NCBI GenBank assembly: GCA_015488755.1
Contig: WFNB01000079.1
Span: 1-50,339 of the forward strand
Direction of reading: 5' to 3'
Length of the DNA stretch: 50,339 nucleotides
From: Gammaproteobacteria bacterium
Lineage (GTDB): Bacteria; Pseudomonadota; Gammaproteobacteria; GRL18
This document shows positions 1-50,339 of the stretch, piece by piece; positions within the stretch are counted from its first letter, which is position 1; the number at the start of each line of letters is the position of its first letter. The notes beneath the pieces are model-generated. The model searched no databases, was not told where the DNA came from, and saw only the letters and a list, made by a program, of their open reading frames with translations. A program made the position numbers and the translations under genes.

Positions 1-2
1 AT

Positions 3-74
3 GGTGGAAAAACACCTGCAGAAATATATGATGTGAAGAAAGAATTAACTTCAGGATTAAAACTGCTGGCATAA
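3..74 (+). pseudogene. 3' end of a probable IS3-family transposase (OrfB), cut by window edge
   Basis: The window opens inside a reading frame whose last 23 residues begin GGKTPAEIYDVKKEL and stop with TAA at 72-74. A '...LGGKTPAEIY' ending is typical of the C-terminus of IS3-family integrase-type transposases, where it follows an RPHxxL motif lying outside this window. A candidate terminal inverted repeat about 50 bases downstream fits the end of such an element. The assignment rests on a short tail, so the family call is tentative. Whether the transposase is intact cannot be seen. Confidence 0.5.
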
Positions 75-120
75 CATAACAGAAGAAACAATGATGAATA
101 TTTTATATCTTATTTTTTAA

Positions 121-315
121 CTGGGTTGTCTTGACAATGGGGTCCACTATACTCAACAGGAGTTAAAATTGTTGCAACATGCATTAGAGCAAACAAAATC
201 TGAATTATTTGATTCTAAAGATAAGATTGCCATACAAGATAGCGATTATAAAATTCTGCTACAAGAGAAATCAGTAATCCAGGGGCAATTCAAACAATTG
301 CAAAATTCACTTTGA
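121..315 (+). pseudogene. Headless coiled-coil ORF remnant next to the IS end
   Basis: An open frame of 64 codons runs from the stop at 118-120 to TGA at 313-315. It has no ATG. From about base 151 it encodes a Gln/Lys/Leu/Glu-rich helical stretch (TQQELKLLQHALEQTKSELF and onward) typical of a coiled coil. The first ten codons overlap the presumed IS end. The simplest reading is that the IS inserted into, or rearranged, a gene for a coiled-coil protein and only its 3' tail is left. The original product is not recognisable. Confidence 0.4.
122..151. mobile_element. Candidate terminal inverted repeat (right end) of the IS3-like element
   Basis: Read on the minus strand this stretch starts TAGTGGACCCCATTGTCAAG, a form common to IS3-type ends (5' T-GGACCCC). 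It lies just after the transposase stop at 74, where the right end of an IS3 element should be. The matching left end is outside the window, so the repeat and the target duplication cannot be confirmed. Confidence 0.4.
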
Positions 316-381
316 AAAATCTGTTTTATTTGTTTTCCAAAAAAAGGACACCATGAAACTCTTTATTTTCAATCGGTTAAG

Positions 382-669
382 TCATGCGAATGGGTGTTTT
401 TTACCGCTTTTGTAGTTAGACCCAAAGACCGTTTGAGGGCATTTTCGATACGCCTGAGAGCATGGCATAGCAGAGTGAATACCATACTGTCGAGCCTCAT
501 AACTCGCTGCCGCAACCACCCCATGGCTATTAGGTTGTCCACCTACAACCACAGGCTTACCCTGTAGTAAAGGATTATCCCTTTGCTCAACAGAAGCAAA
601 GAAGGCATCCATATCAATATGAATAATTTTTTTAGGGGCTGTCATTTTAGGCTCAGAGCTGTGATTCAT
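382..669 (-). pseudogene. dinB: Truncated DNA polymerase IV gene (dinB N-terminal fragment)
   Basis: Residues 15-80 are a clear Y-family polymerase N-terminus. [19 protein letters not shown] holds the first catalytic Asp and the steric-gate region, GKPVVVGG follows, and [19 protein letters not shown] is the finger motif. After about residue 81 (near base 426) similarity stops and an unrelated tail, [13 protein letters not shown], leads to a stop. DinB is normally about 350 residues, so the rest of the palm (with the second catalytic Asp-Glu pair), the thumb and the little finger are missing. No other frame to the left continues dinB, which points to a deletion or rearrangement breakpoint and not a frameshift. 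The fragment cannot be an active polymerase. It lies beside IS debris, the likely cause. Confidence 0.85.
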
Positions 670-775
670 AAATAATTTTTAGTATCACTCCCTGTATTAT
701 TAAGTTTAATGAATAGTCATTTATAAATCAGCGTAATTAACCTCTGACTCTTGCATCAAGATCAGAAGGTGCAAC

Positions 776-2026
776 CTAATTTAATACATTTAATGCCTTA
801 ATTACATACTTAAAAGCCACTCTCTCCTGCTCTAATCTCAAGTTTGGCTGATATTTATTTGAGAGCAATGCCTGATATAGATGTTGTTCATTTGGTAAAA
901 GTCTGGATAACTCTCTTCTTTGCGACTTACTTTCCACTCCCCAGCTTGCTTGATGAGCGATTAATGTTTTCTCATCCATAAGAAAACTTTTAACATGAGG
1001 AAATTTACTACGTAATTGATCAAGAATGGCAAAACCATGAGTATCAATATCGCCCCAGTAAATAATTTCCTTTTGGGATAACCATTGAGCATGAGCCAGA
1101 GCATCAAAGCCATAACCAGAACCAAAAATAATCAGGCTATTTTTTTGAAATGGAAAAGTCAAAAAATTAATTTCATTTTCAGTGATAAATACCCGTTGAA
1201 TATTTTCAATAAATGCCTGTTGGTGATGCAACAATGAAAAATCATGTGCCGTCAAGGTAATATCCATATCACTGCCATGAAGCATGATAAGCTTTTTCGC
1301 TAATTCACTGTCAAAAAGACGAAAACGAATGCCTTCTGGTTTTTTTAAAAATCCAAATCTTTGTTCAAATTGTCTTGCACCATTAAAGTGATGATTTATT
1401 TGTTCTTCTGGTAAAGAATGGTTCAACAAAATCATCAATATAGATCGATGATCCTCAATAAATTTGGTATCTATGCCAGATAAGCTCACCTGACGCAAAA
1501 ATATTTCTGGAGCAGGATGCTGCTGTCTCCAAAGCACAAAGTCTAATAGTTTGCTCCAGACATCGACTAGAGAAAGTGCTTTAATTGGATATTGTATAAT
1601 CCAATTAATCAGTTGTGGTGCTCGTTGCTTGGTCTGAGCCAATAATAGAGTAAAGGCATCTCGATCTTTTTGCTTATTCAACAGCTTAATAGCAGTTTGC
1701 AAATCATCAATCCAGACTTCAGACGGTAGGCTATTTTCACCAATAATACGATGCTTTACTATTTTATAAACAATACGAAAGCCATTGAGCTTTTGCATAT
1801 CATTAATCCAATGGCGCACTGCTTCAAATTCATTGCTCAATGCTTTACTATTCGGTGATTTAAAGCTCAAACGTTTAGGGAAAAGTGAACTCTCTTGTAT
1901 CAATTCCTGTAATAATATACCTTTATCCCATAATCGCTGTAATTGAGTAAGTAATGTTTTTTTATTACTCCACTGCTTATCACTACGAAGATTATCACTA
2001 CAAGCCGTATTGCCTTTCTTCACCAT
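776..2026 (-). CDS. jetD: Wadjet type I subunit JetD (TOPRIM nuclease, DUF3322/DUF2220)
   Basis: JetD is the endonuclease of the Wadjet system. It cleaves small circular DNA after the SMC-like JetABC motor has extruded it. The 416-residue protein has the expected two-part build: an N-terminal DUF3322 region (about 1-190) and a C-terminal DUF2220 region with a TOPRIM fold. The TOPRIM signature is visible as an acidic residue around ITENEIN (E283/E285), then IIFGSGYG, and YWGDIDTHGF with D326 and D328, the DxD metal pair. It is the last gene of jetABCD and starts 13 bases after jetC ends. Length and order match type I Wadjet. ATG start at 2026. Confidence 0.9.
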   Translation of the reverse strand: MVKKGNTACSDNLRSDKQWSNKKTLLTQLQRLWDKGILLQELIQESSLFPKRLSFKSPNSKALSNEFEAVRHWINDMQKLNGFRIVYKIVKHRIIGENSLPSEVWIDDLQTAIKLLNKQKDRDAFTLLLAQTKQRAPQLINWIIQYPIKALSLVDVWSKLLDFVLWRQQHPAPEIFLRQVSLSGIDTKFIEDHRSILMILLNHSLPEEQINHHFNGARQFEQRFGFLKKPEGIRFRLFDSELAKKLIMLHGSDMDITLTAHDFSLLHHQQAFIENIQRVFITENEINFLTFPFQKNSLIIFGSGYGFDALAHAQWLSQKEIIYWGDIDTHGFAILDQLRSKFPHVKSFLMDEKTLIAHQASWGVESKSQRRELSRLLPNEQHLYQALLSNKYQPNLRLEQERVAFKYVIKALNVLN

Positions 2027-2039
2027 AGGTCAACGGTTC

Positions 2040-5000
2040 CTACTCGGATAATAGTTGTGATTTTTCATGTTGATAGGCTTCAATGGTCAGATTACGCACT
2101 TTTGATGCCTGACCACCTTCATTATGAACAAAGCCCACACTGGACACATGAGGTTCAATAATATGAATTTTTTGTAGTGGTGTGACAATCAATAATTGCA
2201 AGTTCAACTGTTCAAATAACCTAAGACCATAGGCGGCTGATTCATCAGATCCACGACCAAAGGCTTCATCAATGACCACAAAACGAAACGAACGTGAGCG
2301 TACAGCACCCCATTCCAATCCAAACTGGTAGGCTAGACTGGCAGCTAGAATGGTGTAAGCTAATTTTTCTTTCTGTCCGCCAGATTTACCACCAGAATCA
2401 GAATAATGTTCATATTCATTATCATCTTCACGCCAGCGCTCTGAGGCAGCAAAAATAAACCAGTTACGCACATCTGAAACCTTGATACTCCAGCGCCGAT
2501 CCTGATCAGTTAAACCTTCACGCCCTTTGAAGCGTTCAATAATTTGTTTAACCTGTAAAAATTTGGATTCTGAATATTGCTCATCCTCTGAGCCCGTCAA
2601 GGCACCTTCTGTGCAGGTTCGCAGTTCAGTTTGAAAATCACGAATATCAGCATCCTGAGTGGGCTGTGCTTCAAGCTTGATATAACGTCCAGAATTGTAA
2701 TCAATTTGTGTTAGTGAATCATTGATCTGGGCAATGCGCTCTTTTATGGTCTCTCGCTCTCGATAAAGCTGTGACTGAAAGTTGGCCACTTCCCGAATGG
2801 TATTTTCATTTAATAATTCCTTAAAGCGACTTTCAAAACGCGGTAAATCATCCGCCTGCAAAGCGGCCAGCATCTGCCGATAATCCTCTGCTGCCTCAAC
2901 TGAGGTATCGACATCCTGAGTTTCCAGTGAATACTGATTATTGTATTCAGTCATGGCTTTAACAATTTTTCCCTGCAACTGGCTGATTTTTCTATCAACT
3001 GCATCAATTTTTACTTGTAACCATTTACGCACATCCTGTTGACGATTATCACAGGATTCTACCGATAACTTATGTTCGCCTAATGCTTGTACTCTAAATT
3101 CCTCCAGTTTTTCAAACCAGATCTGTTGGCTGTCTGCTCCTTCCCCGATAGTCAGCTCATGAGTCGTTTGATGCAATGCTTGTGCATCTTCAATTTTCTG
3201 TTCTGTTTTAGCCCGCTCATTTCTGACCTGATCTAGGTTTAATACCAGTTTTGACAAGTCATCTTCCAATATTTTTAATTGTTTTGTTAAAACTTGTAAC
3301 ACATCGGAAGCTGATTCTAGTTGTTGCAACTCACCTTGCATAGTTGCAATTTTCTTAGCGAGTGGCTGCCAGTCCAGATCTAGAAAATCCTGATATTCTT
3401 CCAGCTTACTGATCACATCAAGGGTTTCTTTTATTTGCTTTTCCTGCTTTTTCAAATCACTGATCACTAATCCAAGATCAGCCATCAAACGCTCTAATTG
3501 TCTTGAGTTATTTTCCAAAGCGGCCACTTTATCTTTGTTTGACCATCCCAATACAAAGCGACTACGATCATTAAGTGCAAAACGGTCATCTTTTTCATGA
3601 CGTTCACCAGAAGCCTTAATTTGTCCCTTTTGTGTGATGGCTCGTTTTTCCCGACGAAATTGTTCTCGAGTCTCACAACAAGCCACATCAAAACGCCGAG
3701 CCATTTCCTGTTCTAGCCAAGAATAAAATCCAGAATCCGGCTTGATTGCAACTTTATGATTCAGAGAATCAGGATGCAGGCTAATAAATCCCCTATTTTG
3801 AGAACCAATATTTCGAGTTTCACGCACACGATAATAGACCAAACGACCTAGCAGATTGGTTTTGTCCACCCACCGTGCTACTTGATCATAATACTCATCT
3901 GGCACCAGCATTGACAAACCAAAATTATGCAACAAACGTTCAATTGCTCCTTCCCAGCGCTGATCTTCCTCGCGAACCTGTAACAGCTCCCCGACAAAAG
4001 GCAATTCAGATTCATCCAATGAACAATCACTACACAGGCGATTACGAATAATAATCTGTTGCTGATCAATGTTATTCTGTCTTGATTTCAGCTCAGTAAT
4101 TGTCTGTTTCAGTTTTTTATAGTCTTCATTTTTGCGTAAAAATTCAAATTCAGCTTCTCTTGAACGATTATTATGTTCAGCCTGTTGTTCCCACAACTCT
4201 TCCTGTTTTTTCTGTAATTCAAGCTGTTGATGTAAAAATGCTTCAGTGGTTTCTGCTACAGGCAGAGACAAAGGCATTAGCAACTCACGGTAACGTTCTG
4301 CTTTTCTGGATCGACGCTCACGTTCCTGATCCAGTTGTTGTATGTCCTGTTTCAGACGTTCAATTCGATCACCACCATTGTCGGCAATTTGTTGCTTTAA
4401 GATCTGCTCCTGAGCCTGTTGTTGTTGTAACATCTTATCAAGCCCCTCTATCTTATTTTGTTGTCGGCTATAGTCGTATTGCAGTTTTTCTATGCGTTGT
4501 TCCAGTAATTGCAGTTTTTTTACAGCAAAAAAGGTGGCCAGCGCATCTCTTCCCTGACGAAATTCATTCGATTTTTGTCTATGCTCCTGATGTGCATCAC
4601 AATCATCAATCAATGGTGTTAGACGCTCAATCTGTTGCCGTGCTTTTAATACGGCTTCATGGGCATGATTCAAATCATCAAAATGTGCAATTAACGCTTT
4701 AATTCGTGGTAGAACATCAAATGGTTCCAACATATGACTGCGTACAAAGTCAGTCAGATTACCCACTGATTTCATGGATACCGTTTGATGGAATAAATCA
4801 AGAGCCTGCTCATTGTCAATACCAAAACGACGACGAAACCAAGCACCATATTGAGGAAAGTGATCCATTAGCTCGCATCCGTCCTTTCGCAAACGTTTGC
4901 GCAATTTAGTAATTTCAGTACCAAATTGGGAAAAATCCTGTGTAATACTTAGGACTTTTTCAGACCCCACATAAAAACGTTCTGGCTGTCCTTGTAATTC

Positions 5001-5444
5001 TTTCATCCAGAAGACTTGTGCCAATGTTACCGTTTGATCATAGCCTTGATTATAAAATACCCCCAAAATCACCGAGTAACTATTTTGATCACGCAAGGCA
5101 ACGGGTTTGGCTTTACCTGTCGCATCATTACGTTCTGATTTGTAATAACCCAGAACATAAGAACGCAAATGTCGCTCCTTTTTTTCTGCACCCGCCGCTT
5201 TGTTATAATCCACTTTATTAGCTGGTACCAATAGAGTCGTTACCGCATCAACCAGAGTTGATTTTCCTGAACCAATATCACCTGTCAACAAGGCATTTTG
5301 CCCTTCAAGATTAAGTGACCAGACCTGATCACTAAAGGTCCCCCAATTAAAAACTTCCAACTTCTTTAATCGAAAACCACTTAGAGAATTATCACCAACA
5401 AAATCAAATTCCAGTGAATCAGACGGTTCAATTGCTTTATTCAC
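2040..5444 (-). CDS. jetC: Wadjet type I subunit JetC (SMC/MukB-like ATPase)
   Basis: JetC is the SMC-like ATPase that extrudes DNA loops with JetA and JetB. The 1134-residue protein has an N-terminal Walker A (GDIGSGKST, residues 55-63), long Gln/Glu/Lys-rich coiled coils on both sides of a central hinge-like segment (about 440-600), an ABC signature region near 1017-1030 (SGGKSGGQKEKLAY) and a Walker B around 1055-1060 (VVIDEAFGRG). A pair of cysteines (LCSDC) lies close to the hinge. The ATG at 5444 overlaps the end of jetB by 8 bases, which suggests translational coupling. SbcC-like alternatives are excluded by the flanking DUF4194, DUF3375 and JetD genes. Confidence 0.92.
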   Translation of the reverse strand: MNKAIEPSDSLEFDFVGDNSLSGFRLKKLEVFNWGTFSDQVWSLNLEGQNALLTGDIGSGKSTLVDAVTTLLVPANKVDYNKAAGAEKKERHLRSYVLGYYKSERNDATGKAKPVALRDQNSYSVILGVFYNQGYDQTVTLAQVFWMKELQGQPERFYVGSEKVLSITQDFSQFGTEITKLRKRLRKDGCELMDHFPQYGAWFRRRFGIDNEQALDLFHQTVSMKSVGNLTDFVRSHMLEPFDVLPRIKALIAHFDDLNHAHEAVLKARQQIERLTPLIDDCDAHQEHRQKSNEFRQGRDALATFFAVKKLQLLEQRIEKLQYDYSRQQNKIEGLDKMLQQQQAQEQILKQQIADNGGDRIERLKQDIQQLDQERERRSRKAERYRELLMPLSLPVAETTEAFLHQQLELQKKQEELWEQQAEHNNRSREAEFEFLRKNEDYKKLKQTITELKSRQNNIDQQQIIIRNRLCSDCSLDESELPFVGELLQVREEDQRWEGAIERLLHNFGLSMLVPDEYYDQVARWVDKTNLLGRLVYYRVRETRNIGSQNRGFISLHPDSLNHKVAIKPDSGFYSWLEQEMARRFDVACCETREQFRREKRAITQKGQIKASGERHEKDDRFALNDRSRFVLGWSNKDKVAALENNSRQLERLMADLGLVISDLKKQEKQIKETLDVISKLEEYQDFLDLDWQPLAKKIATMQGELQQLESASDVLQVLTKQLKILEDDLSKLVLNLDQVRNERAKTEQKIEDAQALHQTTHELTIGEGADSQQIWFEKLEEFRVQALGEHKLSVESCDNRQQDVRKWLQVKIDAVDRKISQLQGKIVKAMTEYNNQYSLETQDVDTSVEAAEDYRQMLAALQADDLPRFESRFKELLNENTIREVANFQSQLYRERETIKERIAQINDSLTQIDYNSGRYIKLEAQPTQDADIRDFQTELRTCTEGALTGSEDEQYSESKFLQVKQIIERFKGREGLTDQDRRWSIKVSDVRNWFIFAASERWREDDNEYEHYSDSGGKSGGQKEKLAYTILAASLAYQFGLEWGAVRSRSFRFVVIDEAFGRGSDESAAYGLRLFEQLNLQLLIVTPLQKIHIIEPHVSSVGFVHNEGGQASKVRNLTIEAYQHEKSQLLSE

Positions 5445-6150
5445 TGTCTGTATCCTTTTTTATCAAATATTGTTGGTATTCACCCAGTTTGGCATCAAAT
5501 TCTGCTAGCCATTGACCATCAATAAAGGCTTTGATAATACGCCTGACCTCATAGCTTGGTTGGGCATTAGAAGTTGTCTTTTTTAGCTTACGCAAAAAGC
5601 CCAGTTCTACTACTTTATTGATATGACGTTCAATTTGATCCACCAATTTAGCTTCATTGGTGCTATCAGGATGAAATAATCGCATCAATTCAACCATATC
5701 TTCACGCATTAAAATCAGTCGGGTATCATCACCACTGGCATCAAATTCAGCCAGTTTCTTTCTTAGTAGCGCCAATAATAAACTAACGGGGAAAGAGAGT
5801 TGCCTGCGGGTAATGAGACGAGGTATATCTCCTTTTTGTTCACTGCCTGACTCATCAACTTGATCGCTTCGGGTACGCAAAAAAGCATAACCTTCAGCAT
5901 CATCCTGAACCAGTTCAAGCCCCAGTACTTTGACATAATCTTTGACCTGATTTTTCAAATTCAATAAATACGACCAGCGCATGGGATCAGTGTCCTGATA
6001 GAGCACCCCTTTTAACAAAACCACCAGCAGAGTACCTAAATCAGGCTCAATTGATAAGGAGGATTCATCAGCAAGGCTATTTTTGAGTTGAGTCATATTC
6101 TCATTTATTGTCATAATATTGTGTCTCTGTTTACTCTGACATTCTGTCAT
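5437..6150 (-). CDS. jetB: Wadjet type I subunit JetB (MukE-like, DUF4194)
   Basis: JetB is the KITE-type (MukE-like) partner of the Wadjet SMC complex and bridges JetA to the JetC heads. The 237-residue product has the winged-helix pattern of DUF4194: repeated helical segments, LIT-RRQLSFPVSLLLALLR in the middle, and a C-terminal wing around FLRKLKK and YEVRRIIKAFID. It overlaps jetA by 4 bases (ATGA) and jetC by 8, so the operon is tightly coupled. The first 12 residues are polar; a second in-frame ATG at residue 13 (6114) is possible, but the ATGA overlap favours 6150. Confidence 0.85.
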   Translation of the reverse strand: MTECQSKQRHNIMTINENMTQLKNSLADESSLSIEPDLGTLLVVLLKGVLYQDTDPMRWSYLLNLKNQVKDYVKVLGLELVQDDAEGYAFLRTRSDQVDESGSEQKGDIPRLITRRQLSFPVSLLLALLRKKLAEFDASGDDTRLILMREDMVELMRLFHPDSTNEAKLVDQIERHINKVVELGFLRKLKKTTSNAQPSYEVRRIIKAFIDGQWLAEFDAKLGEYQQYLIKKDTDSE

Positions 6151-7625
6151 AATGATGATCGTAAATAGATAATGCGTGGCATTCTAGCTCTAAGCTCTCT
6201 ACCATCTTCACCAGACCAATAAATTAATTCTTCAATATCTTCATCCACTAACATCTCAAAACGCTCTTTAGAGCCACCTTCTTCTCCTAGCTCCAGATAA
6301 GCAAGCAATTCTGCTAAGCCCTGTTGTAAAGGACGAGCTTGACAAAGCTCCCGTAGTGAGAGCTGCGATTGTACTTGCAGGGACTGACGAATATGTTGGG
6401 CAATAGCCACCTTATCAACCACTACTTGTCCATACAAGGCAGAAGAGTCTACTGATTCATCACCTGCTTCCAGACGAATATTAGTAATTCTGGGTTTGAT
6501 AGGAATATGGTACAAAGGACGTTCCATGGGCAACTCAAGAGAGGCAGAAAAACCATTGATACTCATAAAATCATTGCCCTTTGATGAGCTAAATAAATCA
6601 TCGCGCATCGACAAACTTTTGTTTTCAATATTATGTAATAAATCCATTATTCGGCGATTTTCCAACCAAGCCTGATCATCCAGAAAACGGCGTAATTGCT
6701 GTGATAACTGTGCCACGGTACGTTGGGTGTATTCGCCTGCTTCCAGCCAGTCATAATGAACACGTCGGGTTCGTTTATCGGGTTTAATCTCATCCATTAT
6801 TGGCAACGAAAGCACCTTATCTAGGCGTTCACTAAACTCTTCCTGCCTTTTGGGTGACATCAGAAAATCCCAGAAAGCTCGAAAACTATTCCCCTGATCA
6901 GAATCAGCAATTGCATCCCGTTCACCCATAATTTCAGCCAGCAGTGCCCCTTTTTTGCCTTCCCAAGTGGCTATCTGCTCACGGACATTTCGATCCAGTT
7001 GACGAAAATTATACTCAACTTCCCGAAAATCTGATAAGAGTTCACGAGCCTGCTGAGTAAATTGCATAAAACGCTCTTTTAAAGCAGTATCATCCAATAG
7101 CGAGACATTGCCCTGTACAACTTGGGCAATTTCAGCATCAATGGCCTCTCTGCGTTTTTGCAGTTCCTGCAACCTATTTTGCTGATCCTCATCACTGCCT
7201 TCACTGAGTTGGCGTAATAATTCAAACAACGAAAGTAAACGAGACTCAGTGCCGACAAAACTTCGCTGACTGAGCCCTTCCAACCATCCTAACGCTTTCT
7301 CCGTAGAAGGAGTCAGATCAAATTGCACTTCATCAGAGCCTTGGCGATAAAATTTTCTCAACCAACCTTTTTCTGATGCAGCCCAATCATTCAAATAAGC
7401 TTGGGCAGTTTTAGGAAATGCATCATCACCCAATCTATCGCGTAAATGAAACAATTCATCTTCAAGTACTTCTACCAAATCAGCTTGAGATATGATTCTA
7501 ACATTAGGTTCAACAAATACTTTCTGAAAAAAACTGGCAATTAAGGGGGCATGAGGACTGGCCAGTAAACGCCAAGCCGGATGATTTTGCCTGAGAGCTT
7601 CAAGAGTTTGATAGTCAAGAGCCAT
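6147..7625 (-). CDS. jetA: Wadjet type I subunit JetA (MukF-like kleisin, DUF3375)
   Basis: JetA is the kleisin of the complex. It closes the JetC ring and dimerises two motor units. The 492-residue product begins with the DUF3375 signature (LEALRQNHPAWRLLASPHAPL), followed by helical and coiled-coil stretches at about 150-240 and a Glu-rich C-terminus (ELGEEGGSKERFEMLVDEDI). It is the first gene of the operon. The 155 bases up to the next gene hold its control region, but I see no convincing promoter and only a weak ribosome-binding site in front of the ATG. Gene order A-B-C-D is the canonical type I order. Confidence 0.88.
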   Translation of the reverse strand: MALDYQTLEALRQNHPAWRLLASPHAPLIASFFQKVFVEPNVRIISQADLVEVLEDELFHLRDRLGDDAFPKTAQAYLNDWAASEKGWLRKFYRQGSDEVQFDLTPSTEKALGWLEGLSQRSFVGTESRLLSLFELLRQLSEGSDEDQQNRLQELQKRREAIDAEIAQVVQGNVSLLDDTALKERFMQFTQQARELLSDFREVEYNFRQLDRNVREQIATWEGKKGALLAEIMGERDAIADSDQGNSFRAFWDFLMSPKRQEEFSERLDKVLSLPIMDEIKPDKRTRRVHYDWLEAGEYTQRTVAQLSQQLRRFLDDQAWLENRRIMDLLHNIENKSLSMRDDLFSSSKGNDFMSINGFSASLELPMERPLYHIPIKPRITNIRLEAGDESVDSSALYGQVVVDKVAIAQHIRQSLQVQSQLSLRELCQARPLQQGLAELLAYLELGEEGGSKERFEMLVDEDIEELIYWSGEDGRELRARMPRIIYLRSSL

Positions 7626-7780
7626 ATGATAGTGACTTCAGAGGTAGGAATAATCGATGGCTCTTTGTAGCTAATGGTTCAATGCCACAAAAGAAGTTTT
7701 GCCTATTATGTAGCAAACCAAACGGCTTAATAACCAGCAGTTCATATCCAGTCATTTAGAATACACAAATTTTTTAGTTT

Positions 7781-7939
7781 TTACTCTAAGCATATTTCAT
7801 CATCTGTATAATCAAAAATTATCTCTTCATCTTGAATTCTACGAATAAAATCAATTTTATCCATTCCTACTAACTCAGCAGCCTTACCAAGAGAAAGCTT
7901 ACCTTTTCTATAAAAAGATAGTGCTGACATATATGACAT
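7781..7939 (-). CDS. Small UPF0175-like antitoxin-type protein (52 aa)
   Basis: This short gene encodes MSYMSALSFYRKGKLSLGKA followed by AELVGMDKIDFIRRI and an acidic tail. The 'YRKGKLSLGKAAELVGM' segment is the hallmark of UPF0175, small helix-turn-helix proteins often paired with PIN-type toxins. Typical members are 75-90 residues, so this one lacks the usual N-terminal strand. The frame is open only 11 codons further upstream, without another ATG. A GTGAG ribosome-binding site lies 9 bases before the ATG at 7939. No PIN-domain gene sits beside it. It may be a solitary regulator or a remnant. Confidence 0.6.
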   Translation of the reverse strand: MSYMSALSFYRKGKLSLGKAAELVGMDKIDFIRRIQDEEIIFDYTDDEICLE

Positions 7940-7980
7940 CAATAATTGCTCACTAATATTTATTATTGTTACTTATACGG

Positions 7981-7986
7981 ATTATA
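7981..7986 (-). promoter_or_regulatory. Possible -10 element of the UPF0175-like gene
   Basis: A perfect TATAAT on the minus strand lies about 40 bases upstream of the small gene. The -35 position 17 bases further is poor (TAGAAT), so the promoter is tentative. Confidence 0.3.
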
Positions 7987-8075
7987 GCAGATCTTGACTT
8001 TCCATTCTAAATACTAATCAGTTAACTCAAATTACCATAATAGCATCATACTCAATAAATATTTAGGGCAAAGCT

Positions 8076-8303
8076 ATGGCAAGAAATACATCCATAACAT
8101 TGGGCGAACATTTTGCTGATTTTGTGCTTGAAAAGATTAATGCTGGACGCTTTCAGTCAGTTAGTGAAATAGTGCGTGCTGGCTTGCGTAAATTAGAAGA
8201 AGATGAAACCAAACCTCAAGTGCTTAGAAATAAACTGCAAGCAGGAGAAAATAGCCCGCTAGTTGATGATTTTAACGGCAAAGAACCAGTTATAAAGCTT
8301 TAA
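8076..8303 (+). CDS. ParD-type antitoxin without an adjacent ParE
   Basis: The 75-residue product begins MARNTSITLGEHFADFVLEK and continues with GRFQSVSEIVRAGLRKLEE, the ribbon-helix-helix plus helix pattern of ParD/CC2985-family type II antitoxins. These repress their own operon and neutralise a ParE/RelE-like toxin. In normal operons parE starts within a few bases. Here 229 bases follow before tmRNA and no toxin frame is visible in them. It is probably an orphan left after toxin loss, or it acts in trans. Confidence 0.75.
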   Translation: MARNTSITLGEHFADFVLEKINAGRFQSVSEIVRAGLRKLEEDETKPQVLRNKLQAGENSPLVDDFNGKEPVIKL

Positions 8304-8399
8304 TAAACCACTAAAAAACACTTCATTTTAATATTAACGTTAGCACCTTTTTTAATAATATCAATGATTTACAGAGGCTTTTAAAAAGCAATTTTTCAA

Positions 8400-8424
8400 G
8401 TGGTGGCCTAAGTGGTGGCCTAAA
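8400..8424 (+). repeat. Tandem duplication of a 12-bp unit beside tmRNA
   Basis: The unit AGTGGTGGCCTA occurs twice in direct succession in the non-coding 229 bases between parD and tmRNA. The leading AGTGGTGG is shared with the 3' terminus of the tmRNA gene at 8531-8538. tmRNA 3' ends are frequent phage or island attachment sites, so this could be an attachment scar. I see no integrase or full-length duplicate, so that is only a suggestion. Confidence 0.4.
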
Positions 8425-8532
8425 AAATATTGGTAGTCATTGGTATGAGGTAGCATATAGCGGTTAAAAAAACGATACGTTATTGATTTATATGCTATAG
8501 ATAGGGATTTAGAGGTATGTATAAGTATAGAG

Positions 8533-8893
8533 TGGTGGAGATGGCGGGAGTCGAACCCGCGTCCAAAAACATTCTGCCTTCTGTCTTTCACATGCTTAGC
8601 ACTACCGATAGTTTTAATGAACTTAAGGCGGGTAGCCAGGACAAAAGTTCACGAGTCCGTTTAAAGTTTAACCAGCGAAACTCGGACTGAATTGCTGGCG
8701 AAAGCTGTGTAAAGTGACTTCTGAGTTACCCCCACAGATAAAGGTAGTCAAAAGCTAGCCGGTTTTTAAGCAGCTAGAGCGTAATTATCATCGTTTGCAA
8801 TTACTTTAAGTTTCCAGACTTTTTAACGAGAGTACTGAAATCACTCGGCATGAACATCAGGGGTCCAATCTCTGTCGAAGCCGTTTCATCCCC
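8533..8893 (-). ncRNA. ssrA: Transfer-messenger RNA (tmRNA), tag ANDDNYALAA
   Basis: On the minus strand the gene starts GGGGATGAAACGGCTTCGAC and ends in a tRNA-like domain with the T arm (GCGGGTTCGACTCCCGC) and a genome-encoded CCA. GGGGAUG at the 5' end pairs with CAUCUCC before ACCA at the 3' end, with one G-U pair. The resume codon GCA at 8796-8798 opens the tag frame GCA AAC GAT GAT AAT TAC GCT CTA GCT GCT TAA. The encoded tag, ANDDNYALAA, is close to the common gammaproteobacterial ANDENYALAA. The 361-base length is normal. tmRNA with SmpB rescues stalled ribosomes and marks the products for proteolysis. Confidence 0.97.
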
Positions 8894-8901
8894 ATACACC
8901 A

Positions 8902-8930
8902 ATTATAGGGGCGCAGACAACATTTTTCAA
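8902..8930 (-). promoter_or_regulatory. Sigma70-type promoter of ssrA
   Basis: TTGAAA (8925-8930) and a perfect TATAAT (8902-8907) are separated by 17 bases on the minus strand. The -10 lies 8 bases before the mature 5' end at 8893, which fits direct transcription of tmRNA. Confidence 0.75.
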
Positions 8931-8993
8931 TTGCAGGACAAAAATAGGCTGAGAATAAATAGAAATTAGGAATACTATTAGGGAAATCACCAA

Positions 8994-9022
8994 TTGTTTA
9001 TATTACCACATTCAAATATACT
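8994..9022 (+). promoter_or_regulatory. Candidate promoter of the sulphur-globule-like gene
   Basis: TTGTTT and TATACT are spaced by 17 bases and lie about 60 bases upstream of the ATG at 9081. A GTGGAGAG ribosome-binding site sits directly before that start. Confidence 0.45.
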
Positions 9023-9080
9023 CATTTCAACACATAATAATAAGACACTAAAACAATAATAAGCACGTGGAGAGTATAAA

Positions 9081-9509
9081 ATGAACAAGATCACAATGAT
9101 TGTGGCGATTGCGAGTATTAGCGGTTTTTCTATGTCTGCCAATGCTTGGTGGGCTGATGATAATAACACCAATAGCAATTGGAATAATAATGGCTATGGT
9201 GATATGAACAATAATGCCAATAGTAATGCTTATGGTAATGGCTGGGGCGATGGTTCTGGTAATGCAGATATGGATGGTGATTTTGAGATCACCATTAAAG
9301 GCCATGGTCGTGGGCGAGGACGGGGCAATTCTCAGGCTTCTGCCTATGGCAGTGGTTCTGGCAATGGCTATAATAATTGGGATAACCGCATGAATAATAA
9401 TGGCAACAACCGTTATTACAATAATAATACTTATAATGCACCGTATGGCTATGCGCCTTATGCTCCTGCTCCTGTAACCGCTCCTGCACCTCAGACAGTG
9501 GCTAAATAA
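9081..9509 (+). CDS. Secreted Gly/Asn/Tyr-rich protein, sulphur-globule-protein-like
   Basis: The 142-residue product has a clear signal peptide (residues 1-22, ending SMSANA before WWADD). The mature part is almost entirely low-complexity: Asn/Gly/Tyr/Trp-rich, with GHGRGRGRG in the middle and a Pro/Ala/Tyr-rich tail (PYGYAPYAPAPVTAPAP). This build, including the short ordered piece DGDFEITIKG, resembles the periplasmic envelope proteins of sulphur globules (Sgp family) known from purple sulphur bacteria and other sulphur oxidisers. Low-complexity proteins are easy to misassign, so this remains a family resemblance. A strong terminator follows, so the gene is probably expressed alone. Confidence 0.6.
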   Translation: MNKITMIVAIASISGFSMSANAWWADDNNTNSNWNNNGYGDMNNNANSNAYGNGWGDGSGNADMDGDFEITIKGHGRGRGRGNSQASAYGSGSGNGYNNWDNRMNNNGNNRYYNNNTYNAPYGYAPYAPAPVTAPAPQTVAK

Positions 9510-9535
9510 AGTAAGCTATAATCAATTAATATAAC

Positions 9536-9569
9536 AGCCCGATACGTAGTTTTTGTATTGGGCTTTTTT
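9536..9569 (+). terminator. Rho-independent terminator after the sulphur-globule-like gene
   Basis: AGCCCGATAC and GTATTGGGCT form a 10-bp stem with one G-U pair around a 9-base loop. The stem is followed by a run of T. Confidence 0.85.
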
Positions 9570-9590
9570 ATGAGTGATTATCCTAAATAA

Positions 9591-9950
9591 ATGAGTTTAT
9601 CTATGCAAGAAAATCCAAATAATCACACGATTGATGCTACAGAAGAAAATTTTGATCAATCAGTCATTAGTGAGTCTCATAAACGATTAGTTTTAGTGGA
9701 TATTAGTGCAGATTGGTGTAGCCCTTGCCGAGTACTTATGCCTATTTTAGAGAGGCTATCTAAAGAATATGTGGGTCGGTTTTTATTAGCCAAAGTGGAC
9801 GCGGATGAAAATATGCGTATTGCAGGACGTTATAAGGTAAGAGGCTTTCCCACCGTTATTGCCTTTGTTAAGGGCGAAGAGGTGGATCGTTTTCATAGTG
9901 CCCAAAGAGAGCATGTTGTGGTTGATTTTATAGAGAAGCATATTTTTTAA
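9591..9950 (+). CDS. Thioredoxin-family protein with WCSPC active site
   Basis: The 119-residue protein has a thioredoxin fold: VLVDISADWCSPCRVLMPIL with the redox pair in a C-S-P-C motif instead of C-G-P-C, then FLLAKVDADEN and the cis-proline segment VRGFPTVIAF. No signal peptide is visible, so it should act in the cytoplasm as a disulphide reductase. The first 25 residues are an extension beyond E. coli TrxA, and MSLSMQ offers two close starts (9591 and 9603). It is monocistronic by spacing. Changing Gly to Ser next to the first Cys can shift redox potential, so it may be a specialised rather than housekeeping thioredoxin. Confidence 0.85.
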   Translation: MSLSMQENPNNHTIDATEENFDQSVISESHKRLVLVDISADWCSPCRVLMPILERLSKEYVGRFLLAKVDADENMRIAGRYKVRGFPTVIAFVKGEEVDRFHSAQREHVVVDFIEKHIF

Positions 9951-10005
9951 AGCTAATTTTAAACCTGATCTTAAACCTAGGTAGGCTAAACTGATTTATT
10001 TAATC

Positions 10006-10081
10006 TGAGTTCTGGATAACTAAACAAGTAACATATTGATTAGCTTGCATTTATTTTCAAGATTGGCTTATCCAGAGTTCA
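10006..10081. repeat. Imperfect inverted repeat between convergent genes
   Basis: TGAGTTCTGGATAA (10006-10019) and TTATCCAGAGTTCA (10068-10081) pair at 12 of 14 positions across a 48-base loop. It lies between trx (plus) and lolD (minus), so it may help end both transcripts. There is no T-run, so it is not a standard Rho-independent terminator. Confidence 0.45.
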
Positions 10082-10093
10082 GTTCAGTTAGTT

Positions 10094-10801
10094 TTAAGAC
10101 GCTAAACTCACAGGCTTCAATTGCCCATCATGCAGTAATAAAACCTTATCCATACTGGCAGCCAGTTTTTCATCATGAGTGACTAAGACTAGACTAATAT
10201 GCCTATCTTCATTTAAGCGGATTAATAAATCATACACTTGTCTTGCTGTCGTATTGTCTAAATTACCCGTTGGCTCATCCGCTAATAAGCATTTTGGATT
10301 AGTTACCAAGGCACGAGCAATAGCTGCTCGTTGTCTCTCCCCACCGGATAATTCTCCGGGCGTATGCTTTACTCGATGACTCAGGCCAACCTGATCGAGT
10401 ATATACAATGCTTTTTCTGTTGCCTGTGCCGTGCTATCGCCTCGAATTAATAACGGCATGGCCACATTTTCTAAAGCACTGAACTCTGCTAATAAATGAT
10501 GAAACTGGTAGACAAAGCCTAATGTTTTATTACGCAAGATACCCAGTTTTTTAGCATTCAACTGGCTAATATCATAACCATCAAGCAAGACTTTACCTGA
10601 TTTAATGTGGTCTAGACCGCCCATCATATACAATAAGGTACTTTTTCCTGAACCTGAGGCACCGACAATAGCAAGGCGCTCACCCTGTTTAATTTCTAAG
10701 TTAAGACCCTGAAAAATATCCACTCGCGTATCGCCATCATCAAAATATTGATCAAGATTCTGACACTCAATAATAGTCTTATCTACCAGTGAATTACTCA
10801 T
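10094..10801 (-). CDS. lolD: Lipoprotein-releasing ABC transporter ATPase LolD
   Basis: LolD powers release of outer-membrane lipoproteins from the inner membrane to LolA. The protein shows Walker A (GASGSGKST, residues 47-55), the Q-loop segment GFVYQFHHLL, the signature LSGGERQRAAIARAL, and Walker B with DEPTGNLD, as expected for the MacB/LolD class. I chose the ATG at 10801 (MSNSLVDK, 235 aa) because it overlaps the stop of the permease gene by 8 bases and gives the normal LolD length. An ATG 12 codons upstream would extend into the permease gene. Confidence 0.9.
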   Translation of the reverse strand: MSNSLVDKTIIECQNLDQYFDDGDTRVDIFQGLNLEIKQGERLAIVGASGSGKSTLLYMMGGLDHIKSGKVLLDGYDISQLNAKKLGILRNKTLGFVYQFHHLLAEFSALENVAMPLLIRGDSTAQATEKALYILDQVGLSHRVKHTPGELSGGERQRAAIARALVTNPKCLLADEPTGNLDNTTARQVYDLLIRLNEDRHISLVLVTHDEKLAASMDKVLLLHDGQLKPVSLAS

Positions 10802-12041
10802 AACGTAAGGCCTCCGCAGGTTGCACCTTTGAAGCACGCCATGCTGGATAAATAGTGGCTAAAACAGTTAAACAAAAGGCAATCATTCCGGTTGTTAGAA
10901 CATCTTTCCATTTCATATCCGATGGTAAGTCAGAAATCAGGTAAACATCAGCAGCAAGAAATTTAAAACCCAGCACGTGTTCAATTGCCGGAACAATCAC
11001 ATCAATATTTTGTGCCGTGGCGATACCGCTAATCATACCCAAAAGTGTCCCCACTAAACCGATCACCATCCCCTGAGAAATAAAGATACGCATAATCATT
11101 CCTGGACTGGCTCCTAGAGTGCGTAAAATAGCAATGTCAGATTGTTTATCATTGACCACAATAACTAAGGTAGAGACAATATTAAATGCCGCAACGGCAA
11201 TGATCAGTGAGAGAATAAGCATCATCATGGTTTTTTCAATATTAATGGCTCGAAATAAATTAGCATGGTGTTGTGTCCAGTCAATGACTCGATGATAACC
11301 AGACATTTTTTTCTCTAATTCACGACTCAAGCGTGGGGCATCGTATAAATTATCAAATTTAAGGCGCACTCCGGTTACTAAGCCTTTCATTTTAAATAAG
11401 ACCTGCGCATCTCGTAGATTAATCAAAGCCATATTGCTATCGTATTCATTTTGCCCAACTTCAAAAATACCCACAACCGTAAAACGCTTAAGACGTGGCA
11501 TAATGCCTGCTGGCGTGATATTAGCCGAGGGGGTAACCATCGTGATTTTAGAGCCAATAGTCGCTCCTATAGAGCGAGCCAGATAGCGGCCTAGAATAAT
11601 GCTATATTTTTTCTTATTTAAAGCTTCATAACTGCCTTGACGTATATGCTGTGATACTTCTGAAACGGTTTTTTCTTCTTCTGGATCAACCCCCCGAATA
11701 AGTGCCCCATGAACATTTGATGCATTGGTGAGCATCGCTTCTTTTAAAATATAGGGCGCAGAGCCAACCACATCTGGCTCATTTTCAACCAATTTAGCCA
11801 CATCTGGCCAATCGGCTAACTTACCATTAATACTGCTGATGGTGGCATGAGAAGCCATGCCTAAAATGCGGTCGCGGATCTCTGCCTGAAAACCATTCAT
11901 AACCGATAAGACCGTAATCAAAGCCCAAACACCAATAGCAATACCAATAAAAGAACTTAGGGTAATAAAAGAAATGAATTGATTACGGCGCTTTGCCTTG
12001 GTGTAACGAAAGCCTAAAAAAAGTGACAGTGGTTTAAACAT
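10794..12041 (-). CDS. Lipoprotein-releasing permease LolC/LolE family (single-permease type)
   Basis: The 415-residue integral membrane protein has the LolC/E layout: an N-terminal TM (FISFITLSSFIGIAIGVWAL), a large periplasmic MacB-PCD domain (about 50-250) and three C-terminal TMs ending in a FtsX-like permease domain. It sits directly upstream of lolD and overlaps it. E. coli has separate lolC and lolE flanking lolD. Only one permease gene is present here, so the exporter may be a LolF-type homodimer, as in several other gammaproteobacteria. A second permease elsewhere in the genome cannot be excluded. Confidence 0.85.
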   Translation of the reverse strand: MFKPLSLFLGFRYTKAKRRNQFISFITLSSFIGIAIGVWALITVLSVMNGFQAEIRDRILGMASHATISSINGKLADWPDVAKLVENEPDVVGSAPYILKEAMLTNASNVHGALIRGVDPEEEKTVSEVSQHIRQGSYEALNKKKYSIILGRYLARSIGATIGSKITMVTPSANITPAGIMPRLKRFTVVGIFEVGQNEYDSNMALINLRDAQVLFKMKGLVTGVRLKFDNLYDAPRLSRELEKKMSGYHRVIDWTQHHANLFRAINIEKTMMMLILSLIIAVAAFNIVSTLVIVVNDKQSDIAILRTLGASPGMIMRIFISQGMVIGLVGTLLGMISGIATAQNIDVIVPAIEHVLGFKFLAADVYLISDLPSDMKWKDVLTTGMIAFCLTVLATIYPAWRASKVQPAEALRYE

Positions 12042-12173
12042 AAGTGCTTATGTTATTCCTATTAAATAAAGAGTAAAAAGTATAAGGACTATACCTTTGC
12101 CGCAAACAGATAGCAAGACACCCATAGCAAACATTAAGCGCTCAGTTTATAGATGCAAAGCCACTTGATTAAA

Positions 12174-12797
12174 TCAATCATCCTGCTCATTTTCAGGCAT
12201 GACATCAGAGGCAATACCTGACTCTAAATCTTTTAATATGCCATTATCAATATTATAAATCCAACCATGCACAGAAAGTTTGCGCCCTTGCTTCCAAGCA
12301 TTTTGTACAATAGTGGTATTGCACACATTGGTTACCTGTTCTTTAACATTTAGCTCACAGAGTAAGTCCAGCTTAGCCTGATGTTCAAGACCAGTAAATT
12401 GTTCTTCATTAAAACGAATAACATCCTTAATATGGCGTAGCCAGTTATCAATTAAGCCATGTTCATGATTTTCTAAAGCAGCCGTAATACCGCCACAGCC
12501 ATAATGCCCACAAATAATAATATGTTTTACTTTGAGCACCTCAACAGCATATTGTATAACCGAAAGACAGTTTAAATCGGTATGCACGACCACATTAGCA
12601 ATATTTCGGTGTACAAAGACCTCTCCGGGTGGCAAATTAACAATTTGATTTGCTGGAACCCGACTATCCGAACAACCAATCCACAAATACTCAGGTGCCT
12701 GTTGTTTGGATAAATTTTTAAAAAAAACTGGCTCTCTTTTACGTACTGATTTTGACCAGATAAAATTACGTTCAAATAGATATTTTAATGTTTTCAA
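12174..12797 (-). CDS. can: Beta-class carbonic anhydrase
   Basis: This enzyme interconverts CO2 and bicarbonate. The 207-residue protein carries all beta-class landmarks: the zinc ligands C42, H98 and C101, the D44/R46 catalytic dyad in CSDSRVP, and HYGCGGI. Length and the LKYLFERNFIWSKS start match the Can/YadF subfamily. No signal peptide is visible, so it is cytoplasmic. It is flanked by spacers of over 130 bases on both sides and is probably transcribed alone. In an autotrophic sulphur oxidiser it would supply bicarbonate or CO2 for fixation, but no carbon-fixation gene is present in the window. Confidence 0.93.
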   Translation of the reverse strand: MKTLKYLFERNFIWSKSVRKREPVFFKNLSKQQAPEYLWIGCSDSRVPANQIVNLPPGEVFVHRNIANVVVHTDLNCLSVIQYAVEVLKVKHIIICGHYGCGGITAALENHEHGLIDNWLRHIKDVIRFNEEQFTGLEHQAKLDLLCELNVKEQVTNVCNTTIVQNAWKQGRKLSVHGWIYNIDNGILKDLESGIASDVMPENEQDD

Positions 12798-13004
12798 ATG
12801 ATTTACTTATCCTATCGAATTATCATACAAAGTATTAAGTCTCATGGTATAAGACTACTTAATACCTATTGTGTTCAGAACTTTACTTAAAATCAGGTGA
12901 TGTTTAGCAAAAGACGAGGTATATTATCCCAGAAAATACAAGCAAATAGAAATAACAAACTATTTAACTAAAAGCCATAATTCAAAACTATTACCTAAAA
13001 GACA

Positions 13005-13727
13005 TTGACTAAAAAAACCAAACAAACAAAAATATTTAATGACAGTGCCTTTGGCTGGGATGGACTTTCGACCTTTATTTTTTCTAATATTGTCCTAATA
13101 CTGACATTGGGTTGTTGTTTTTTCTATTTATTATTTAAAACAGTACAAACAGCTATGGTGAGTAAAACGAACACCAAGCGCCCACTTTCTGCCATTCTAG
13201 TTGCTGGCCTATGTTTAAAAAACAATCAGCCCAGTGACGAATATAAAACACGCTTACAACGTGTTATTAGGCTATTAGACACACAGAAAAAGCCCACTCA
13301 GATTATTATATTAGGGGGTATTACTGGCAATAATAGCCATTCAGAAGCTCAGGCTGGTGCTCATTATTTAAGCCATAATGGCATTGATAGTAAGCTCATT
13401 ACTCTTGAGGATCAGTCACGCCATACACTGGAAAATTTACAAAATGCTCGCTCTATATTAGGCCAACAATTAGCTCAAAAAAAACCTCTAGACACAACCC
13501 AAACAATTGCAATTATTAGCAGTCGTTATCATCTTTATAGAATTCTTACACTAGCCCAAGGCATGAATATGACTTTACTGACTATTGCCTCAGAAGAAAG
13601 AACTTCTTTTTCCACAGCATTTTTTTTAAGGCTCTTAAAAGAAGCTTATTTTATTCATTGGTATTGGAGCGGTAGAGCATGGGTCTGGCTCAGTGGTAAT
13701 AAAAACAGCAAGCAACGGATCAGTTAA
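13005..13727 (+). CDS. YdcF/DUF218-family membrane-anchored protein
   Basis: The C-terminal 180 residues follow the DUF218 pattern: ILVAGLCLKN, repeated RLQRVIRLL, a short strand IIILGGITG, a Glu in SEAQAGAHYL, and DQSRHTLENLQNA, where S-x-H-T-x-E-N is the family motif. Members include YdcF, SanA-like and envelope-biogenesis proteins; most have no proven reaction. One TM segment (FIFSNIVLILTLGCCFFYLLF) precedes the domain. The frame begins with TTG at 13005 and a weak ribosome-binding site. Starting at the internal ATG (residue 52) would remove the TM, so the TTG start is preferred. Its end overlaps the convergent FGE fragment by 8 bases. Confidence 0.7.
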   Translation: MTKKTKQTKIFNDSAFGWDGLSTFIFSNIVLILTLGCCFFYLLFKTVQTAMVSKTNTKRPLSAILVAGLCLKNNQPSDEYKTRLQRVIRLLDTQKKPTQIIILGGITGNNSHSEAQAGAHYLSHNGIDSKLITLEDQSRHTLENLQNARSILGQQLAQKKPLDTTQTIAIISSRYHLYRILTLAQGMNMTLLTIASEERTSFSTAFFLRLLKEAYFIHWYWSGRAWVWLSGNKNSKQRIS

Positions 13728-14043
13728 CCTGCACTAAACGAAAGCCAACATTGCCATGACGTGCCGTTCGAGAGTCTTTATAGCGATTAGCAGCACGGAT
13801 CCATGATGGGAAATTAATCCATGAACCACCCCGCATGGATAGACGTTGAGCACTATTATCACAAAGCATTTCTTTACCTTCATAGTCCTTTTGATAAGCA
13901 GAGCAGGTCCATTCCCAGACATTGCCAAGCATATCATTGAGACCATACGCATTGGCTCGATAACTGCCTACCGGAGCGGTATATTTATAGCCATCATCAC
14001 AGGGAAAATTGTTTTTCCATTTATTGCCCTGATCCACAATTTT
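13720..14043 (-). pseudogene. C-terminal fragment of a formylglycine-generating-enzyme (SUMF1-like) protein
   Basis: About 105 residues match only the end of the FGE-sulfatase domain: APVGSYRANAYGLNDMLGNV, WEWTCSAY, SMRGGSWINFPSWIRAANRY and the terminal GNVGFRLV. The first half of the domain (the EWEYAARGG region and before) is missing, and a stop at 14044-14046 closes the frame. The best start is a GTG with no ribosome-binding site. This fits a broken gene. Family members include sulfatase activators and many proteins of unknown role, so the lost function is unclear. It overlaps the convergent DUF218 gene by 8 bases. Confidence 0.8.
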
Positions 14044-14108
14044 TCATAACCCCCTAAAACACTGACTTGCAGGCTGGACACTCTATTGGAGGTATATAAT
14101 ACGCTTCT

Positions 14109-14161
14109 AAGTTACAAAATTATAAGTCTTTGAATTATAGATATTTATACTTTTGTAACTT
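14109..14161. repeat. Perfect 11-bp inverted repeat between FGE fragment and ZnuA-like gene
   Basis: AAGTTACAAAA (14109-14119) and TTTTGTAACTT (14151-14161) pair perfectly across a 31-base AT-rich loop. It lies in the 165-base gap after the last gene of the minus-strand cluster, so it could stop that transcript. It also sits close to the breakpoint of the FGE fragment, so it might instead be an element end. Confidence 0.5.
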
Positions 14162-14210
14162 TTTGATGGTTGGCCGGCACGGTGTGGTTTGCTGAGTAGT
14201 TACCTTTTAT

Positions 14211-15056
14211 TCAATGCACGTAGTCACTAAAAGATGAGTCCGAACATCGTTTAATACGCTGTAATAAAGTATCCAAGGTTTTTTCGGTGTATTCCAAATT
14301 AAGCGGTATCTGAGCATAAGATTGTACTTTTAAACAAGAATACGCCTCACTGCTCAAGGTGCTTGATTTTATTTGCTGAGTATCTGAGAAACTCAAATAG
14401 CGATTTTTTAAATAGGGATTAAACTGAGCTAAAATCAATTTTTGTTCCAAAGAAAGTGCTCGGAATAAAGACAACATTTTCTTTTCCACTTTTTTTAGCT
14501 GTTCTTTGAGCACCACTTCATTATCCAGATATTCTTCATTATGAATGGGATCCATGGTAGCCAAGGTAGGGGCGATATAGTCCGTTAGCATGATTAATAG
14601 TCGAGGATCCATCCAAAAGCGTAAATCACTACTGGCCTGCCTATCAGTAAAATTAGCATCACGATCATAGCTCTCTAATTTTTCTTTTTCTAATAATGGA
14701 ATATAAAGAGACAAGGTGATCACTTTATCTTGTAAGCTCTGATCATGTTGTTGCAAGAAATCATCCAGTCGTCCCTCAAAGCCCCTACCCACTCGAATAA
14801 TAATATCTGCATCCAATAAGATCTTTTTTTGCCATGCTGACAAGGGCTGATCAATATCCTTAAAGTGAGCATAAACTACCTCTGGCTGCGCTATCGCATG
14901 AGTTAAGCTTGCCAACACTTCATAAAGAGGCTCAATACTGACCACAATCTTAGGCTGTTGATAGTGCATAGAAGAGGCATTAATAGGGATATTATCAGCC
15001 TGAGCAGTTGTTATTCCCCAGCCAAATAGAAACAATAATAATGTATATTTAATCAC
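14211..15056 (-). CDS. ZnuA-like periplasmic solute-binding protein lacking metal ligands
   Basis: The 281-residue protein has a signal peptide (1-20) and the cluster-A-I (ZnuA/TroA) fold pattern: KIVVSIEPLYEVLASLT, ADIIIRVGRGFEGRLDDFL, DLRFWMDPRLLIMLTDYIAP, and a charged linker helix at about 180-200. The His residues that bind Zn or Mn in the family appear replaced: VGRGFEG where family members have xGxxxE/HxF, and RFWMDP in place of HxWLDP. No His-rich loop is present. No znuB or znuC gene is nearby. The GTG start at 15056 directly follows the stop of the AAA+ gene, so translation is coupled. It probably works with the ATPase/flotillin cluster as a periplasmic sensor or scaffold, not as a metal importer; that is inference. 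Confidence 0.7.
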   Translation of the reverse strand: MIKYTLLLFLFGWGITTAQADNIPINASSMHYQQPKIVVSIEPLYEVLASLTHAIAQPEVVYAHFKDIDQPLSAWQKKILLDADIIIRVGRGFEGRLDDFLQQHDQSLQDKVITLSLYIPLLEKEKLESYDRDANFTDRQASSDLRFWMDPRLLIMLTDYIAPTLATMDPIHNEEYLDNEVVLKEQLKKVEKKMLSLFRALSLEQKLILAQFNPYLKNRYLSFSDTQQIKSSTLSSEAYSCLKVQSYAQIPLNLEYTEKTLDTLLQRIKRCSDSSFSDYVH

Positions 15057-18000
15057 TTATGATCCCTTATCAGCTTTCGCCTGAACATCTTTCCATCCCT
15101 TAGGTTTTGTAGCACGTTTAGCTACCCGTTTACGGGTTTGCTTAGTTTGTGGTTTCTGCTGCTTGAAATTTTCACCCATCGTATTTATTTCAGTCGTTAA
15201 TGCTTGCACTTCTTCCCAGATGGACATATCCAGTGCCAGTTTATGATTCATTGCCTGAAAAACAGGCAAAAAACTGGTCTCAAATAAGTCGGCCATCTTA
15301 ACAAACATTTCAGTTACGCCTGTAATGGGTTCATTTGTCACATTCACTTCCATTGATGCATTATCCATAACATTCTGAATAGCTTGCACACTCTCATTTA
15401 ATTGTTTAACATTTTGGCTCAACAAGGTTTCACCCGCAACACTTTCTTGAATGTCCGCTAAACGCGTGGCAATAACACCGATCTGATTAGCTAGCTGACT
15501 GGCACCATCGGCATCATCGCCACCTAAAGAATTAATACGCATAAATTCCTTTTTCATATGTTGCCAGCGTTGCTCTGTTTCTGGTGTGAGTACACCACGC
15601 AGTTCATCCAGTTTTAATAAATTTTCTTCTGCACCACTGGTTAAGGTTTGCGCTTCGCCAATATAATGTTCTCGGATCATCTGCTGTAATTCATCATCAT
15701 TCATAATTGGGTTTATTTTTTCTGCCATTTTATTCATATTACGATACGAACCCTGTAAACGAAATGGAGGTTCGGTTCGATATTTATCAGCCTGAGCAGC
15801 CGAGGCAATATATTGCTGATTTACTTTGAGCACAACCTCTTGAGCAATAAATAAACGCTTTAATAATTCAATAATTTCATTAATTTCTACCGATGAATAA
15901 TTGTGTTTTAAATCCGTACTGGGGATGGTTTCTCCTTTAGCCATACGCATAAGCAAATAGAGATCAGCTAAATCACGATTAGCCAAAGGCGCTAAAATAG
16001 GATTAGAGCTGAGGGTATTTTCAATATAGCTAGACTCAAACGCCTCTTGAGAATCACCTAAAATATCACCTAAATTATAAATATCTGCACGGTTGGCTAA
16101 CATATCCGGTATTTTAAACGCTTCACCTGATTCGGTATAAGGGTTACCCGCCATGACCACACAAAACTTTTTACCTCGCATATCATAGGTTTTGGTATCC
16201 CCTTGCCAGACACCTTCAATACGCCGAGAGGCATCACATAAGGAAATAAATTTTTGTAAAAATTCAGGATTAGTATGTTGAATATCATCAAGATACAACA
16301 TGACATTATTACCCATTTCTAAGGCAAAATTTAATTTAACCAGTTCTTGCCTAGCGGTTGCATGTTGTGCTTCTTGTGGATCAAGTGATTGCACCTGATG
16401 ACCAATTGAGGGGCAATTTATTTTCATAAACACCAAACCAAGGCGGTTGGCAATGTATTCCATTAAGGTTGTTTTACCATAGCCTGGTGGTGAGATCAGT
16501 AACAATAAGCCCATTAAGTCCGTACGTTTATGCTCGCCTATGGTGCCCATTTGTTTGGCTAAATTAGCACCGATAATAGGTAAATAAACTTCATTAATCA
16601 GACGATTACGAATAAAAGAACTGATTGGTCGGGCAATGTATTGTTCCAGATTTAATTGTTTTCTTTGTTTTTCAATTAATGTCTGGCGCAATTGCTGATA
16701 GTGTTGATAGCCATCAACAACATGAGCACTATGTCGGCTTAAGCGTTCAATATAATCATCCAACACAAAGTTCATGCCTTGTTCTTTAAGACGAGGGTGT
16801 TCTCCCATTAAGTGTTCAATTGGTTGTACCAAGGTCGTGCTGACAACATTGGTTTTTAATTTTTTAGCCACAAATAATAAGGCCGTGGCTTCAGGTATAA
16901 AACGAGTGTATTCAGATAAGTCGGCTTTATACTGGCAATAAGCATTAAGCCAAGCCTCAGCCGTTGCCATACGTTCAAACAAACGATGCTTATCACTATT
17001 GAGTAATTGCACCAATTGATTTTCCATATGCTTGTGTTGTAAAAATTTCAGCAAGCCAGAGACTAATGCCTGTGCTTCTTTAGTCACTAGAAATTCTGTT
17101 TTATCAGCAGCTAAAGCTTCGGTTAAATAACGTGACGACTGTGCGATTTGACTGTCTTGTATTGTTAAATTTTCAGAATGAACAAAAGCCTTCATGTGAT
17201 GATGCAAACTGACACTGGTCTGTAATACCGCATCCATACTGGCAAATAATTGGTTTAAAGACATTGCATTACGACAACGATCCAGCCATTGCTGTTGCTG
17301 CTGAGTATCTTGAGCTAACCAAAACAATAAAGCTAACGCCCGAACTGAGGGACTAAAGCGTAATAAGCCTGCCTGTTGCTGTAGTGTTAAGAAGGTGGCT
17401 AATATTTTAGTGGCATCGGTATCATGAATACCTTTTTCATAACCTTCTTGATAACGAGGTTGTGCATAGTCTTGGACAAGTAGCAACAATTCTGCCTCAT
17501 TTTTACTAGCCGCCAATAATTTAGCCATGCTAATAGTGGGGTGTATTCCTGAATCAACATCCTGAAACAATGACCATGCTAAATATTCACTACGATAGAC
17601 GGCCTTAGTTTCTGAGAGCAAAGATTGCCCCCAAAATTCTTGAGTAGCCAAAAGCGCTTTATCATCAATGATCTGCTGAAAATCAGTGCCGGTGATATAC
17701 AGTTTCATTTGTGCTGGCTGACTATCCGTATCCGCTAACAAGGTAATATCAATGGCCTGAGTATTAACACTAAACTGATATTGGCCGAATTTTATGCCCT
17801 GACCACCCTCAGTATAAATTTCCTGCTTATCCCTCAGACCTCTAAGTGCCTGTTGTTTGGTGGTCTTTAATAAGGCCGATAGCTCATCGGATTTAACACT
17901 ATCACCTAAGTCACTTAATTGCTCAGCGATGCTAAGCACCTTATGCGGCATGGGATCAGAGGCAAAATAGGTATTAATTTCATCATCTTTTTGATAACTG

Positions 18001-20384
18001 CTACTACGACGCACAATCGAGTCAATAATACGCTTAGCAGCTTTATAGAGGTTTTGACTGCGACGATTACGCTCGTCCTGTAACTGCTGCCGACGACTTT
18101 CAAACACTTGTTGAACTTCTTCACGCTTAGTAAGAATACCTTCTAAAAACTCATCATAATCACTAAAACGAGACTCTAACTCTTCTAGTTGCACCATTAA
18201 GCGGGATAATTGGTTATCACAATCTTCAGGTGTGGTCACTAAATTAAGCGCATTATTAACACTTTGGGCAAATAATTTAAACTGTGCCGAAAATTCAGCA
18301 ACGGCCTCTTTAGAGCCAAGGGATTTATATTTATGTCCAGCCGTGGCTTTTATTTGATTGGCCTTGGCATAGACCTCAGAAATCGCTTCAAGGATCTCAG
18401 TTCGCGTGCTGGCTTCTTCAACGTTTAAGGAAGCCAATAATTCAGTTAATAGATCCAGCCCTTCGGTAACTGTTTTCAGCTCTTCTAACAAGGGCTTAAT
18501 TTTAGCCACTGAGCTTACTTTTTCAATTTCCTCGCTGATACTCTCTAAATGTTTGCTATAAAACGTCAAAGCATTCGGCTGGCTTAAAAACTCAACGGTT
18601 TGTTGTGATAGTTTATCCTGAGTGTCTTGCAATTGGTCACGCAATTGGTCAATCTGTTGTTGATCAATATAACGATATTCACGGATGGTTAATAAATGGC
18701 CATTTTGCTGACGTAATTGTTGCAAGACATCCACAAAATCCATTGGGGTTTGCCATTGCCGATAAGTTAATTCCTTAAGTAGATTTTTTTGTTTTTTCTG
18801 CGCCCCTTTAATGGCTTCATTGGCCTTAGCCTGAATACTTTGTACTTTTTCAAATTCATCTAAAACCAATTCAGAGGTTGCCGAAATTTCTTTTAAGGCG
18901 CTGGCGAATTGCCCCGCTTGTTGATCTGATAACCAAAAATAGCTGTCCAGAATTTGCCCACTGGTTTTTATAATCTGATCATAATGACTGACCCCAGGAC
19001 TTTGCTTACGAATGGTACGCACCAAAGAAAATAATTCTGAAATACCACGCACCACCTCAGCATTACCTAATTTACCTAAGAAGGTTTGGCTGCTTTCATT
19101 TTGTGCTGAAAATTCATCGCTAAAAAAAGGCGTTTGCCAAATTTGCATAGGATGCACACGAGTAGGTTCACTATTACTATCAAATTCAAATAAGAGAAAT
19201 TGACCATCTTCAAAACGTGCCATTCCATGACAATAAATCGGGTTCTGTAATTTCTTATGCACTAGATTATAAGCAAATAAACCAATTCGCCCTTCTTCTG
19301 GTTCATAAAACACATATAAGGCATCTTCACCGTTAGGAGACTTAATTAAACGCTGAAACACAAGCCCCTGAGATTCTTCGTCAAAGGACTTACTTTCTCC
19401 TGTTTGTAAATAATAACCACCGGGATAAACAATACCGTGATCTTCTAATAATTGAATACAAGAATGCGCCAAAGCATCAATGCGTTTTACTTCTTGATTG
19501 CGAGTGTTATAAACCAGATAGCGAAAGTCTTCTTCTCGATAGGGTTTTATTTTAATAATAATCAAACTACCTAGCTGAGCATAGTATAGTTCAATATCAC
19601 TTAATGACTGATTGCGTTCTTCTACCGGCTCACTATAAATGCCTTCACCCGTATCGGTATTATTCTCAATCTTTATGGTGAGATCACCCTTGGTGGTTTC
19701 AATAAAGACCGTATCAAGAATATTAATATGGGCAAATTGTCCATTCACATGGTCATCACGAGTGATCCCTTGCCATTCAAAGTCATAGGGCTTTAGTTGT
19801 GGTATCTCTCGTTCACCTCGATCATCAATATAAGAAACCTGTCCCTTATTATCAATCATCCAGCGAAACACACGAATATCATCAATATTACGACCAATTC
19901 TAAAGACCGCATAAAAGCGATTTTTTTCACGATATAATTGTGTCAGCGTGGTACTTTTATAATAATTATACAGTTCATTAAATTGACGCACAAAGGTCGT
20001 GTCGGCAAGAAAGGTGTCCGCTAACGAAACTTCATTAATGTCATACGTTTCATCTACAATGTCTAACTTATAGAGATTGAAAACATCGTGTACCTGTATT
20101 TCACTTTTTAAGCCTAAGTGGACATTATAGGCAAACAGAATGTGTTCACCGACCCGAATAATATCTCTGGGCACACAATTATTTTCCGTGCGAACCCGCA
20201 CCCGACCCATTATTTTTAGATCAGCCTGTCCAAATTCATCAATACGTTGGCTGTTAAGGTGTTCTATTTGTTGCTTAAGCGCCTTAGCCTGATCAGTTAA
20301 ACGTTTGGCAATCAGTTCATAGGCTCCGCCATCAGCAACGGCTTGTTCAACTTGTTGCTCCTGATGTGTTTTTTCCTGATTCAT
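15057..20384 (-). CDS. Giant AAA+ ATPase with N-terminal DUF3686-like and coiled-coil regions
   Basis: The 1775-residue protein belongs to the family commonly labelled 'DNA repair ATPase', although no repair role is shown. Residues about 1-60 are helical, about 60-470 form a beta-rich DUF3686-like part (GRVRVRTENNCVPRDIIRVG, repeated YxxY/LFxFDS strands), and 500-820 are coiled coil. A Walker-type AAA+ domain lies at about 1280-1480: Walker A ISPPGYGKTT near 1298, Walker B VMLYLDD near 1361, and an arginine-rich sensor segment (PPFRLQGSYRNMNKMAEK). The basic C-terminus (QTRKRVAKRATKPKGWKDV) may touch nucleic acid or lipid. It has no TM. It lies between the flotillin and ZnuA-like genes, which suggests a membrane-linked remodelling role. 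Confidence 0.75.
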   Translation of the reverse strand: MNQEKTHQEQQVEQAVADGGAYELIAKRLTDQAKALKQQIEHLNSQRIDEFGQADLKIMGRVRVRTENNCVPRDIIRVGEHILFAYNVHLGLKSEIQVHDVFNLYKLDIVDETYDINEVSLADTFLADTTFVRQFNELYNYYKSTTLTQLYREKNRFYAVFRIGRNIDDIRVFRWMIDNKGQVSYIDDRGEREIPQLKPYDFEWQGITRDDHVNGQFAHINILDTVFIETTKGDLTIKIENNTDTGEGIYSEPVEERNQSLSDIELYYAQLGSLIIIKIKPYREEDFRYLVYNTRNQEVKRIDALAHSCIQLLEDHGIVYPGGYYLQTGESKSFDEESQGLVFQRLIKSPNGEDALYVFYEPEEGRIGLFAYNLVHKKLQNPIYCHGMARFEDGQFLLFEFDSNSEPTRVHPMQIWQTPFFSDEFSAQNESSQTFLGKLGNAEVVRGISELFSLVRTIRKQSPGVSHYDQIIKTSGQILDSYFWLSDQQAGQFASALKEISATSELVLDEFEKVQSIQAKANEAIKGAQKKQKNLLKELTYRQWQTPMDFVDVLQQLRQQNGHLLTIREYRYIDQQQIDQLRDQLQDTQDKLSQQTVEFLSQPNALTFYSKHLESISEEIEKVSSVAKIKPLLEELKTVTEGLDLLTELLASLNVEEASTRTEILEAISEVYAKANQIKATAGHKYKSLGSKEAVAEFSAQFKLFAQSVNNALNLVTTPEDCDNQLSRLMVQLEELESRFSDYDEFLEGILTKREEVQQVFESRRQQLQDERNRRSQNLYKAAKRIIDSIVRRSSSYQKDDEINTYFASDPMPHKVLSIAEQLSDLGDSVKSDELSALLKTTKQQALRGLRDKQEIYTEGGQGIKFGQYQFSVNTQAIDITLLADTDSQPAQMKLYITGTDFQQIIDDKALLATQEFWGQSLLSETKAVYRSEYLAWSLFQDVDSGIHPTISMAKLLAASKNEAELLLLVQDYAQPRYQEGYEKGIHDTDATKILATFLTLQQQAGLLRFSPSVRALALLFWLAQDTQQQQQWLDRCRNAMSLNQLFASMDAVLQTSVSLHHHMKAFVHSENLTIQDSQIAQSSRYLTEALAADKTEFLVTKEAQALVSGLLKFLQHKHMENQLVQLLNSDKHRLFERMATAEAWLNAYCQYKADLSEYTRFIPEATALLFVAKKLKTNVVSTTLVQPIEHLMGEHPRLKEQGMNFVLDDYIERLSRHSAHVVDGYQHYQQLRQTLIEKQRKQLNLEQYIARPISSFIRNRLINEVYLPIIGANLAKQMGTIGEHKRTDLMGLLLLISPPGYGKTTLMEYIANRLGLVFMKINCPSIGHQVQSLDPQEAQHATARQELVKLNFALEMGNNVMLYLDDIQHTNPEFLQKFISLCDASRRIEGVWQGDTKTYDMRGKKFCVVMAGNPYTESGEAFKIPDMLANRADIYNLGDILGDSQEAFESSYIENTLSSNPILAPLANRDLADLYLLMRMAKGETIPSTDLKHNYSSVEINEIIELLKRLFIAQEVVLKVNQQYIASAAQADKYRTEPPFRLQGSYRNMNKMAEKINPIMNDDELQQMIREHYIGEAQTLTSGAEENLLKLDELRGVLTPETEQRWQHMKKEFMRINSLGGDDADGASQLANQIGVIATRLADIQESVAGETLLSQNVKQLNESVQAIQNVMDNASMEVNVTNEPITGVTEMFVKMADLFETSFLPVFQAMNHKLALDMSIWEEVQALTTEINTMGENFKQQKPQTKQTRKRVAKRATKPKGWKDVQAKADKGS

Positions 20385-20474
20385 AATTCCACTTTTTGAA
20401 TGATATATGACAAAAGGTATTGCAGGGCCGTTGCTCTACAATACGCAACGACCACAAACAATCATAAAGAGAGT

Positions 20475-22643
20475 CTATTTCTTAGGAATAAGTGAGCCAA
20501 TAAGCTCAGCTAATTGTGCTTTTTGTTGCGGATCTGCACGCTTCATTTTCTGTAAAAACGAAGACACACTGAGGTTCTTAATGGCCTCTGAGGAGAGATT
20601 ACCTTCTCCTAAGATATCCTTCATATCATCCATAATACTTTTTTCACCACTGATACGATCCGATAAGGCGCTCTGCACCACATCACTTTTATCTACTACA
20701 GTATCAATTGCTTTGCCAACCGATAGCGCATTAACAAAATTATCAAAGAACTGACCATCACCACCGACAATATCAAACTTAGCATTAGCAAAGGCTTTGC
20801 CCAATATTTCTGCTTGCTCTTTGGCAATATCACGGTTCATAACAATTTGTTCCATGCCCAATTCAAGGTTTTGTTCTAATTGCATGCGAAATTCTTCATG
20901 AGCACGAGAGTCTTCATCCATTTGTGCCATAGCAGCAAATTTTTCTTTCATACCTTCGGCTTTGGCTTTCTCTTTTTGTAAAATAGAGTCACCCTCAGCT
21001 TCACCCATTGCCCGTAAAGCATCGGCCTCGGCAACACCATGTAATTGCTTAATGGTGGCTTCTTCTTTACGAATTTTAACATCCACCATACGTTGTTTTT
21101 CTTCACCCGCAGAGTCGGCTTCTTTTACTCGTACTTGAGCCATGCCTTTTTCTTCGGATATTTTAGCCTCAGCCAGTCCCATTTTTTCATTTGCTTCGGC
21201 CATTTCTTTTGTCACCATGGCTTCGACCATACCTTGTTTCTCGGTGGCTTCTGCTTGGGCAATATTAACTCGAGCTTCTGCAAGACCTGAGGCAGCTTCT
21301 TCAGCTTCAATACCTTCTGCCAGCGATTTTTTCGCATCGGCTTCTTTTTCAGCGGCTTGTCGATCCGCTTCGGCTAATGATAATTGCTCTTTGGCCTTAA
21401 AGTCTGCCGTAATACTTTGAGCTTCGGCATCTTTAACCGACATAATTGCGGCTTCTTCGGCCTCAGCCTCGGCTGCGGTTACTTTGACCAATTTATTACG
21501 ATCCGCTTCTTCACTGACACGAATATTTTTAATATTTTCTTCTTCGATAGCGACTTTCTTTTCTACCGCAATACGCTCTGAAATAATATCCGTTATTTGT
21601 TTTTTCTCTTCTTCAACCAGCTTATCTTTTTCAATATCTTTGAGTGCCGTTTCTTGTTCACGAGATATTTTTGCCAACTCTTCTGCTCGCACAACTTCTT
21701 CACGTTCGGTGGCTAAGGCTCGTTCACGATTCAGTGATGCCACCTCTAACTCACGACGTTTATTTTCTTCTTCAATACCAATACCTTTTTCTTTTTCAAT
21801 TCGAGCATGTTCTGTTTTAAAGGTTTCTTGTTCTTCTATTTTAGCTGCCTCGGCTATTTCTCTGGCATTAATAATGGTAATTTCACGTTCTTGAATGGCT
21901 TCTGCCTCGGCTTGCTGGCGTTCAAGAGAAAGTATTTTTTCTTTGGTTTCAACATCCTTTTTCTTAATTTCAGCCCGTTCGTTATTACGCAATTCATTGG
22001 TTATTACATTTTGCTTAGCGGTTAATTCGGTAATTTTTCGAATACCCTGAGAGTCTAAAATATTATCCACATCGAGTTCATCAATAGGTGTTTGCTCTAA
22101 ATAGTCAATGGCGACATCTTCTAATACATAACCATTTAAGTCTGTACCAATGACTTTTTTAATGTTTTCACGAAAAGATTCTCGTTCTTGATAGAGGGAA
22201 ACAAAGTCGAATTGTTTACCAACTGTTTTTAATGCTTCGGAAAACTTTGAACTGAATAATTCTTCTACGGCGGCTTGATCCGATGCTCGTTCACAGCCTA
22301 ATGATTTTGCCACTCGCAAGACATCTTCTTCGGTTTCATTGACTCGCACAAAGAAATCAACCCGACAATTGGCTCGAATATTATCCATACAAATCAAACC
22401 ATCTGAACCATGTCTTGCAATCGTCAGACGCTTTACTCGAATATTCATAAACTCTTTACGATTAACAATGGGATACACCACACCACCGCTAAAAGAGACT
22501 TTGGCCTTTTTCGCCATACCATTAATAATCAGCGCCTGCCCCTGATCAACTTTGACATAAAAACTCACCACAATGGCCGCTAATGCACCTAAAAAAAGTA
22601 GAATCCCACCAATAACAACAATGACACCGATAATACCGTCCAT
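20475..22643 (-). CDS. yqiK: Flotillin-like SPFH protein (YqiK family)
   Basis: The 722-residue protein has an N-terminal TM (GVIVVIGGILLFLGALAAIV), an SPFH/band-7 domain (about 30-200, GQALIINGMAKKAKVSFSGG) and a very long Glu/Ala/Lys coiled coil (about 210-600) with many AEA/EAE repeats. A Gly-rich turn and a helical end (VSSFLQKMKRADPQQKAQLA) follow. This is the bacterial flotillin pattern, with a longer coiled-coil than most. Flotillins gather into membrane microdomains. A strong ribosome-binding site (GGAAGGAG) precedes the ATG. It lies 31 bases after the YqiJ-like gene, the same pairing as yqiJ-yqiK in E. coli. Confidence 0.9.
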   Translation of the reverse strand: MDGIIGVIVVIGGILLFLGALAAIVVSFYVKVDQGQALIINGMAKKAKVSFSGGVVYPIVNRKEFMNIRVKRLTIARHGSDGLICMDNIRANCRVDFFVRVNETEEDVLRVAKSLGCERASDQAAVEELFSSKFSEALKTVGKQFDFVSLYQERESFRENIKKVIGTDLNGYVLEDVAIDYLEQTPIDELDVDNILDSQGIRKITELTAKQNVITNELRNNERAEIKKKDVETKEKILSLERQQAEAEAIQEREITIINAREIAEAAKIEEQETFKTEHARIEKEKGIGIEEENKRRELEVASLNRERALATEREEVVRAEELAKISREQETALKDIEKDKLVEEEKKQITDIISERIAVEKKVAIEEENIKNIRVSEEADRNKLVKVTAAEAEAEEAAIMSVKDAEAQSITADFKAKEQLSLAEADRQAAEKEADAKKSLAEGIEAEEAASGLAEARVNIAQAEATEKQGMVEAMVTKEMAEANEKMGLAEAKISEEKGMAQVRVKEADSAGEEKQRMVDVKIRKEEATIKQLHGVAEADALRAMGEAEGDSILQKEKAKAEGMKEKFAAMAQMDEDSRAHEEFRMQLEQNLELGMEQIVMNRDIAKEQAEILGKAFANAKFDIVGGDGQFFDNFVNALSVGKAIDTVVDKSDVVQSALSDRISGEKSIMDDMKDILGEGNLSSEAIKNLSVSSFLQKMKRADPQQKAQLAELIGSLIPKK

Positions 22644-22674
22644 ATTAGACTCCTTCCCATTAATTTATAATTAT

Positions 22675-23301
22675 TTAGTATTTTTTAACCCAGTAGCAAT
22701 GATTTTCTCTATCATATTCTAATAAAATAATCTCATCACCTTTTTTAATACGACTGTCTTTTTTGTTTCTGACTTGAAAAATATAATGATCGCCCTCTTT
22801 ACTTAATTCTGCCTCCCCGAAGGTATCACTCACCTCTGAAGTGATCACCTGGCAAATTTCACCTAATAACTCGTTGGAACGGGTTGCATAACTAACCTTA
22901 AAAAAACGTTTCATAGGCTTGGTCATAAAAATAGTAATGGGAACAGAAATAATAATAGAAGCCAGCATGGTGATAATGGCCATTAACCAAAACCAGAAGC
23001 CCATAGAAAAAAATGACAGCAAATAAAGTGAACTTAGGTATGTGCCCAGCCAAGCGAATAAGATAATAAAACTAACAATAATAGAGATAGGCAAACCCGT
23101 CAGCCCCAGTGCCACCATAACGCCAGCAACACCACCCACAGGCGTTGCTTCACCGCCATAATCCATGTCAAGATCAATATCTAAAAAGTCAATATCAAAT
23201 AAACCAGCAATGGTGAGTAACCAGTAAACTGAAATAAACCCTAATAACACGCTAAAGATAATCGTGGGAAAAGACAGAGCCGTGCTAAAAAAGTTTTCCA
23301 T
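22675..23301 (-). CDS. yqiJ: YqiJ/NfeD-like membrane protein with OB-fold C-terminus
   Basis: Three to four TM segments (residues 5-30, 65-95, 100-135) are followed by a small beta-barrel domain (about 140-208: ELLGEICQVITSEVSDTFGE, HYIFQVRNKKDSRIKKGDEI). This matches YqiJ, the NfeD/OB-fold partner that stabilises flotillin assemblies. I chose the ATG at 23301 (MENFFSTALSFP, 208 aa). The frame is open 20 codons further, but that stretch overlaps a REP-like repeat end, and AGGGAG lies before the chosen start. It shares an operon with the flotillin gene. Confidence 0.8.
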   Translation of the reverse strand: MENFFSTALSFPTIIFSVLLGFISVYWLLTIAGLFDIDFLDIDLDMDYGGEATPVGGVAGVMVALGLTGLPISIIVSFIILFAWLGTYLSSLYLLSFFSMGFWFWLMAIITMLASIIISVPITIFMTKPMKRFFKVSYATRSNELLGEICQVITSEVSDTFGEAELSKEGDHYIFQVRNKKDSRIKKGDEIILLEYDRENHCYWVKKY

Positions 23302-23367
23302 AATAAAATAAAGTCTCCCTAGTTGATTTATTTGGCTATTGCTAAAATAGCTTAGTCTCACTCGTTG

Positions 23368-23382
23368 GCGGGGCTAAAGCCC
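23368..23382 (+). repeat. REP-like 15-mer, copy 1
   Basis: GCGGGGCTAAAGCCC contains the palindromic core GGGCTAAAGCCC except for its A-rich centre. The same 15 bases occur inverted at 24575-24589, so the pair brackets the block 23397-24488. Short intergenic repeats of this look are common in gammaproteobacterial genomes. Confidence 0.6.
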
Positions 23383-23396
23383 AAGCCCATAGAAGC

Positions 23397-23876
23397 TTAT
23401 CGCAAAGCAATACTCTCTAGGTCATAGATAATATCACGATTATAAGCGTCTGGATTTTTTGCTTCATCCTCATCAACTAACTCAACATAAATAACTGGCT
23501 GCTCCTTGCCTTTTACAGTCAGTACCGCGGCATAGGCATTATAGGTCAGCCCTCTTCGTTGTGATCGACCAGCAAATCTAAATTCATTATCCTCATCAAT
23601 GGCAGATAAACCATAGCCCCGATAGAGTTGTTTCAGATACTTTAACCAATCGGCCTTGGGAACATCCCCCATATCAATGATCTGGACAAATTCACCATCT
23701 TCATTAATCTCTTCCCCTTGAGGATGGTAAAAATAGTTGCTGATCACACCACCAGACATTTTTTTAAAGTAGGTGAAATGAGCACCATTAAAGTCAAAGT
23801 CCTGTTTATAGGGGGAGGCCAACATAAAGGTAGCACCCAGACCTGCAATTAACAATAACAATACGAGTTTTTTCAT
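23397..23876 (-). CDS. Secreted or membrane-anchored protein of unknown function (159 aa)
   Basis: The product starts with a hydrophobic signal or anchor (MKKLVLLLLIAGLGATFMLA) and has no lipobox Cys. The mature 138 residues are mixed alpha/beta and acidic, with FNGAHFTYFKKMSGG, FVQIIDMGDVPKADWLKYL, and strands LTYNAYAAVLTVKG and QPVIYVELVDEDE. I do not recognise the family. A strong ribosome-binding site (GAAGGAG) supports the start. It lies between REP-like copies and within the PspA/flotillin cluster, in the same orientation, so a role at the periplasmic face of that system is plausible. The REP copy downstream suggests that transcription may be partly separated from yqiJ. Confidence 0.6.
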   Translation of the reverse strand: MKKLVLLLLIAGLGATFMLASPYKQDFDFNGAHFTYFKKMSGGVISNYFYHPQGEEINEDGEFVQIIDMGDVPKADWLKYLKQLYRGYGLSAIDEDNEFRFAGRSQRRGLTYNAYAAVLTVKGKEQPVIYVELVDEDEAKNPDAYNRDIIYDLESIALR

Positions 23877-23909
23877 TTGCCTTCTCCTTCTACCGCATTG
23901 GCATTTTAT

Positions 23910-24089
23910 CTAGTCAAACAAGCCATGTTTCTTCATTTGTGGTTTGATCACCTTATCAATCAAATACCATGATCCTAAACCAATCAGTGAAAGCATAATT
24001 AACTTCCAACTAATAGCGACCATAATTTTCAACAGAATAATCACGGCTAAAGCAGCAACCGAATAATACATCATTTTTTTAGTATCCAT
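23910..24089 (-). CDS. Small membrane protein of 59 residues
   Basis: MDTKKMMYYSVAALAVIILL opens one hydrophobic stretch, a second follows (SWKLIMLSLIGLGSWYLI), and the end is basic (KVIKPQMKKHGLFD). AAAGGAGT sits 8 bases before the ATG, a strong ribosome-binding site. The gene lies in the stress cluster between the 159-residue and the 111-residue unknowns, in the same orientation. It may be an integral membrane helper similar in size to PspB/PspC/PspD-type partners, but no sequence similarity is visible. Confidence 0.65.
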   Translation of the reverse strand: MDTKKMMYYSVAALAVIILLKIMVAISWKLIMLSLIGLGSWYLIDKVIKPQMKKHGLFD

Positions 24090-24152
24090 TTTTTACTCCT
24101 TTACCTATCGTATTAGTACAACTTGAATCTAAATAGGAAAAACATTAATCAT

Positions 24153-24488
24153 TTATTTTTTTGCTAACTGGTAATAGGCCTCAACTTCACGACTGATCCC
24201 CAAGCGAATATAGGCTCTATCATTGGGGTCAATATCATAGCGGCCTGCTAAGACTTCTCTATCCTCTGCGCTAAGAGAGATAGTTAAACGAGGCTTTAAG
24301 GGTGGATCATAATGCAAGTTTAAAATTTTCCTCAATTGTGATGATGGTGATATACCACTATCCAAGGCATCCTGCTTAAGCTGTTTTTCAACTAAGTCTT
24401 CAAATTCAAAGGCTAATTGCATTTTTTTTATCTGCCTATCTGAGGTTTTCCAACGTTCAGGAATTTTTATTTTTTTATCTATTGTCAC
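24153..24488 (-). CDS. Unknown 111-residue protein of the PspA cluster
   Basis: The start is GTG at 24488, with GGTGG upstream. The product has no signal peptide or TM. The first half is Lys/Glu-rich (IPERWKTSDRQIKKMQLAFE, FEDLVEKQLKQDALDSGISP), then SSQLRKILNLHYDPP and a second part with RLTISLSAEDREVLAGRYDI. The pattern of a short helix, a 'GISPSSQLRKILNL' helix-turn-helix-like segment and a second repeat of the same size suggests a small DNA-binding protein with two ribbon-helix-helix-like halves. I do not recognise the family. It could regulate the cluster, for example at the palindrome at 25844-25883. Confidence 0.5.
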   Translation of the reverse strand: MTIDKKIKIPERWKTSDRQIKKMQLAFEFEDLVEKQLKQDALDSGISPSSQLRKILNLHYDPPLKPRLTISLSAEDREVLAGRYDIDPNDRAYIRLGISREVEAYYQLAKK

Positions 24489-24574
24489 CGTTTTACCACC
24501 ATTGATAGCAATTACTTATACTTAAATATTCTAAAAACAGTTCATTATTGAACCAAGTATCCAAACTGGAACTA

Positions 24575-24589
24575 GGGCTTTAGCCCCGC
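24575..24589 (-). repeat. REP-like 15-mer, copy 2 (inverted)
   Basis: This is the reverse complement of copy 1 at 23368-23382. It is followed on the plus strand by AATGCGCGGG, so CCCGCAATGCGCGGG can also form a small stem. It lies between pspA and the 111-residue gene. Confidence 0.6.
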
Positions 24590-24625
24590 AATGCGCGGGA
24601 CTAATGTCTTACTGCCGATTCTTTA

Positions 24626-25318
24626 TTACTCAGCCTTCTCTGCCTTATAACGCTCTAATACCGACTTGCCATTGGCCTTGCTATGAATGACACCCGCGCT
24701 GACTAATTTGTCTTTTAGCTCAACACTATTGGTCTCTTTAGCAATTTCTCTGGCCGCTTTCATTTTATCTTTGCGTTTTTGCTGGCGCTCTTTAATGCGT
24801 TTTAACGAATCACTGGCGGACTGCAAGGATGAATTACTGCCTGAAAAACGCTCGGCTGTCAGTTCCGCGGCTTTTTGGGCGGCTTCGGTCGATTTCACAA
24901 TAGAGACTTCACGTTCTAGTGCTTTAACCTGCTTATCTGACTCTAAAATCGTCACTTTTAGATCCGCTACCTGCTCAATATAGGTCTTTAATACCGCTTC
25001 TTCTGTTTCTAATTCCATTTCGACTTCAGCAATTTTCTCTGCGGTTTCAGCCGCTAAAGACTCATCACCGCGTTCTAATAATTCTCGAATAGCTTGGTCA
25101 TACTCAGCTAGTTGCTTGCGTGTGACTTCAACCTGACGCTCCATTTTTAATTGCTCTGCCATCACATCGGTTAATGATTCTTTGGCATCACCCTGTGCTT
25201 CTTTGGCATCACGGATCTCTTGTTCTAAAATTCGAATACCCTGTGCATCAATAAAGACTTCTTCTGCCTCATGACCCACACCACGCAGTGTTGCCCATAC
25301 TTTTGTTAAAAATCCCAT
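24626..25318 (-). CDS. yjfJ: PspA/IM30-family protein (YjfJ-like)
   Basis: The 230-residue product is an almost wholly helical, coiled-coil protein beginning MGFLTKVWATLRGVGHEAEE, the amphipathic helix a0/h1 region of PspA/IM30 proteins that binds curved or damaged membrane. Glu/Lys/Gln-rich helices cover residues 20-200. PspA proteins polymerise into ESCRT-III-like rods and support membrane integrity. I chose the ATG at 25318, because AGGAGCAGGACA lies directly upstream. It follows yjfI by about 70 bases, as in the yjfI-yjfJ pair of E. coli, hence the subfamily name. Confidence 0.85.
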   Translation of the reverse strand: MGFLTKVWATLRGVGHEAEEVFIDAQGIRILEQEIRDAKEAQGDAKESLTDVMAEQLKMERQVEVTRKQLAEYDQAIRELLERGDESLAAETAEKIAEVEMELETEEAVLKTYIEQVADLKVTILESDKQVKALEREVSIVKSTEAAQKAAELTAERFSGSNSSLQSASDSLKRIKERQQKRKDKMKAAREIAKETNSVELKDKLVSAGVIHSKANGKSVLERYKAEKAE

Positions 25319-25388
25319 TGTCCTGCTCCTGTCTATAATTGCGCTCATTACTTTATTTAAAAGTAATAGTTAAACGATATAGTTAACA

Positions 25389-25808
25389 CTACACCAAAAA
25401 TGTGTCCATTACTTCCAAAGCATCTATGACATTATCCGATAGAGTTTCAATTTCTAATAAAATATTTTTATCCATAGAGCCCGTAGCCAAGGCACCAAAA
25501 ACTGAGTAATACGTCCCAGTTTTGGCAAAGGACGATAGGGGCATGGCCATATTAAGCTGTAGCATCACCTCATTGACTTCTGCTTGACAGCCTTGCTTTA
25601 TTTGCTTTTCATCAAATAACACTGCATTACATAAAATTTGATCAGCACTGGCAGTAACCAGAACCGGAAACTCATCTCGATCTTCACGGATCACCATTAG
25701 CATCGGTGTTTCACCTGTGACATCAATTTTAGAGCTTAGATAGGTACCATCTAAGGTCATTTTTTTATTTACCGCGTTATGAACTCTTTGCAAAATTTCC
25801 AACATCAT
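25389..25808 (-). CDS. yjfI: YjfI-like protein (DUF2170)
   Basis: The 139-residue product (start MMLEILQRVHNAVN) has the DUF2170 layout: a helical N-terminus, strands around PMLMVIREDRDEFPVLVTAS, and the helix-rich end VMLQLNMAMPLSSFAKTG with IETLSDNVIDALEVMDTF. This family is encoded directly upstream of PspA homologues of the YjfJ type and is thought to act with them; its reaction is unknown. GAGAGGGA lies before the ATG at 25808. It is the promoter-proximal gene of the cluster and reads from the promoter at 25837-25864. Confidence 0.8.
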   Translation of the reverse strand: MMLEILQRVHNAVNKKMTLDGTYLSSKIDVTGETPMLMVIREDRDEFPVLVTASADQILCNAVLFDEKQIKQGCQAEVNEVMLQLNMAMPLSSFAKTGTYYSVFGALATGSMDKNILLEIETLSDNVIDALEVMDTFLV

Positions 25809-25836
25809 CGTATCCCTCTCAAATAACGTACTATAC

Positions 25837-25864
25837 ATAATATGCTAATGACATAAAATGTCAA
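25837..25864 (-). promoter_or_regulatory. Promoter of the yjfI-pspA cluster
   Basis: A perfect TTGACA (25859-25864) and TATTAT (25837-25842) are spaced by 16 bases on the minus strand. The -35 lies between the arms of the palindrome and one arm fills the spacer, so a bound regulator would cover the promoter. Confidence 0.65.
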
Positions 25865-25883
25865 GACAGTTTATGTCATTAGC
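25844..25883. promoter_or_regulatory. Perfect 14-bp palindrome, operator candidate
   Basis: GCTAATGACATAAA (25844-25857) and TTTATGTCATTAGC (25870-25883) are exact inverted copies with a 12-base spacer. Half-site centres are 26 bases apart, about 2.5 helical turns. It overlaps the yjfI promoter and lies about 90 bases before the divergent metallo-hydrolase gene, so one regulator could control both. It is not a terminator, since no T-run follows. Confidence 0.7.
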
Positions 25884-25914
25884 GTGATTCTGTTCACAAA
25901 AACATCTCTCTACC

Positions 25915-25943
25915 TTGTTTTCATCGTTTGTAGTATATTTAAT
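25915..25943 (+). promoter_or_regulatory. Candidate promoter of the metallo-hydrolase gene
   Basis: TTGTTT and TTTAAT are spaced by 17 bases, ending about 30 bases before the ATG at 25974. Confidence 0.4.
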
Positions 25944-25973
25944 AGATACATACGTTTCTGGGAAGAAAATACC

Positions 25974-26813
25974 ATGCTAAGCATAAAATTTTATGGTGTC
26001 AGAGGGTCTATTTCTGTTTTTGGCGAAGAATATCGTGAATTTGGCGGTAATACGACCTGCATACAGATCATGGCATCGGATACCAAACGCATCGGTATCT
26101 TAGATGCTGGAACCGGTATCCGTTTATTAGGCAAAGATATTCTGGCAATGGATAATCATCAAGATGAGTTATTTATTGCCTTTTCTCATTTTCATTGGGA
26201 TCACATTCAAGGCCTGCCCTTTTTTGCCCCTGCCTATGAAAAAAATATGCATATAAAGATACTCGCTTTAGGGCAAGATCGAAAAATTGAAAATCTTAAA
26301 GATATTTTTGGCATTCAAATGCAAGCCCGATTTTTTCCTCTGACGATGGAAGACATGGGCGCTCAGTTTAGCTTTTTATCCATCGACAAAAATAGTGAGG
26401 TTTTTCTCCCCCCCGATGGTATTCCCGTTAAAATGACCGCCGTGCGCCATAACCATCCCGGTGGTGCCTATAGTTATCGCTATGAACGTGAACAACATTC
26501 CATTGTTATTTCCACCGATATTGAGCATGGCGAGAGCATCGATCAAAACATTGTTGAATTAGCAAGAAACACCGATTTACTGGTTCACGATGCTCAATAT
26601 TCCAGTGAAGAATTAAAATCCCGCAAAGGCTGGGGGCATAGCAGTTATGATCAGGCCATTGCAGTGGCCAAACAAGCCAATGTGAAAAAACTGATCATCA
26701 CCCATCACGACCCCGAACATGACGATGCCTATTTGCGTAAAATGGAAAAATGGTGTCAGGAACGTTTCAGTCATTGTGAATTTGCCCGAGAAGGCATGAC
26801 GGTGACTGTCTAG
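25974..26813 (+). CDS. Metallo-beta-lactamase-fold hydrolase
   Basis: The 279-residue product starts MLSIKFYGVRGSISVFGEEY, the characteristic N-terminus of an MBL-fold subfamily often annotated as phosphodiesterase-like or two-component-associated hydrolases. The metal motif SHFHWDHIQGLPFF (HxHxDH) is intact, as are a second His in RHNHPGGAYS, the bridging Asp in STDIEHG and the final His in ITHHDPEHDD. It has no signal peptide. GGGAAG lies before the chosen ATG. A frame upstream starting with GTG at 25884 would overlap the palindrome and is unlikely. It is divergent to yjfI. The substrate is unknown; a cyclic nucleotide or a phosphodiester is possible. Confidence 0.8.
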   Translation: MLSIKFYGVRGSISVFGEEYREFGGNTTCIQIMASDTKRIGILDAGTGIRLLGKDILAMDNHQDELFIAFSHFHWDHIQGLPFFAPAYEKNMHIKILALGQDRKIENLKDIFGIQMQARFFPLTMEDMGAQFSFLSIDKNSEVFLPPDGIPVKMTAVRHNHPGGAYSYRYEREQHSIVISTDIEHGESIDQNIVELARNTDLLVHDAQYSSEELKSRKGWGHSSYDQAIAVAKQANVKKLIITHHDPEHDDAYLRKMEKWCQERFSHCEFAREGMTVTV

Positions 26814-26831
26814 CAATTAAGGAAAGACACT

Positions 26832-27254
26832 ATGCATAGCAGAAAACATGAAATCCTCTTATTCATTGCCATTGTCATCGCAATTTTTTCGTATAATCAA
26901 TACAGCAATACACAACAGCAATACGCCGCTAGTCTTAGCGAAGGGCTTATTTTAGCCAGTAATATCAAGTCTGATGTGAGCAATTATTATATGATGAATG
27001 GTCATTTCCCCAATAATAAGACGGATATTCACCTTGCTGATTTTAAGCCAAGCCCTAAGACAACCATCTCAGCCATCGATATTCTAGCAGGAGGGGTTAT
27101 TCAAGTTTCTTATAATAAACGCTCTGGTTTTAGAAACCATACTCTGCAACTCATCCCCGATGATAGTAATAACGCCTACGGCATTAACTGGTTCTGTGTG
27201 ACCTCCAGCAAAAAAATAACCTCACTCATCGCCACCTGCGACTATTTACCCTAA
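26832..27254 (+). CDS. Pilin-like membrane-anchored protein without a prepilin cleavage motif
   Basis: The 140-residue product has a short basic start (MHSRKHE), a TM helix (ILLFIAIVIAIFSYNQY) and a pilin-like continuation: YAASLSEGLILASNIKSDVS, NYYMMNGHFP, a middle beta region, and WFCVTSS followed by TCDYLP, two Cys that could form the D-region disulphide of type IV pilins. The pattern 'A..EGL.LAS..KS.V..YY..NG.FP' matches PilA-type proteins, but the G/A-F-T-L-x-E prepilin peptidase site is absent, so it should stay anchored by an uncut helix. It lies 18 bases after the hydrolase gene and may share its transcript. No other pilus gene is near. Confidence 0.6.
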   Translation: MHSRKHEILLFIAIVIAIFSYNQYSNTQQQYAASLSEGLILASNIKSDVSNYYMMNGHFPNNKTDIHLADFKPSPKTTISAIDILAGGVIQVSYNKRSGFRNHTLQLIPDDSNNAYGINWFCVTSSKKITSLIATCDYLP

Positions 27255-27326
27255 ATTCAAAGCATGAATTAAAAAAAAAAAAGAGTATAATAAAAGCGGA
27301 AATGGTGAATTATTTACATAATTGGT

Positions 27327-27373
27327 GTCACTATCTTACAGAATAGTGACCGATAACTTTGTAATATAGTGTC
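27327..27373. promoter_or_regulatory. Palindrome plus third half-site upstream of tpsA
   Basis: GTCACTAT (27327-27334) and ATAGTGAC (27343-27350) are perfect inverted copies with an 8-base spacer. A third half-site, ATAGTGTC, lies at 27366-27373, 23 bases downstream of the second. Three related sites 90-137 bases before the tpsA start suggest binding of a dimeric regulator. No regulator gene for it is evident. Confidence 0.5.
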
Positions 27374-27435
27374 AATACGCACGATCAGGCATAATTAATC
27401 AATAAGCCCGATTAAACAATAAAAGACACACAACC

Positions 27436-27448
27436 ATTGTCTGACAAT
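27436..27448 (+). promoter_or_regulatory. Small palindrome next to the tpsA ribosome-binding site
   Basis: ATTGTC T GACAAT is a perfect 6-bp palindrome around one base, ending just before GGGGATTGTT and the ATG at 27464. It could be an operator half or a small RNA hairpin in the leader. Confidence 0.3.
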
Positions 27449-27463
27449 AGACTGGGGATTGTT

Positions 27464-30400
27464 ATGAAAAAATATCAAAAACGGATTTTGGCAGTAGTGG
27501 TGGCTAATGCCCTCACCAATGGGCTTTATCTTAATGCTCACGCCAACCCAACAGGGGCAAGTGTAGTTCATGGTCAAGCCAGTTTTGCGCAGCCAAATGC
27601 CAGCACCTTACAGATCACCAATACACCAAATGCCATTATTAACTGGCAGGGCTTTTCCATTGGCAAGGGTGAGAGTACGCACTTTATTCAACAAAATGCC
27701 AATAGTCGGGTGCTCAACCGAGTCACTGGACAGTCCCCCTCTGCTATTCTTGGGCATTTGCAGTCCAATGGCAAAGTCTTTGTTATTAATCCCAATGGCA
27801 TCGTCTTTGGTCAGCAGGCCACTGTCGACACCGCCGGTTTAATTGCCTCAACCCTAAATATCTCCAATCAGGACTTTATTCAAGGGCACTTTAATTTTCA
27901 GGGCGATGGTGGTTCGATTGATAATCAGGGCTATATTCGCTCAGGTAAAAATGGCGAAGTGGTATTTATCTCCCCCGATATTAAAAACTCCGGTATTATC
28001 GAAGCCGAAGGTGGACAGATATTACTGGCCGCTGGTCGCTCCATTACCCTTAATAGTTTAGATAATAAAGGCATTAGCCTAAAAGTCACGGCACCGGGCG
28101 ATACGGTCTTAAACCTTGGTCAACTCATTGCCGATAAAGGCTCTGTGGGTTTATTTGCCGATATTATCCACCATCAAGGACGCATTCAAAGCAAGTCATT
28201 AGTACGGGGCGCCGATGGTAAAATCCATCTAATTGCCAATAATGAAGTCACCACCAGTAAAGACAGTGTGACCATTGCGGATAATGGCGAGATCACCATA
28301 AAAAGTCAGGGCAATACCAAAGTTTCAGGTCAGGTATCCACCAAAAGCAGTCAACAGGGTGGCCGGATTGAACTCTTAGGTCACACTGTCAGCGTGGCCA
28401 ATGCCAAAATTAATGCCTCTGGAAACACCGGTGGCGGTGAGATTTTAGTCGGGGGCAATTATCAGGGCAAGGGCAGCACCCAAACCGCACAACAAACACA
28501 CATTAATGCCAGCACACAACTAAAGGCCAATGCCATTGATAGTGGCAAGGGCGGTCGAGTTATTGTCTGGGCCGATGGCAGTACCCAAAGCTATGGTGAA
28601 ATACAAGCACGAGGCGGTCAATTCGGTGGCGATGGTGGTTTTGTTGAAACCTCAGGCAAACAGTTTTTAGACTTGGGGGACTTTGTACCAGACTTAAAGG
28701 CAATTAATGGTCATGGCGGGACTTGGTTGTTGGATCCAACCGATGTCACCATTAGCAATGCTAACCTGAACACCACCGAAGCACCTGCGGGTACATTTAA
28801 TCCAAGTGGCGCTATTAACTCCAGCACTATTGATGTTGCAGATATTGTTACAGCCTTAGAAGCCGGTACTAATGTCCAAATAAATACTGCATCAGGTGGT
28901 GTTGGTTTAGGTGATATTACTATTGCATCAGCAATTAACCAAACAGTCGCAACAGCCGCTTCATTGACCTTAACAGCTGAAGGCAGTATTGATATAGTCG
29001 CACCCATTAGCACTTATGGGGATATTAATTTCTCCAGTGGTACTGGTGGCTCTGGTGATATTGGCGAATCAGCCTCTGTTGCTATTACCTCTTATAATGG
29101 CAATATTTCTTTTTCATCTAATGATAATATTAACCTCAATACAAATGGTGTAACGCTCAATGCTAATAATGGCGCAATCTCACTGACTGCAGGAACAGGT
29201 GGTTTTGGTGGTACTATAGATATTAATGACCTGACAGCAAATACCAGCGTAACATTAACTGCTCTTGGTGACATCAGTCAATTTGGCTCAAGTATTAATA
29301 GTCCTCAATTAACCATTATTGGACAAACAATAAAACTTGACTCCGGTATTAATTCCTTTCAAAAACTCACCGTTGAGGCAACTGGCAATGTGGAGGTCGC
29401 TAATCTTGGTAATTTTGCCATTTTAAATAATGGGACTTATGACGGTGTTACATCCGGTGTTGGTGGTTACGTTGCCCTAGATAGCTATGGCAATGGGACT
29501 ATTTCATCTGACCCTGCTAATGGTGGTGGAAAAATCATTTCTGGAACCATCAATTTAAATACTAATAGCGGTGGTGGCCAAATTGGGAATAGTAAAACCG
29601 ATCCGCTAATCACTAATCATTCCCCTGACTCAAATATCAGCATTGGTAAAAACGGCTCACCTGTTCATGGTGTGTTTATAGAACAAACCGATGGCACACT
29701 GAATCTTAATACAAACTTTTATAATGATGGTGATATTTACTTAAATGCCTCATTTGGGCAACTGACTGTTAACCCAGCCATTAATAATGGTGCCAATAAG
29801 GTTCGCCTGCTTGCCAGCGCCGATGTAATTATTGTGCCTGCTGCTGGAGTCAATACTACCACGGGCTATATCTTTTTAGAAGATAACGATCCTCTTGATA
29901 ATATCGGTGAGCTTCATACCGGTAGCGGCGGCTTAGTCACATTACAAAATTTAGGACCTTGGATAATCAGTAGTCCTGTTGTCTTGCCAACCGGTCAGGA
30001 TATCGAACTCATCAGTCAAGGCAACTTTAATGTTAACTCAACAGGTAAAATCTCCGGCCCTGGCGGTGTATCTCATAATGCCAAATTAGTTATTCATAAC
30101 AAAACATCTGGTGCAGCTATTACCGTTGATGCTGCTGGTGGTGGTGTATTAGCCGATAATTTAGTGCTATTAAGCAATAATGGACAAATTGATTTAGCCG
30201 GTGGTAATGTAACCTTTAACACCTTATTTGCTAATAGTGGTACAGGCGTTAACTCATCTGTCTTTGCTTATAGTACAACCGACTTTGATATCGTCAATAG
30301 CAGTGGCCTATTGGATGGTGGGGTGACTTACTCCGGTGGGGTAACTGCTGATAATGCCGTTCGACTCAGTGCCGGTACAGGCAATCAAATTGGCGGCACC

Positions 30401-32515
30401 GCAAATAGTACAGGCTCGATTAAAACAGCACAAATTAATTTTGATGTGTCAAACAATCAAATTGGTAGCGCAGCGTACCCAGTAATACTCAATGGCAACA
30501 CAACTATTGGTAGCCTCACGGATGCTTTGGGTGGCATTTACCTAAACCAAACCGCTGGGAATTTACAAATTGATGACTTAAGTGTTGCTCCTGGTAATGC
30601 TGTTCCTATTAGTCTCACTACAGCAGGAAGTATTAATTTTGGTGATGGTGTTAATTTAATATCAAATGGGGGCAATATTAGTTTAACAGCCAATGGTAAT
30701 ATTAATTTAGTTGCAGGTTCTGGAGTCGCCACCCAAATTAATTCAACTCATTTTACTTCAGGATTAGATGGCGGAGTAATTGCAATCAATGTTGCTAATG
30801 GCAATTTACTATTACCTGCAACAGCCAATACTGGTGAACAAAGTCAGATTGTTTCAAGTGGAGGAAATATTGATATTCATATCAATAACGGTAATTTAGA
30901 TATGCCTAGTACAACAGGAACTGCCAGTATTAATGCCTCAGGTGGTGCCGGTACAGGAGATATTACTATTAAATCTGATACATTTGCTATTGCCTCTGGT
31001 AATACTATTATGACAGATACAACCAATGGCGCGGTCTATATCCTACCTTATACCACCAGTGCTGATATTCTTATTGGCTCAGGAGGTTTATTAACAGAGA
31101 GTGAATTACTAAATATTAACGCCAGTCGCTTAACTATTGGCGATAGCAGTAGCACTGGAACACTGACCTTAAATGTGGCCGATGGTACATTACATGATAA
31201 CGAATTTACTGCTAAAATTCTTGAGTTTCAAAGCGGTCATATTATTAGCAATAGTAATATTGATCTTACCAGTCCCTCTCCAAGTAATAAAAAAGTTACC
31301 TTTACTACAGGTACAATTACAGGCAATCGTATTGATATTAATAACTCCATTAATTTAGGTAGCGATGGCCAATTAGAGATAACCTCCGATTTAGTTGATA
31401 TTAATAATCAGGTCTTAGCAACCGGTACAACACAATTTGATCTCACTGCCACCGATACAGAATTTAATCCTGGGGGCTTAGGCAATCTGATTAAAGTTAA
31501 TGGTAACTACACTGTTACTGGCAATAGCACCTTTGATGGTAGTGGTATTACAGAGTTTGAATCATTATACGCTAATGGTTTAGGACAAGTCGTTAAAATA
31601 CAAAATGATGCCACCGCTCTATTTGATAATGGCTATCAGCAAAGTGCTGGGCAAACTATTATTGAATCGGGTGGCCTATTACAGGATGTTCTTGGCTCTA
31701 CCTCCTTTAATGGAGGGGAGTTGCGCGGTAATGGTACGATTAGCAGTAATGTCACGATGAATAGTACATCACAACTTATTCCTGGAGCATCACCGGGTTT
31801 ACTAACGATAAGCGGTGATCTTACACTAAATTCCGGCAGCCACCTCTTACCCGAAATACAGGGTATATCACGAGGTTCTACTTATGATGCAGTTGATGTG
31901 AATGGTAATGTGACCATTAATAATGCCATTATTGATATCGCCCATAGCAGTTATTCTGGTGAAGCGATAGGTGACTACTATAATATTATTAGTAGTACAG
32001 GTGCCATAACTGGTTCTTTTGCTCAAATAAATACTGGAGACTCCAGTGTGTATACCGGTGCAATTGTACCTCCAACTGATCAGACCTATAAGCTGACATT
32101 GGCATCATTATCAGGCTCAGGGACACCACCACCTACCGATCCTCCAGTAACCCCACCTTATATTGTGCCACCTACTGATCCGGTTGATCCGCCTACCGAT
32201 CCGGTTGATCCGCCCACCGATCCGGTTGATCCACCCACCGATCCGGTTGATCCGCCTACTGATCCGGTCGATCCACCCACCGATCCAGTTGATCCACCTA
32301 CTGATCCGGTTAATCCACCGACGGATCCCGTGCCCCACCCAGAGCCACAAGTGCCTGATGTGGCGGTACCACCGGGTTCACGTTTGGATCCAGTCGGTTC
32401 ATTAGTGGCCATTCGCAGTAATCCATTTAGAAGTTGGTCGCCTGCGGTACTGATTGTGGATACGGGTGATGACGATAATAGTGATGGCATTGTTTTACAA
32501 TGTTCTGATCTTTAA
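27464..32515 (+). CDS. Two-partner secretion exoprotein, filamentous-haemagglutinin-like (TpsA)
   Basis: The 1683-residue protein has a signal peptide (1-27, ending YLNAHA) and a TPS secretion domain (about 28-260) with the haemagglutination-activity motifs ITNTPNAIINWQGFSIG, NRVTGQSPSAILGHLQSNG and FVINPNGIVFG. A long Gly/Asn/Thr/Ile beta-helix repeat region fills about 260-1560. Near the C-terminus a proline-rich stretch carries eight copies of PPTDPV(D/N/P), followed by a conserved-looking tail (SLVAIRSNPFRSWSPAVLIV). It is exported to the cell surface as an adhesin or matrix protein. I chose the ATG at 27464 (MKKYQKRI) after GGGGATTG. The partner TpsB gene is 1.6 kb downstream. Confidence 0.85.
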   Translation: MKKYQKRILAVVVANALTNGLYLNAHANPTGASVVHGQASFAQPNASTLQITNTPNAIINWQGFSIGKGESTHFIQQNANSRVLNRVTGQSPSAILGHLQSNGKVFVINPNGIVFGQQATVDTAGLIASTLNISNQDFIQGHFNFQGDGGSIDNQGYIRSGKNGEVVFISPDIKNSGIIEAEGGQILLAAGRSITLNSLDNKGISLKVTAPGDTVLNLGQLIADKGSVGLFADIIHHQGRIQSKSLVRGADGKIHLIANNEVTTSKDSVTIADNGEITIKSQGNTKVSGQVSTKSSQQGGRIELLGHTVSVANAKINASGNTGGGEILVGGNYQGKGSTQTAQQTHINASTQLKANAIDSGKGGRVIVWADGSTQSYGEIQARGGQFGGDGGFVETSGKQFLDLGDFVPDLKAINGHGGTWLLDPTDVTISNANLNTTEAPAGTFNPSGAINSSTIDVADIVTALEAGTNVQINTASGGVGLGDITIASAINQTVATAASLTLTAEGSIDIVAPISTYGDINFSSGTGGSGDIGESASVAITSYNGNISFSSNDNINLNTNGVTLNANNGAISLTAGTGGFGGTIDINDLTANTSVTLTALGDISQFGSSINSPQLTIIGQTIKLDSGINSFQKLTVEATGNVEVANLGNFAILNNGTYDGVTSGVGGYVALDSYGNGTISSDPANGGGKIISGTINLNTNSGGGQIGNSKTDPLITNHSPDSNISIGKNGSPVHGVFIEQTDGTLNLNTNFYNDGDIYLNASFGQLTVNPAINNGANKVRLLASADVIIVPAAGVNTTTGYIFLEDNDPLDNIGELHTGSGGLVTLQNLGPWIISSPVVLPTGQDIELISQGNFNVNSTGKISGPGGVSHNAKLVIHNKTSGAAITVDAAGGGVLADNLVLLSNNGQIDLAGGNVTFNTLFANSGTGVNSSVFAYSTTDFDIVNSSGLLDGGVTYSGGVTADNAVRLSAGTGNQIGGTANSTGSIKTAQINFDVSNNQIGSAAYPVILNGNTTIGSLTDALGGIYLNQTAGNLQIDDLSVAPGNAVPISLTTAGSINFGDGVNLISNGGNISLTANGNINLVAGSGVATQINSTHFTSGLDGGVIAINVANGNLLLPATANTGEQSQIVSSGGNIDIHINNGNLDMPSTTGTASINASGGAGTGDITIKSDTFAIASGNTIMTDTTNGAVYILPYTTSADILIGSGGLLTESELLNINASRLTIGDSSSTGTLTLNVADGTLHDNEFTAKILEFQSGHIISNSNIDLTSPSPSNKKVTFTTGTITGNRIDINNSINLGSDGQLEITSDLVDINNQVLATGTTQFDLTATDTEFNPGGLGNLIKVNGNYTVTGNSTFDGSGITEFESLYANGLGQVVKIQNDATALFDNGYQQSAGQTIIESGGLLQDVLGSTSFNGGELRGNGTISSNVTMNSTSQLIPGASPGLLTISGDLTLNSGSHLLPEIQGISRGSTYDAVDVNGNVTINNAIIDIAHSSYSGEAIGDYYNIISSTGAITGSFAQINTGDSSVYTGAIVPPTDQTYKLTLASLSGSGTPPPTDPPVTPPYIVPPTDPVDPPTDPVDPPTDPVDPPTDPVDPPTDPVDPPTDPVDPPTDPVNPPTDPVPHPEPQVPDVAVPPGSRLDPVGSLVAIRSNPFRSWSPAVLIVDTGDDDNSDGIVLQCSDL
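32168..32335 (+). repeat. Eight tandem 21-bp repeats encoding PPTDPV(D/N/P)
   Basis: Eight in-frame units of 21 bases encode PPTDPVD (six copies), PPTDPVN and PPTDPVP. Most differences are at third codon positions, so the protein repeat is selected while the DNA drifts. The segment is a stiff Pro-rich spacer near the C-terminus of the TpsA exoprotein and could vary in copy number between strains. Confidence 0.9.
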
Positions 32516-32530
32516 GCTGAGGACACGATT

Positions 32531-33937
32531 ATGAAATCCTATACTCATTATGTTCTTGGCGCTCTATTGCTTTATTCTCTACTGGCTATGCTGTTTGTTA
32601 GTCCCGTATTGGCAAAGACAGACTTACCGGCCAATCATGCCGGCAAGGTGGTCTTTACCAAAGGGGCAGTCTCTTTGCTAAATGAGGGGCAGGTTGCCCA
32701 AATTTTAACCCGTGGTAGCCCCTTAAGTGTTGGTGATACGGTACACACGGGGCAAACCGCTAAAGCCATTTTAAAATTAATTGACGGCACACAAATTTCT
32801 TTAAAAGAAAATACTCATTTTACAATTAAGGTGTTTTCTACTCAGAAAAATAAAGAAAAAGCTGAATTGCAATTACTTAAAGGAGGAGTGCGAGTCATTA
32901 CCGGCTTTATTAATAAGCAACGCCATAATAATTTTAAACTGACCACATCGGTGGCCAGTATTGGTATTCGGGGTACCGACTTTACTGCGGTTATTTGTGA
33001 ACATGACTGCGGTAAAAAAGCCAATACAACGAAGCAACAAAGCGATAAGCCGATTGAAATTAAAGCCGACACCCCAGTTAAGGCACGACTTATTGTTAAG
33101 CATGGCTCGGTACAAGCCAAAAACCGTCATGGCAAGTTACGCCCATTATTAAAAGAAAGCCCTTTATATGTGGGTGATACCTTAATTACGGGTAAAAAGT
33201 CTGTGGCCGTGATTGTCTTTAAGGATAATACCCGTACTACTGTGCAATCTTCTTCTGAATTTGCTATTGAGGATTTTCAATTTCGCCCCGAAAAGGCGGA
33301 TAAAAGTCAGGCCAGCTTTAAGTTAATTAAGGGCAGTATGCGCTTTTTAAGTGGTAAAATCGGCAAGCTCAACCGCGAAAAATACGCCATTTCTACACCC
33401 ACTTCCAGTATTGGTATTCGGGGTACGGGCTTTGATTTAGCCTATTCAAACCCCACTTACTTAATGGTTTGGGAAGGTCAGGTAATGTTTATCTACCCTA
33501 ATGGGGAGGTGTTAGTTAAAACTGGGCAAACGTATCGCCTAGCTAATAAAAATGCCGTGCCAAAAGTATTAAAAGCACTGCCATTGCCTTTGCGTAGTGG
33601 TCCTAGACCCGATAGTGCAGAAATTGATAAGCTGGCCAATATTCCTTATTTATTTGGTTCTCGTGATAATAATGGTGATGCGGGTTTGTATATTTATGTC
33701 CGCTCTGGTGAGATTGAGGCGGCCAATGGTGAGGTTCATTTAAACCTTGGTGTGGCTGAAAGTGGCTTTATTGATGAGGACACCGCCTTTCGTATTAGCC
33801 GTGTTCCTTCATTGCTGATCATCCCTTTTATTCCACCGGATGCAGGCCAAGCACAATTAGATGCTTTTCGTATTCTCCCAGAGATATTTAATGTAGTCGA
33901 TTATCGGGATGATGGCACCTTGTGTGAAATAAAGTAA
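32531..33937 (+). CDS. Periplasmic protein with two FecR domains
   Basis: The 468-residue protein has a signal peptide (1-28, ending SPVLA) and two FecR-type domains. The first (about 40-155) holds FTKGAVSLLNEG, LSVGDTVHTG, LIDGTQISLKENT and VASIGIRGTDF. The second (about 185-320) repeats the order with LYVGDTLITG, FKDNTRTTVQSSSEF and SSIGIRGTGFDLAY. The C-terminal 150 residues are different (YIYVRSGEIEAANGEVHLNL). Classical FecR proteins pass signals to FecI-type sigma factors, but stand-alone periplasmic FecR-domain proteins next to TPS and CHASE2 genes are common and their role is unknown. It starts 15 bases after tpsA and is probably co-transcribed. Confidence 0.8.
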   Translation: MKSYTHYVLGALLLYSLLAMLFVSPVLAKTDLPANHAGKVVFTKGAVSLLNEGQVAQILTRGSPLSVGDTVHTGQTAKAILKLIDGTQISLKENTHFTIKVFSTQKNKEKAELQLLKGGVRVITGFINKQRHNNFKLTTSVASIGIRGTDFTAVICEHDCGKKANTTKQQSDKPIEIKADTPVKARLIVKHGSVQAKNRHGKLRPLLKESPLYVGDTLITGKKSVAVIVFKDNTRTTVQSSSEFAIEDFQFRPEKADKSQASFKLIKGSMRFLSGKIGKLNREKYAISTPTSSIGIRGTGFDLAYSNPTYLMVWEGQVMFIYPNGEVLVKTGQTYRLANKNAVPKVLKALPLPLRSGPRPDSAEIDKLANIPYLFGSRDNNGDAGLYIYVRSGEIEAANGEVHLNLGVAESGFIDEDTAFRISRVPSLLIIPFIPPDAGQAQLDAFRILPEIFNVVDYRDDGTLCEIK

Positions 33938-33980
33938 TCAACATTCAATCATAGGTGGGTACTTAAGCACTTTTGAGGCG

Positions 33981-34084
33981 GGATAACTCTGTATTTACTA
34001 CGCAAGACGCCGTAAATCCATCCATGGAGGCTTTATTGCCACATCCATGTGGCAAAAATTTCCTCCGTAAACACAGAGTTATCC
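33981..34084. repeat. 104-base nested inverted-repeat element between fecR-like and tpsB
   Basis: The outer arms GGATAACTCTGTATTTAC (33981-33998) and GTAAACACAGAGTTATCC (34067-34084) match at 17 of 18 positions. Inside, TTGCCACAT and ATGTGGCAA (34036-34055) form a perfect 9-bp hairpin, flanked by GGAGG and CCTCC that also pair. The whole element can fold into one long cruciform or hairpin. No coding frame is visible. It could be a small transposon-derived (MITE-like) repeat, and it may lower read-through from tpsA/fecR to tpsB. Confidence 0.75.
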
Positions 34085-34137
34085 TTAGGTATCTACGTAT
34101 GAACATTTAATAGATAGTAATCATTCAGGTAATGATA

Positions 34138-35730
34138 ATGAATAAAACACGATTAACGCTTTTTTCTTGTTTATTAGCGTCTCAAGTTGCTCTTATGCCA
34201 CTGGCCAGTGCAGAAGAATTGCGTATTGACGTGGAACATTATAACGTCATTGGTGAAAGCCATTTAAGTGAGGCGCAATTATCGACGTTATTAGAGCCTT
34301 ATACTGGTAATAATAAAACGCTTGATGATCTCCAACAAGCCGCTACCGCCTTACAAAATAAATTGCGTGATATTGGTTATGGTTTTTATCAAGTCGAGCT
34401 GGCCGCACAAACCCTAGACAGCAAAGAAGTTACTTTGACGATTGAATCCATTGTGATCCATGATATTAATGTGGAACACAGCGATGCTGATAAGCAGTAT
34501 TTTTCTCAAGAGAATATTCGCCATTCCCTGCCTTCATTAAAAAAAGGCACATCGCCTAATTTGCATAAAATTAGCAGTGAATTGGAAATGGCCAATCTTA
34601 ACCCATCAAAAAATGCCACTGTGCAATTTGCTATGAGTCCTCAAAGCAATGAAATTGATGCGGATATTATTGTTAATGAGCAAAATCCTCAGGACATTTA
34701 TGCTTGGTTTAATAATACGGGTAGTAAGGACACAGGGGATTATCGTTTAGGGGTTGGCTATACCCATCATAATTTATTTGATAAAGACCACGAGCTACGT
34801 CTGACCTTTACCACTTCACCCAATCATGCCAGTGATGTGCAACAATACGGTATTGATTATCGTATTCCTTTTTATGAGTATCGAGGCATCTGGAATCTCT
34901 ATGCCTATTATTCGGATGTGGACTCCGGTACGGTAGCCGGTGGTTTTGATGTCGCCGGTAAAGGTACCTTTATTGGTACTAGGTATGAGTGGTATTTACC
35001 TAAGTTAACTAATCAAAGTAAATACGCCCATCATTTGGTCTTTGGTTTGGAAGATAAGCTCTTTAATAATGATGTCTTTTTTGCTAAAAGCGCTCTGGGT
35101 ACCGATGTACGCTCGACGCCACTTTCGATTGCCTATTATGGTCGCTGGGAACAACTGACTCATAATCTGGACTTTTACCTTAAGTATGAGCATAACTTGG
35201 AATTTGGTAGCCATAATAGCAAACTAGCCTATACCTTAAGCCGTTATAATGCTACTCCCAATTGGGATGTTTTTAAATTTGGAGCTAATTTTGACCGTCC
35301 CATTGGCCAGTATCGCTTACATGCCAGTGTCAATGCCCAGTATAGCGATCAAGAACTGATATCAGGTGAACAATTTGGTATGGGAGGGCAAACCGGTGGG
35401 GTGCGCGGTTTTAGTGAGCGTGAGATCATCGCTGATCGCGGTGTCACCGCTTCTTTAGAACTCTGGTCTCCTACTTTATGGAACAATCAAATCAATGCCA
35501 TGGCCTTTACTGATTATGGTTATGCGAATCGTGTTAATCCCTTACCTAATGAACAACGTTCTGATAGCATTATGTCGCTGGGTATTGGTGCTGTTTGGCG
35601 CTGGCAACAGCATGTGGATCTCACGGTGTATCTTGCCCATGTGACCAATGGTAATGATTCAGATGTCACCGACGATCCCACCCATTCAGGTGATAATGCC
35701 ATTCACTTTAATTTATTTATTAATTATTAG
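34138..35730 (+). CDS. TpsB outer-membrane transporter (FhaC/ShlB family)
   Basis: The 530-residue protein has a signal peptide (to about residue 25, PLASAEE), two POTRA domains (about 28-185: VEHYNVIGESHLSEAQLSTL, GFYQVELAAQTLDSKEVTLT) and a 16-strand beta barrel with the family tip motif in VRGFSERE (VRGF) and a Phe/Tyr-terminal last strand (FNLFINY). It exports the TpsA protein from the periplasm through the outer membrane. The second ATG (34138) is preferred over the one at 34132, since AGG then lies 8 bases upstream. It is separated from the tpsA/fecR pair by a nested repeat. Confidence 0.88.
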   Translation: MNKTRLTLFSCLLASQVALMPLASAEELRIDVEHYNVIGESHLSEAQLSTLLEPYTGNNKTLDDLQQAATALQNKLRDIGYGFYQVELAAQTLDSKEVTLTIESIVIHDINVEHSDADKQYFSQENIRHSLPSLKKGTSPNLHKISSELEMANLNPSKNATVQFAMSPQSNEIDADIIVNEQNPQDIYAWFNNTGSKDTGDYRLGVGYTHHNLFDKDHELRLTFTTSPNHASDVQQYGIDYRIPFYEYRGIWNLYAYYSDVDSGTVAGGFDVAGKGTFIGTRYEWYLPKLTNQSKYAHHLVFGLEDKLFNNDVFFAKSALGTDVRSTPLSIAYYGRWEQLTHNLDFYLKYEHNLEFGSHNSKLAYTLSRYNATPNWDVFKFGANFDRPIGQYRLHASVNAQYSDQELISGEQFGMGGQTGGVRGFSEREIIADRGVTASLELWSPTLWNNQINAMAFTDYGYANRVNPLPNEQRSDSIMSLGIGAVWRWQQHVDLTVYLAHVTNGNDSDVTDDPTHSGDNAIHFNLFINY

Positions 35731-35754
35731 TCTGCTCAGATACTCTTGAATAAC

Positions 35755-35824
35755 AAAAAATTGGCACAAATGGTTTTAAAGCACTTTATTATGTTATTTC
35801 AAACCATTCATGCCAATTTTTTTT
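35755..35824 (+). terminator. Terminator-like hairpin after tpsB
   Basis: AATTGGCACAAATGGTTT and AAACCATTCATGCCAATT pair imperfectly across a 24-base loop, with an A-run before and eight T after. It should end the tpsB transcript, and the next gene starts only 18 bases later. Confidence 0.75.
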
Positions 35825-35842
35825 GGCTGTGGACACTTCTAA

Positions 35843-38020
35843 ATGCGTAAACGCCTTATTATCCATTTAATCATTAATTCATTATTAATTACTGGCTTAT
35901 TGGGCGTTTATATCAGCTTACCTAAAACCTATCAATCACTGGATAATCGCTTACGGGATTTTATGTTCATTAGCCGTGGCAAGGTGGATGATAGTAAAAT
36001 GATTTCGATTGTCACCATTGATGAACCGAGCCTTAAAGCGCTTGGGCAATGGCCATGGGAACGCACTAAAATTGCCCGCATGTTAGAGAATTTAACCACT
36101 GCTGGTGCCACGATTATTGCTCTGGATGTGTTTTTTTCTGAGCAGGACAAAAGCTCTCCTCAGTATGTCATTCATTCTTTAGGCTTGGATAAATCTCTGG
36201 ATAAAAAATTGGTCACATCACTGCCCGATTATGATCAGATTATGGCACAGACCATCGGCCAGACACCGACTATTTTAGGTTATATTTTCGATCTTAAAAA
36301 AGCACGCAATAGCGAACAATTTCCCATAATCAATGCCACTATTTCAGAAAAGAATTTTGCTAACACCGAGTTTTTACCCCAAGCAAAAGGGGTCACACTG
36401 AATCTGGAGCAATTTCAAGAAAGCGCTTTTTCCTCCGGTTTTATTAATAGCCTGCCTGATGAATCCGGCATGATACGCCGTGTGCCCTTATTGATGAAGT
36501 ATCAAGAAGTGGTATTTACCTCTTTAGCCATGGAAGTCTTTCGCTTAGTCTCAGGGCTTGATGCCATTAATATTAACTATGAGCATACTGGAATTTCCTC
36601 TCTAGAATTAGTCTATGATGGTGGTTCAGCCATTATTCCAACGGATCGTAATGGTCGCTTGGCACTGAACTTTTTAGGCCCACAAAAAAGTTTTACTTAT
36701 ATTAGCGCCAAGGATGTGATTGCTAACACCTTTGATAAAACATTGGTTAAAGATAAAATTATTCTTTTTGGTGCCACCTCTGTAGGGCTTATGGATTTAC
36801 GAGCCACTCCGTTTGATAATGCCTTGCCCGGTATTGAGGTTCATGCCACAGCCATTGAGAATATGATCAAGCAGGATTATTTACAAGAACCCGACTGGTC
36901 AGAAGGAGCAACCACACTATTATTAATTGTTATTATGCTTTTTTTAACGCTTCTCTATAGTTTTTTGCCTGCCCATTGGACCGTCTTATTGATGTGTTTT
37001 AGTTTATATGGCCTATATGTGTTTTTTGATTTTATGCTCTTTCAACAAGGGCTGATTTTAAATATGCTCTTTCCTTTAGTTTGTGTTGTTTTGCTCACCA
37101 TTAGCTCAACCTTATTGAATTATTTTTTAGAAAATAAACAACGCAAAAAAATCCGTGATCGCTTTTCACAAAAAGTATCCGCTGCGGTGGTGGATGATAT
37201 TATGCGTCAGGGCAGTACCGATTTATTAATTGCCCAAGAAAGGGAAATATCCATTTTCTTTAGCGATATTCGTGGCTTTACCAATATTTCTGAAGCCCTT
37301 GCCTCACCCACTAAACTCATTGATATGCTTAATATTTATATGACTCCTATGGTAGAGAGTATTATGCATCATCAGGGCACGGTGGATAAGTTTATTGGCG
37401 ATGCCATTATGGCCTATTGGAATGCCCCACATCATGTGAATAATCATGCAGATAAAGCCATTCAGTCGGCCTTACAACAAATGCAGCAATTAAAACGAGT
37501 CAATCAATTTTTATTGCAAAAATATCAACTCAGTATTGATATTGGTATTGGTATTAATACGGGGCAGGCCACAGTGGGTGAGATGGGGTCTAAGGGACGC
37601 TCAGATTATACCATTATCGGTGATTCGGTTAATCTTGCCTCTCGTCTGGAAGGCTTAAATAAACCTTATGGCTCTAATATTATTATTTCGGAGTTTACTC
37701 TAGCACAGGCAAAGGCTAATTATGTGATCCGTGAGTTAGATAAGGTTCGAGTTAAGGGTAAAAAAGAAGGTATTACCATTTATGAGGTGCTGCAAGAAGG
37801 CACTGCCCAAGAGCCATTGATAAGCTTGCTTAAACGTTATAATGAAGCACTGGAATGTTATAAAAAAGCTCAGTTTATTGACGCTATGGCTTTGTTTGAG
37901 CAATTAAAAGCAACGGAAGAAAAAACCACACTCTATGAGCTTTATATTGCACGTTGCCAAAATTACATTGACCATCCACCCAGTGATTTTGATGGTGTGT
38001 ATACCTTTACGACTAAGTAA
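35843..38020 (+). CDS. Class III adenylate cyclase with CHASE2 sensor domain
   Basis: The 725-residue protein has a TM at 8-28, a periplasmic CHASE2 domain (about 30-335, ISIVTIDEPSLKALGQWPW and GVTLNLEQFQ), three TM helices (about 350-430) and a cytoplasmic class III cyclase domain (about 465-640). Both metal Asp residues are present (FSDIRGFTN, FIGDAIMAYW). The base-selecting Lys (VDKFIGD) and Asp (SDYTIIGD) are of the adenylate type, and the transition-state Asn/Arg lie in VNLASRLEG. The C-terminal 70 residues look like one TPR-type unit (NEALECYKKAQFIDAMALFE). The product should make cAMP on an extracytoplasmic cue. It lies downstream of the TPS/FecR locus on the same strand, but after a terminator. 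Confidence 0.88.
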   Translation: MRKRLIIHLIINSLLITGLLGVYISLPKTYQSLDNRLRDFMFISRGKVDDSKMISIVTIDEPSLKALGQWPWERTKIARMLENLTTAGATIIALDVFFSEQDKSSPQYVIHSLGLDKSLDKKLVTSLPDYDQIMAQTIGQTPTILGYIFDLKKARNSEQFPIINATISEKNFANTEFLPQAKGVTLNLEQFQESAFSSGFINSLPDESGMIRRVPLLMKYQEVVFTSLAMEVFRLVSGLDAININYEHTGISSLELVYDGGSAIIPTDRNGRLALNFLGPQKSFTYISAKDVIANTFDKTLVKDKIILFGATSVGLMDLRATPFDNALPGIEVHATAIENMIKQDYLQEPDWSEGATTLLLIVIMLFLTLLYSFLPAHWTVLLMCFSLYGLYVFFDFMLFQQGLILNMLFPLVCVVLLTISSTLLNYFLENKQRKKIRDRFSQKVSAAVVDDIMRQGSTDLLIAQEREISIFFSDIRGFTNISEALASPTKLIDMLNIYMTPMVESIMHHQGTVDKFIGDAIMAYWNAPHHVNNHADKAIQSALQQMQQLKRVNQFLLQKYQLSIDIGIGINTGQATVGEMGSKGRSDYTIIGDSVNLASRLEGLNKPYGSNIIISEFTLAQAKANYVIRELDKVRVKGKKEGITIYEVLQEGTAQEPLISLLKRYNEALECYKKAQFIDAMALFEQLKATEEKTTLYELYIARCQNYIDHPPSDFDGVYTFTTK

Positions 38021-38056
38021 TTTAAACTCTGCTTAATCGAATTTCCAAGTTACAAG

Positions 38057-38566
38057 TTAAACACCACCACTATGAACCACTTCATAATAGATTTTTTCTA
38101 GATCATTTTTATGCTCGGTTTCTTCTTGTGCTAAGAAGGTAAAGACATCTTTTAGCGGCCCTTCTGGAGCAGAGTCTGCGAGGGCATGATATTGATCCAT
38201 TGCCGCTTGTTCTCGGCCTAAAGCATATTGCAAAATGCTTTGATCATCGGGATGATCGCCTAATTCTGGCAATTGAATACAGTCTGAAAAGCGTTTATTG
38301 CTCGCAGGAATGGCAATTTCTTGTTTAATTTGTGCGTTTACTTGCGGGTTCTTTGCTAGATCAACAAAGAGATCATAGTGGCGTTGTTCTTCTAATACCA
38401 GTTCATCCACTAAATAGCGAATACGCTTACTGACTTTTGGAGCTAAAAGCGCATAAAACTCACAGGCTGTGCGTTCAAACTCTGTGGCTTGCTGTAGAAT
38501 TTCTTGCACCGTTGTGCAGGCTGAGAGTTTCTCTGCACTTGAATCACTATGATTACTATCTGTCAT
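38057..38566 (-). CDS. Rubrerythrin/ferritin-like di-iron protein
   Basis: The 169-residue product forms a four-helix bundle with the diiron ligand pattern in order: E in TEFERTACEFY, E-x-x-H in LEEQRHYDLF, E in GREQAAMDQY and E-x-x-H in QEETEHKNDL. It has no rubredoxin domain, so it is rubrerythrin- or erythrin-like. Such proteins reduce peroxide or hold iron. It is the last gene of the Mrp-type operon, 10 bases after the flavoprotein gene, and could protect the oxygen-sensitive Fe-S complex. It is rarely part of the archetypal Mbh/Mbs operons. Confidence 0.75.
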   Translation of the reverse strand: MTDSNHSDSSAEKLSACTTVQEILQQATEFERTACEFYALLAPKVSKRIRYLVDELVLEEQRHYDLFVDLAKNPQVNAQIKQEIAIPASNKRFSDCIQLPELGDHPDDQSILQYALGREQAAMDQYHALADSAPEGPLKDVFTFLAQEETEHKNDLEKIYYEVVHSGGV

Positions 38567-38576
38567 AAAATCTGCT

Positions 38577-40439
38577 CTATTTAAGGTTAGTCATTAAATA
38601 TCGATCAATACTCTGTGCCACACGATGACCATCGGCCACGGCATGCACCACATCGGGACCACTGACACAATCACCGGCTGACCATAGCCAGTCAACGGAG
38701 GTTTGACCATCTTCGGTAATTTGGATGCGACCTCTTTGCCAAGTCAGTTGTTCGGTTAGTTCATCACCTAATAATTCCATTTCAGCCATTTGACCAATGG
38801 CTTCAATCACCATTTCAGTGGCCAAAACTTGCTCATCTGAGTCATCATATTGGGGAGCAAAACGACCATCTGAGTCAAACACAGACTTAACTCGCCATGT
38901 TTTCAGACCAACAATACAATCCTTTTGAATTAAAATTTCTTGTGGACCTCGGGCTGGGATAATTGTTACCCCTTCTTCTAACGCCTCACTGATTTCTTCT
39001 TTATCTGCAGGGAAATTAGCTAAGTCATCAATGGCCGTCACGGTAATATTAACTTGTTGATAGGCTTGCTTTTGAAAACGAGCCAGACTTCGGGCAATAT
39101 CCATTGCAACATTACCACCACCAATCACTACAGCACTTTTAGGTATTTCAAAACCGGCCTCAGAGCTTTCTGAGGAGCCTATTTTACGCAATAATTCCAC
39201 AGCACTATGGGTGTCTTTATGATCAGAGCCGGGAATTCGAGTTGAACGCCCTGCCTGCAAACCAATGGCTAAGACGACGGCATCATAGTCCTGATGCAAT
39301 TGCGCCATACTGATTTGATCCTTTTTGCCCGTACCAATACGAGTATTGTATTGAATTTTTACTCCCATTGAGACAATCACATCAACATCTCGTGCTAACA
39401 TATCATCGGGGAGACGATAGTAGGGAATGCCATAGCGAGTCATACCACCGGCCTTGGCAAGGGCTTCAAATACTTGCACCTCATGACCGGCTTTCACTAA
39501 ATCAAAGGCGGCGGTCAAACCTGCTGGACCAGCACCAATAATGGCTATTTTTTTACCACTTTTGCTTGCCTGAATTTTAGCGGCAGCAATTTCTTTAATA
39601 CGTTCATGGGGTACGGCATCCATGGCATAGCGCTTTAACCAGCGAATGGCAATGGGGGCACTGCCACCGTCTAAGTCACTTTGATTCAAAGAACAAGCGG
39701 TTTCACAACGATGAGTACAGACCCGACCACAGACATGAGAAAACGGATTGCTTTCATACATCCATTCAACAGCTTGTTCAACATCGCCTTTCCAGATAGC
39801 ACGGATATATTCAGGGGCATGCATGTGGGTTGGGCAGGCATCATGGCATAGACCACATTGCACACAACGAGAGGCTTCTAATATGGCTTGTTCAGCCGTA
39901 TAGCCGTTAACAATTTCAGAAAAATTATCACCCCTATCTTCTGGGGTCATTGCTGCCATTTCAGTACGAGTTCGCGCCAATAGATCGTTGCTTTGGGTTT
40001 TTGTCCAGCCTTTTTCTTGCTCGGTACCATGCATGCCTTTTTCTTGAGGCAGAATGAAGTAGCTATCGGTGTCATCGCCATCACAGGTGTGCACATATTC
40101 TCTGGACAGTTCAATGGCACCTACTGGGCAAATATCCACACATAGAGCACACCAGCAACAACGACCATAATCAATGGCAGGGCGAAGATTACGGATGCCA
40201 TTCACGGGATCTTCTTTTAAGTGTGGTACTTTCACCATCGTAATAGCGGCATTATCACAAATTTTCTGACAGGTGCTACAGCCAATGCATTTTTCCATAT
40301 CATTGAGATGGAAACCTCGATAAATATCAGCGGCCGGTCTGGGTTCGAGTTTTTCGGTAATGGGCTTGCGGGCAAAGAACTGTAGGCTCTTTAGCGGATT
40401 AAGAATACTGCCAATGTCATCGTAGTTAATTTTTTTCAT
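38577..40439 (-). CDS. NuoI-like ferredoxin fused to a GltD-like FAD/NAD(P) oxidoreductase
   Basis: The 620-residue protein joins three parts. Residues 45-110 hold two [4Fe-4S] ferredoxin motifs (C51-C54-C57-C61; C94-C97-C100-C104), like NuoI/MbhN. Residues 185-255 hold the glutamate-synthase-small-subunit Fe-S region (C192-C195-C198-C202 and C237-C241-C245-C249). Residues 295-615 are a two-dinucleotide-binding flavoprotein (FAD site IIGAGPAGLTAAFDL near 300, pyridine-nucleotide site VIGGGNVAMDIARSLA near 435). It should exchange electrons between NAD(P)H and the membrane complex. The ATG at 40439 overlaps the NuoD-like stop by one base. No glutamate synthase alpha gene is nearby. Confidence 0.85.
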   Translation of the reverse strand: MKKINYDDIGSILNPLKSLQFFARKPITEKLEPRPAADIYRGFHLNDMEKCIGCSTCQKICDNAAITMVKVPHLKEDPVNGIRNLRPAIDYGRCCWCALCVDICPVGAIELSREYVHTCDGDDTDSYFILPQEKGMHGTEQEKGWTKTQSNDLLARTRTEMAAMTPEDRGDNFSEIVNGYTAEQAILEASRCVQCGLCHDACPTHMHAPEYIRAIWKGDVEQAVEWMYESNPFSHVCGRVCTHRCETACSLNQSDLDGGSAPIAIRWLKRYAMDAVPHERIKEIAAAKIQASKSGKKIAIIGAGPAGLTAAFDLVKAGHEVQVFEALAKAGGMTRYGIPYYRLPDDMLARDVDVIVSMGVKIQYNTRIGTGKKDQISMAQLHQDYDAVVLAIGLQAGRSTRIPGSDHKDTHSAVELLRKIGSSESSEAGFEIPKSAVVIGGGNVAMDIARSLARFQKQAYQQVNITVTAIDDLANFPADKEEISEALEEGVTIIPARGPQEILIQKDCIVGLKTWRVKSVFDSDGRFAPQYDDSDEQVLATEMVIEAIGQMAEMELLGDELTEQLTWQRGRIQITEDGQTSVDWLWSAGDCVSGPDVVHAVADGHRVAQSIDRYLMTNLK

Positions 40440-41581
40440 TAGCGATCCACCTCTGGTGGGCAGGCATCTAAGGAGAACATAATCTGTGCCACATCTTCAA
40501 TTCGTGCGCCTACGGATAGGTTTTCTAATACTTGTACCGCATGCATGGATGAGGGTCCTCGAACATGCACTCGATAGGGCTTGTCACCACCATCAGAAAC
40601 GGTGTAATAAGCCAACTCACCTTTGGACGATTCTACCCTTGAGTAGCTTTCTCCCGCTGGCACATTCCAAGCCAGAGGATTAGGAATGGGACTGCGTACC
40701 GCCCCTTTTACTGAGGGTAGGTGTTTAATAATTTGTCTAACCATACGCACACTTTGAAACAGCTCATCTCGGCGCGTTAAAATACGAGCCAAGGCATCAC
40801 CTGCTTCTTGCACAGGAATATCAAAATCTAATTGCTCATAAATAAGATAGGGATCATCACGACGGACATCAAAGGGCAAACCACAGGCTCGTAAATTTGG
40901 CCCTGTAACGCCCCATTCTAAGGCCTGCTCTTTATTAATCGCCCCCACATCACGGGCACGTTTAACAAACACTTGATTGGTAAACAGTAAATTATCATAA
41001 TCATTTTGTCTGGACTCTAAATAATCCAGCAAATTGCTCACTCGATCTAAGAAACCATGAGGGATATCTCGGCGTACACCACCGGGAATATTATAGATAT
41101 GATAAACCCGTCCCCCTGTGAGTTCTTCAAATAAGTCCAGCACTAAATCTCTATCAGCCACGCCCCAAAACATTGGCGTATACATGCCTGTTGTGGCAGC
41201 ATGGCCGCCGAAGGTAAACAGGTGTGCGGCAATACGTGATAATTCTAGTTGTAAGACTCGGATCCACTGCCCTCGTTCGGGTACTTCTATCTGAGAAATT
41301 TCTTCCACACTTAAGGAGTAGACCACTTCCATAGGCACAGGGTCAGGCACACAGATACGGGGCACAATGGCTAGATTCTGGATCCATAAACGCCCTTCCA
41401 TGAGTTTCTCAAAACCACGATGTAAGTAACCTGCATCTGCCTTACCAGAAATGACCCGATCACCATCCAGCTTTAATTTAAAGGCATAGTTACCTTCAAT
41501 ACCGGGGTGGTTAGGACCAATAAAGAGTTCGTATTCATTACTTCCGGGTAGCTGGACGGCTTGATAATTTTCCGGTCTCAT
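40439..41581 (-). CDS. NuoD/hydrogenase-large-subunit-like protein without the full NiFe site
   Basis: The 380-residue product belongs to the group-4 hydrogenase large subunit/NuoD family (GPNHPGIEGNYAF, DAGYLHRGFEKLMEGR, GGRVYHIYNIPGGVRRDIP). NiFe hydrogenases bind the metal through two CxxC pairs. Here the first is RICVPD (C77 kept, the second Cys replaced by D80) and the last is DACPPE (C374 kept, E377 in place of Cys). With two of four ligands gone, a NiFe centre is not expected. Mbs/Mbx-type subunits also deviate. The ATG at 41581 overlaps the NuoC-like stop by 4 bases; a longer frame exists but lies inside nuoC. This subunit probably reduces or oxidises an unknown substrate, possibly sulphur or a quinone. 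Confidence 0.85.
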   Translation of the reverse strand: MRPENYQAVQLPGSNEYELFIGPNHPGIEGNYAFKLKLDGDRVISGKADAGYLHRGFEKLMEGRLWIQNLAIVPRICVPDPVPMEVVYSLSVEEISQIEVPERGQWIRVLQLELSRIAAHLFTFGGHAATTGMYTPMFWGVADRDLVLDLFEELTGGRVYHIYNIPGGVRRDIPHGFLDRVSNLLDYLESRQNDYDNLLFTNQVFVKRARDVGAINKEQALEWGVTGPNLRACGLPFDVRRDDPYLIYEQLDFDIPVQEAGDALARILTRRDELFQSVRMVRQIIKHLPSVKGAVRSPIPNPLAWNVPAGESYSRVESSKGELAYYTVSDGGDKPYRVHVRGPSSMHAVQVLENLSVGARIEDVAQIMFSLDACPPEVDR

Positions 41582-42147
41582 AGACGAACATCCTCTGGGC
41601 GAATGGCAATGCCACCGCCTTCTTCGGTGATTTCCTGCAACCACTTGGGATTATAGTCTGCCCAGTTAAAGGTTTCGTTGACATAGGCCTCGGCATCAAA
41701 ATCTTTGCGCATGGGCGGCATACCATGCCATTCGGTCAGAATGAATTTTTCCATAAAGGGACTGCTTTCAAAGTGGATGCCATACATTTCATAAATATCC
41801 CGCTCAAAAAAACCAGCCGGTTTATAAATATCATAAACAGAGACATAGTGCGCTAATTCTTCACAGGAGTTACGAGGTATACGGGTATGAGCAGACAATA
41901 GGGATTTTGCTTCATAAGACCAGCAATGATAGACCAATTCAAATTCTTCATCATCCGGCCAGTCCACACAGGAAATAGCCGAAAGATGTACATAGGATGC
42001 CTTACCCTTGAGCAGTTCTAATAAGGCCGGCAAGGAACCTGATGGCACATCCACCCGCACGCGTCGCTCGCTTTTACGCTGTACTTTTATTTCTTTAATT
42101 TCATTCAGTAAGGTATCTAACCAAGTGTTGATTTCATCGCAATTCAT
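41578..42147 (-). CDS. NuoC-like 30-kDa subunit
   Basis: The 189-residue product has the NuoC/HycE-N-terminal domain features: VHLSAISCVDWPDDEEFELV, AHTRIPRNSCEELAHYVSVY, and the signature FFERDIYEMYGIHFE. It structures the interface between the NuoB-like and NuoD-like subunits and has no redox centre. The stop overlaps the NuoD-like start (ATGA). A 60-base gap separates it from the NuoB-like gene. GAGACC before the ATG is a moderate ribosome-binding site. Confidence 0.85.
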   Translation of the reverse strand: MNCDEINTWLDTLLNEIKEIKVQRKSERRVRVDVPSGSLPALLELLKGKASYVHLSAISCVDWPDDEEFELVYHCWSYEAKSLLSAHTRIPRNSCEELAHYVSVYDIYKPAGFFERDIYEMYGIHFESSPFMEKFILTEWHGMPPMRKDFDAEAYVNETFNWADYNPKWLQEITEEGGGIAIRPEDVRL

Positions 42148-42207
42148 ATACGCTGGTCTCTTTTTTATTCATCATGTACGATCACTCTCAAGCGCTTATA
42201 AAGGCAT

Positions 42208-42906
42208 TTAAAATTTTATCTGCATTGTCTGTGCTTCTAAGGGTTGTTGGTGTTGGGCAAGAATATCGGTGTGCTTACCATAGGTTTGCTCAGCTTCAAG
42301 TTCATAATATTTTGCTTCACCAATGACATCGGTCGGGGTTTGCCAGTCATCACCAAAGAGGTGTTGCTGATTACCTAAATAATAATCATAACGCTGATAG
42401 TAGTCCTGCCACGCATTGCCTTTACCTTGTTCAATATTAGCCATTAACCGTCTTAGGCCACTGATCACCGCTTCGGGTCGAGGCATACAGCCCGCAATAT
42501 AGACATCAACAGGGAGATATTCATTGAGCACTTTGGCGGTGGCATAACTTTGCCAATACATGCCCCCATTAACCGTGCAAGAACAAATGCCTATCACATA
42601 TTTAGGTGACTGCATTTGCTCATAGGTTAAAATCACTCGTTTTAAGGTTTTCACTGAGACATAGCCTGTGACCAATAAAATATCCGCCTGTCTCGGTGTG
42701 ACCATTGGTTGAATCCCCAGACGCTCCATATCAAAACGTGAGGTCATTGCCGGAGGTAATTCAATGGCACCACAACCCGTACAATAGTGCAGCATAAACA
42801 GTGAGCGTGATTGACAAAATTGAATAAATTCATCAAACACTGTCGCCAATGGATTGGTGCGTTTATTATTATCTGCCTGTACAGGAATGTTGTTCAGTGT
42901 GTTCAT
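42208..42906 (-). CDS. NuoB/MbhJ-like small Fe-S subunit
   Basis: The 232-residue product contains the four-Cys set of the proximal [4Fe-4S] cluster: HYCTGCGAIE (C42 and C45), C110 in GICSCTVNGG, and C140 in AGCMPRPEAV. The C-x-x-C spacing of the first pair is that of group-4 hydrogenases and Mbh/Mbs, not the adjacent CC of complex I NuoB. It passes electrons between the fused ferredoxin and the large subunit. The 60 C-terminal residues after the conserved core are Gln/Glu-rich and not recognised. Confidence 0.87.
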   Translation of the reverse strand: MNTLNNIPVQADNNKRTNPLATVFDEFIQFCQSRSLFMLHYCTGCGAIELPPAMTSRFDMERLGIQPMVTPRQADILLVTGYVSVKTLKRVILTYEQMQSPKYVIGICSCTVNGGMYWQSYATAKVLNEYLPVDVYIAGCMPRPEAVISGLRRLMANIEQGKGNAWQDYYQRYDYYLGNQQHLFGDDWQTPTDVIGEAKYYELEAEQTYGKHTDILAQHQQPLEAQTMQIKF

Positions 42907-42928
42907 TTTTTATACCAAAAAGAAAAGA

Positions 42929-43840
42929 CTACATGACAAAAGCGATGCCAATTAATGCCACCATTACCGGCCATTTCCACATGACTCTTACCATGTCTTC
43001 GGTGCGATAACGAGGAAATAAAAAGGCCATGGTCATGGGAATGGAAACCACCAGAAAAATCTTTAGCAGAAACTCAGGCCAGTTATTACCGCCACCTAAA
43101 AATAAGGAGGTATACAACACACCAGCGGTATAGAATTGGAAGGACTGCATAACAAATAAGCCCCCCATAAACTTACCGCTCATTTCTACCATGGGGCCTG
43201 TGGCAATTTCTGCTGGTGCGACATAAATTTCAAAAGGCTGTTTGCCCATCATCCCCTGTAGGGCAAATAATCCGGCAGCCGCTAATAAGGGCATTTCAAA
43301 AATACCCCATTGATGCGCCTGTTGATAATCAATCATGCCAATTAATGAGGTGCTTTGATAATGTGTGGCAACGCCAAAGACCACAATGATAAAGGGAATA
43401 TCATAGGCCAGCATTGCCGTAAGCGCACGGGAAATACCTATCGAGCCATTAGGGTTGGCGCATTGTCCCACACCCAATGCCATGCCAAGTGAAGGGATCA
43501 TGAGAAAATAAGAGAGGGTAATAATACCACCTTTATCGGCAATGCCATCCATACCCGGAACAGGTAGTAAAATTTCTGAGGCGATATAACCCCCCACGGC
43601 AACCACAATACCGATTTCATGGATCAGACCATGAGATACTTGGGTGCTTTTACTATACAGCTTAACAATATCATAGATGGGTTGGAAAAATGGTGGACCG
43701 ATACGACGTTGTAAACGGGCTGACAGTTTTCTCATCATCAAGACCATTAACAGGCCAACAAAAAAAGCAATCAAAGGCATAAAGAGTAAATCAACTAGGA
43801 CGGTACTCAAATCGGTTAAAGAGTGAGTGAGTGAATTCAT
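42929..43840 (-). CDS. NuoH/HyfC-like membrane subunit
   Basis: The 303-residue product has about eight TM helices and the NuoH/HycD pattern: RRIGPPFFQPIYDIVKLYSK, GVGQCANPNGSIGISRALTA, and YVAPAEIATGPMVEMSGKFM. It joins the peripheral Fe-S arm to the antiporter-like membrane arm. I chose the ATG at 43840 (MNSLTHSL), which lies just after the stop of the upstream gene with GGGAGG inside that gene. An upstream ATG would overlap the neighbour by 23 bases. Confidence 0.87.
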   Translation of the reverse strand: MNSLTHSLTDLSTVLVDLLFMPLIAFFVGLLMVLMMRKLSARLQRRIGPPFFQPIYDIVKLYSKSTQVSHGLIHEIGIVVAVGGYIASEILLPVPGMDGIADKGGIITLSYFLMIPSLGMALGVGQCANPNGSIGISRALTAMLAYDIPFIIVVFGVATHYQSTSLIGMIDYQQAHQWGIFEMPLLAAAGLFALQGMMGKQPFEIYVAPAEIATGPMVEMSGKFMGGLFVMQSFQFYTAGVLYTSLFLGGGNNWPEFLLKIFLVVSIPMTMAFLFPRYRTEDMVRVMWKWPVMVALIGIAFVM

Positions 43841-43841
43841 T

Positions 43842-45764
43842 TTAGCCAAACCTCCCGACAGCAATACCCCAGATAGCCATCACTACGACGGCAACCACTA
43901 ACATAGTGGGTTGATTGGCACGATAAAAGTTCTCTGCCAGTTGTGATAAAAAACTGACTAATGAGACAATGGCTTTTTCTAAGCGAACAAAGGAGCCACG
44001 ATACCAACCACCAATTAAATGCATCAAACCGGCATAGAAATTATGGCTATAATGATAACGAACTTTAGCAGTTAAAAAATGTCCACCCGCATAGTTGTCA
44101 TATTGATGTACATGCTTTGCTCGACCGCCTATAAGATAAAAAATGACCGCACCTACAGCAAAGCCATAGAATAATATCAGAGTCAGCCAAATCATATCCA
44201 GACCACCCGTAGGCAAGATAATACCACCCAAGTGATAATCTAATGGTGGCAAACCAATAGCCGCTTGTACAGGGACAATCCAGTCTAAAATCAAACCTGG
44301 CATAACGCCTGTAACAAAAATAATCAGTGCTAAAAGCAACATGGGGATCAACATAGTCAGTGGCGCTTCTTTTATTTCTTGATGTTCAACCCGAAGCTGT
44401 CCTAAAAAGGTATTATGCACCAGCTTATAAACGGATAAAATCGTGCCCAGCGTACCAATCACGGCGGCCACAAACAATAAGGGCTGACCATCTAATAGTA
44501 AGGAACGATAGACCATCCATTTGGAGACAAAACCATTCATCGGTGGTAAACCAGCCAAACCAATAATACTAAAGACCATCACCATAAAGGTTAATGGCAT
44601 TTGTGATACCAGACCGCCCAGCTTATCAAAATTAGACGTTCCCGTGCGATACATCACAGCGGCCACGGTCATAAACAAAGCAGCCTGATAGGTGGCATGG
44701 TTAAAAACATGCAATAACCCCCCAGCAGAACCCACATTATCAGCAATAACCAAGCCCAATAACATATAACCACCCTGTCCAACACCATGCCAAGCTAATA
44801 AGTGACGTGCATCATTTTGTTTGAGGGCAATATAGGTGGGAATAATGGTAGTTAATGCGCCTATCCATGCCAGCACGGATTGTACATTCCAGAAGGTATA
44901 GGGAATATGAATATAGGCGAAATTATCCATACTAATTAATTGAAACAAAACCACAATAATCGCATACAAGCCCATACGCGCAGAGATAGCACCCATAAAG
45001 ATCGCACCCGGAGCCGGTGTTTCTGCATAGGCGACCGCCTGCCATAGATGAAATGGGATCACACCCATTTTAATAGCAAAGCCAACCACAAAGAGGATCA
45101 CCAAGGGGATTATTTGCTCACTTGACAGATGACTCATGGATAAACGCACAATATCATATTGCAATGAACCACTAATGTCATAGATATAGGCCATAGCAGC
45201 CAACAAGGCCATTGCCCCCGTCATTGCATACATCAGATATTTCATGGCTGCTTGTCGAGCCACTTTTTGTGGATTTAAGACCATCATAAAAAAGCTGGCC
45301 CAACTGACAAATTCCCAACCAATAAAGAGGCTAATAAAATCACCACTGGCCAGTAATAACAACATGCTATTGACGTTCAGCAATAGGCCAAGGTGTAGCA
45401 TGGTATAAGCATTGGCCGATGTTTTTTTCCGATAGTCTTCACCCCAAACACCCGACATAAACAGCGCCGCAAATAGAGCTGCCACAACGGTAATAATAGC
45501 AAAAAACCATGACAGAGCATCAAAGCGCCATTGCAGGGGTTCGCCCAAAAGATGTAAATGAAAAGAGGATTGGATCTCACTGGCACTGCCCGCATCAATA
45601 TAAACCAGAGAGGCCATCTTAATTAACAATAATAATTGCCCGACATAAAGTAGCGGTGATAATTTTGCAAGCCAAGTAGCCTGACGAGGCAAAAATAGGC
45701 CAATAATAATCACTATGGCCAAGCCACTCAGGGAAACAATAAAGAGTTGATCTAGGTTATTCAT
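43842..45764 (-). CDS. Second large antiporter-like subunit (NuoL/HyfB/MbsH' type)
   Basis: The 640-residue product has about 16 TM helices and a proton-antiporter core. The TM5 Glu lies in FIGWEFVSWASFF and the conserved Lys in VGFAIKMGVIPFHLW, and HDxxHLLAWHG is visible. In the next conserved helix the usual Lys appears as Arg (GAISARMGLYAII). The long C-terminal part holds a lateral-helix-like stretch. It starts 4 bases inside the end of the MnhD-like gene. Two antiporter-like subunits in one operon are also found in the sulphur-reducing Mbs complex (MbsH and MbsH'). Confidence 0.85.
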   Translation of the reverse strand: MNNLDQLFIVSLSGLAIVIIIGLFLPRQATWLAKLSPLLYVGQLLLLIKMASLVYIDAGSASEIQSSFHLHLLGEPLQWRFDALSWFFAIITVVAALFAALFMSGVWGEDYRKKTSANAYTMLHLGLLLNVNSMLLLLASGDFISLFIGWEFVSWASFFMMVLNPQKVARQAAMKYLMYAMTGAMALLAAMAYIYDISGSLQYDIVRLSMSHLSSEQIIPLVILFVVGFAIKMGVIPFHLWQAVAYAETPAPGAIFMGAISARMGLYAIIVVLFQLISMDNFAYIHIPYTFWNVQSVLAWIGALTTIIPTYIALKQNDARHLLAWHGVGQGGYMLLGLVIADNVGSAGGLLHVFNHATYQAALFMTVAAVMYRTGTSNFDKLGGLVSQMPLTFMVMVFSIIGLAGLPPMNGFVSKWMVYRSLLLDGQPLLFVAAVIGTLGTILSVYKLVHNTFLGQLRVEHQEIKEAPLTMLIPMLLLALIIFVTGVMPGLILDWIVPVQAAIGLPPLDYHLGGIILPTGGLDMIWLTLILFYGFAVGAVIFYLIGGRAKHVHQYDNYAGGHFLTAKVRYHYSHNFYAGLMHLIGGWYRGSFVRLEKAIVSLVSFLSQLAENFYRANQPTMLVVAVVVMAIWGIAVGRFG

Positions 45765-47347
45765 TGCTCGGCACTCCCTAGGACTAAATCTTCTTTTATG
45801 GCCTTTTCTTTTATTGAAGGTTCGCTAACTAACGGCTGTTTTGCCTGATCGGTAGGACTCATACGATCTATGCGAGCTTCAGGCGTGCCTATATTGGCAA
45901 ATACAGTATGAATATAGAGCAAACGATTACCACTTTGGTAAGCCATAGACACTAATTTTCTCTCCACTGAAGGTAATTGCACCACACTGATGAGCAACAC
46001 AGCTGCCAAGGCTATCGCGGTAATCCAATCGAATAGGCTATGTTGACTGCTCGCATGAGTATGGTTTTCTTTTTTATAAAACAACATTACCACGCGATAC
46101 AAGTAAGCAGCCTCCAATACAGTTGCCAGCAACATAAAGGCTAGAGCAAAGTGGTAAACCGGATCGGTTTGCACCGCTAGGTTCATCACTAAAAGTAATT
46201 TCACCCAAAAACCCGGCAAAGGTGGAACACCCAATAATGACATCGCTAATAAAACAAATAAGGCGACATGATAGGGTGAAGATTGTGCCATACCTGATAA
46301 CTTTTCTAATCTCCCTGACCAGCCCCCTGCCAGCATAAACAAAGCTGGCTTCACCACAAGGTGATGTAGAGCAATGGCAAAACCTGCCAACAAACCAATG
46401 TTACCCGGTAGAGAGAATGCAATAAAGACTAAACCAAGTTGCCCTATGGATGAAAATGCCAACATACGGGTCATATCTTTGGCTCGCCAAGCCACTAATT
46501 CACCACTAATGACACCCAACATGCCTAATACCGTCATTAGATGCAGAGCTTCTGGTTGGGGGAACAGTAATACCAGCAAACGAACAATGACAATGACGGC
46601 CAGTTTGGATAATAGACCCGCCATAAGTGCTGATAAACGTGTGGATACCCCCGCATAGACTTCGGGCACCCAAGTATTCACTGGGAACAATTCTGCTTTG
46701 ACCCCAAGCCCAACTAAAATTAAGACAAAAGCAGATAAACCCGTGATATTATTCAGTGCCTCAGGTGCCAATAAAGACAGCTGTGCTAAATTTAAGGTAC
46801 CAGTTTGTAGATAAATAATGGCAATCCCCAAAAGCATCATCACCGAACCGACTGAACCCAAGAGCAAATAACGTAACGAGGCCACCCACGCAACCACAGG
46901 ATGTTGCCCCTGCCTCACTTGAACGCTAACTAAACCATAGGAAGCGACAGCCAATAGCTCATAGAAGACATAAATATTAAATAAATCACCGCTGAGCATC
47001 AAGCCCGAAGCTGAGGCAGTTAATAGCATCATCAAAGAATATTCTTGAATCGAACTAGGGCGATTCCACGGCCAAAATATTAACACCATAACGGGGATCA
47101 ATAAGGCAAATAATAATGACAATTGATCAATATAAAAGACCACACCCAAGGGCGGTTGATAACCACCGATAGCAAAAGAAATCGCCTGTTTATCAACCTC
47201 TCCCCAGACATTCAGCACCAGTGTAATCGAAATCAAGAGAACCAATAGACCACTTAATCGTGCCAAGACTTGTGAGCTACGTGCTAACACAGGCATCAAG
47301 AAAGCGGCCAGTAGGGGGAGAACCACCAATAAGACCAGTTTATCCAT
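45761..47347 (-). CDS. mnhD: Mrp antiporter subunit D (MnhD/MbhH-like)
   Basis: The 528-residue product has about 14 TM helices with the proton_antipo_M core: the TM5 Glu in NIYVFYELLAVASYG, Lys in LVGLGVKAELFPVNTWVPE, and a further Lys in LMAGLLSKLAVI. This is the Mrp subunit D type. It carries H+ or Na+ in the membrane arm. The C-terminal 40 residues are polar (SPTDQAKQPLVSEPSIKEKA) and absent from typical MnhD. It overlaps mnhC by 8 bases and the next gene by 4. Confidence 0.88.
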   Translation of the reverse strand: MDKLVLLVVLPLLAAFLMPVLARSSQVLARLSGLLVLLISITLVLNVWGEVDKQAISFAIGGYQPPLGVVFYIDQLSLLFALLIPVMVLIFWPWNRPSSIQEYSLMMLLTASASGLMLSGDLFNIYVFYELLAVASYGLVSVQVRQGQHPVVAWVASLRYLLLGSVGSVMMLLGIAIIYLQTGTLNLAQLSLLAPEALNNITGLSAFVLILVGLGVKAELFPVNTWVPEVYAGVSTRLSALMAGLLSKLAVIVIVRLLVLLFPQPEALHLMTVLGMLGVISGELVAWRAKDMTRMLAFSSIGQLGLVFIAFSLPGNIGLLAGFAIALHHLVVKPALFMLAGGWSGRLEKLSGMAQSSPYHVALFVLLAMSLLGVPPLPGFWVKLLLVMNLAVQTDPVYHFALAFMLLATVLEAAYLYRVVMLFYKKENHTHASSQHSLFDWITAIALAAVLLISVVQLPSVERKLVSMAYQSGNRLLYIHTVFANIGTPEARIDRMSPTDQAKQPLVSEPSIKEKAIKEDLVLGSAEQ

Positions 47348-47870
47348 TGACTGATCCTCCTATTTGTTGAACATCGGCCTTGGCTTGAATATGATCGGGT
47401 TGAGTCTGTTCGGCTTGACAAATAACCTTAGAACGCACTAATGAATCTGGACTCTGAGCACTTGCAGGCAGTGTTACATCATTATTCTTGGCCAAATCGT
47501 ATTCCATTTGTTGACGAATTTCACTCATATCTAGCGTATTATAATGGGCTTTGATTTTTAAAATTAAGGCCAATGCCAACGCTTGAACACCCACACCAAT
47601 AACAATCGCCGTCAAGACCAGAGCTTGTGGTATTGGGTCGTTCATCATGTGCCCTGCATCACTAATGGCATGATTGCTAAGAAAAATAGGCGCAATCCCT
47701 AAGCCATGAAAACCAGCAAGGATCAAGAAGAGATTGGCTCCAGATTCGAGTATCACCAAAGCCAGCACCATGCGAAAAACATTATTGCTCATAAATAAAC
47801 CCGCGAGGCCAATCATAATCAGACCAATCGCACCCAGCAAAACAATGCCTTCAACTCCGGTCATATTCAT
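47340..47870 (-). CDS. mnhC: Mrp antiporter subunit C (MnhC/MbhG-like)
   Basis: Three TM helices (about 7-110) match MnhC/NuoK: RMVLALVILESGANLFLI, with the Glu conserved in NuoK, and DPIPQALVLTAIVIGVGVQA. The product has 176 residues; ordinary MnhC has about 115, so the C-terminal 60 are an extra polar tail (LAKNNDVTLPASAQSPDSLV). It overlaps mnhB by 4 bases. Confidence 0.87.
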   Translation of the reverse strand: MNMTGVEGIVLLGAIGLIMIGLAGLFMSNNVFRMVLALVILESGANLFLILAGFHGLGIAPIFLSNHAISDAGHMMNDPIPQALVLTAIVIGVGVQALALALILKIKAHYNTLDMSEIRQQMEYDLAKNNDVTLPASAQSPDSLVRSKVICQAEQTQPDHIQAKADVQQIGGSVNG

Positions 47871-48610
47871 TGCGTATCATCCTCCGACAATGAGCCTTGT
47901 GTTTCCGTTATAGAAAAATCGGCTATGGTTGCTAACAATCCCGCTAACTCAGCACCCACTTTTAAGCCCAGAGCAAGATAAAGTAAAGGTAACGTACCTG
48001 CTGACCATAGTTCACCCAGCGTTCCTTTGGCAAAAAGACCATTAAAGAAAGGCTGTAAAAAGGGGCGCTCATAGAACATTGCCCATAAGCCGATTAAAAT
48101 AAACACCGCACCAGCTAAGCCTTCAATAATACTAATAATGTTATGATCCAAACGGGCATCCGATTGCACCAATACCGGTAGAAAAAAAGCAATCGCAAGG
48201 ATCACCCCACCTTGAAAGCCACCACCAGGTGTCAGATGACCATAAAAAATAATATAAAAGCCAACCACTAATAAGAGAGGTATCATTAATTCAATGCCTT
48301 TTTGACTAATGAAGCCACTATTATTTTTAACCTGAGTTGGCGGAACATTTTGTGAAGCACGATGACCTAAAATTAAGCCCACTCCCGCCGCAGCGGTAAA
48401 TAAAATAGATAATTCACCCAGTGTATCAATACCACGATAGGCCAATAAAATAGCAGCCACGACATTGGCACTGCCCACCTCATGAGGTGATGCCTGAATA
48501 ATATCACTACCCACCAGCATTAATGGTTGCCCAAAAGGTAAGTGAGTTGCTATGACTAATAATAAAAATGCCAGACCACCAGAAAACAGTAAGCCACTTA
48601 CATTACGCAT
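47867..48610 (-). CDS. mnhB: MbhE-MnhB fusion-like Mrp subunit
   Basis: The 247-residue product combines two Mrp modules. Residues 1-90 resemble MbhE or the end of MnhA (NVVAAILLAYRGIDTLGELS), and 110-235 are MnhB (YIIFYGHLTPGGGFQGGVIL, then LKVGAELAGLL). In Mbh/Mbs operons these are usually separate small genes. I chose the ATG at 48610 because AAGGA lies 8 bases upstream; an in-frame ATG six codons earlier has none. It overlaps mnhC by 4 bases. Confidence 0.85.
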   Translation of the reverse strand: MRNVSGLLFSGGLAFLLLVIATHLPFGQPLMLVGSDIIQASPHEVGSANVVAAILLAYRGIDTLGELSILFTAAAGVGLILGHRASQNVPPTQVKNNSGFISQKGIELMIPLLLVVGFYIIFYGHLTPGGGFQGGVILAIAFFLPVLVQSDARLDHNIISIIEGLAGAVFILIGLWAMFYERPFLQPFFNGLFAKGTLGELWSAGTLPLLYLALGLKVGAELAGLLATIADFSITETQGSLSEDDTQ

Positions 48611-48660
48611 TATCGTATTCCTTATCATCCAGCGTATTCATTACTCGATTGAATCTGATA

Positions 48661-48918
48661 TTAATTGACATCATCATCATCCAATCGCCATAAACCCAAA
48701 CGCCTCAGCGCTAATGCTAATAGTAAACTGCTTAAACCTGCACCAATGGCGGCTTCTGTCATTGCCACGTCGGGTGCTTTGAGTAAGGCAAACAAAACCG
48801 CTAAGGCAAGAGACACCACGGACGATGCGACAACTGCTGCCAGCATATTAGGCAAAAGTAATACTGCAATGGCCGATGCTAACATGACAAAAACCAATAG
48901 AGATACAAACCAAATCAT
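48661..48918 (-). CDS. MbhD-like Mrp subunit (DUF4040)
   Basis: The 85-residue product has three TM helices with the MbhD/MnhA-C motif: VVASSVVSLALAVLFALLKAPDVAMTEAAIGAGLSS contains 'APDVAMTEAAIG', the family signature. In stand-alone Mrp antiporters this piece is the end of MnhA. As a separate gene it marks the Mbh/Mbs/Mbx layout. It overlaps mnhG by 4 bases. Confidence 0.85.
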   Translation of the reverse strand: MIWFVSLLVFVMLASAIAVLLLPNMLAAVVASSVVSLALAVLFALLKAPDVAMTEAAIGAGLSSLLLALALRRLGLWRLDDDDVN

Positions 48919-49232
48919 TGTTTATTATCCTCTTGGGGTTGTTTTGATGGATGATGCCATACTTTAATTCCTGAGCGATAGAAGGAGCGAGCAATGGCCG
49001 ATGAACTGACCGGATTGGTCAGTAGCATAAAGCCCATAATGATAAATAATTTTGCCCCCCATTGAGGGAATAGTATAAAAAGCCCGATAAAAATAGCCAT
49101 AGCACCAAGCGTTACGGCTTTGGTACCCGCTTGGATCCGATTATACACATCCGGCATACGGATCAGACCCAGAGCACCTAAAAAAATAAATAGCGCACCA
49201 AGAAGAAAAAAGCAATCTGCAATGAGTCTCAA
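48915..49232 (-). CDS. mnhG: Mrp antiporter subunit G
   Basis: Three TM helices with the MnhG pattern IRMPDVYNRIQAGTKAVTLG and FIIMGFMLLTNPVSSSAIAR define this 105-residue subunit. It is a small part of the cation-translocating Mrp module. It overlaps its neighbours by 4 bases on both sides. Confidence 0.9.
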   Translation of the reverse strand: MRLIADCFFLLGALFIFLGALGLIRMPDVYNRIQAGTKAVTLGAMAIFIGLFILFPQWGAKLFIIMGFMLLTNPVSSSAIARSFYRSGIKVWHHPSKQPQEDNKQ

Positions 49233-49552
49233 GACTTATCTCCTTCAATCGCTTTGGCCAAAGCGATGATCCCAACAAAGGATAACACGCCGTAGATCAT
49301 GGCCACATCAAGATACAGCACACTTTGAAAGACTCCGGCAATGCCACAAAGCATAATGGTGGCAATAACCGATAAGGTATCAGCACTGACAATTCGATCG
49401 GGCGTGGTGGGACCAAACAATAAGCGGTAAAGGCACATTAACGTGGCCAGCACAATTAATAATACAGCCAGACTTTCAAGTGTTGTCATTTCCCAAATGG
49501 GAATATTCGATATACCCGTCGCTGTCTGTTCTATACTTGCAAGCGTTTTCAC
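49229..49552 (-). CDS. mnhF: Mrp antiporter subunit F
   Basis: The 107-residue product has three TM helices and the MnhF signature RLLFGPTTPDRIVSADTLSV with YLDVAMIYGVLSFVGIIALA. A 20-residue N-terminal extension precedes the normal start; the overlap with mnhE supports the frame. Confidence 0.9.
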   Translation of the reverse strand: MKTLASIEQTATGISNIPIWEMTTLESLAVLLIVLATLMCLYRLLFGPTTPDRIVSADTLSVIATIMLCGIAGVFQSVLYLDVAMIYGVLSFVGIIALAKAIEGDKS

Positions 49553-50055
49553 TTTAAAAAACCTTTTAAATAATATTCAAAATCTTCTGCAATGGCTTGG
49601 GTCGCCTGTTCTATACTGGTGCCATCTGGGCAATCAATCCAGTGCACAAGAAGAAAGTCATCAGTCACATCCACCGATAAGGTACCGGGGGTTAACGTAA
49701 TGCTATTGGCTAAAATCAATTTACCCAGATCCGATTGCATGGTCGTTTTCACTTTGATCATGGCTGGATCAATGGGAATTTCTTTGGCCACAACTCGTTG
49801 TGCGAGATCAATGTTAGACTTTAATAGTGCCCATAAAAAATAGCCTAAGTAGTTGATCAATGCCAGCAGACTATAAGGAGCAATAATTAAACCATTTAAT
49901 ATCAATAAATTTTTCGCACTGATATAGGCGACCAATGCGGACACCACTAACCCCGTCAGCAAATCTTCACGGTTAAATGTGCCTGTTAATAATAACCAAA
50001 GCAAAAGACAGATAAAAAAGGTCAGGATATAAGGGGGTGAAATACGCTTGTTCAT
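49549..50055 (-). CDS. mnhE: Mrp antiporter subunit E
   Basis: MnhE is the first gene of the operon. The 168-residue product has two or three TM helices at the N-terminus and a soluble part with LANSITLTPGTLSVDV, the family motif. Its promoter candidate lies about 40 bases upstream at 50093-50120. All downstream genes overlap or nearly abut, so one transcript of about 12 kb is likely. Confidence 0.9.
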   Translation of the reverse strand: MNKRISPPYILTFFICLLLWLLLTGTFNREDLLTGLVVSALVAYISAKNLLILNGLIIAPYSLLALINYLGYFLWALLKSNIDLAQRVVAKEIPIDPAMIKVKTTMQSDLGKLILANSITLTPGTLSVDVTDDFLLVHWIDCPDGTSIEQATQAIAEDFEYYLKGFLK

Positions 50056-50092
50056 GGGCGAGCATTCTCAAAAAAGTAGCGCTTATTAAAAG

Positions 50093-50120
50093 ATTATAAA
50101 ACCTCTATAGCTAGTGTAAA
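50093..50120 (-). promoter_or_regulatory. Promoter of the Mrp-type operon
   Basis: TTTACA (50115-50120) and a perfect TATAAT (50093-50098) are spaced by 16 bases on the minus strand, about 38 bases before the mnhE start. Confidence 0.6.
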
Positions 50121-50193
50121 GCATAGTCTATTTCAAATTTATTACAATAGAAAAATAATTTTTTTAGCGGCCAATTTTAAGAATTTATCGTAA

Positions 50194-50339
50194 CTACTTA
50201 CACCCTACATTATTAATTTTACCAGCCAAAGCCATTTGAATAGCAATCAGAGGATTATATCCCTTATTTGCCATGGTCTGCAGATAACTTGAAATTCGAC
50301 AATAAGCCTGAGCATATTGAAATGTTCTAAAACAGCCGG
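50194..50339 (-). pseudogene. 3' end of an IS66-like transposase, cut by window edge
   Basis: The last 48 codons of a minus-strand frame encode CFRTFQYAQAYCRISSYLQT, then MANKGYNPLIAIQMALAGKI and a TAG stop at 50194-50196. 'RT..GA..F.RI.SYL.T....G.....A' is the characteristic C-terminus of IS66-family transposases. Only the tail is in the window, so completeness and the terminal repeat cannot be judged. Confidence 0.6.

Follow-up and report, generated by a model that had tools for sequence, protein, structure and literature searches.

A bac-type YjfI-PspA-YqiJ-flotillin-AAA+ operon of a gammaproteobacterium with a candidate DNA-binding switch and a putative operator of its own

The locus at positions 14211-25883 of the window (the whole analysed stretch of 50,339 nucleotides, contig WFNB01000079.1 of a Gammaproteobacteria bacterium) is probably a bac-type YjfI-PspA-YqiJ-flotillin-AAA+ envelope-stress operon in which the repressor is split into two proteins. 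The core of PspA, flotillin and giant AAA+ ATPase is not new and belongs to a family already described in the main text of Ravi et al. 2024 (PMC11237479). The new element is the 111-aa protein, listed as an unknown by the first-pass annotation, which from its sequence and neighbourhood looks like the DNA-binding switch of the operon, paired with a putative operator in the promoter region. Judged by gene neighbourhoods in other genomes, the nine genes do not make up one machine; the genes that belong to the system are those of YjfI, PspA, the 111-aa protein, YqiJ, flotillin and the ATPase, and the genes of the ZnuA-like, 159-aa and 59-aa proteins are local passengers to be left out. The comparison supplies a concrete candidate DNA site, a protein and a domain for YjfI-class regulation. 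The operator sequence could serve as a clean envelope-stress reporter across many species.

All nine ORFs were confirmed on the minus strand of the window, with lengths of 281, 1775, 722, 228, 159, 59, 111, 240 and 149 aa in the order of increasing position, and the earlier description of nine genes in one cluster is correct as a description. The short-form YjfI/BacA-like protein (25389..25838, DUF2170 with a CesT/Tir-like fold, Pfam 1.2e-31) was found to be followed by a protein of the PspA/IM30 family of the ESCRT-III superfamily (24626..25348, Pfam PspA_IM30 1.6e-33), the 111-aa candidate repressor, a conserved partner of YjfI-PspA (24153..24488), a 59-aa protein with one or two transmembrane segments (23910..24089), and a 159-aa protein with an N-terminal signal or anchor (23397..23876). 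These were followed by the presence of a YqiJ/YuaF-like membrane protein with several transmembrane segments (22675..23361), a divergent flotillin-like protein with a transmembrane segment, an SPFH/band-7 domain and a long coiled coil (20475..22643), the 1775-aa AAA+ ATPase (15057..20384, Pfam DUF3686 1e-186 plus AAA) and a ligand-less ZnuA-like exported protein (14211..15056, Pfam ZnuA 2e-15). The reported TAA-GTG coupling was confirmed, the stop codon TAA of the ATPase being at 15057-15059 and the GTG at 15056. The true start of YjfI is probably at 25808, later than listed, because the listed ATG falls inside the -10 box; the starts of PspA and YqiJ are also probably later than listed, at 25318 and 23301, respectively. 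PspA and the 111-aa gene were found to be separated by a gap of 137 bp, which contained a hairpin-prone dispersed repeat.

The YjfI protein of the window was assigned to the BacA family, yet below the NCBIfam equivalog cut-off, and its relatives were found to match PDB 8q8o. Two forms of YjfI were found. The long form (BacA type) begins with the conserved K/R-rich segment KSSAHYQRxYRxRLREQGxVKKEVWILPE, which is unseen in the structure because the BacA crystal (8q8o) spans only about residues 63-204, whereas the window has the short form, which is without this N-terminal extension and is accompanied by the 111-aa gene. The two features were found to be mutually exclusive, the extension being present in 0 of the 13 loci with the 111-aa gene and in 33 of the 34 other loci. 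The 111-aa family adjoined PspA in 11 of its 13 matches in an unbiased genome draw, and the gene was found to track YjfI-PspA and the operator, not the ATPase. The protein is a candidate for a conserved, PspA-linked cytosolic repressor; carriers of its gene include Pseudoalteromonas luteoviolacea and Variovorax. By sequence, its layout is that of a tandem ribbon-helix-helix (RHH)-like protein, with beta-alpha-alpha twice; weak matches were found to Arc, NikA, PutA, VapB and FitA-like RHH proteins, with helices at the expected places. No significant RHH match was obtained for the 111-aa protein, the nearest RHH or antitoxin-type PDB and Pfam matches having E values of 0.01-8, and the monomer model was found to contain helices and no strand. 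Sequence and model hint, weakly, at an RHH or antitoxin-type DNA-binding fold.

The promoter was found to contain a 40-bp palindrome (25844..25883, minus strand) with two 13-bp GACATNNNATGTC sites, exact at 25850-25862 and with one mismatch at 25865-25877, spaced 15 bp apart. The palindrome overlies the -35 box TTGACA (25864-25859) and the spacer, followed by the presence of the -10 box TATTAT at 25842-25837. The promoter of the window operon is sigma-70-like with repressor-like putative operators, and no sigma-54 site (TGGCACN5TTGCW, up to 2 mismatches) was found at 25808-26100. Every one of the 13 loci with a 111-aa gene had the GACATNNNATGTC palindrome at its YjfI promoter and lacked an exact TYACATGTRA. 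The extension loci (33/33) contained at least two TYACATGTRA sites at that promoter, in most cases near positions -50 and -27 relative to the start codon. As background, random stretches of 310 bp contained the operators at rates of 0.8% and 1.4%, and the operator rule held out of sample in 6/6 fresh loci. YjfI-PspA-111-aa operons without flotillin and ATPase contained the GACATNNNATGTC operator in 7 cases of 9, and it was absent in the other 2. Across the whole genome of the window, the TTGACAT-form site is present a single time, at this promoter, and in 10 of 13 genomes the pair ACATGTRA...TYACATGT was confined to a single position, the promoter of YjfI. The comparison shows a predicted palindromic operator for each YjfI form, unique or nearly unique per genome; for the 111-aa protein this means the presence of a linked palindromic site, a putative operator. 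In the ATPase tree, the 111-aa type and the extension type were split by one branch (SH-aLRT 85), and the coupling of the 111-aa gene to its operator may go back to one old switch. Because the tree needs only one switch, Fisher P values for this coupling overstate independence and were not read as reflecting independent events, and the weight for the coupling was put on positional conservation, per-genome uniqueness and the out-of-sample loci.

An alignment-based genome scan found 80 loci of the ATPase family (a scan with the window ATPase alone gave 0, its patterns being too specific), and neighbours were counted in the 77 loci with enough upstream DNA. The ATPase was found beside flotillin in 76/77 and YqiJ in 74/77 loci; PspA was near in 46/77, with none nearby in 31/77, and YjfI was near in 44/77. 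In the unbiased genome draw, 6 ATPase loci were newly found and the full gene set was present in 6/6. The neighbourhood search proposed by the first-pass annotation found the family to be normally accompanied by flotillin and often by PspA, and since the 77 neighbourhoods and the unbiased draw agree, a functional link of the ATPase to flotillin/YqiJ, often with PspA, is very likely. Gene order shows YqiJ, flotillin and the DUF3686 ATPase as one conserved unit, linked in most loci to the YjfI-PspA unit; the two were found joined in Pseudomonas, Cellvibrio, Gilliamella, Lysobacter, Variovorax and Pseudoalteromonas. Zinc-ribbon, TerB/EF-hand-like and rhomboid families were recurrent accessories at ATPase loci in a clustering of neighbour ORFs that was swamped by shadow frames.

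By Pfam, the ATPase was found to contain DUF3686 (residues 36-483), followed by the presence of DUF7902 (604-687) and one AAA+ domain (about 1294-1440). The Walker A motif SPPGYGKTT (residues 1298-1306; 16467..16493, minus strand), the Walker B motif and the arginine-finger-like motif were invariant or nearly so in 92 relatives, and they look active. The flotillin-like protein of the window matched no Pfam family; among 18 aligned members of its family (45-53% identical to it), Band_7 was matched by 2 (best 1e-9) and Flot by 1. YqiJ_N was matched by 1 of 16 YqiJ relatives, weakly (7e-5). PDB searches with the ATPase profile and the flotillin profile gave no match. By their recurrence across genomes, the flotillin-like and YqiJ-like proteins are members of conserved families adjoining the ATPase, though weak by Pfam.

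The claim that this combination is uncharacterised does not stand. Operons of YjfI-PspA with band-7/flotillin, YqiJ and a giant AAA+ ATPase are described in the main text of Ravi et al. 2024, where the ESCRT-like idea is proposed, the ATPase is given a long N-terminal part of coiled coil and beta-propeller, and abbreviated YqiJ-flotillin-ATPase versions are also included (PMC11237479). The window shares YjfI followed by PspA with this class, and probably also its genes for YqiJ, the flotillin-like protein and the giant AAA+ ATPase, and differs from it in its three additional passenger genes. A second class in the same text, of YjfI-PspA, a beta-rich gene and an RHH gene, shares YjfI-PspA, the 111-aa family and, in 7/9, the operator, whereas flotillin, YqiJ and the ATPase do not adjoin it and in most of its members PspA is separated from the 111-aa gene by a protein of 212-219 aa. 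That main text is silent on operators, on the two YjfI forms and on their mutual exclusion, and an RHH gene appears there only as the last gene of a different operon class, that with spermidine synthase (PMC11237479).

The bacABCDEF operon of P. aeruginosa, for which a mutant phenotype and the BacA structure (PDB 8q8o) are on record, is apparently an orthologue of the window operon (PMC10948618). Its six genes were found on one transcript by RT-PCR, and loss of BacA raised BacB-D and two downstream products 6-13-fold, which is negative autoregulation, the regulatory role of BacA being left unexplained by these experiments (PMC10948618). A sigma-54 promoter was proposed for bacA, whereas the window promoter contained no such site; the BacA type combines the N-terminal extension with TYACATGTRA, whereas the window combines a short YjfI with the separate 111-aa protein and GACATNNNATGTC. 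The order YjfI-PspA-YqiJ-flotillin-(small TerB/EF-hand-like)-ATPase of the Pseudomonas bac-type loci is the same as in the window and was found in L063, L064 (P. chlororaphis), L068, L069, L071, L074, L075, L082, L122 and L128, P. aeruginosa not being among them. The classical E. coli PspF-PspABC system shares the PspA family and the logic of a stress operon with the window, PspA likely being part of the sensing. In that system PspA restrains the sigma-54 activator PspF, whereas the window has a sigma-70-like promoter with repressor-like operators. As for ESCRT-III/Vps4, PspA belongs to the ESCRT-III superfamily and an AAA+ ATPase gene is nearby in the window, but this ATPase differs from Vps4 in containing DUF3686/DUF7902, a very long middle region and no MIT domain by Pfam, and in its closer tie to flotillin than to PspA.

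In the preferred reading, the 111-aa protein, as a tandem RHH protein, would repress the operon by binding both GACATNNNATGTC sites of the palindrome at 25844-25883, which covers the -35 box. The CesT-like YjfI would sense what state PspA is in, and in the long form DNA binding and PspA reading would be combined in one chain. Purely as conjecture, PspA would be recruited to the membrane upon envelope damage, which would shift its balance with YjfI and derepress the operon. PspA would then coat the inner membrane where it is damaged, with flotillin and YqiJ forming a membrane platform, and the ATPase might remodel or recycle the assembly, its action on PspA or flotillin being equally conjectural. 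For YjfI-class PspA systems in general, it is on balance likely that a dedicated repressor is present, with its DNA-binding part either fused to YjfI (TYACATGTRA pair) or separate as a tandem-RHH protein (GACATNNNATGTC), and that the PspA signal is relayed by the CesT-like YjfI; the result would be a membrane-stress switch of one operon and one operator, unlike both PspF and LiaRS.

Alternatively, regulators from other loci could bind the palindromes, with other roles, such as PspA binding, for the 111-aa protein and the YjfI extension. This would suit the weak fold assignment of the 111-aa protein and the predicted status of DNA binding by either, but it is unlikely, as the operator type was found to go with the operon type and not with the host: the window contains the 111-aa gene with GACATNNNATGTC, the same-genus genome G007 (L017) contains the extension with TYACATGTRA, and both operon and operator types were present in Comamonadaceae. 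The per-genome unique sites argue for a dedicated, linked regulator, and BacA negatively regulates its own operon (PMC10948618). It is possible, though doubtful, that two independent modules, YqiJ-flotillin-ATPase, serving the quality control of membrane microdomains, and a separate stress module, YjfI-PspA(-111-aa), were joined by operon building and are merely co-regulated. The two units do occur apart, in the 31 ATPase loci without PspA, on separate contigs in genomes G161 and G261, and in divergent orientation in L090 and L120; against this, they are joined in 46 loci across wide taxa, the six P. aeruginosa genes are co-transcribed and rise together in the bacA mutant (PMC10948618), and the divergent intergenic region of L090 itself was found to contain four operator-like sites.

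The separate occurrence of these units also does not fit the self-contained envelope-repair machine of nine genes put forward by the first-pass annotation, in which the ATPase would drive PspA or flotillin in the manner of Vps4 and have the small unknowns as its membrane and periplasmic parts. The shared strand, tight spacing and direct ATPase/ZnuA-like coupling, the tie of the ATPase to flotillin and often PspA, and the ESCRT-like proposal in the main text of Ravi et al. 2024 (PMC11237479) are in its favour, but it is quite improbable given the missing MIT-like domain by Pfam, the association of the 111-aa gene with YjfI-PspA and an operator rather than with the ATPase, and the other three genes being beside the ATPase in this genome only. 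These three were rejected as system members on that ground, and of the small unknowns the 111-aa protein is left as the cytosolic regulator candidate. No relative of the 59-aa protein was found beside any other ATPase locus, a single relative of the 159-aa protein, at a distance from the system, was present among 40 related genomes, and by this distribution both are lineage-specific passengers. Orthologues of the ZnuA-like gene were found elsewhere in at least 8 related genomes, most without the ATPase, and their positions, after a PolB-like gene or beside a sigma-54 regulator and far from any ATPase, mark it as a local passenger outside the system; in G013 the ATPase is at 978 kb and the ZnuA-like gene at 1405 kb, about 427 kb apart. 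A true partnership of the ZnuA-like protein with the ATPase, as a periplasmic sensor, is accordingly very improbable, despite the zero-gap coupling, the signal-peptide-like start and the lost ligand sites; the TAA-GTG coupling was rejected as evidence of function because the gene lies elsewhere in relatives.

The description of this protein as ligand-less was borne out, the two testable ligand sites being lost: site 1 (DIDQPLS) is without His and site 2 (SDLRFWMDP) has Arg where HxW is expected, and both changes are common to the orthologues. No zinc-type ABC ATPase or permease was found beside the gene, its neighbours being the AAA+ gene and a remnant ORF; other ZnuA-family genes of the same genome were found on contigs C30 and C36. 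The dispersed repeat GCGGGGCTAAAGCCC was found as an inverted pair, with one arm at 24575..24589 (minus strand) and the opposite arm at 23368..23382 (plus strand), which brackets the 111-, 59- and 159-aa genes. Against 0 copies of the control, the genome was found to contain 33 copies of GCGGGGCTAAAGCCC at up to 1 mismatch.

The nine minus-strand ORFs of the cluster (14211-25883) claimed by the first-pass annotation were all found at their coordinates in the window, and the direct coupling of the ATPase and ZnuA-like genes through a TAA/GTG junction was found to be real. By Pfam, the first gene (YjfI) was found to contain DUF2170, the second gene PspA_IM30, the giant ATPase DUF3686, DUF7902 and AAA, and the last gene (ZnuA-like, 14211-15056) a partial ZnuA match, all on the minus strand. 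The flotillin-like and YqiJ-like proteins of the window did not themselves match those Pfam families; Band_7 and Flot were matched by relatives 45-53% identical to the flotillin-like protein and YqiJ_N by one relative of the YqiJ-like protein, and these two labels are weaker than the other family assignments. The 159-, 59- and 111-aa proteins gave nothing significant in Pfam or NCBIfam. A second PspA-family gene was found elsewhere in the window's genome (G000:C24 2346-2996, locus L051). The region upstream of the cluster (25884-35730) was found to contain a beta-lactamase-fold hydrolase, a pilin-like protein and a two-partner secretion system composed of a 1692-aa TPS exoprotein, a FecR protein and a ShlB transporter.

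The ATPase family was rare, occurring in 10 of 369 genomes at class level and in 10 of 397 at phylum level. Besides the window's, 91 loci were examined. Of all these loci, the window's among them, 77 had 6 kb or more of upstream sequence, and here the ATPase was accompanied by flotillin in 76, YqiJ in 74, PspA in 46, YjfI in 44 and a 111-aa family member in 13; the 80 named loci were the best query matches, so that the shares are skewed towards the query's kin. The proposed association of the ATPase with flotillin was thus borne out, and that with PspA was also retained, by a modest margin. The full gene set was present in six of six freshly drawn, unbiased loci. The 159-aa, 59-aa and ZnuA-like genes were found to adjoin the ATPase in the window alone among the 77 loci. 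Other loci repeatedly had, as accessories, a rhomboid, a zinc-ribbon protein or, between the flotillin and ATPase genes, a small TerB/EF-hand-like protein. In 15 loci, among them L021 (15127-15657), L023 (5826-6371), L024 (13249-13797) and L117 (9386-9931), the TFIIB-type zinc-ribbon protein (~180 aa) was found beside or inside these operons, and in some of them it separates flotillin from ATPase. The 80-aa TerB/EF-hand-like protein, located between flotillin and ATPase or just 3' of the ATPase in Pseudomonas and relatives (L023 10774-11025, L068 9028-9270, L065 15461-15697), may be one of the final proteins of the Bac series.

In P. aeruginosa, bacA-F form one co-transcribed operon, and the bacA mutant is impaired in biofilm formation and has the other Bac proteins up 6-13-fold; a structure is available for the DUF2170 domain of BacA (PDB 8q8o) (PMC10948618). 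The gene order in ten Pseudomonas loci suggests that BacC-F would be the YqiJ, flotillin and ATPase counterparts. Since YjfI-PspA-flotillin-AAA+ operons, an ESCRT-like remodelling proposal for this operon class (Ravi et al. 2024, PMC11237479, section 19) and the bacA-F work are published, the core of the finding is already known; the earlier reading of the cluster as an uncharacterised envelope-repair machine was supported in part, and its novelty was not, being mostly anticipated in print. What is added here is a division of the cluster into core and passenger genes, together with a candidate repressor-operator pair that can be tested and has fused and split forms; no earlier description of it was found in the literature searched.

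The ZnuA-like, 159-aa and 59-aa genes are set apart from the core, by sequence comparison, as passengers. ZnuA-like orthologues with 50-59% identity were found in at least eight same-family genomes, most without any ATPase, and the metal-ligand positions were lost in every orthologue examined, this ligand-less family being conserved within the bacterial family. The orthologues (L041-L049) were usually found beside a convergent PAS/sigma-54 regulator; in five genomes the gene follows what we take, by eye from sequence, to be a PolB-like (DNA polymerase II) gene, and others lie near presumed argH/algR-type genes, likewise named by eye. A formylglycine-generating-enzyme-like ORF remnant (WEWTCS...RGGSW, read by eye) was seen 3' of the ZnuA-like gene (13720-14037). 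The 159-aa gene had one relative among 40 genomes, standing alone. A dispersed near-palindromic repeat, GCGGGGCTAAAGCCC, possibly a REP-like element, was found in 33 genome copies with at most one mismatch (control 0), and an inverted pair (23368-23382 and 24575-24589) flanks the 111-, 59- and 159-aa genes.

The N-terminus of long YjfI was found to contain KSSAHYQRxYRxRLREQGLVKKEVWILPE, a segment whose conservation exceeds that of the remaining sequence and which weakly matches a MazE-like antitoxin; this extension is missing from the BacA crystal and from short YjfI. The extension and the 111-aa gene were mutually exclusive: the extension was seen in 0 of 13 loci tested that have this gene and in 33 of 34 that lack it. 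In all 33 extension loci the TYACATGTRA palindrome (one mismatch tolerated) occurred two or more times; the usual positions were -50 and -27 relative to the start codon, and in many cases the sites surround a TTGACA box. The 111-aa loci contained GACATNNNATGTC in 13/13 and exact TYACATGTRA in 0/13; the background in random 310-bp stretches, one mismatch allowed, was 1.4% for TYACATGTRA and 0.8% for GACATNNNATGTC. In the window the pair of sites, at 25850-25862 and 25865-25877, makes up a 40-bp palindrome that covers the -35 element and the spacer of the region's best sigma-70-like promoter. In extension loci such as L063, ~17 bp separate the end of the downstream TYACATGTRA from the ATG, which may leave the yjfI/bacA mRNA nearly leaderless.

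Members of the 111-aa family were found at 14 ATPase loci besides the window's. An unbiased draw of 369 genomes gave 13 with the family, and 11 of the copies adjoin PspA; nine YjfI-PspA-111-aa operons from that draw had no flotillin or ATPase alongside. The predicted model contained helices at 31-44, 48-55, 74-84 and 91-110, and the strand-like segments KMQLAFEF and RLTISL each precede a helix pair, a layout as expected of two ribbon-helix-helix (RHH) units. The RHH proteins NikA, Arc, PutA, VapB, AvtR and FitA-like were among the low-ranking fold and profile matches, none significant. The RHH gene that ends a related operon class according to Ravi et al. (PMC11237479) probably belongs to the 111-aa family.

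In six fresh loci, TYACATGTRA was found in four of four extension loci and TTGACATNNNATGTC in two of two 111-aa loci. Of the nine 111-aa operons lacking a neighbouring flotillin or ATPase, seven kept GACATNNNATGTC at the YjfI start (in one case with a single mismatch), frequently as tandem copies at the window's 15-bp period, which argues that the site goes with the 111-aa gene and not with the ATPase. Ten of 13 whole genomes had paired TYACATGTRA at a single place, which by coordinate check was the YjfI promoter in all ten; the remaining three, whose site spacing or sequence lies outside the pattern, gave no match. TTGACATNNNATGTC had a single occurrence in the window's genome (25850-25864); its places included the YjfI promoter in 8 of 10 genomes and were confined to it in six of those eight. 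Both types were found within the window's genus (the window versus G007, locus L017) and within Comamonadaceae (Variovorax versus Delftia), and the operator/regulator type appears independent of host. A single switch on the ATPase tree divides the two types, which points to a single old event, retained along long branches, and not to many.

The simplest account would be a dedicated repressor of the operon. Its putative DNA-binding part would share one chain with the CesT-like domain in the BacA type and, in the window type, would be a separate protein, the 111-aa candidate, acting with short YjfI. Such a repressor would explain the rise of the whole operon on BacA loss in P. aeruginosa. CesT-like domains bind partner proteins, and YjfI is proposed on that ground to read PspA. 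The proposal also draws on a BacA-BacB interaction mentioned as unpublished (PMC10948618). Departure of PspA to damaged membrane would alter the repressor and open the operon, after which PspA would coat the membrane, flotillin and YqiJ would build a platform, and the ATPase would remodel the assembly.

The ATPase is likely active, because Walker A was kept in 91/92, Walker B (DD form) in 89/92 and the NRAD arginine motif in 91/92 relatives. Given the near-constant ATPase-flotillin linkage, flotillin is at least as likely a substrate as PspA. The ATPase gene of G013 is apparently broken, its ORF stopping after 467 aa and adjoining a transposase-like ORF (L018 11896-13765), and that of G161 was found to be split by an in-frame stop (L024 4917-10010).

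Follow-up and report, generated by a model that had tools for sequence, protein, structure and literature searches.

What does an Mrp/Mbs-type membrane complex do in a sulphur-oxidising gammaproteobacterium when the protein at its electron entry is fused to a flavoprotein? The question is raised by the window, the whole 50,339-nucleotide stretch of contig WFNB01000079.1 analysed here, in which a tight operon of 13 genes runs on the minus strand from position 50055 to 38577, with overlaps of 1-23 bases at most junctions and a widest gap of 60 (Table 1). The two antiporter-like subunits, the MbhD and fused MbhE-MnhB proteins, the NuoH-, NuoB-, NuoC- and NuoD-like subunits and the 620-residue fusion protein that an earlier note had named all lie where it placed them. 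The neighbourhood survey suggested in that note finds the gene set complete and in the same order at 47 of the 52 loci whose sequence extends 9 kb or more upstream of the fusion gene, and the arrangement is thus not a matter of chance. The NuoD-like gene most likely starts at 41581 rather than 41644, as its relatives begin MRPENY; the NuoH-like gene has TTG as its listed start and an ATG at about 43840.

Table 1. Genes of the operon and its immediate downstream neighbour, with their MBS equivalents; the letters of the small subunits are those that we take to apply.
Feature	MBS equivalent	Coordinates	Strand	Evidence
MrpE-like	MbsA	49549..50055	-	Pfam MNHE, 128.5 bits
MrpF-like	MbsB	49229..49552	-	Pfam MrpF_PhaF
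MrpG-like	MbsC	48915..49232	-	Pfam PhaG_MnhG_YufB
MbhD-like	MbsD	48661..48918	-	Pfam MbhD
Fused MbhE-MnhB	MbsE	47867..48628	-	Pfam MnhB + MbhE
MrpC-like	MbsG	47340..47870	-	Pfam Oxidored_q2; NCBIfam antiporter subunit C
Antiporter-like, 528 aa	MbsH	45761..47347	-	Best solved chain 6u8y_H, 187.6 bits; next 152.3
Antiporter-like, 640 aa	MbsH'	43842..45764	-	Best solved chain 6u8y_X, 202.6 bits; next 140.5
NuoH-like membrane anchor	MbsM	42929..43864	-	Pfam NADHdh
NuoB-like	MbsJ	42208..42906	-	Best solved chain 6u8y_J, 214.3 bits; next 117.2
NuoC-like	MbsK	41578..42147	-	Pfam Complex1_30kDa
NuoD-like large subunit	MbsL	40439..41581	-	Best solved chain 6u8y_L, 406.7 bits; next 253.7; tree
620-aa fusion, MbsN-like + NfnB/GltD-like	MbsN (part)	38577..40439	-	MbsN 110.7 bits; complex I NuoI 61.1
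Rubrerythrin-like diiron protein, 14th gene		38057..38566	-	Pfam Rubrerythrin

The closest described relative is the membrane-bound sulfane reductase (MBS) of Pyrococcus furiosus (formerly Mbx, PDB 6u8y), a complex of 13 subunits that include a pair of antiporter proteins, H and H', and an MbsE reaching across both membrane modules (PMC7684303). The operon in the window has the same 13-gene set, H and H' antiporters and an MbsE spanning both modules, and for the five subunits compared the best solved relatives are, by clear margins, MbsL, MbsJ, MbsH, MbsH' and MbsN. Judged by sequence, the operon encodes an NAD(H)-linked form of the P. furiosus complex, in which the 12 other subunits match and MbsN is extended; we class it as a variant rather than a plain member because its MbsN domain, which in MBS is a stand-alone protein at the end of a three-cluster arm, is fused to an NfnB/GltD-like module carrying about two more clusters. 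It differs further in its hosts, which are proteobacteria and mostly sulphur oxidisers, and in the rubrerythrin-like fourteenth gene. The Mbs-type complex is probably ion-translocating, as the earlier note had proposed.

Of the four NiFe cysteines, MbsL retains C85 and C385 and no others, and it lacks the H38 and Y87 of complex I (PMC7684303). The large subunit in the window likewise keeps these two cysteines, in the motifs RICVPDP and DACPPEVDR; the two NiFe CxxC motifs were sought there and are absent, and in every readable row other residues stand where NuoD has its quinone-site His and Tyr (GPNHPGIEG, PRICVPDP). A tree of large subunits, with 12 type A rows (the window and 11 loci), 2 from Beggiatoaceae and 12 of type B drawn from the 78 read, places MbsL together with types A and B (support 100/99), outside both complex I and the hydrogenases; MbsL is a single long branch, and the tree sets no order between it and the two types. 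Two complex I rows, L107 and L110, dropped out because no open frame containing the motif was found in them, and L108 and L109 were left out as well. Complex I and the group 4 [NiFe] hydrogenases (MbhL, HycE) thus belong to the same superfamily but form separate clades, and the catalytic residues of both are missing in the window. The missing CxxC pairs and the separate clade rule out an active hydrogenase, and the replaced quinone residues and the position outside complex I rule out an ordinary complex I.

A less ordinary version of the latter, an alternative NADH:quinone oxidoreductase, complex I bearing another NADH module, fits the overall plan, the NCBIfam label of NuoD for the large subunit and the energetics, its forward reaction being the easiest of those considered. 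We regard it as very improbable, given the replacement of the His and Tyr equivalents that face the quinone headgroup, the placing of the large subunit, a separate complex I NuoD encoded in the same genome, and the NuoB-like subunit, in which the MBS motif replaces the adjacent-cysteine motif of complex I. This last protein reads YCTGCG ... GICSC ... AGCMPRP, by sequence the pattern of MbsJ, where C28, C93 and C123 bind the proximal cluster and C25 is dispensable (PMC7684303), and it is expected to hold a proximal [4Fe-4S] cluster.

The loci fall into two types. YCTGCG is kept in all 37 readable type A rows, and the equivalent of C25 is missing in all 27 type B rows, whose large subunit keeps the first cysteine alone and has gained another nearby (CRICVPEP). 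In the MbsH' equivalent, which bears a C-terminal extension, all 30 type A rows have Arg where MbsH' has K248 (the antiporter rows compared were those at 80-125% of the length of the protein in the window), and the stoichiometry of the pump may therefore differ from that of MBS.

The fusion protein consists of an MbsN-like domain with two [4Fe-4S] sites (residues ~11-119), a linker, a Fer4_20 domain (171-277) and a FAD/NAD domain (297-600). Seventeen cysteines are invariant in all 81 fusion rows, enough for two NuoI-type clusters and two more, so the protein is predicted to hold about four, the second pair in Fer4_20; the GltD-type module of the earlier note stands, and its count of two ferredoxin clusters gives way to this figure. 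An AlphaFold model (pLDDT 82.9) matches the fold of NfnL with a TMt of 0.87; its two halves are joined through a low-confidence linker, pLDDT falling below 50 at residues 1-11, 25-42, 116-120 and 122-136. An assembly artefact is ruled out by the presence of the fusion at 80 named loci. Residues ~150-616 resemble the NfnB/NfnL, GltD and DsrL-type Fe-S flavoproteins in fold and sequence, but, in contrast to the Nfn transhydrogenase, no NfnA-like gene is present among the operon genes and the NADP motif YRR is absent. By the motif rule taken from DsrL (PMC7596348), the NAD triplet A-[LIM]-[ED] occurs in 79 of 80 readable homologues and YRR in none of the 80, as also in NAD-type DsrL-1; the alignment of the NAD motif is ambiguous by two residues (VTA or AID), with Arg in neither reading. 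One motif and an acidic residue hence predict NAD(H) as the cofactor rather than NADPH. NADPH specificity is ruled out by the missing YRR, and of the NADPH-linked Mbs-type complex that had been suggested, the nucleotide link survives.

The fusion is not itself new. It is a clear homologue of NCBIfam PRK13984 (NF010590), which it matches with a score of 794 bits across positions 10-608 of a 611-position profile, but is not a member by the curated cut-off of 946; a Thermotoga maritima protein scores over that cut-off, and its gene presumably lies within the MBX operon. The earlier view that known systems have no such fusion is thereby overturned. The published T. maritima MBX has 13 subunits and, in the portion of the paper available, ferredoxin as its donor (PMC9431562), whereas the complex in the window is NAD(H)-linked by prediction. 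A "putative Mrp-Mbx complex" is also in print for Endoriftia, a sulphur-oxidising gammaproteobacterium; the accessible part of that account, by whose description we compare it, assigns it no function or direction and mentions no fused NAD module, rubrerythrin-like gene or pair of types (PMC11636981). No paper on an NAD-fused MBS subunit was found in the open-access PMC literature, an absence that is weak given that scope; papers on Nitrospira and Nitrospina had no bearing on the question.

Fusion and large subunit travel together. Among 57 relatives the fusion occurs in 18 genomes and an MBS-type large subunit in 16, all inside the 18, and in a sample of 397 genomes of the phylum each occurs in the same six; the fusion is the dedicated partner of the MBS-type large subunit. 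The trees of the two proteins are congruent, even for Beggiatoaceae in which the genes are split apart (the fusion tree was built from 26 of the 81 fusion rows; A4 from 46 rows). The genome of the window carries dsrA, in keeping with the sulphur-oxidiser setting first suggested for it, and dsrA is found in 18/18 fusion genomes versus 11/39 others among the relatives and in 6/6 versus 33/391 in the phylum sample, an association that partly reflects shared ancestry inside one genus. A type A operon is present in an Escarpia tubeworm symbiont (L050), and no plasmid copy was found at E 1e-100 among 72,556 records. Cultured hosts of the fusion are Thiothrix caldifontis and Thiohalocapsa marina (both type B), Lamprocystis purpurea (type A) and Magnetovibrio blakemorei, through which the complex is directly accessible to knockout and assay. 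The archaeal-type MBS thus extends widely into proteobacteria.

The recurrence of one arrangement across many sulphur bacteria makes it probable that the complex links NADH with reactive sulphur and with ion pumping, in one direction or the other. More specifically, we give about an even chance to a reversible, ion-coupled NAD(H):polysulfide/persulfide oxidoreductase, an MBS variant with NAD(H) entry. NADH would pass two electrons to FAD in the fused module, and these would travel one at a time, first along the two Fe-S clusters of that module and then along the MbsN-type pair, until they reach the proximal cluster in NuoB/MbsJ. At this cluster, by analogy with MBS, from which the substrate is taken, the iron without a cysteine ligand would break or form polysulfide or persulfide S-S bonds, coupled to Na+/H+ movement through the MbsL/M/H' loops, and the direction would be reversible.

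An Rnf-like ferredoxin:NAD+ oxidoreductase, the alternative raised in the earlier note, would divide the fusion differently: ferredoxin would exchange electrons with the MbsN part and NAD(H) with the module fused to it, while ion movement would drive the reduction of ferredoxin or of NAD+. MbsN does accept electrons from ferredoxin in P. furiosus (PMC7684303), and in the available part of the Endoriftia study the Mrp-Mbx genes co-cluster in expression with the ferredoxin-using rTCA cycle, most sulphur-oxidation genes lying near the CBB cycle (PMC11636981). This reading would, however, leave the conserved MBS proximal cluster and chamber without a role, even though ion coupling in the superfamily runs via the proximal-cluster site (PMC7684303), and three RnfC genes in the genome already score above the cut-off; we find it quite improbable. 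Nothing in the analysis supports ferredoxin as a product; of the reverse mode foreseen in the earlier note, NADH generation is thermodynamically plausible.

The potential of NADH is -320 mV, and the drop from NADH to sulphur is about 10-12 kJ per 2 e- (textbook potentials for the S0/HS- couple, not for polysulfide or persulfide), less than the cost of one ion at 150 mV. With so small a drop, an energised, sulfide-rich cell would drive electrons from sulfide or polysulfide to NAD+, and where sulfide is scarce or the ion gradient weak, and S0 is in store, sulphur would be respired with NADH. Only tentatively, as a rather unlikely specific form, do we suggest that in life the complex runs backwards, as a gradient-driven sulfide/polysulfide:NAD+ oxidoreductase forming S-S bonds at the three-cysteine [4Fe-4S] cluster, with types A and B as two site chemistries. 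NADH in autotrophic sulphur oxidisers is usually ascribed to reverse flow from quinol through complex I; backward operation, if true, would let Dsr-type sulphur oxidisers gain NADH from sulfide, bypassing the quinone pool.

Sulphur respiration in the forward direction only, with NADH from polyhydroxyalkanoate, glycogen or organics, stored S0 as acceptor, anoxic conditions and few or no ions pumped, is unlikely in our judgement. Beggiatoaceae are documented, in the part of the source available, to respire sulphur with stored S0 and PHA (PMC4959497), the literature examined, in its available parts, leaving the enzyme unnamed; Parabeggiatoa and Thiomargarita genomes carry the type A large subunit and fusion; and T. 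maritima mbxA is up 4.36-fold with S0, again from a partial source (PMC9431562). A yield below one ion nonetheless sits oddly with the presence of two antiporter subunits, and an NAD(P)H sulphur reductase in the cytoplasm could serve without a pump. On the reversible reading, an NAD(H)-linked MBS complex is a candidate both for NADH supply and for sulphur respiration in S0-storing bacteria, and it calls into question the assumption that ferredoxin is the sole electron donor of MBX-type complexes.

Neither the two types nor the rubrerythrin-like gene figured in the earlier note. The gene belongs to the operon, starting 10 bases downstream of the fusion gene, and an equivalent follows the fusion at 73 of 80 named loci, 5 of the remaining 7 being truncated by contig ends; no further conserved flanking genes were seen, the widest flanking cluster covering 16 loci and resembling generic signalling. 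A Na+/H+ antiporter that is gated by redox state and paired with an NADH:rubrerythrin peroxidase, serving mainly stress or pH control, would account for this constancy and for the conserved diiron ligands, but it leaves the MBS core and the link to dsrA genomes unexplained, and we hold it to be extremely doubtful. The protein itself probably shields an O2-sensitive cluster or accepts electrons from the flavin module, which is a guess. Among its diiron ligands, E60 and H63 are present in 75 of 75 rows, E119, E149 and H152 in 72 of 75, and E31 in 72, with Asp in the other 3. At one locus (L021), part of the rubrerythrin-like protein reads in frame with the fusion, which also speaks for the peroxidase reading.

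Thirteen genes with mostly overlapping junctions and gaps of at most 60 bases encode MrpE, MrpF, MrpG, MbhD, MbhE-MnhB, MrpC, two antiporter-like subunits, NuoH, NuoB, NuoC, NuoD and a fusion protein, as identified with Pfam and NCBIfam. The earlier note named its listed members correctly, but left out MrpE, MrpF, MrpG, MrpC and the adjacent rubrerythrin-like gene. We conclude that the operon is a real, conserved variant of MBS, the P. furiosus membrane-bound sulfane reductase, with putative function and direction.

Coordinates of the features discussed
Feature	Sequence	Position	Remark
Operon, 13 genes	window	50055 down to 38577	one strand
MbsH'-like antiporter subunit	window	43842-45764	
Fusion gene	window	38577-40439 (-)	620 aa
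MbsN/NuoI-like part	fusion	residues 11-119	
Linker	fusion	residues ~116-136	low model confidence
Fer4_20	fusion	residues 171-277	
FAD/NAD two-domain fold	fusion	residues 297-600	
Rubrerythrin-like gene	window	38057-38566	10 bases past fusion gene
Type I Wadjet set	window	776-7625 (-)	PADLOC
DUF3686 AAA protein and neighbor	window	15057-22643	
Two-partner secretion pair, FecR protein, cyclase	window	27437-38020	
Type B sister operon, example	L075	3420-6581	both antiporters in one protein
Fusion and rubrerythrin pair	L065	3475-6019	
Fusion and rubrerythrin pair	L066	9995-12258	
Rubrerythrin-like and fusion reading frames	L021	1180-3150	

Compared against all solved chains, five operon subunits are each nearest to P. 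furiosus MBS (6u8y): the large subunit to MbsL (406.7 bits; runner-up 253.7), the NuoB-like subunit (214.3; 117.2), the antiporter-like subunits to MbsH (187.6; 152.3) and MbsH' (202.6; 140.5), and the fusion N-terminal part, as a profile, to MbsN (110.7 bits versus 61.1 for complex I NuoI). Since MBS is described as a 13-subunit complex in which H and H' are present and MbsE extends across both membrane modules (PMC7684303), the operon matches it one to one. When 33 large subunits are placed in a maximum-likelihood tree, MbsL and both proteobacterial types (A, that of the window, and B) form a single group (100/99) separate from complex I and HycE/MbhL, with long branches flagged and the order among MbsL, A and B not settled. 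The large subunit therefore does not fall within active hydrogenases, as the reading in the earlier note requires.

The large-subunit motifs (GPNHPGIEG, PRICVPDP, DACPPEVDR) lack the NiFe cysteine pairs and the quinone His/Tyr, and both MbsL cysteines are kept. The NuoB-like motifs YCTGCG, GICSC and AGCMPRP follow the pattern of MbsJ, whose cluster is held by C28, C93 and C123 with one iron free (PMC7684303). By analogy with MBS, an S-S bond would be cleaved or formed at this proximal cluster in the terminal step. The equivalent of MbsH' K248 is Arg in 30/30 type A rows, a substitution that may alter pump stoichiometry.

Seventeen cysteines are invariant in all 81 fusion sequences. The AlphaFold model has a mean pLDDT of 82.9, and its second half best resembles NfnL of NfnI (TMt 0.87-0.88; glutamate synthase small chain 0.84-0.85). 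DsrL proteins with YRR at the NADP-phosphate position use NADP(H), and those without it NAD(H) (PMC7596348). None of the 80 readable fusion sequences has YRR there; 79 carry A-[LIM]-[ED] and one ALQ. One pairwise alignment with shifted register gives VTA, and neither register contains arginine. From these residues the nucleotide is predicted to be NAD(H). In the open PMC literature, no description turned up of an MBS complex bearing an NAD(H) module. A putative Mrp-Mbx complex has been named in Endoriftia, with MBX listed as one of the complexes whose function or direction is not known (PMC11636981), and T. maritima MBX is described with ferredoxin assigned (PMC9431562); the existing family PRK13984 has a match in T. 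maritima.

From textbook potentials, polysulfide reduction yields ~42 kJ per two electrons with ferredoxin versus ~10-12 kJ with NADH. At NADH/NAD+ 0.1 and 150 mV, a two-ion machine is calculated to reduce S0 only while sulfide stays under ~42 uM, and one moving four ions would practically never do so; lowering the voltage to 100 mV puts the two-ion limit at 2 mM. Direction would thus depend on sulfide and the gradient, with reverse flow predicted where cells are sulfidic and energized. Sulfur respiration is documented in Beggiatoaceae (PMC4959497), so the forward mode would have a physiological slot too.

A scan of named organisms matched at least 590 stretches, with at least 296 confirmed. 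Hosts of the best 80 loci include Thiodiazotropha, Sedimenticola, Thiolapillus, a tubeworm symbiont, Lamprocystis, Thiohalocapsa, Thiomargarita, Parabeggiatoa, Thiothrix, Magnetovibrio, Magnetospirillum, Gallionellaceae and Celeribacter. Among these loci, the ordered gene set is complete in 47 of the 52 with at least 9 kb upstream (a separate second antiporter gene not being demanded), and the large subunit is present in 77/80; of those lacking it, L098 has just 34 bases upstream, and the Beggiatoaceae loci L065 and L066 have a type A one elsewhere in the genome (67-68% identity). Fusion and large-subunit trees match, L065 and L066 included. Fusion and rubrerythrin form a pair apart from the rest of the complex in Parabeggiatoa and Thiomargarita. 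At locus L021, part of a rubrerythrin-like protein is in frame with the fusion end, the fusion start lying in another frame, either a true fusion or an assembly error.

The 78 large subunits read (77 plus the window; two partial) comprise 46 of type A and 32 of type B, and the window's own genus contains both. Type B (L068-L101) has CRICVPEP and HTYPPEIER, lacks the C-terminal cysteine and, in 27/27 readable NuoB-like subunits, the C25 equivalent; mostly a single ~1040-aa two-domain protein replaces the two antiporters. Its site chemistry is possibly different.

Among 57 relatives, 18 genomes carry the fusion and 16 the MBS-type large subunit, all 16 within the 18; in the other two the fusion lies at contig ends. 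A 17th large-subunit match (G041), weak and complex I-like, was set aside. In the phylum sample the same six of 397 genomes have both, large-subunit scores falling from 352 to 253 bits at the next match. dsrA occurs in 18/18 fusion genomes versus 11/39 others among the relatives (Fisher p ~2e-7, a figure inflated by shared ancestry, with three fusion genomes resting solely on contig-edge fragments), and in 6/6 versus 33/391 in the phylum sample (p ~6e-7; ~6e-6 when the window genome is excluded). That genome itself carries two full dsrA genes, complex I NuoD and three RnfC.

Elsewhere the window holds a complete jetA-jetB-jetC-jetD Wadjet defense set, a two-partner secretion pair (a 1692-aa TPS-domain protein and a ShlB-like transporter) in one stretch with a FecR protein and a CHASE2 adenylate/guanylate cyclase, and a 1775-aa DUF3686 AAA protein adjoining a 722-aa protein without a Pfam match.
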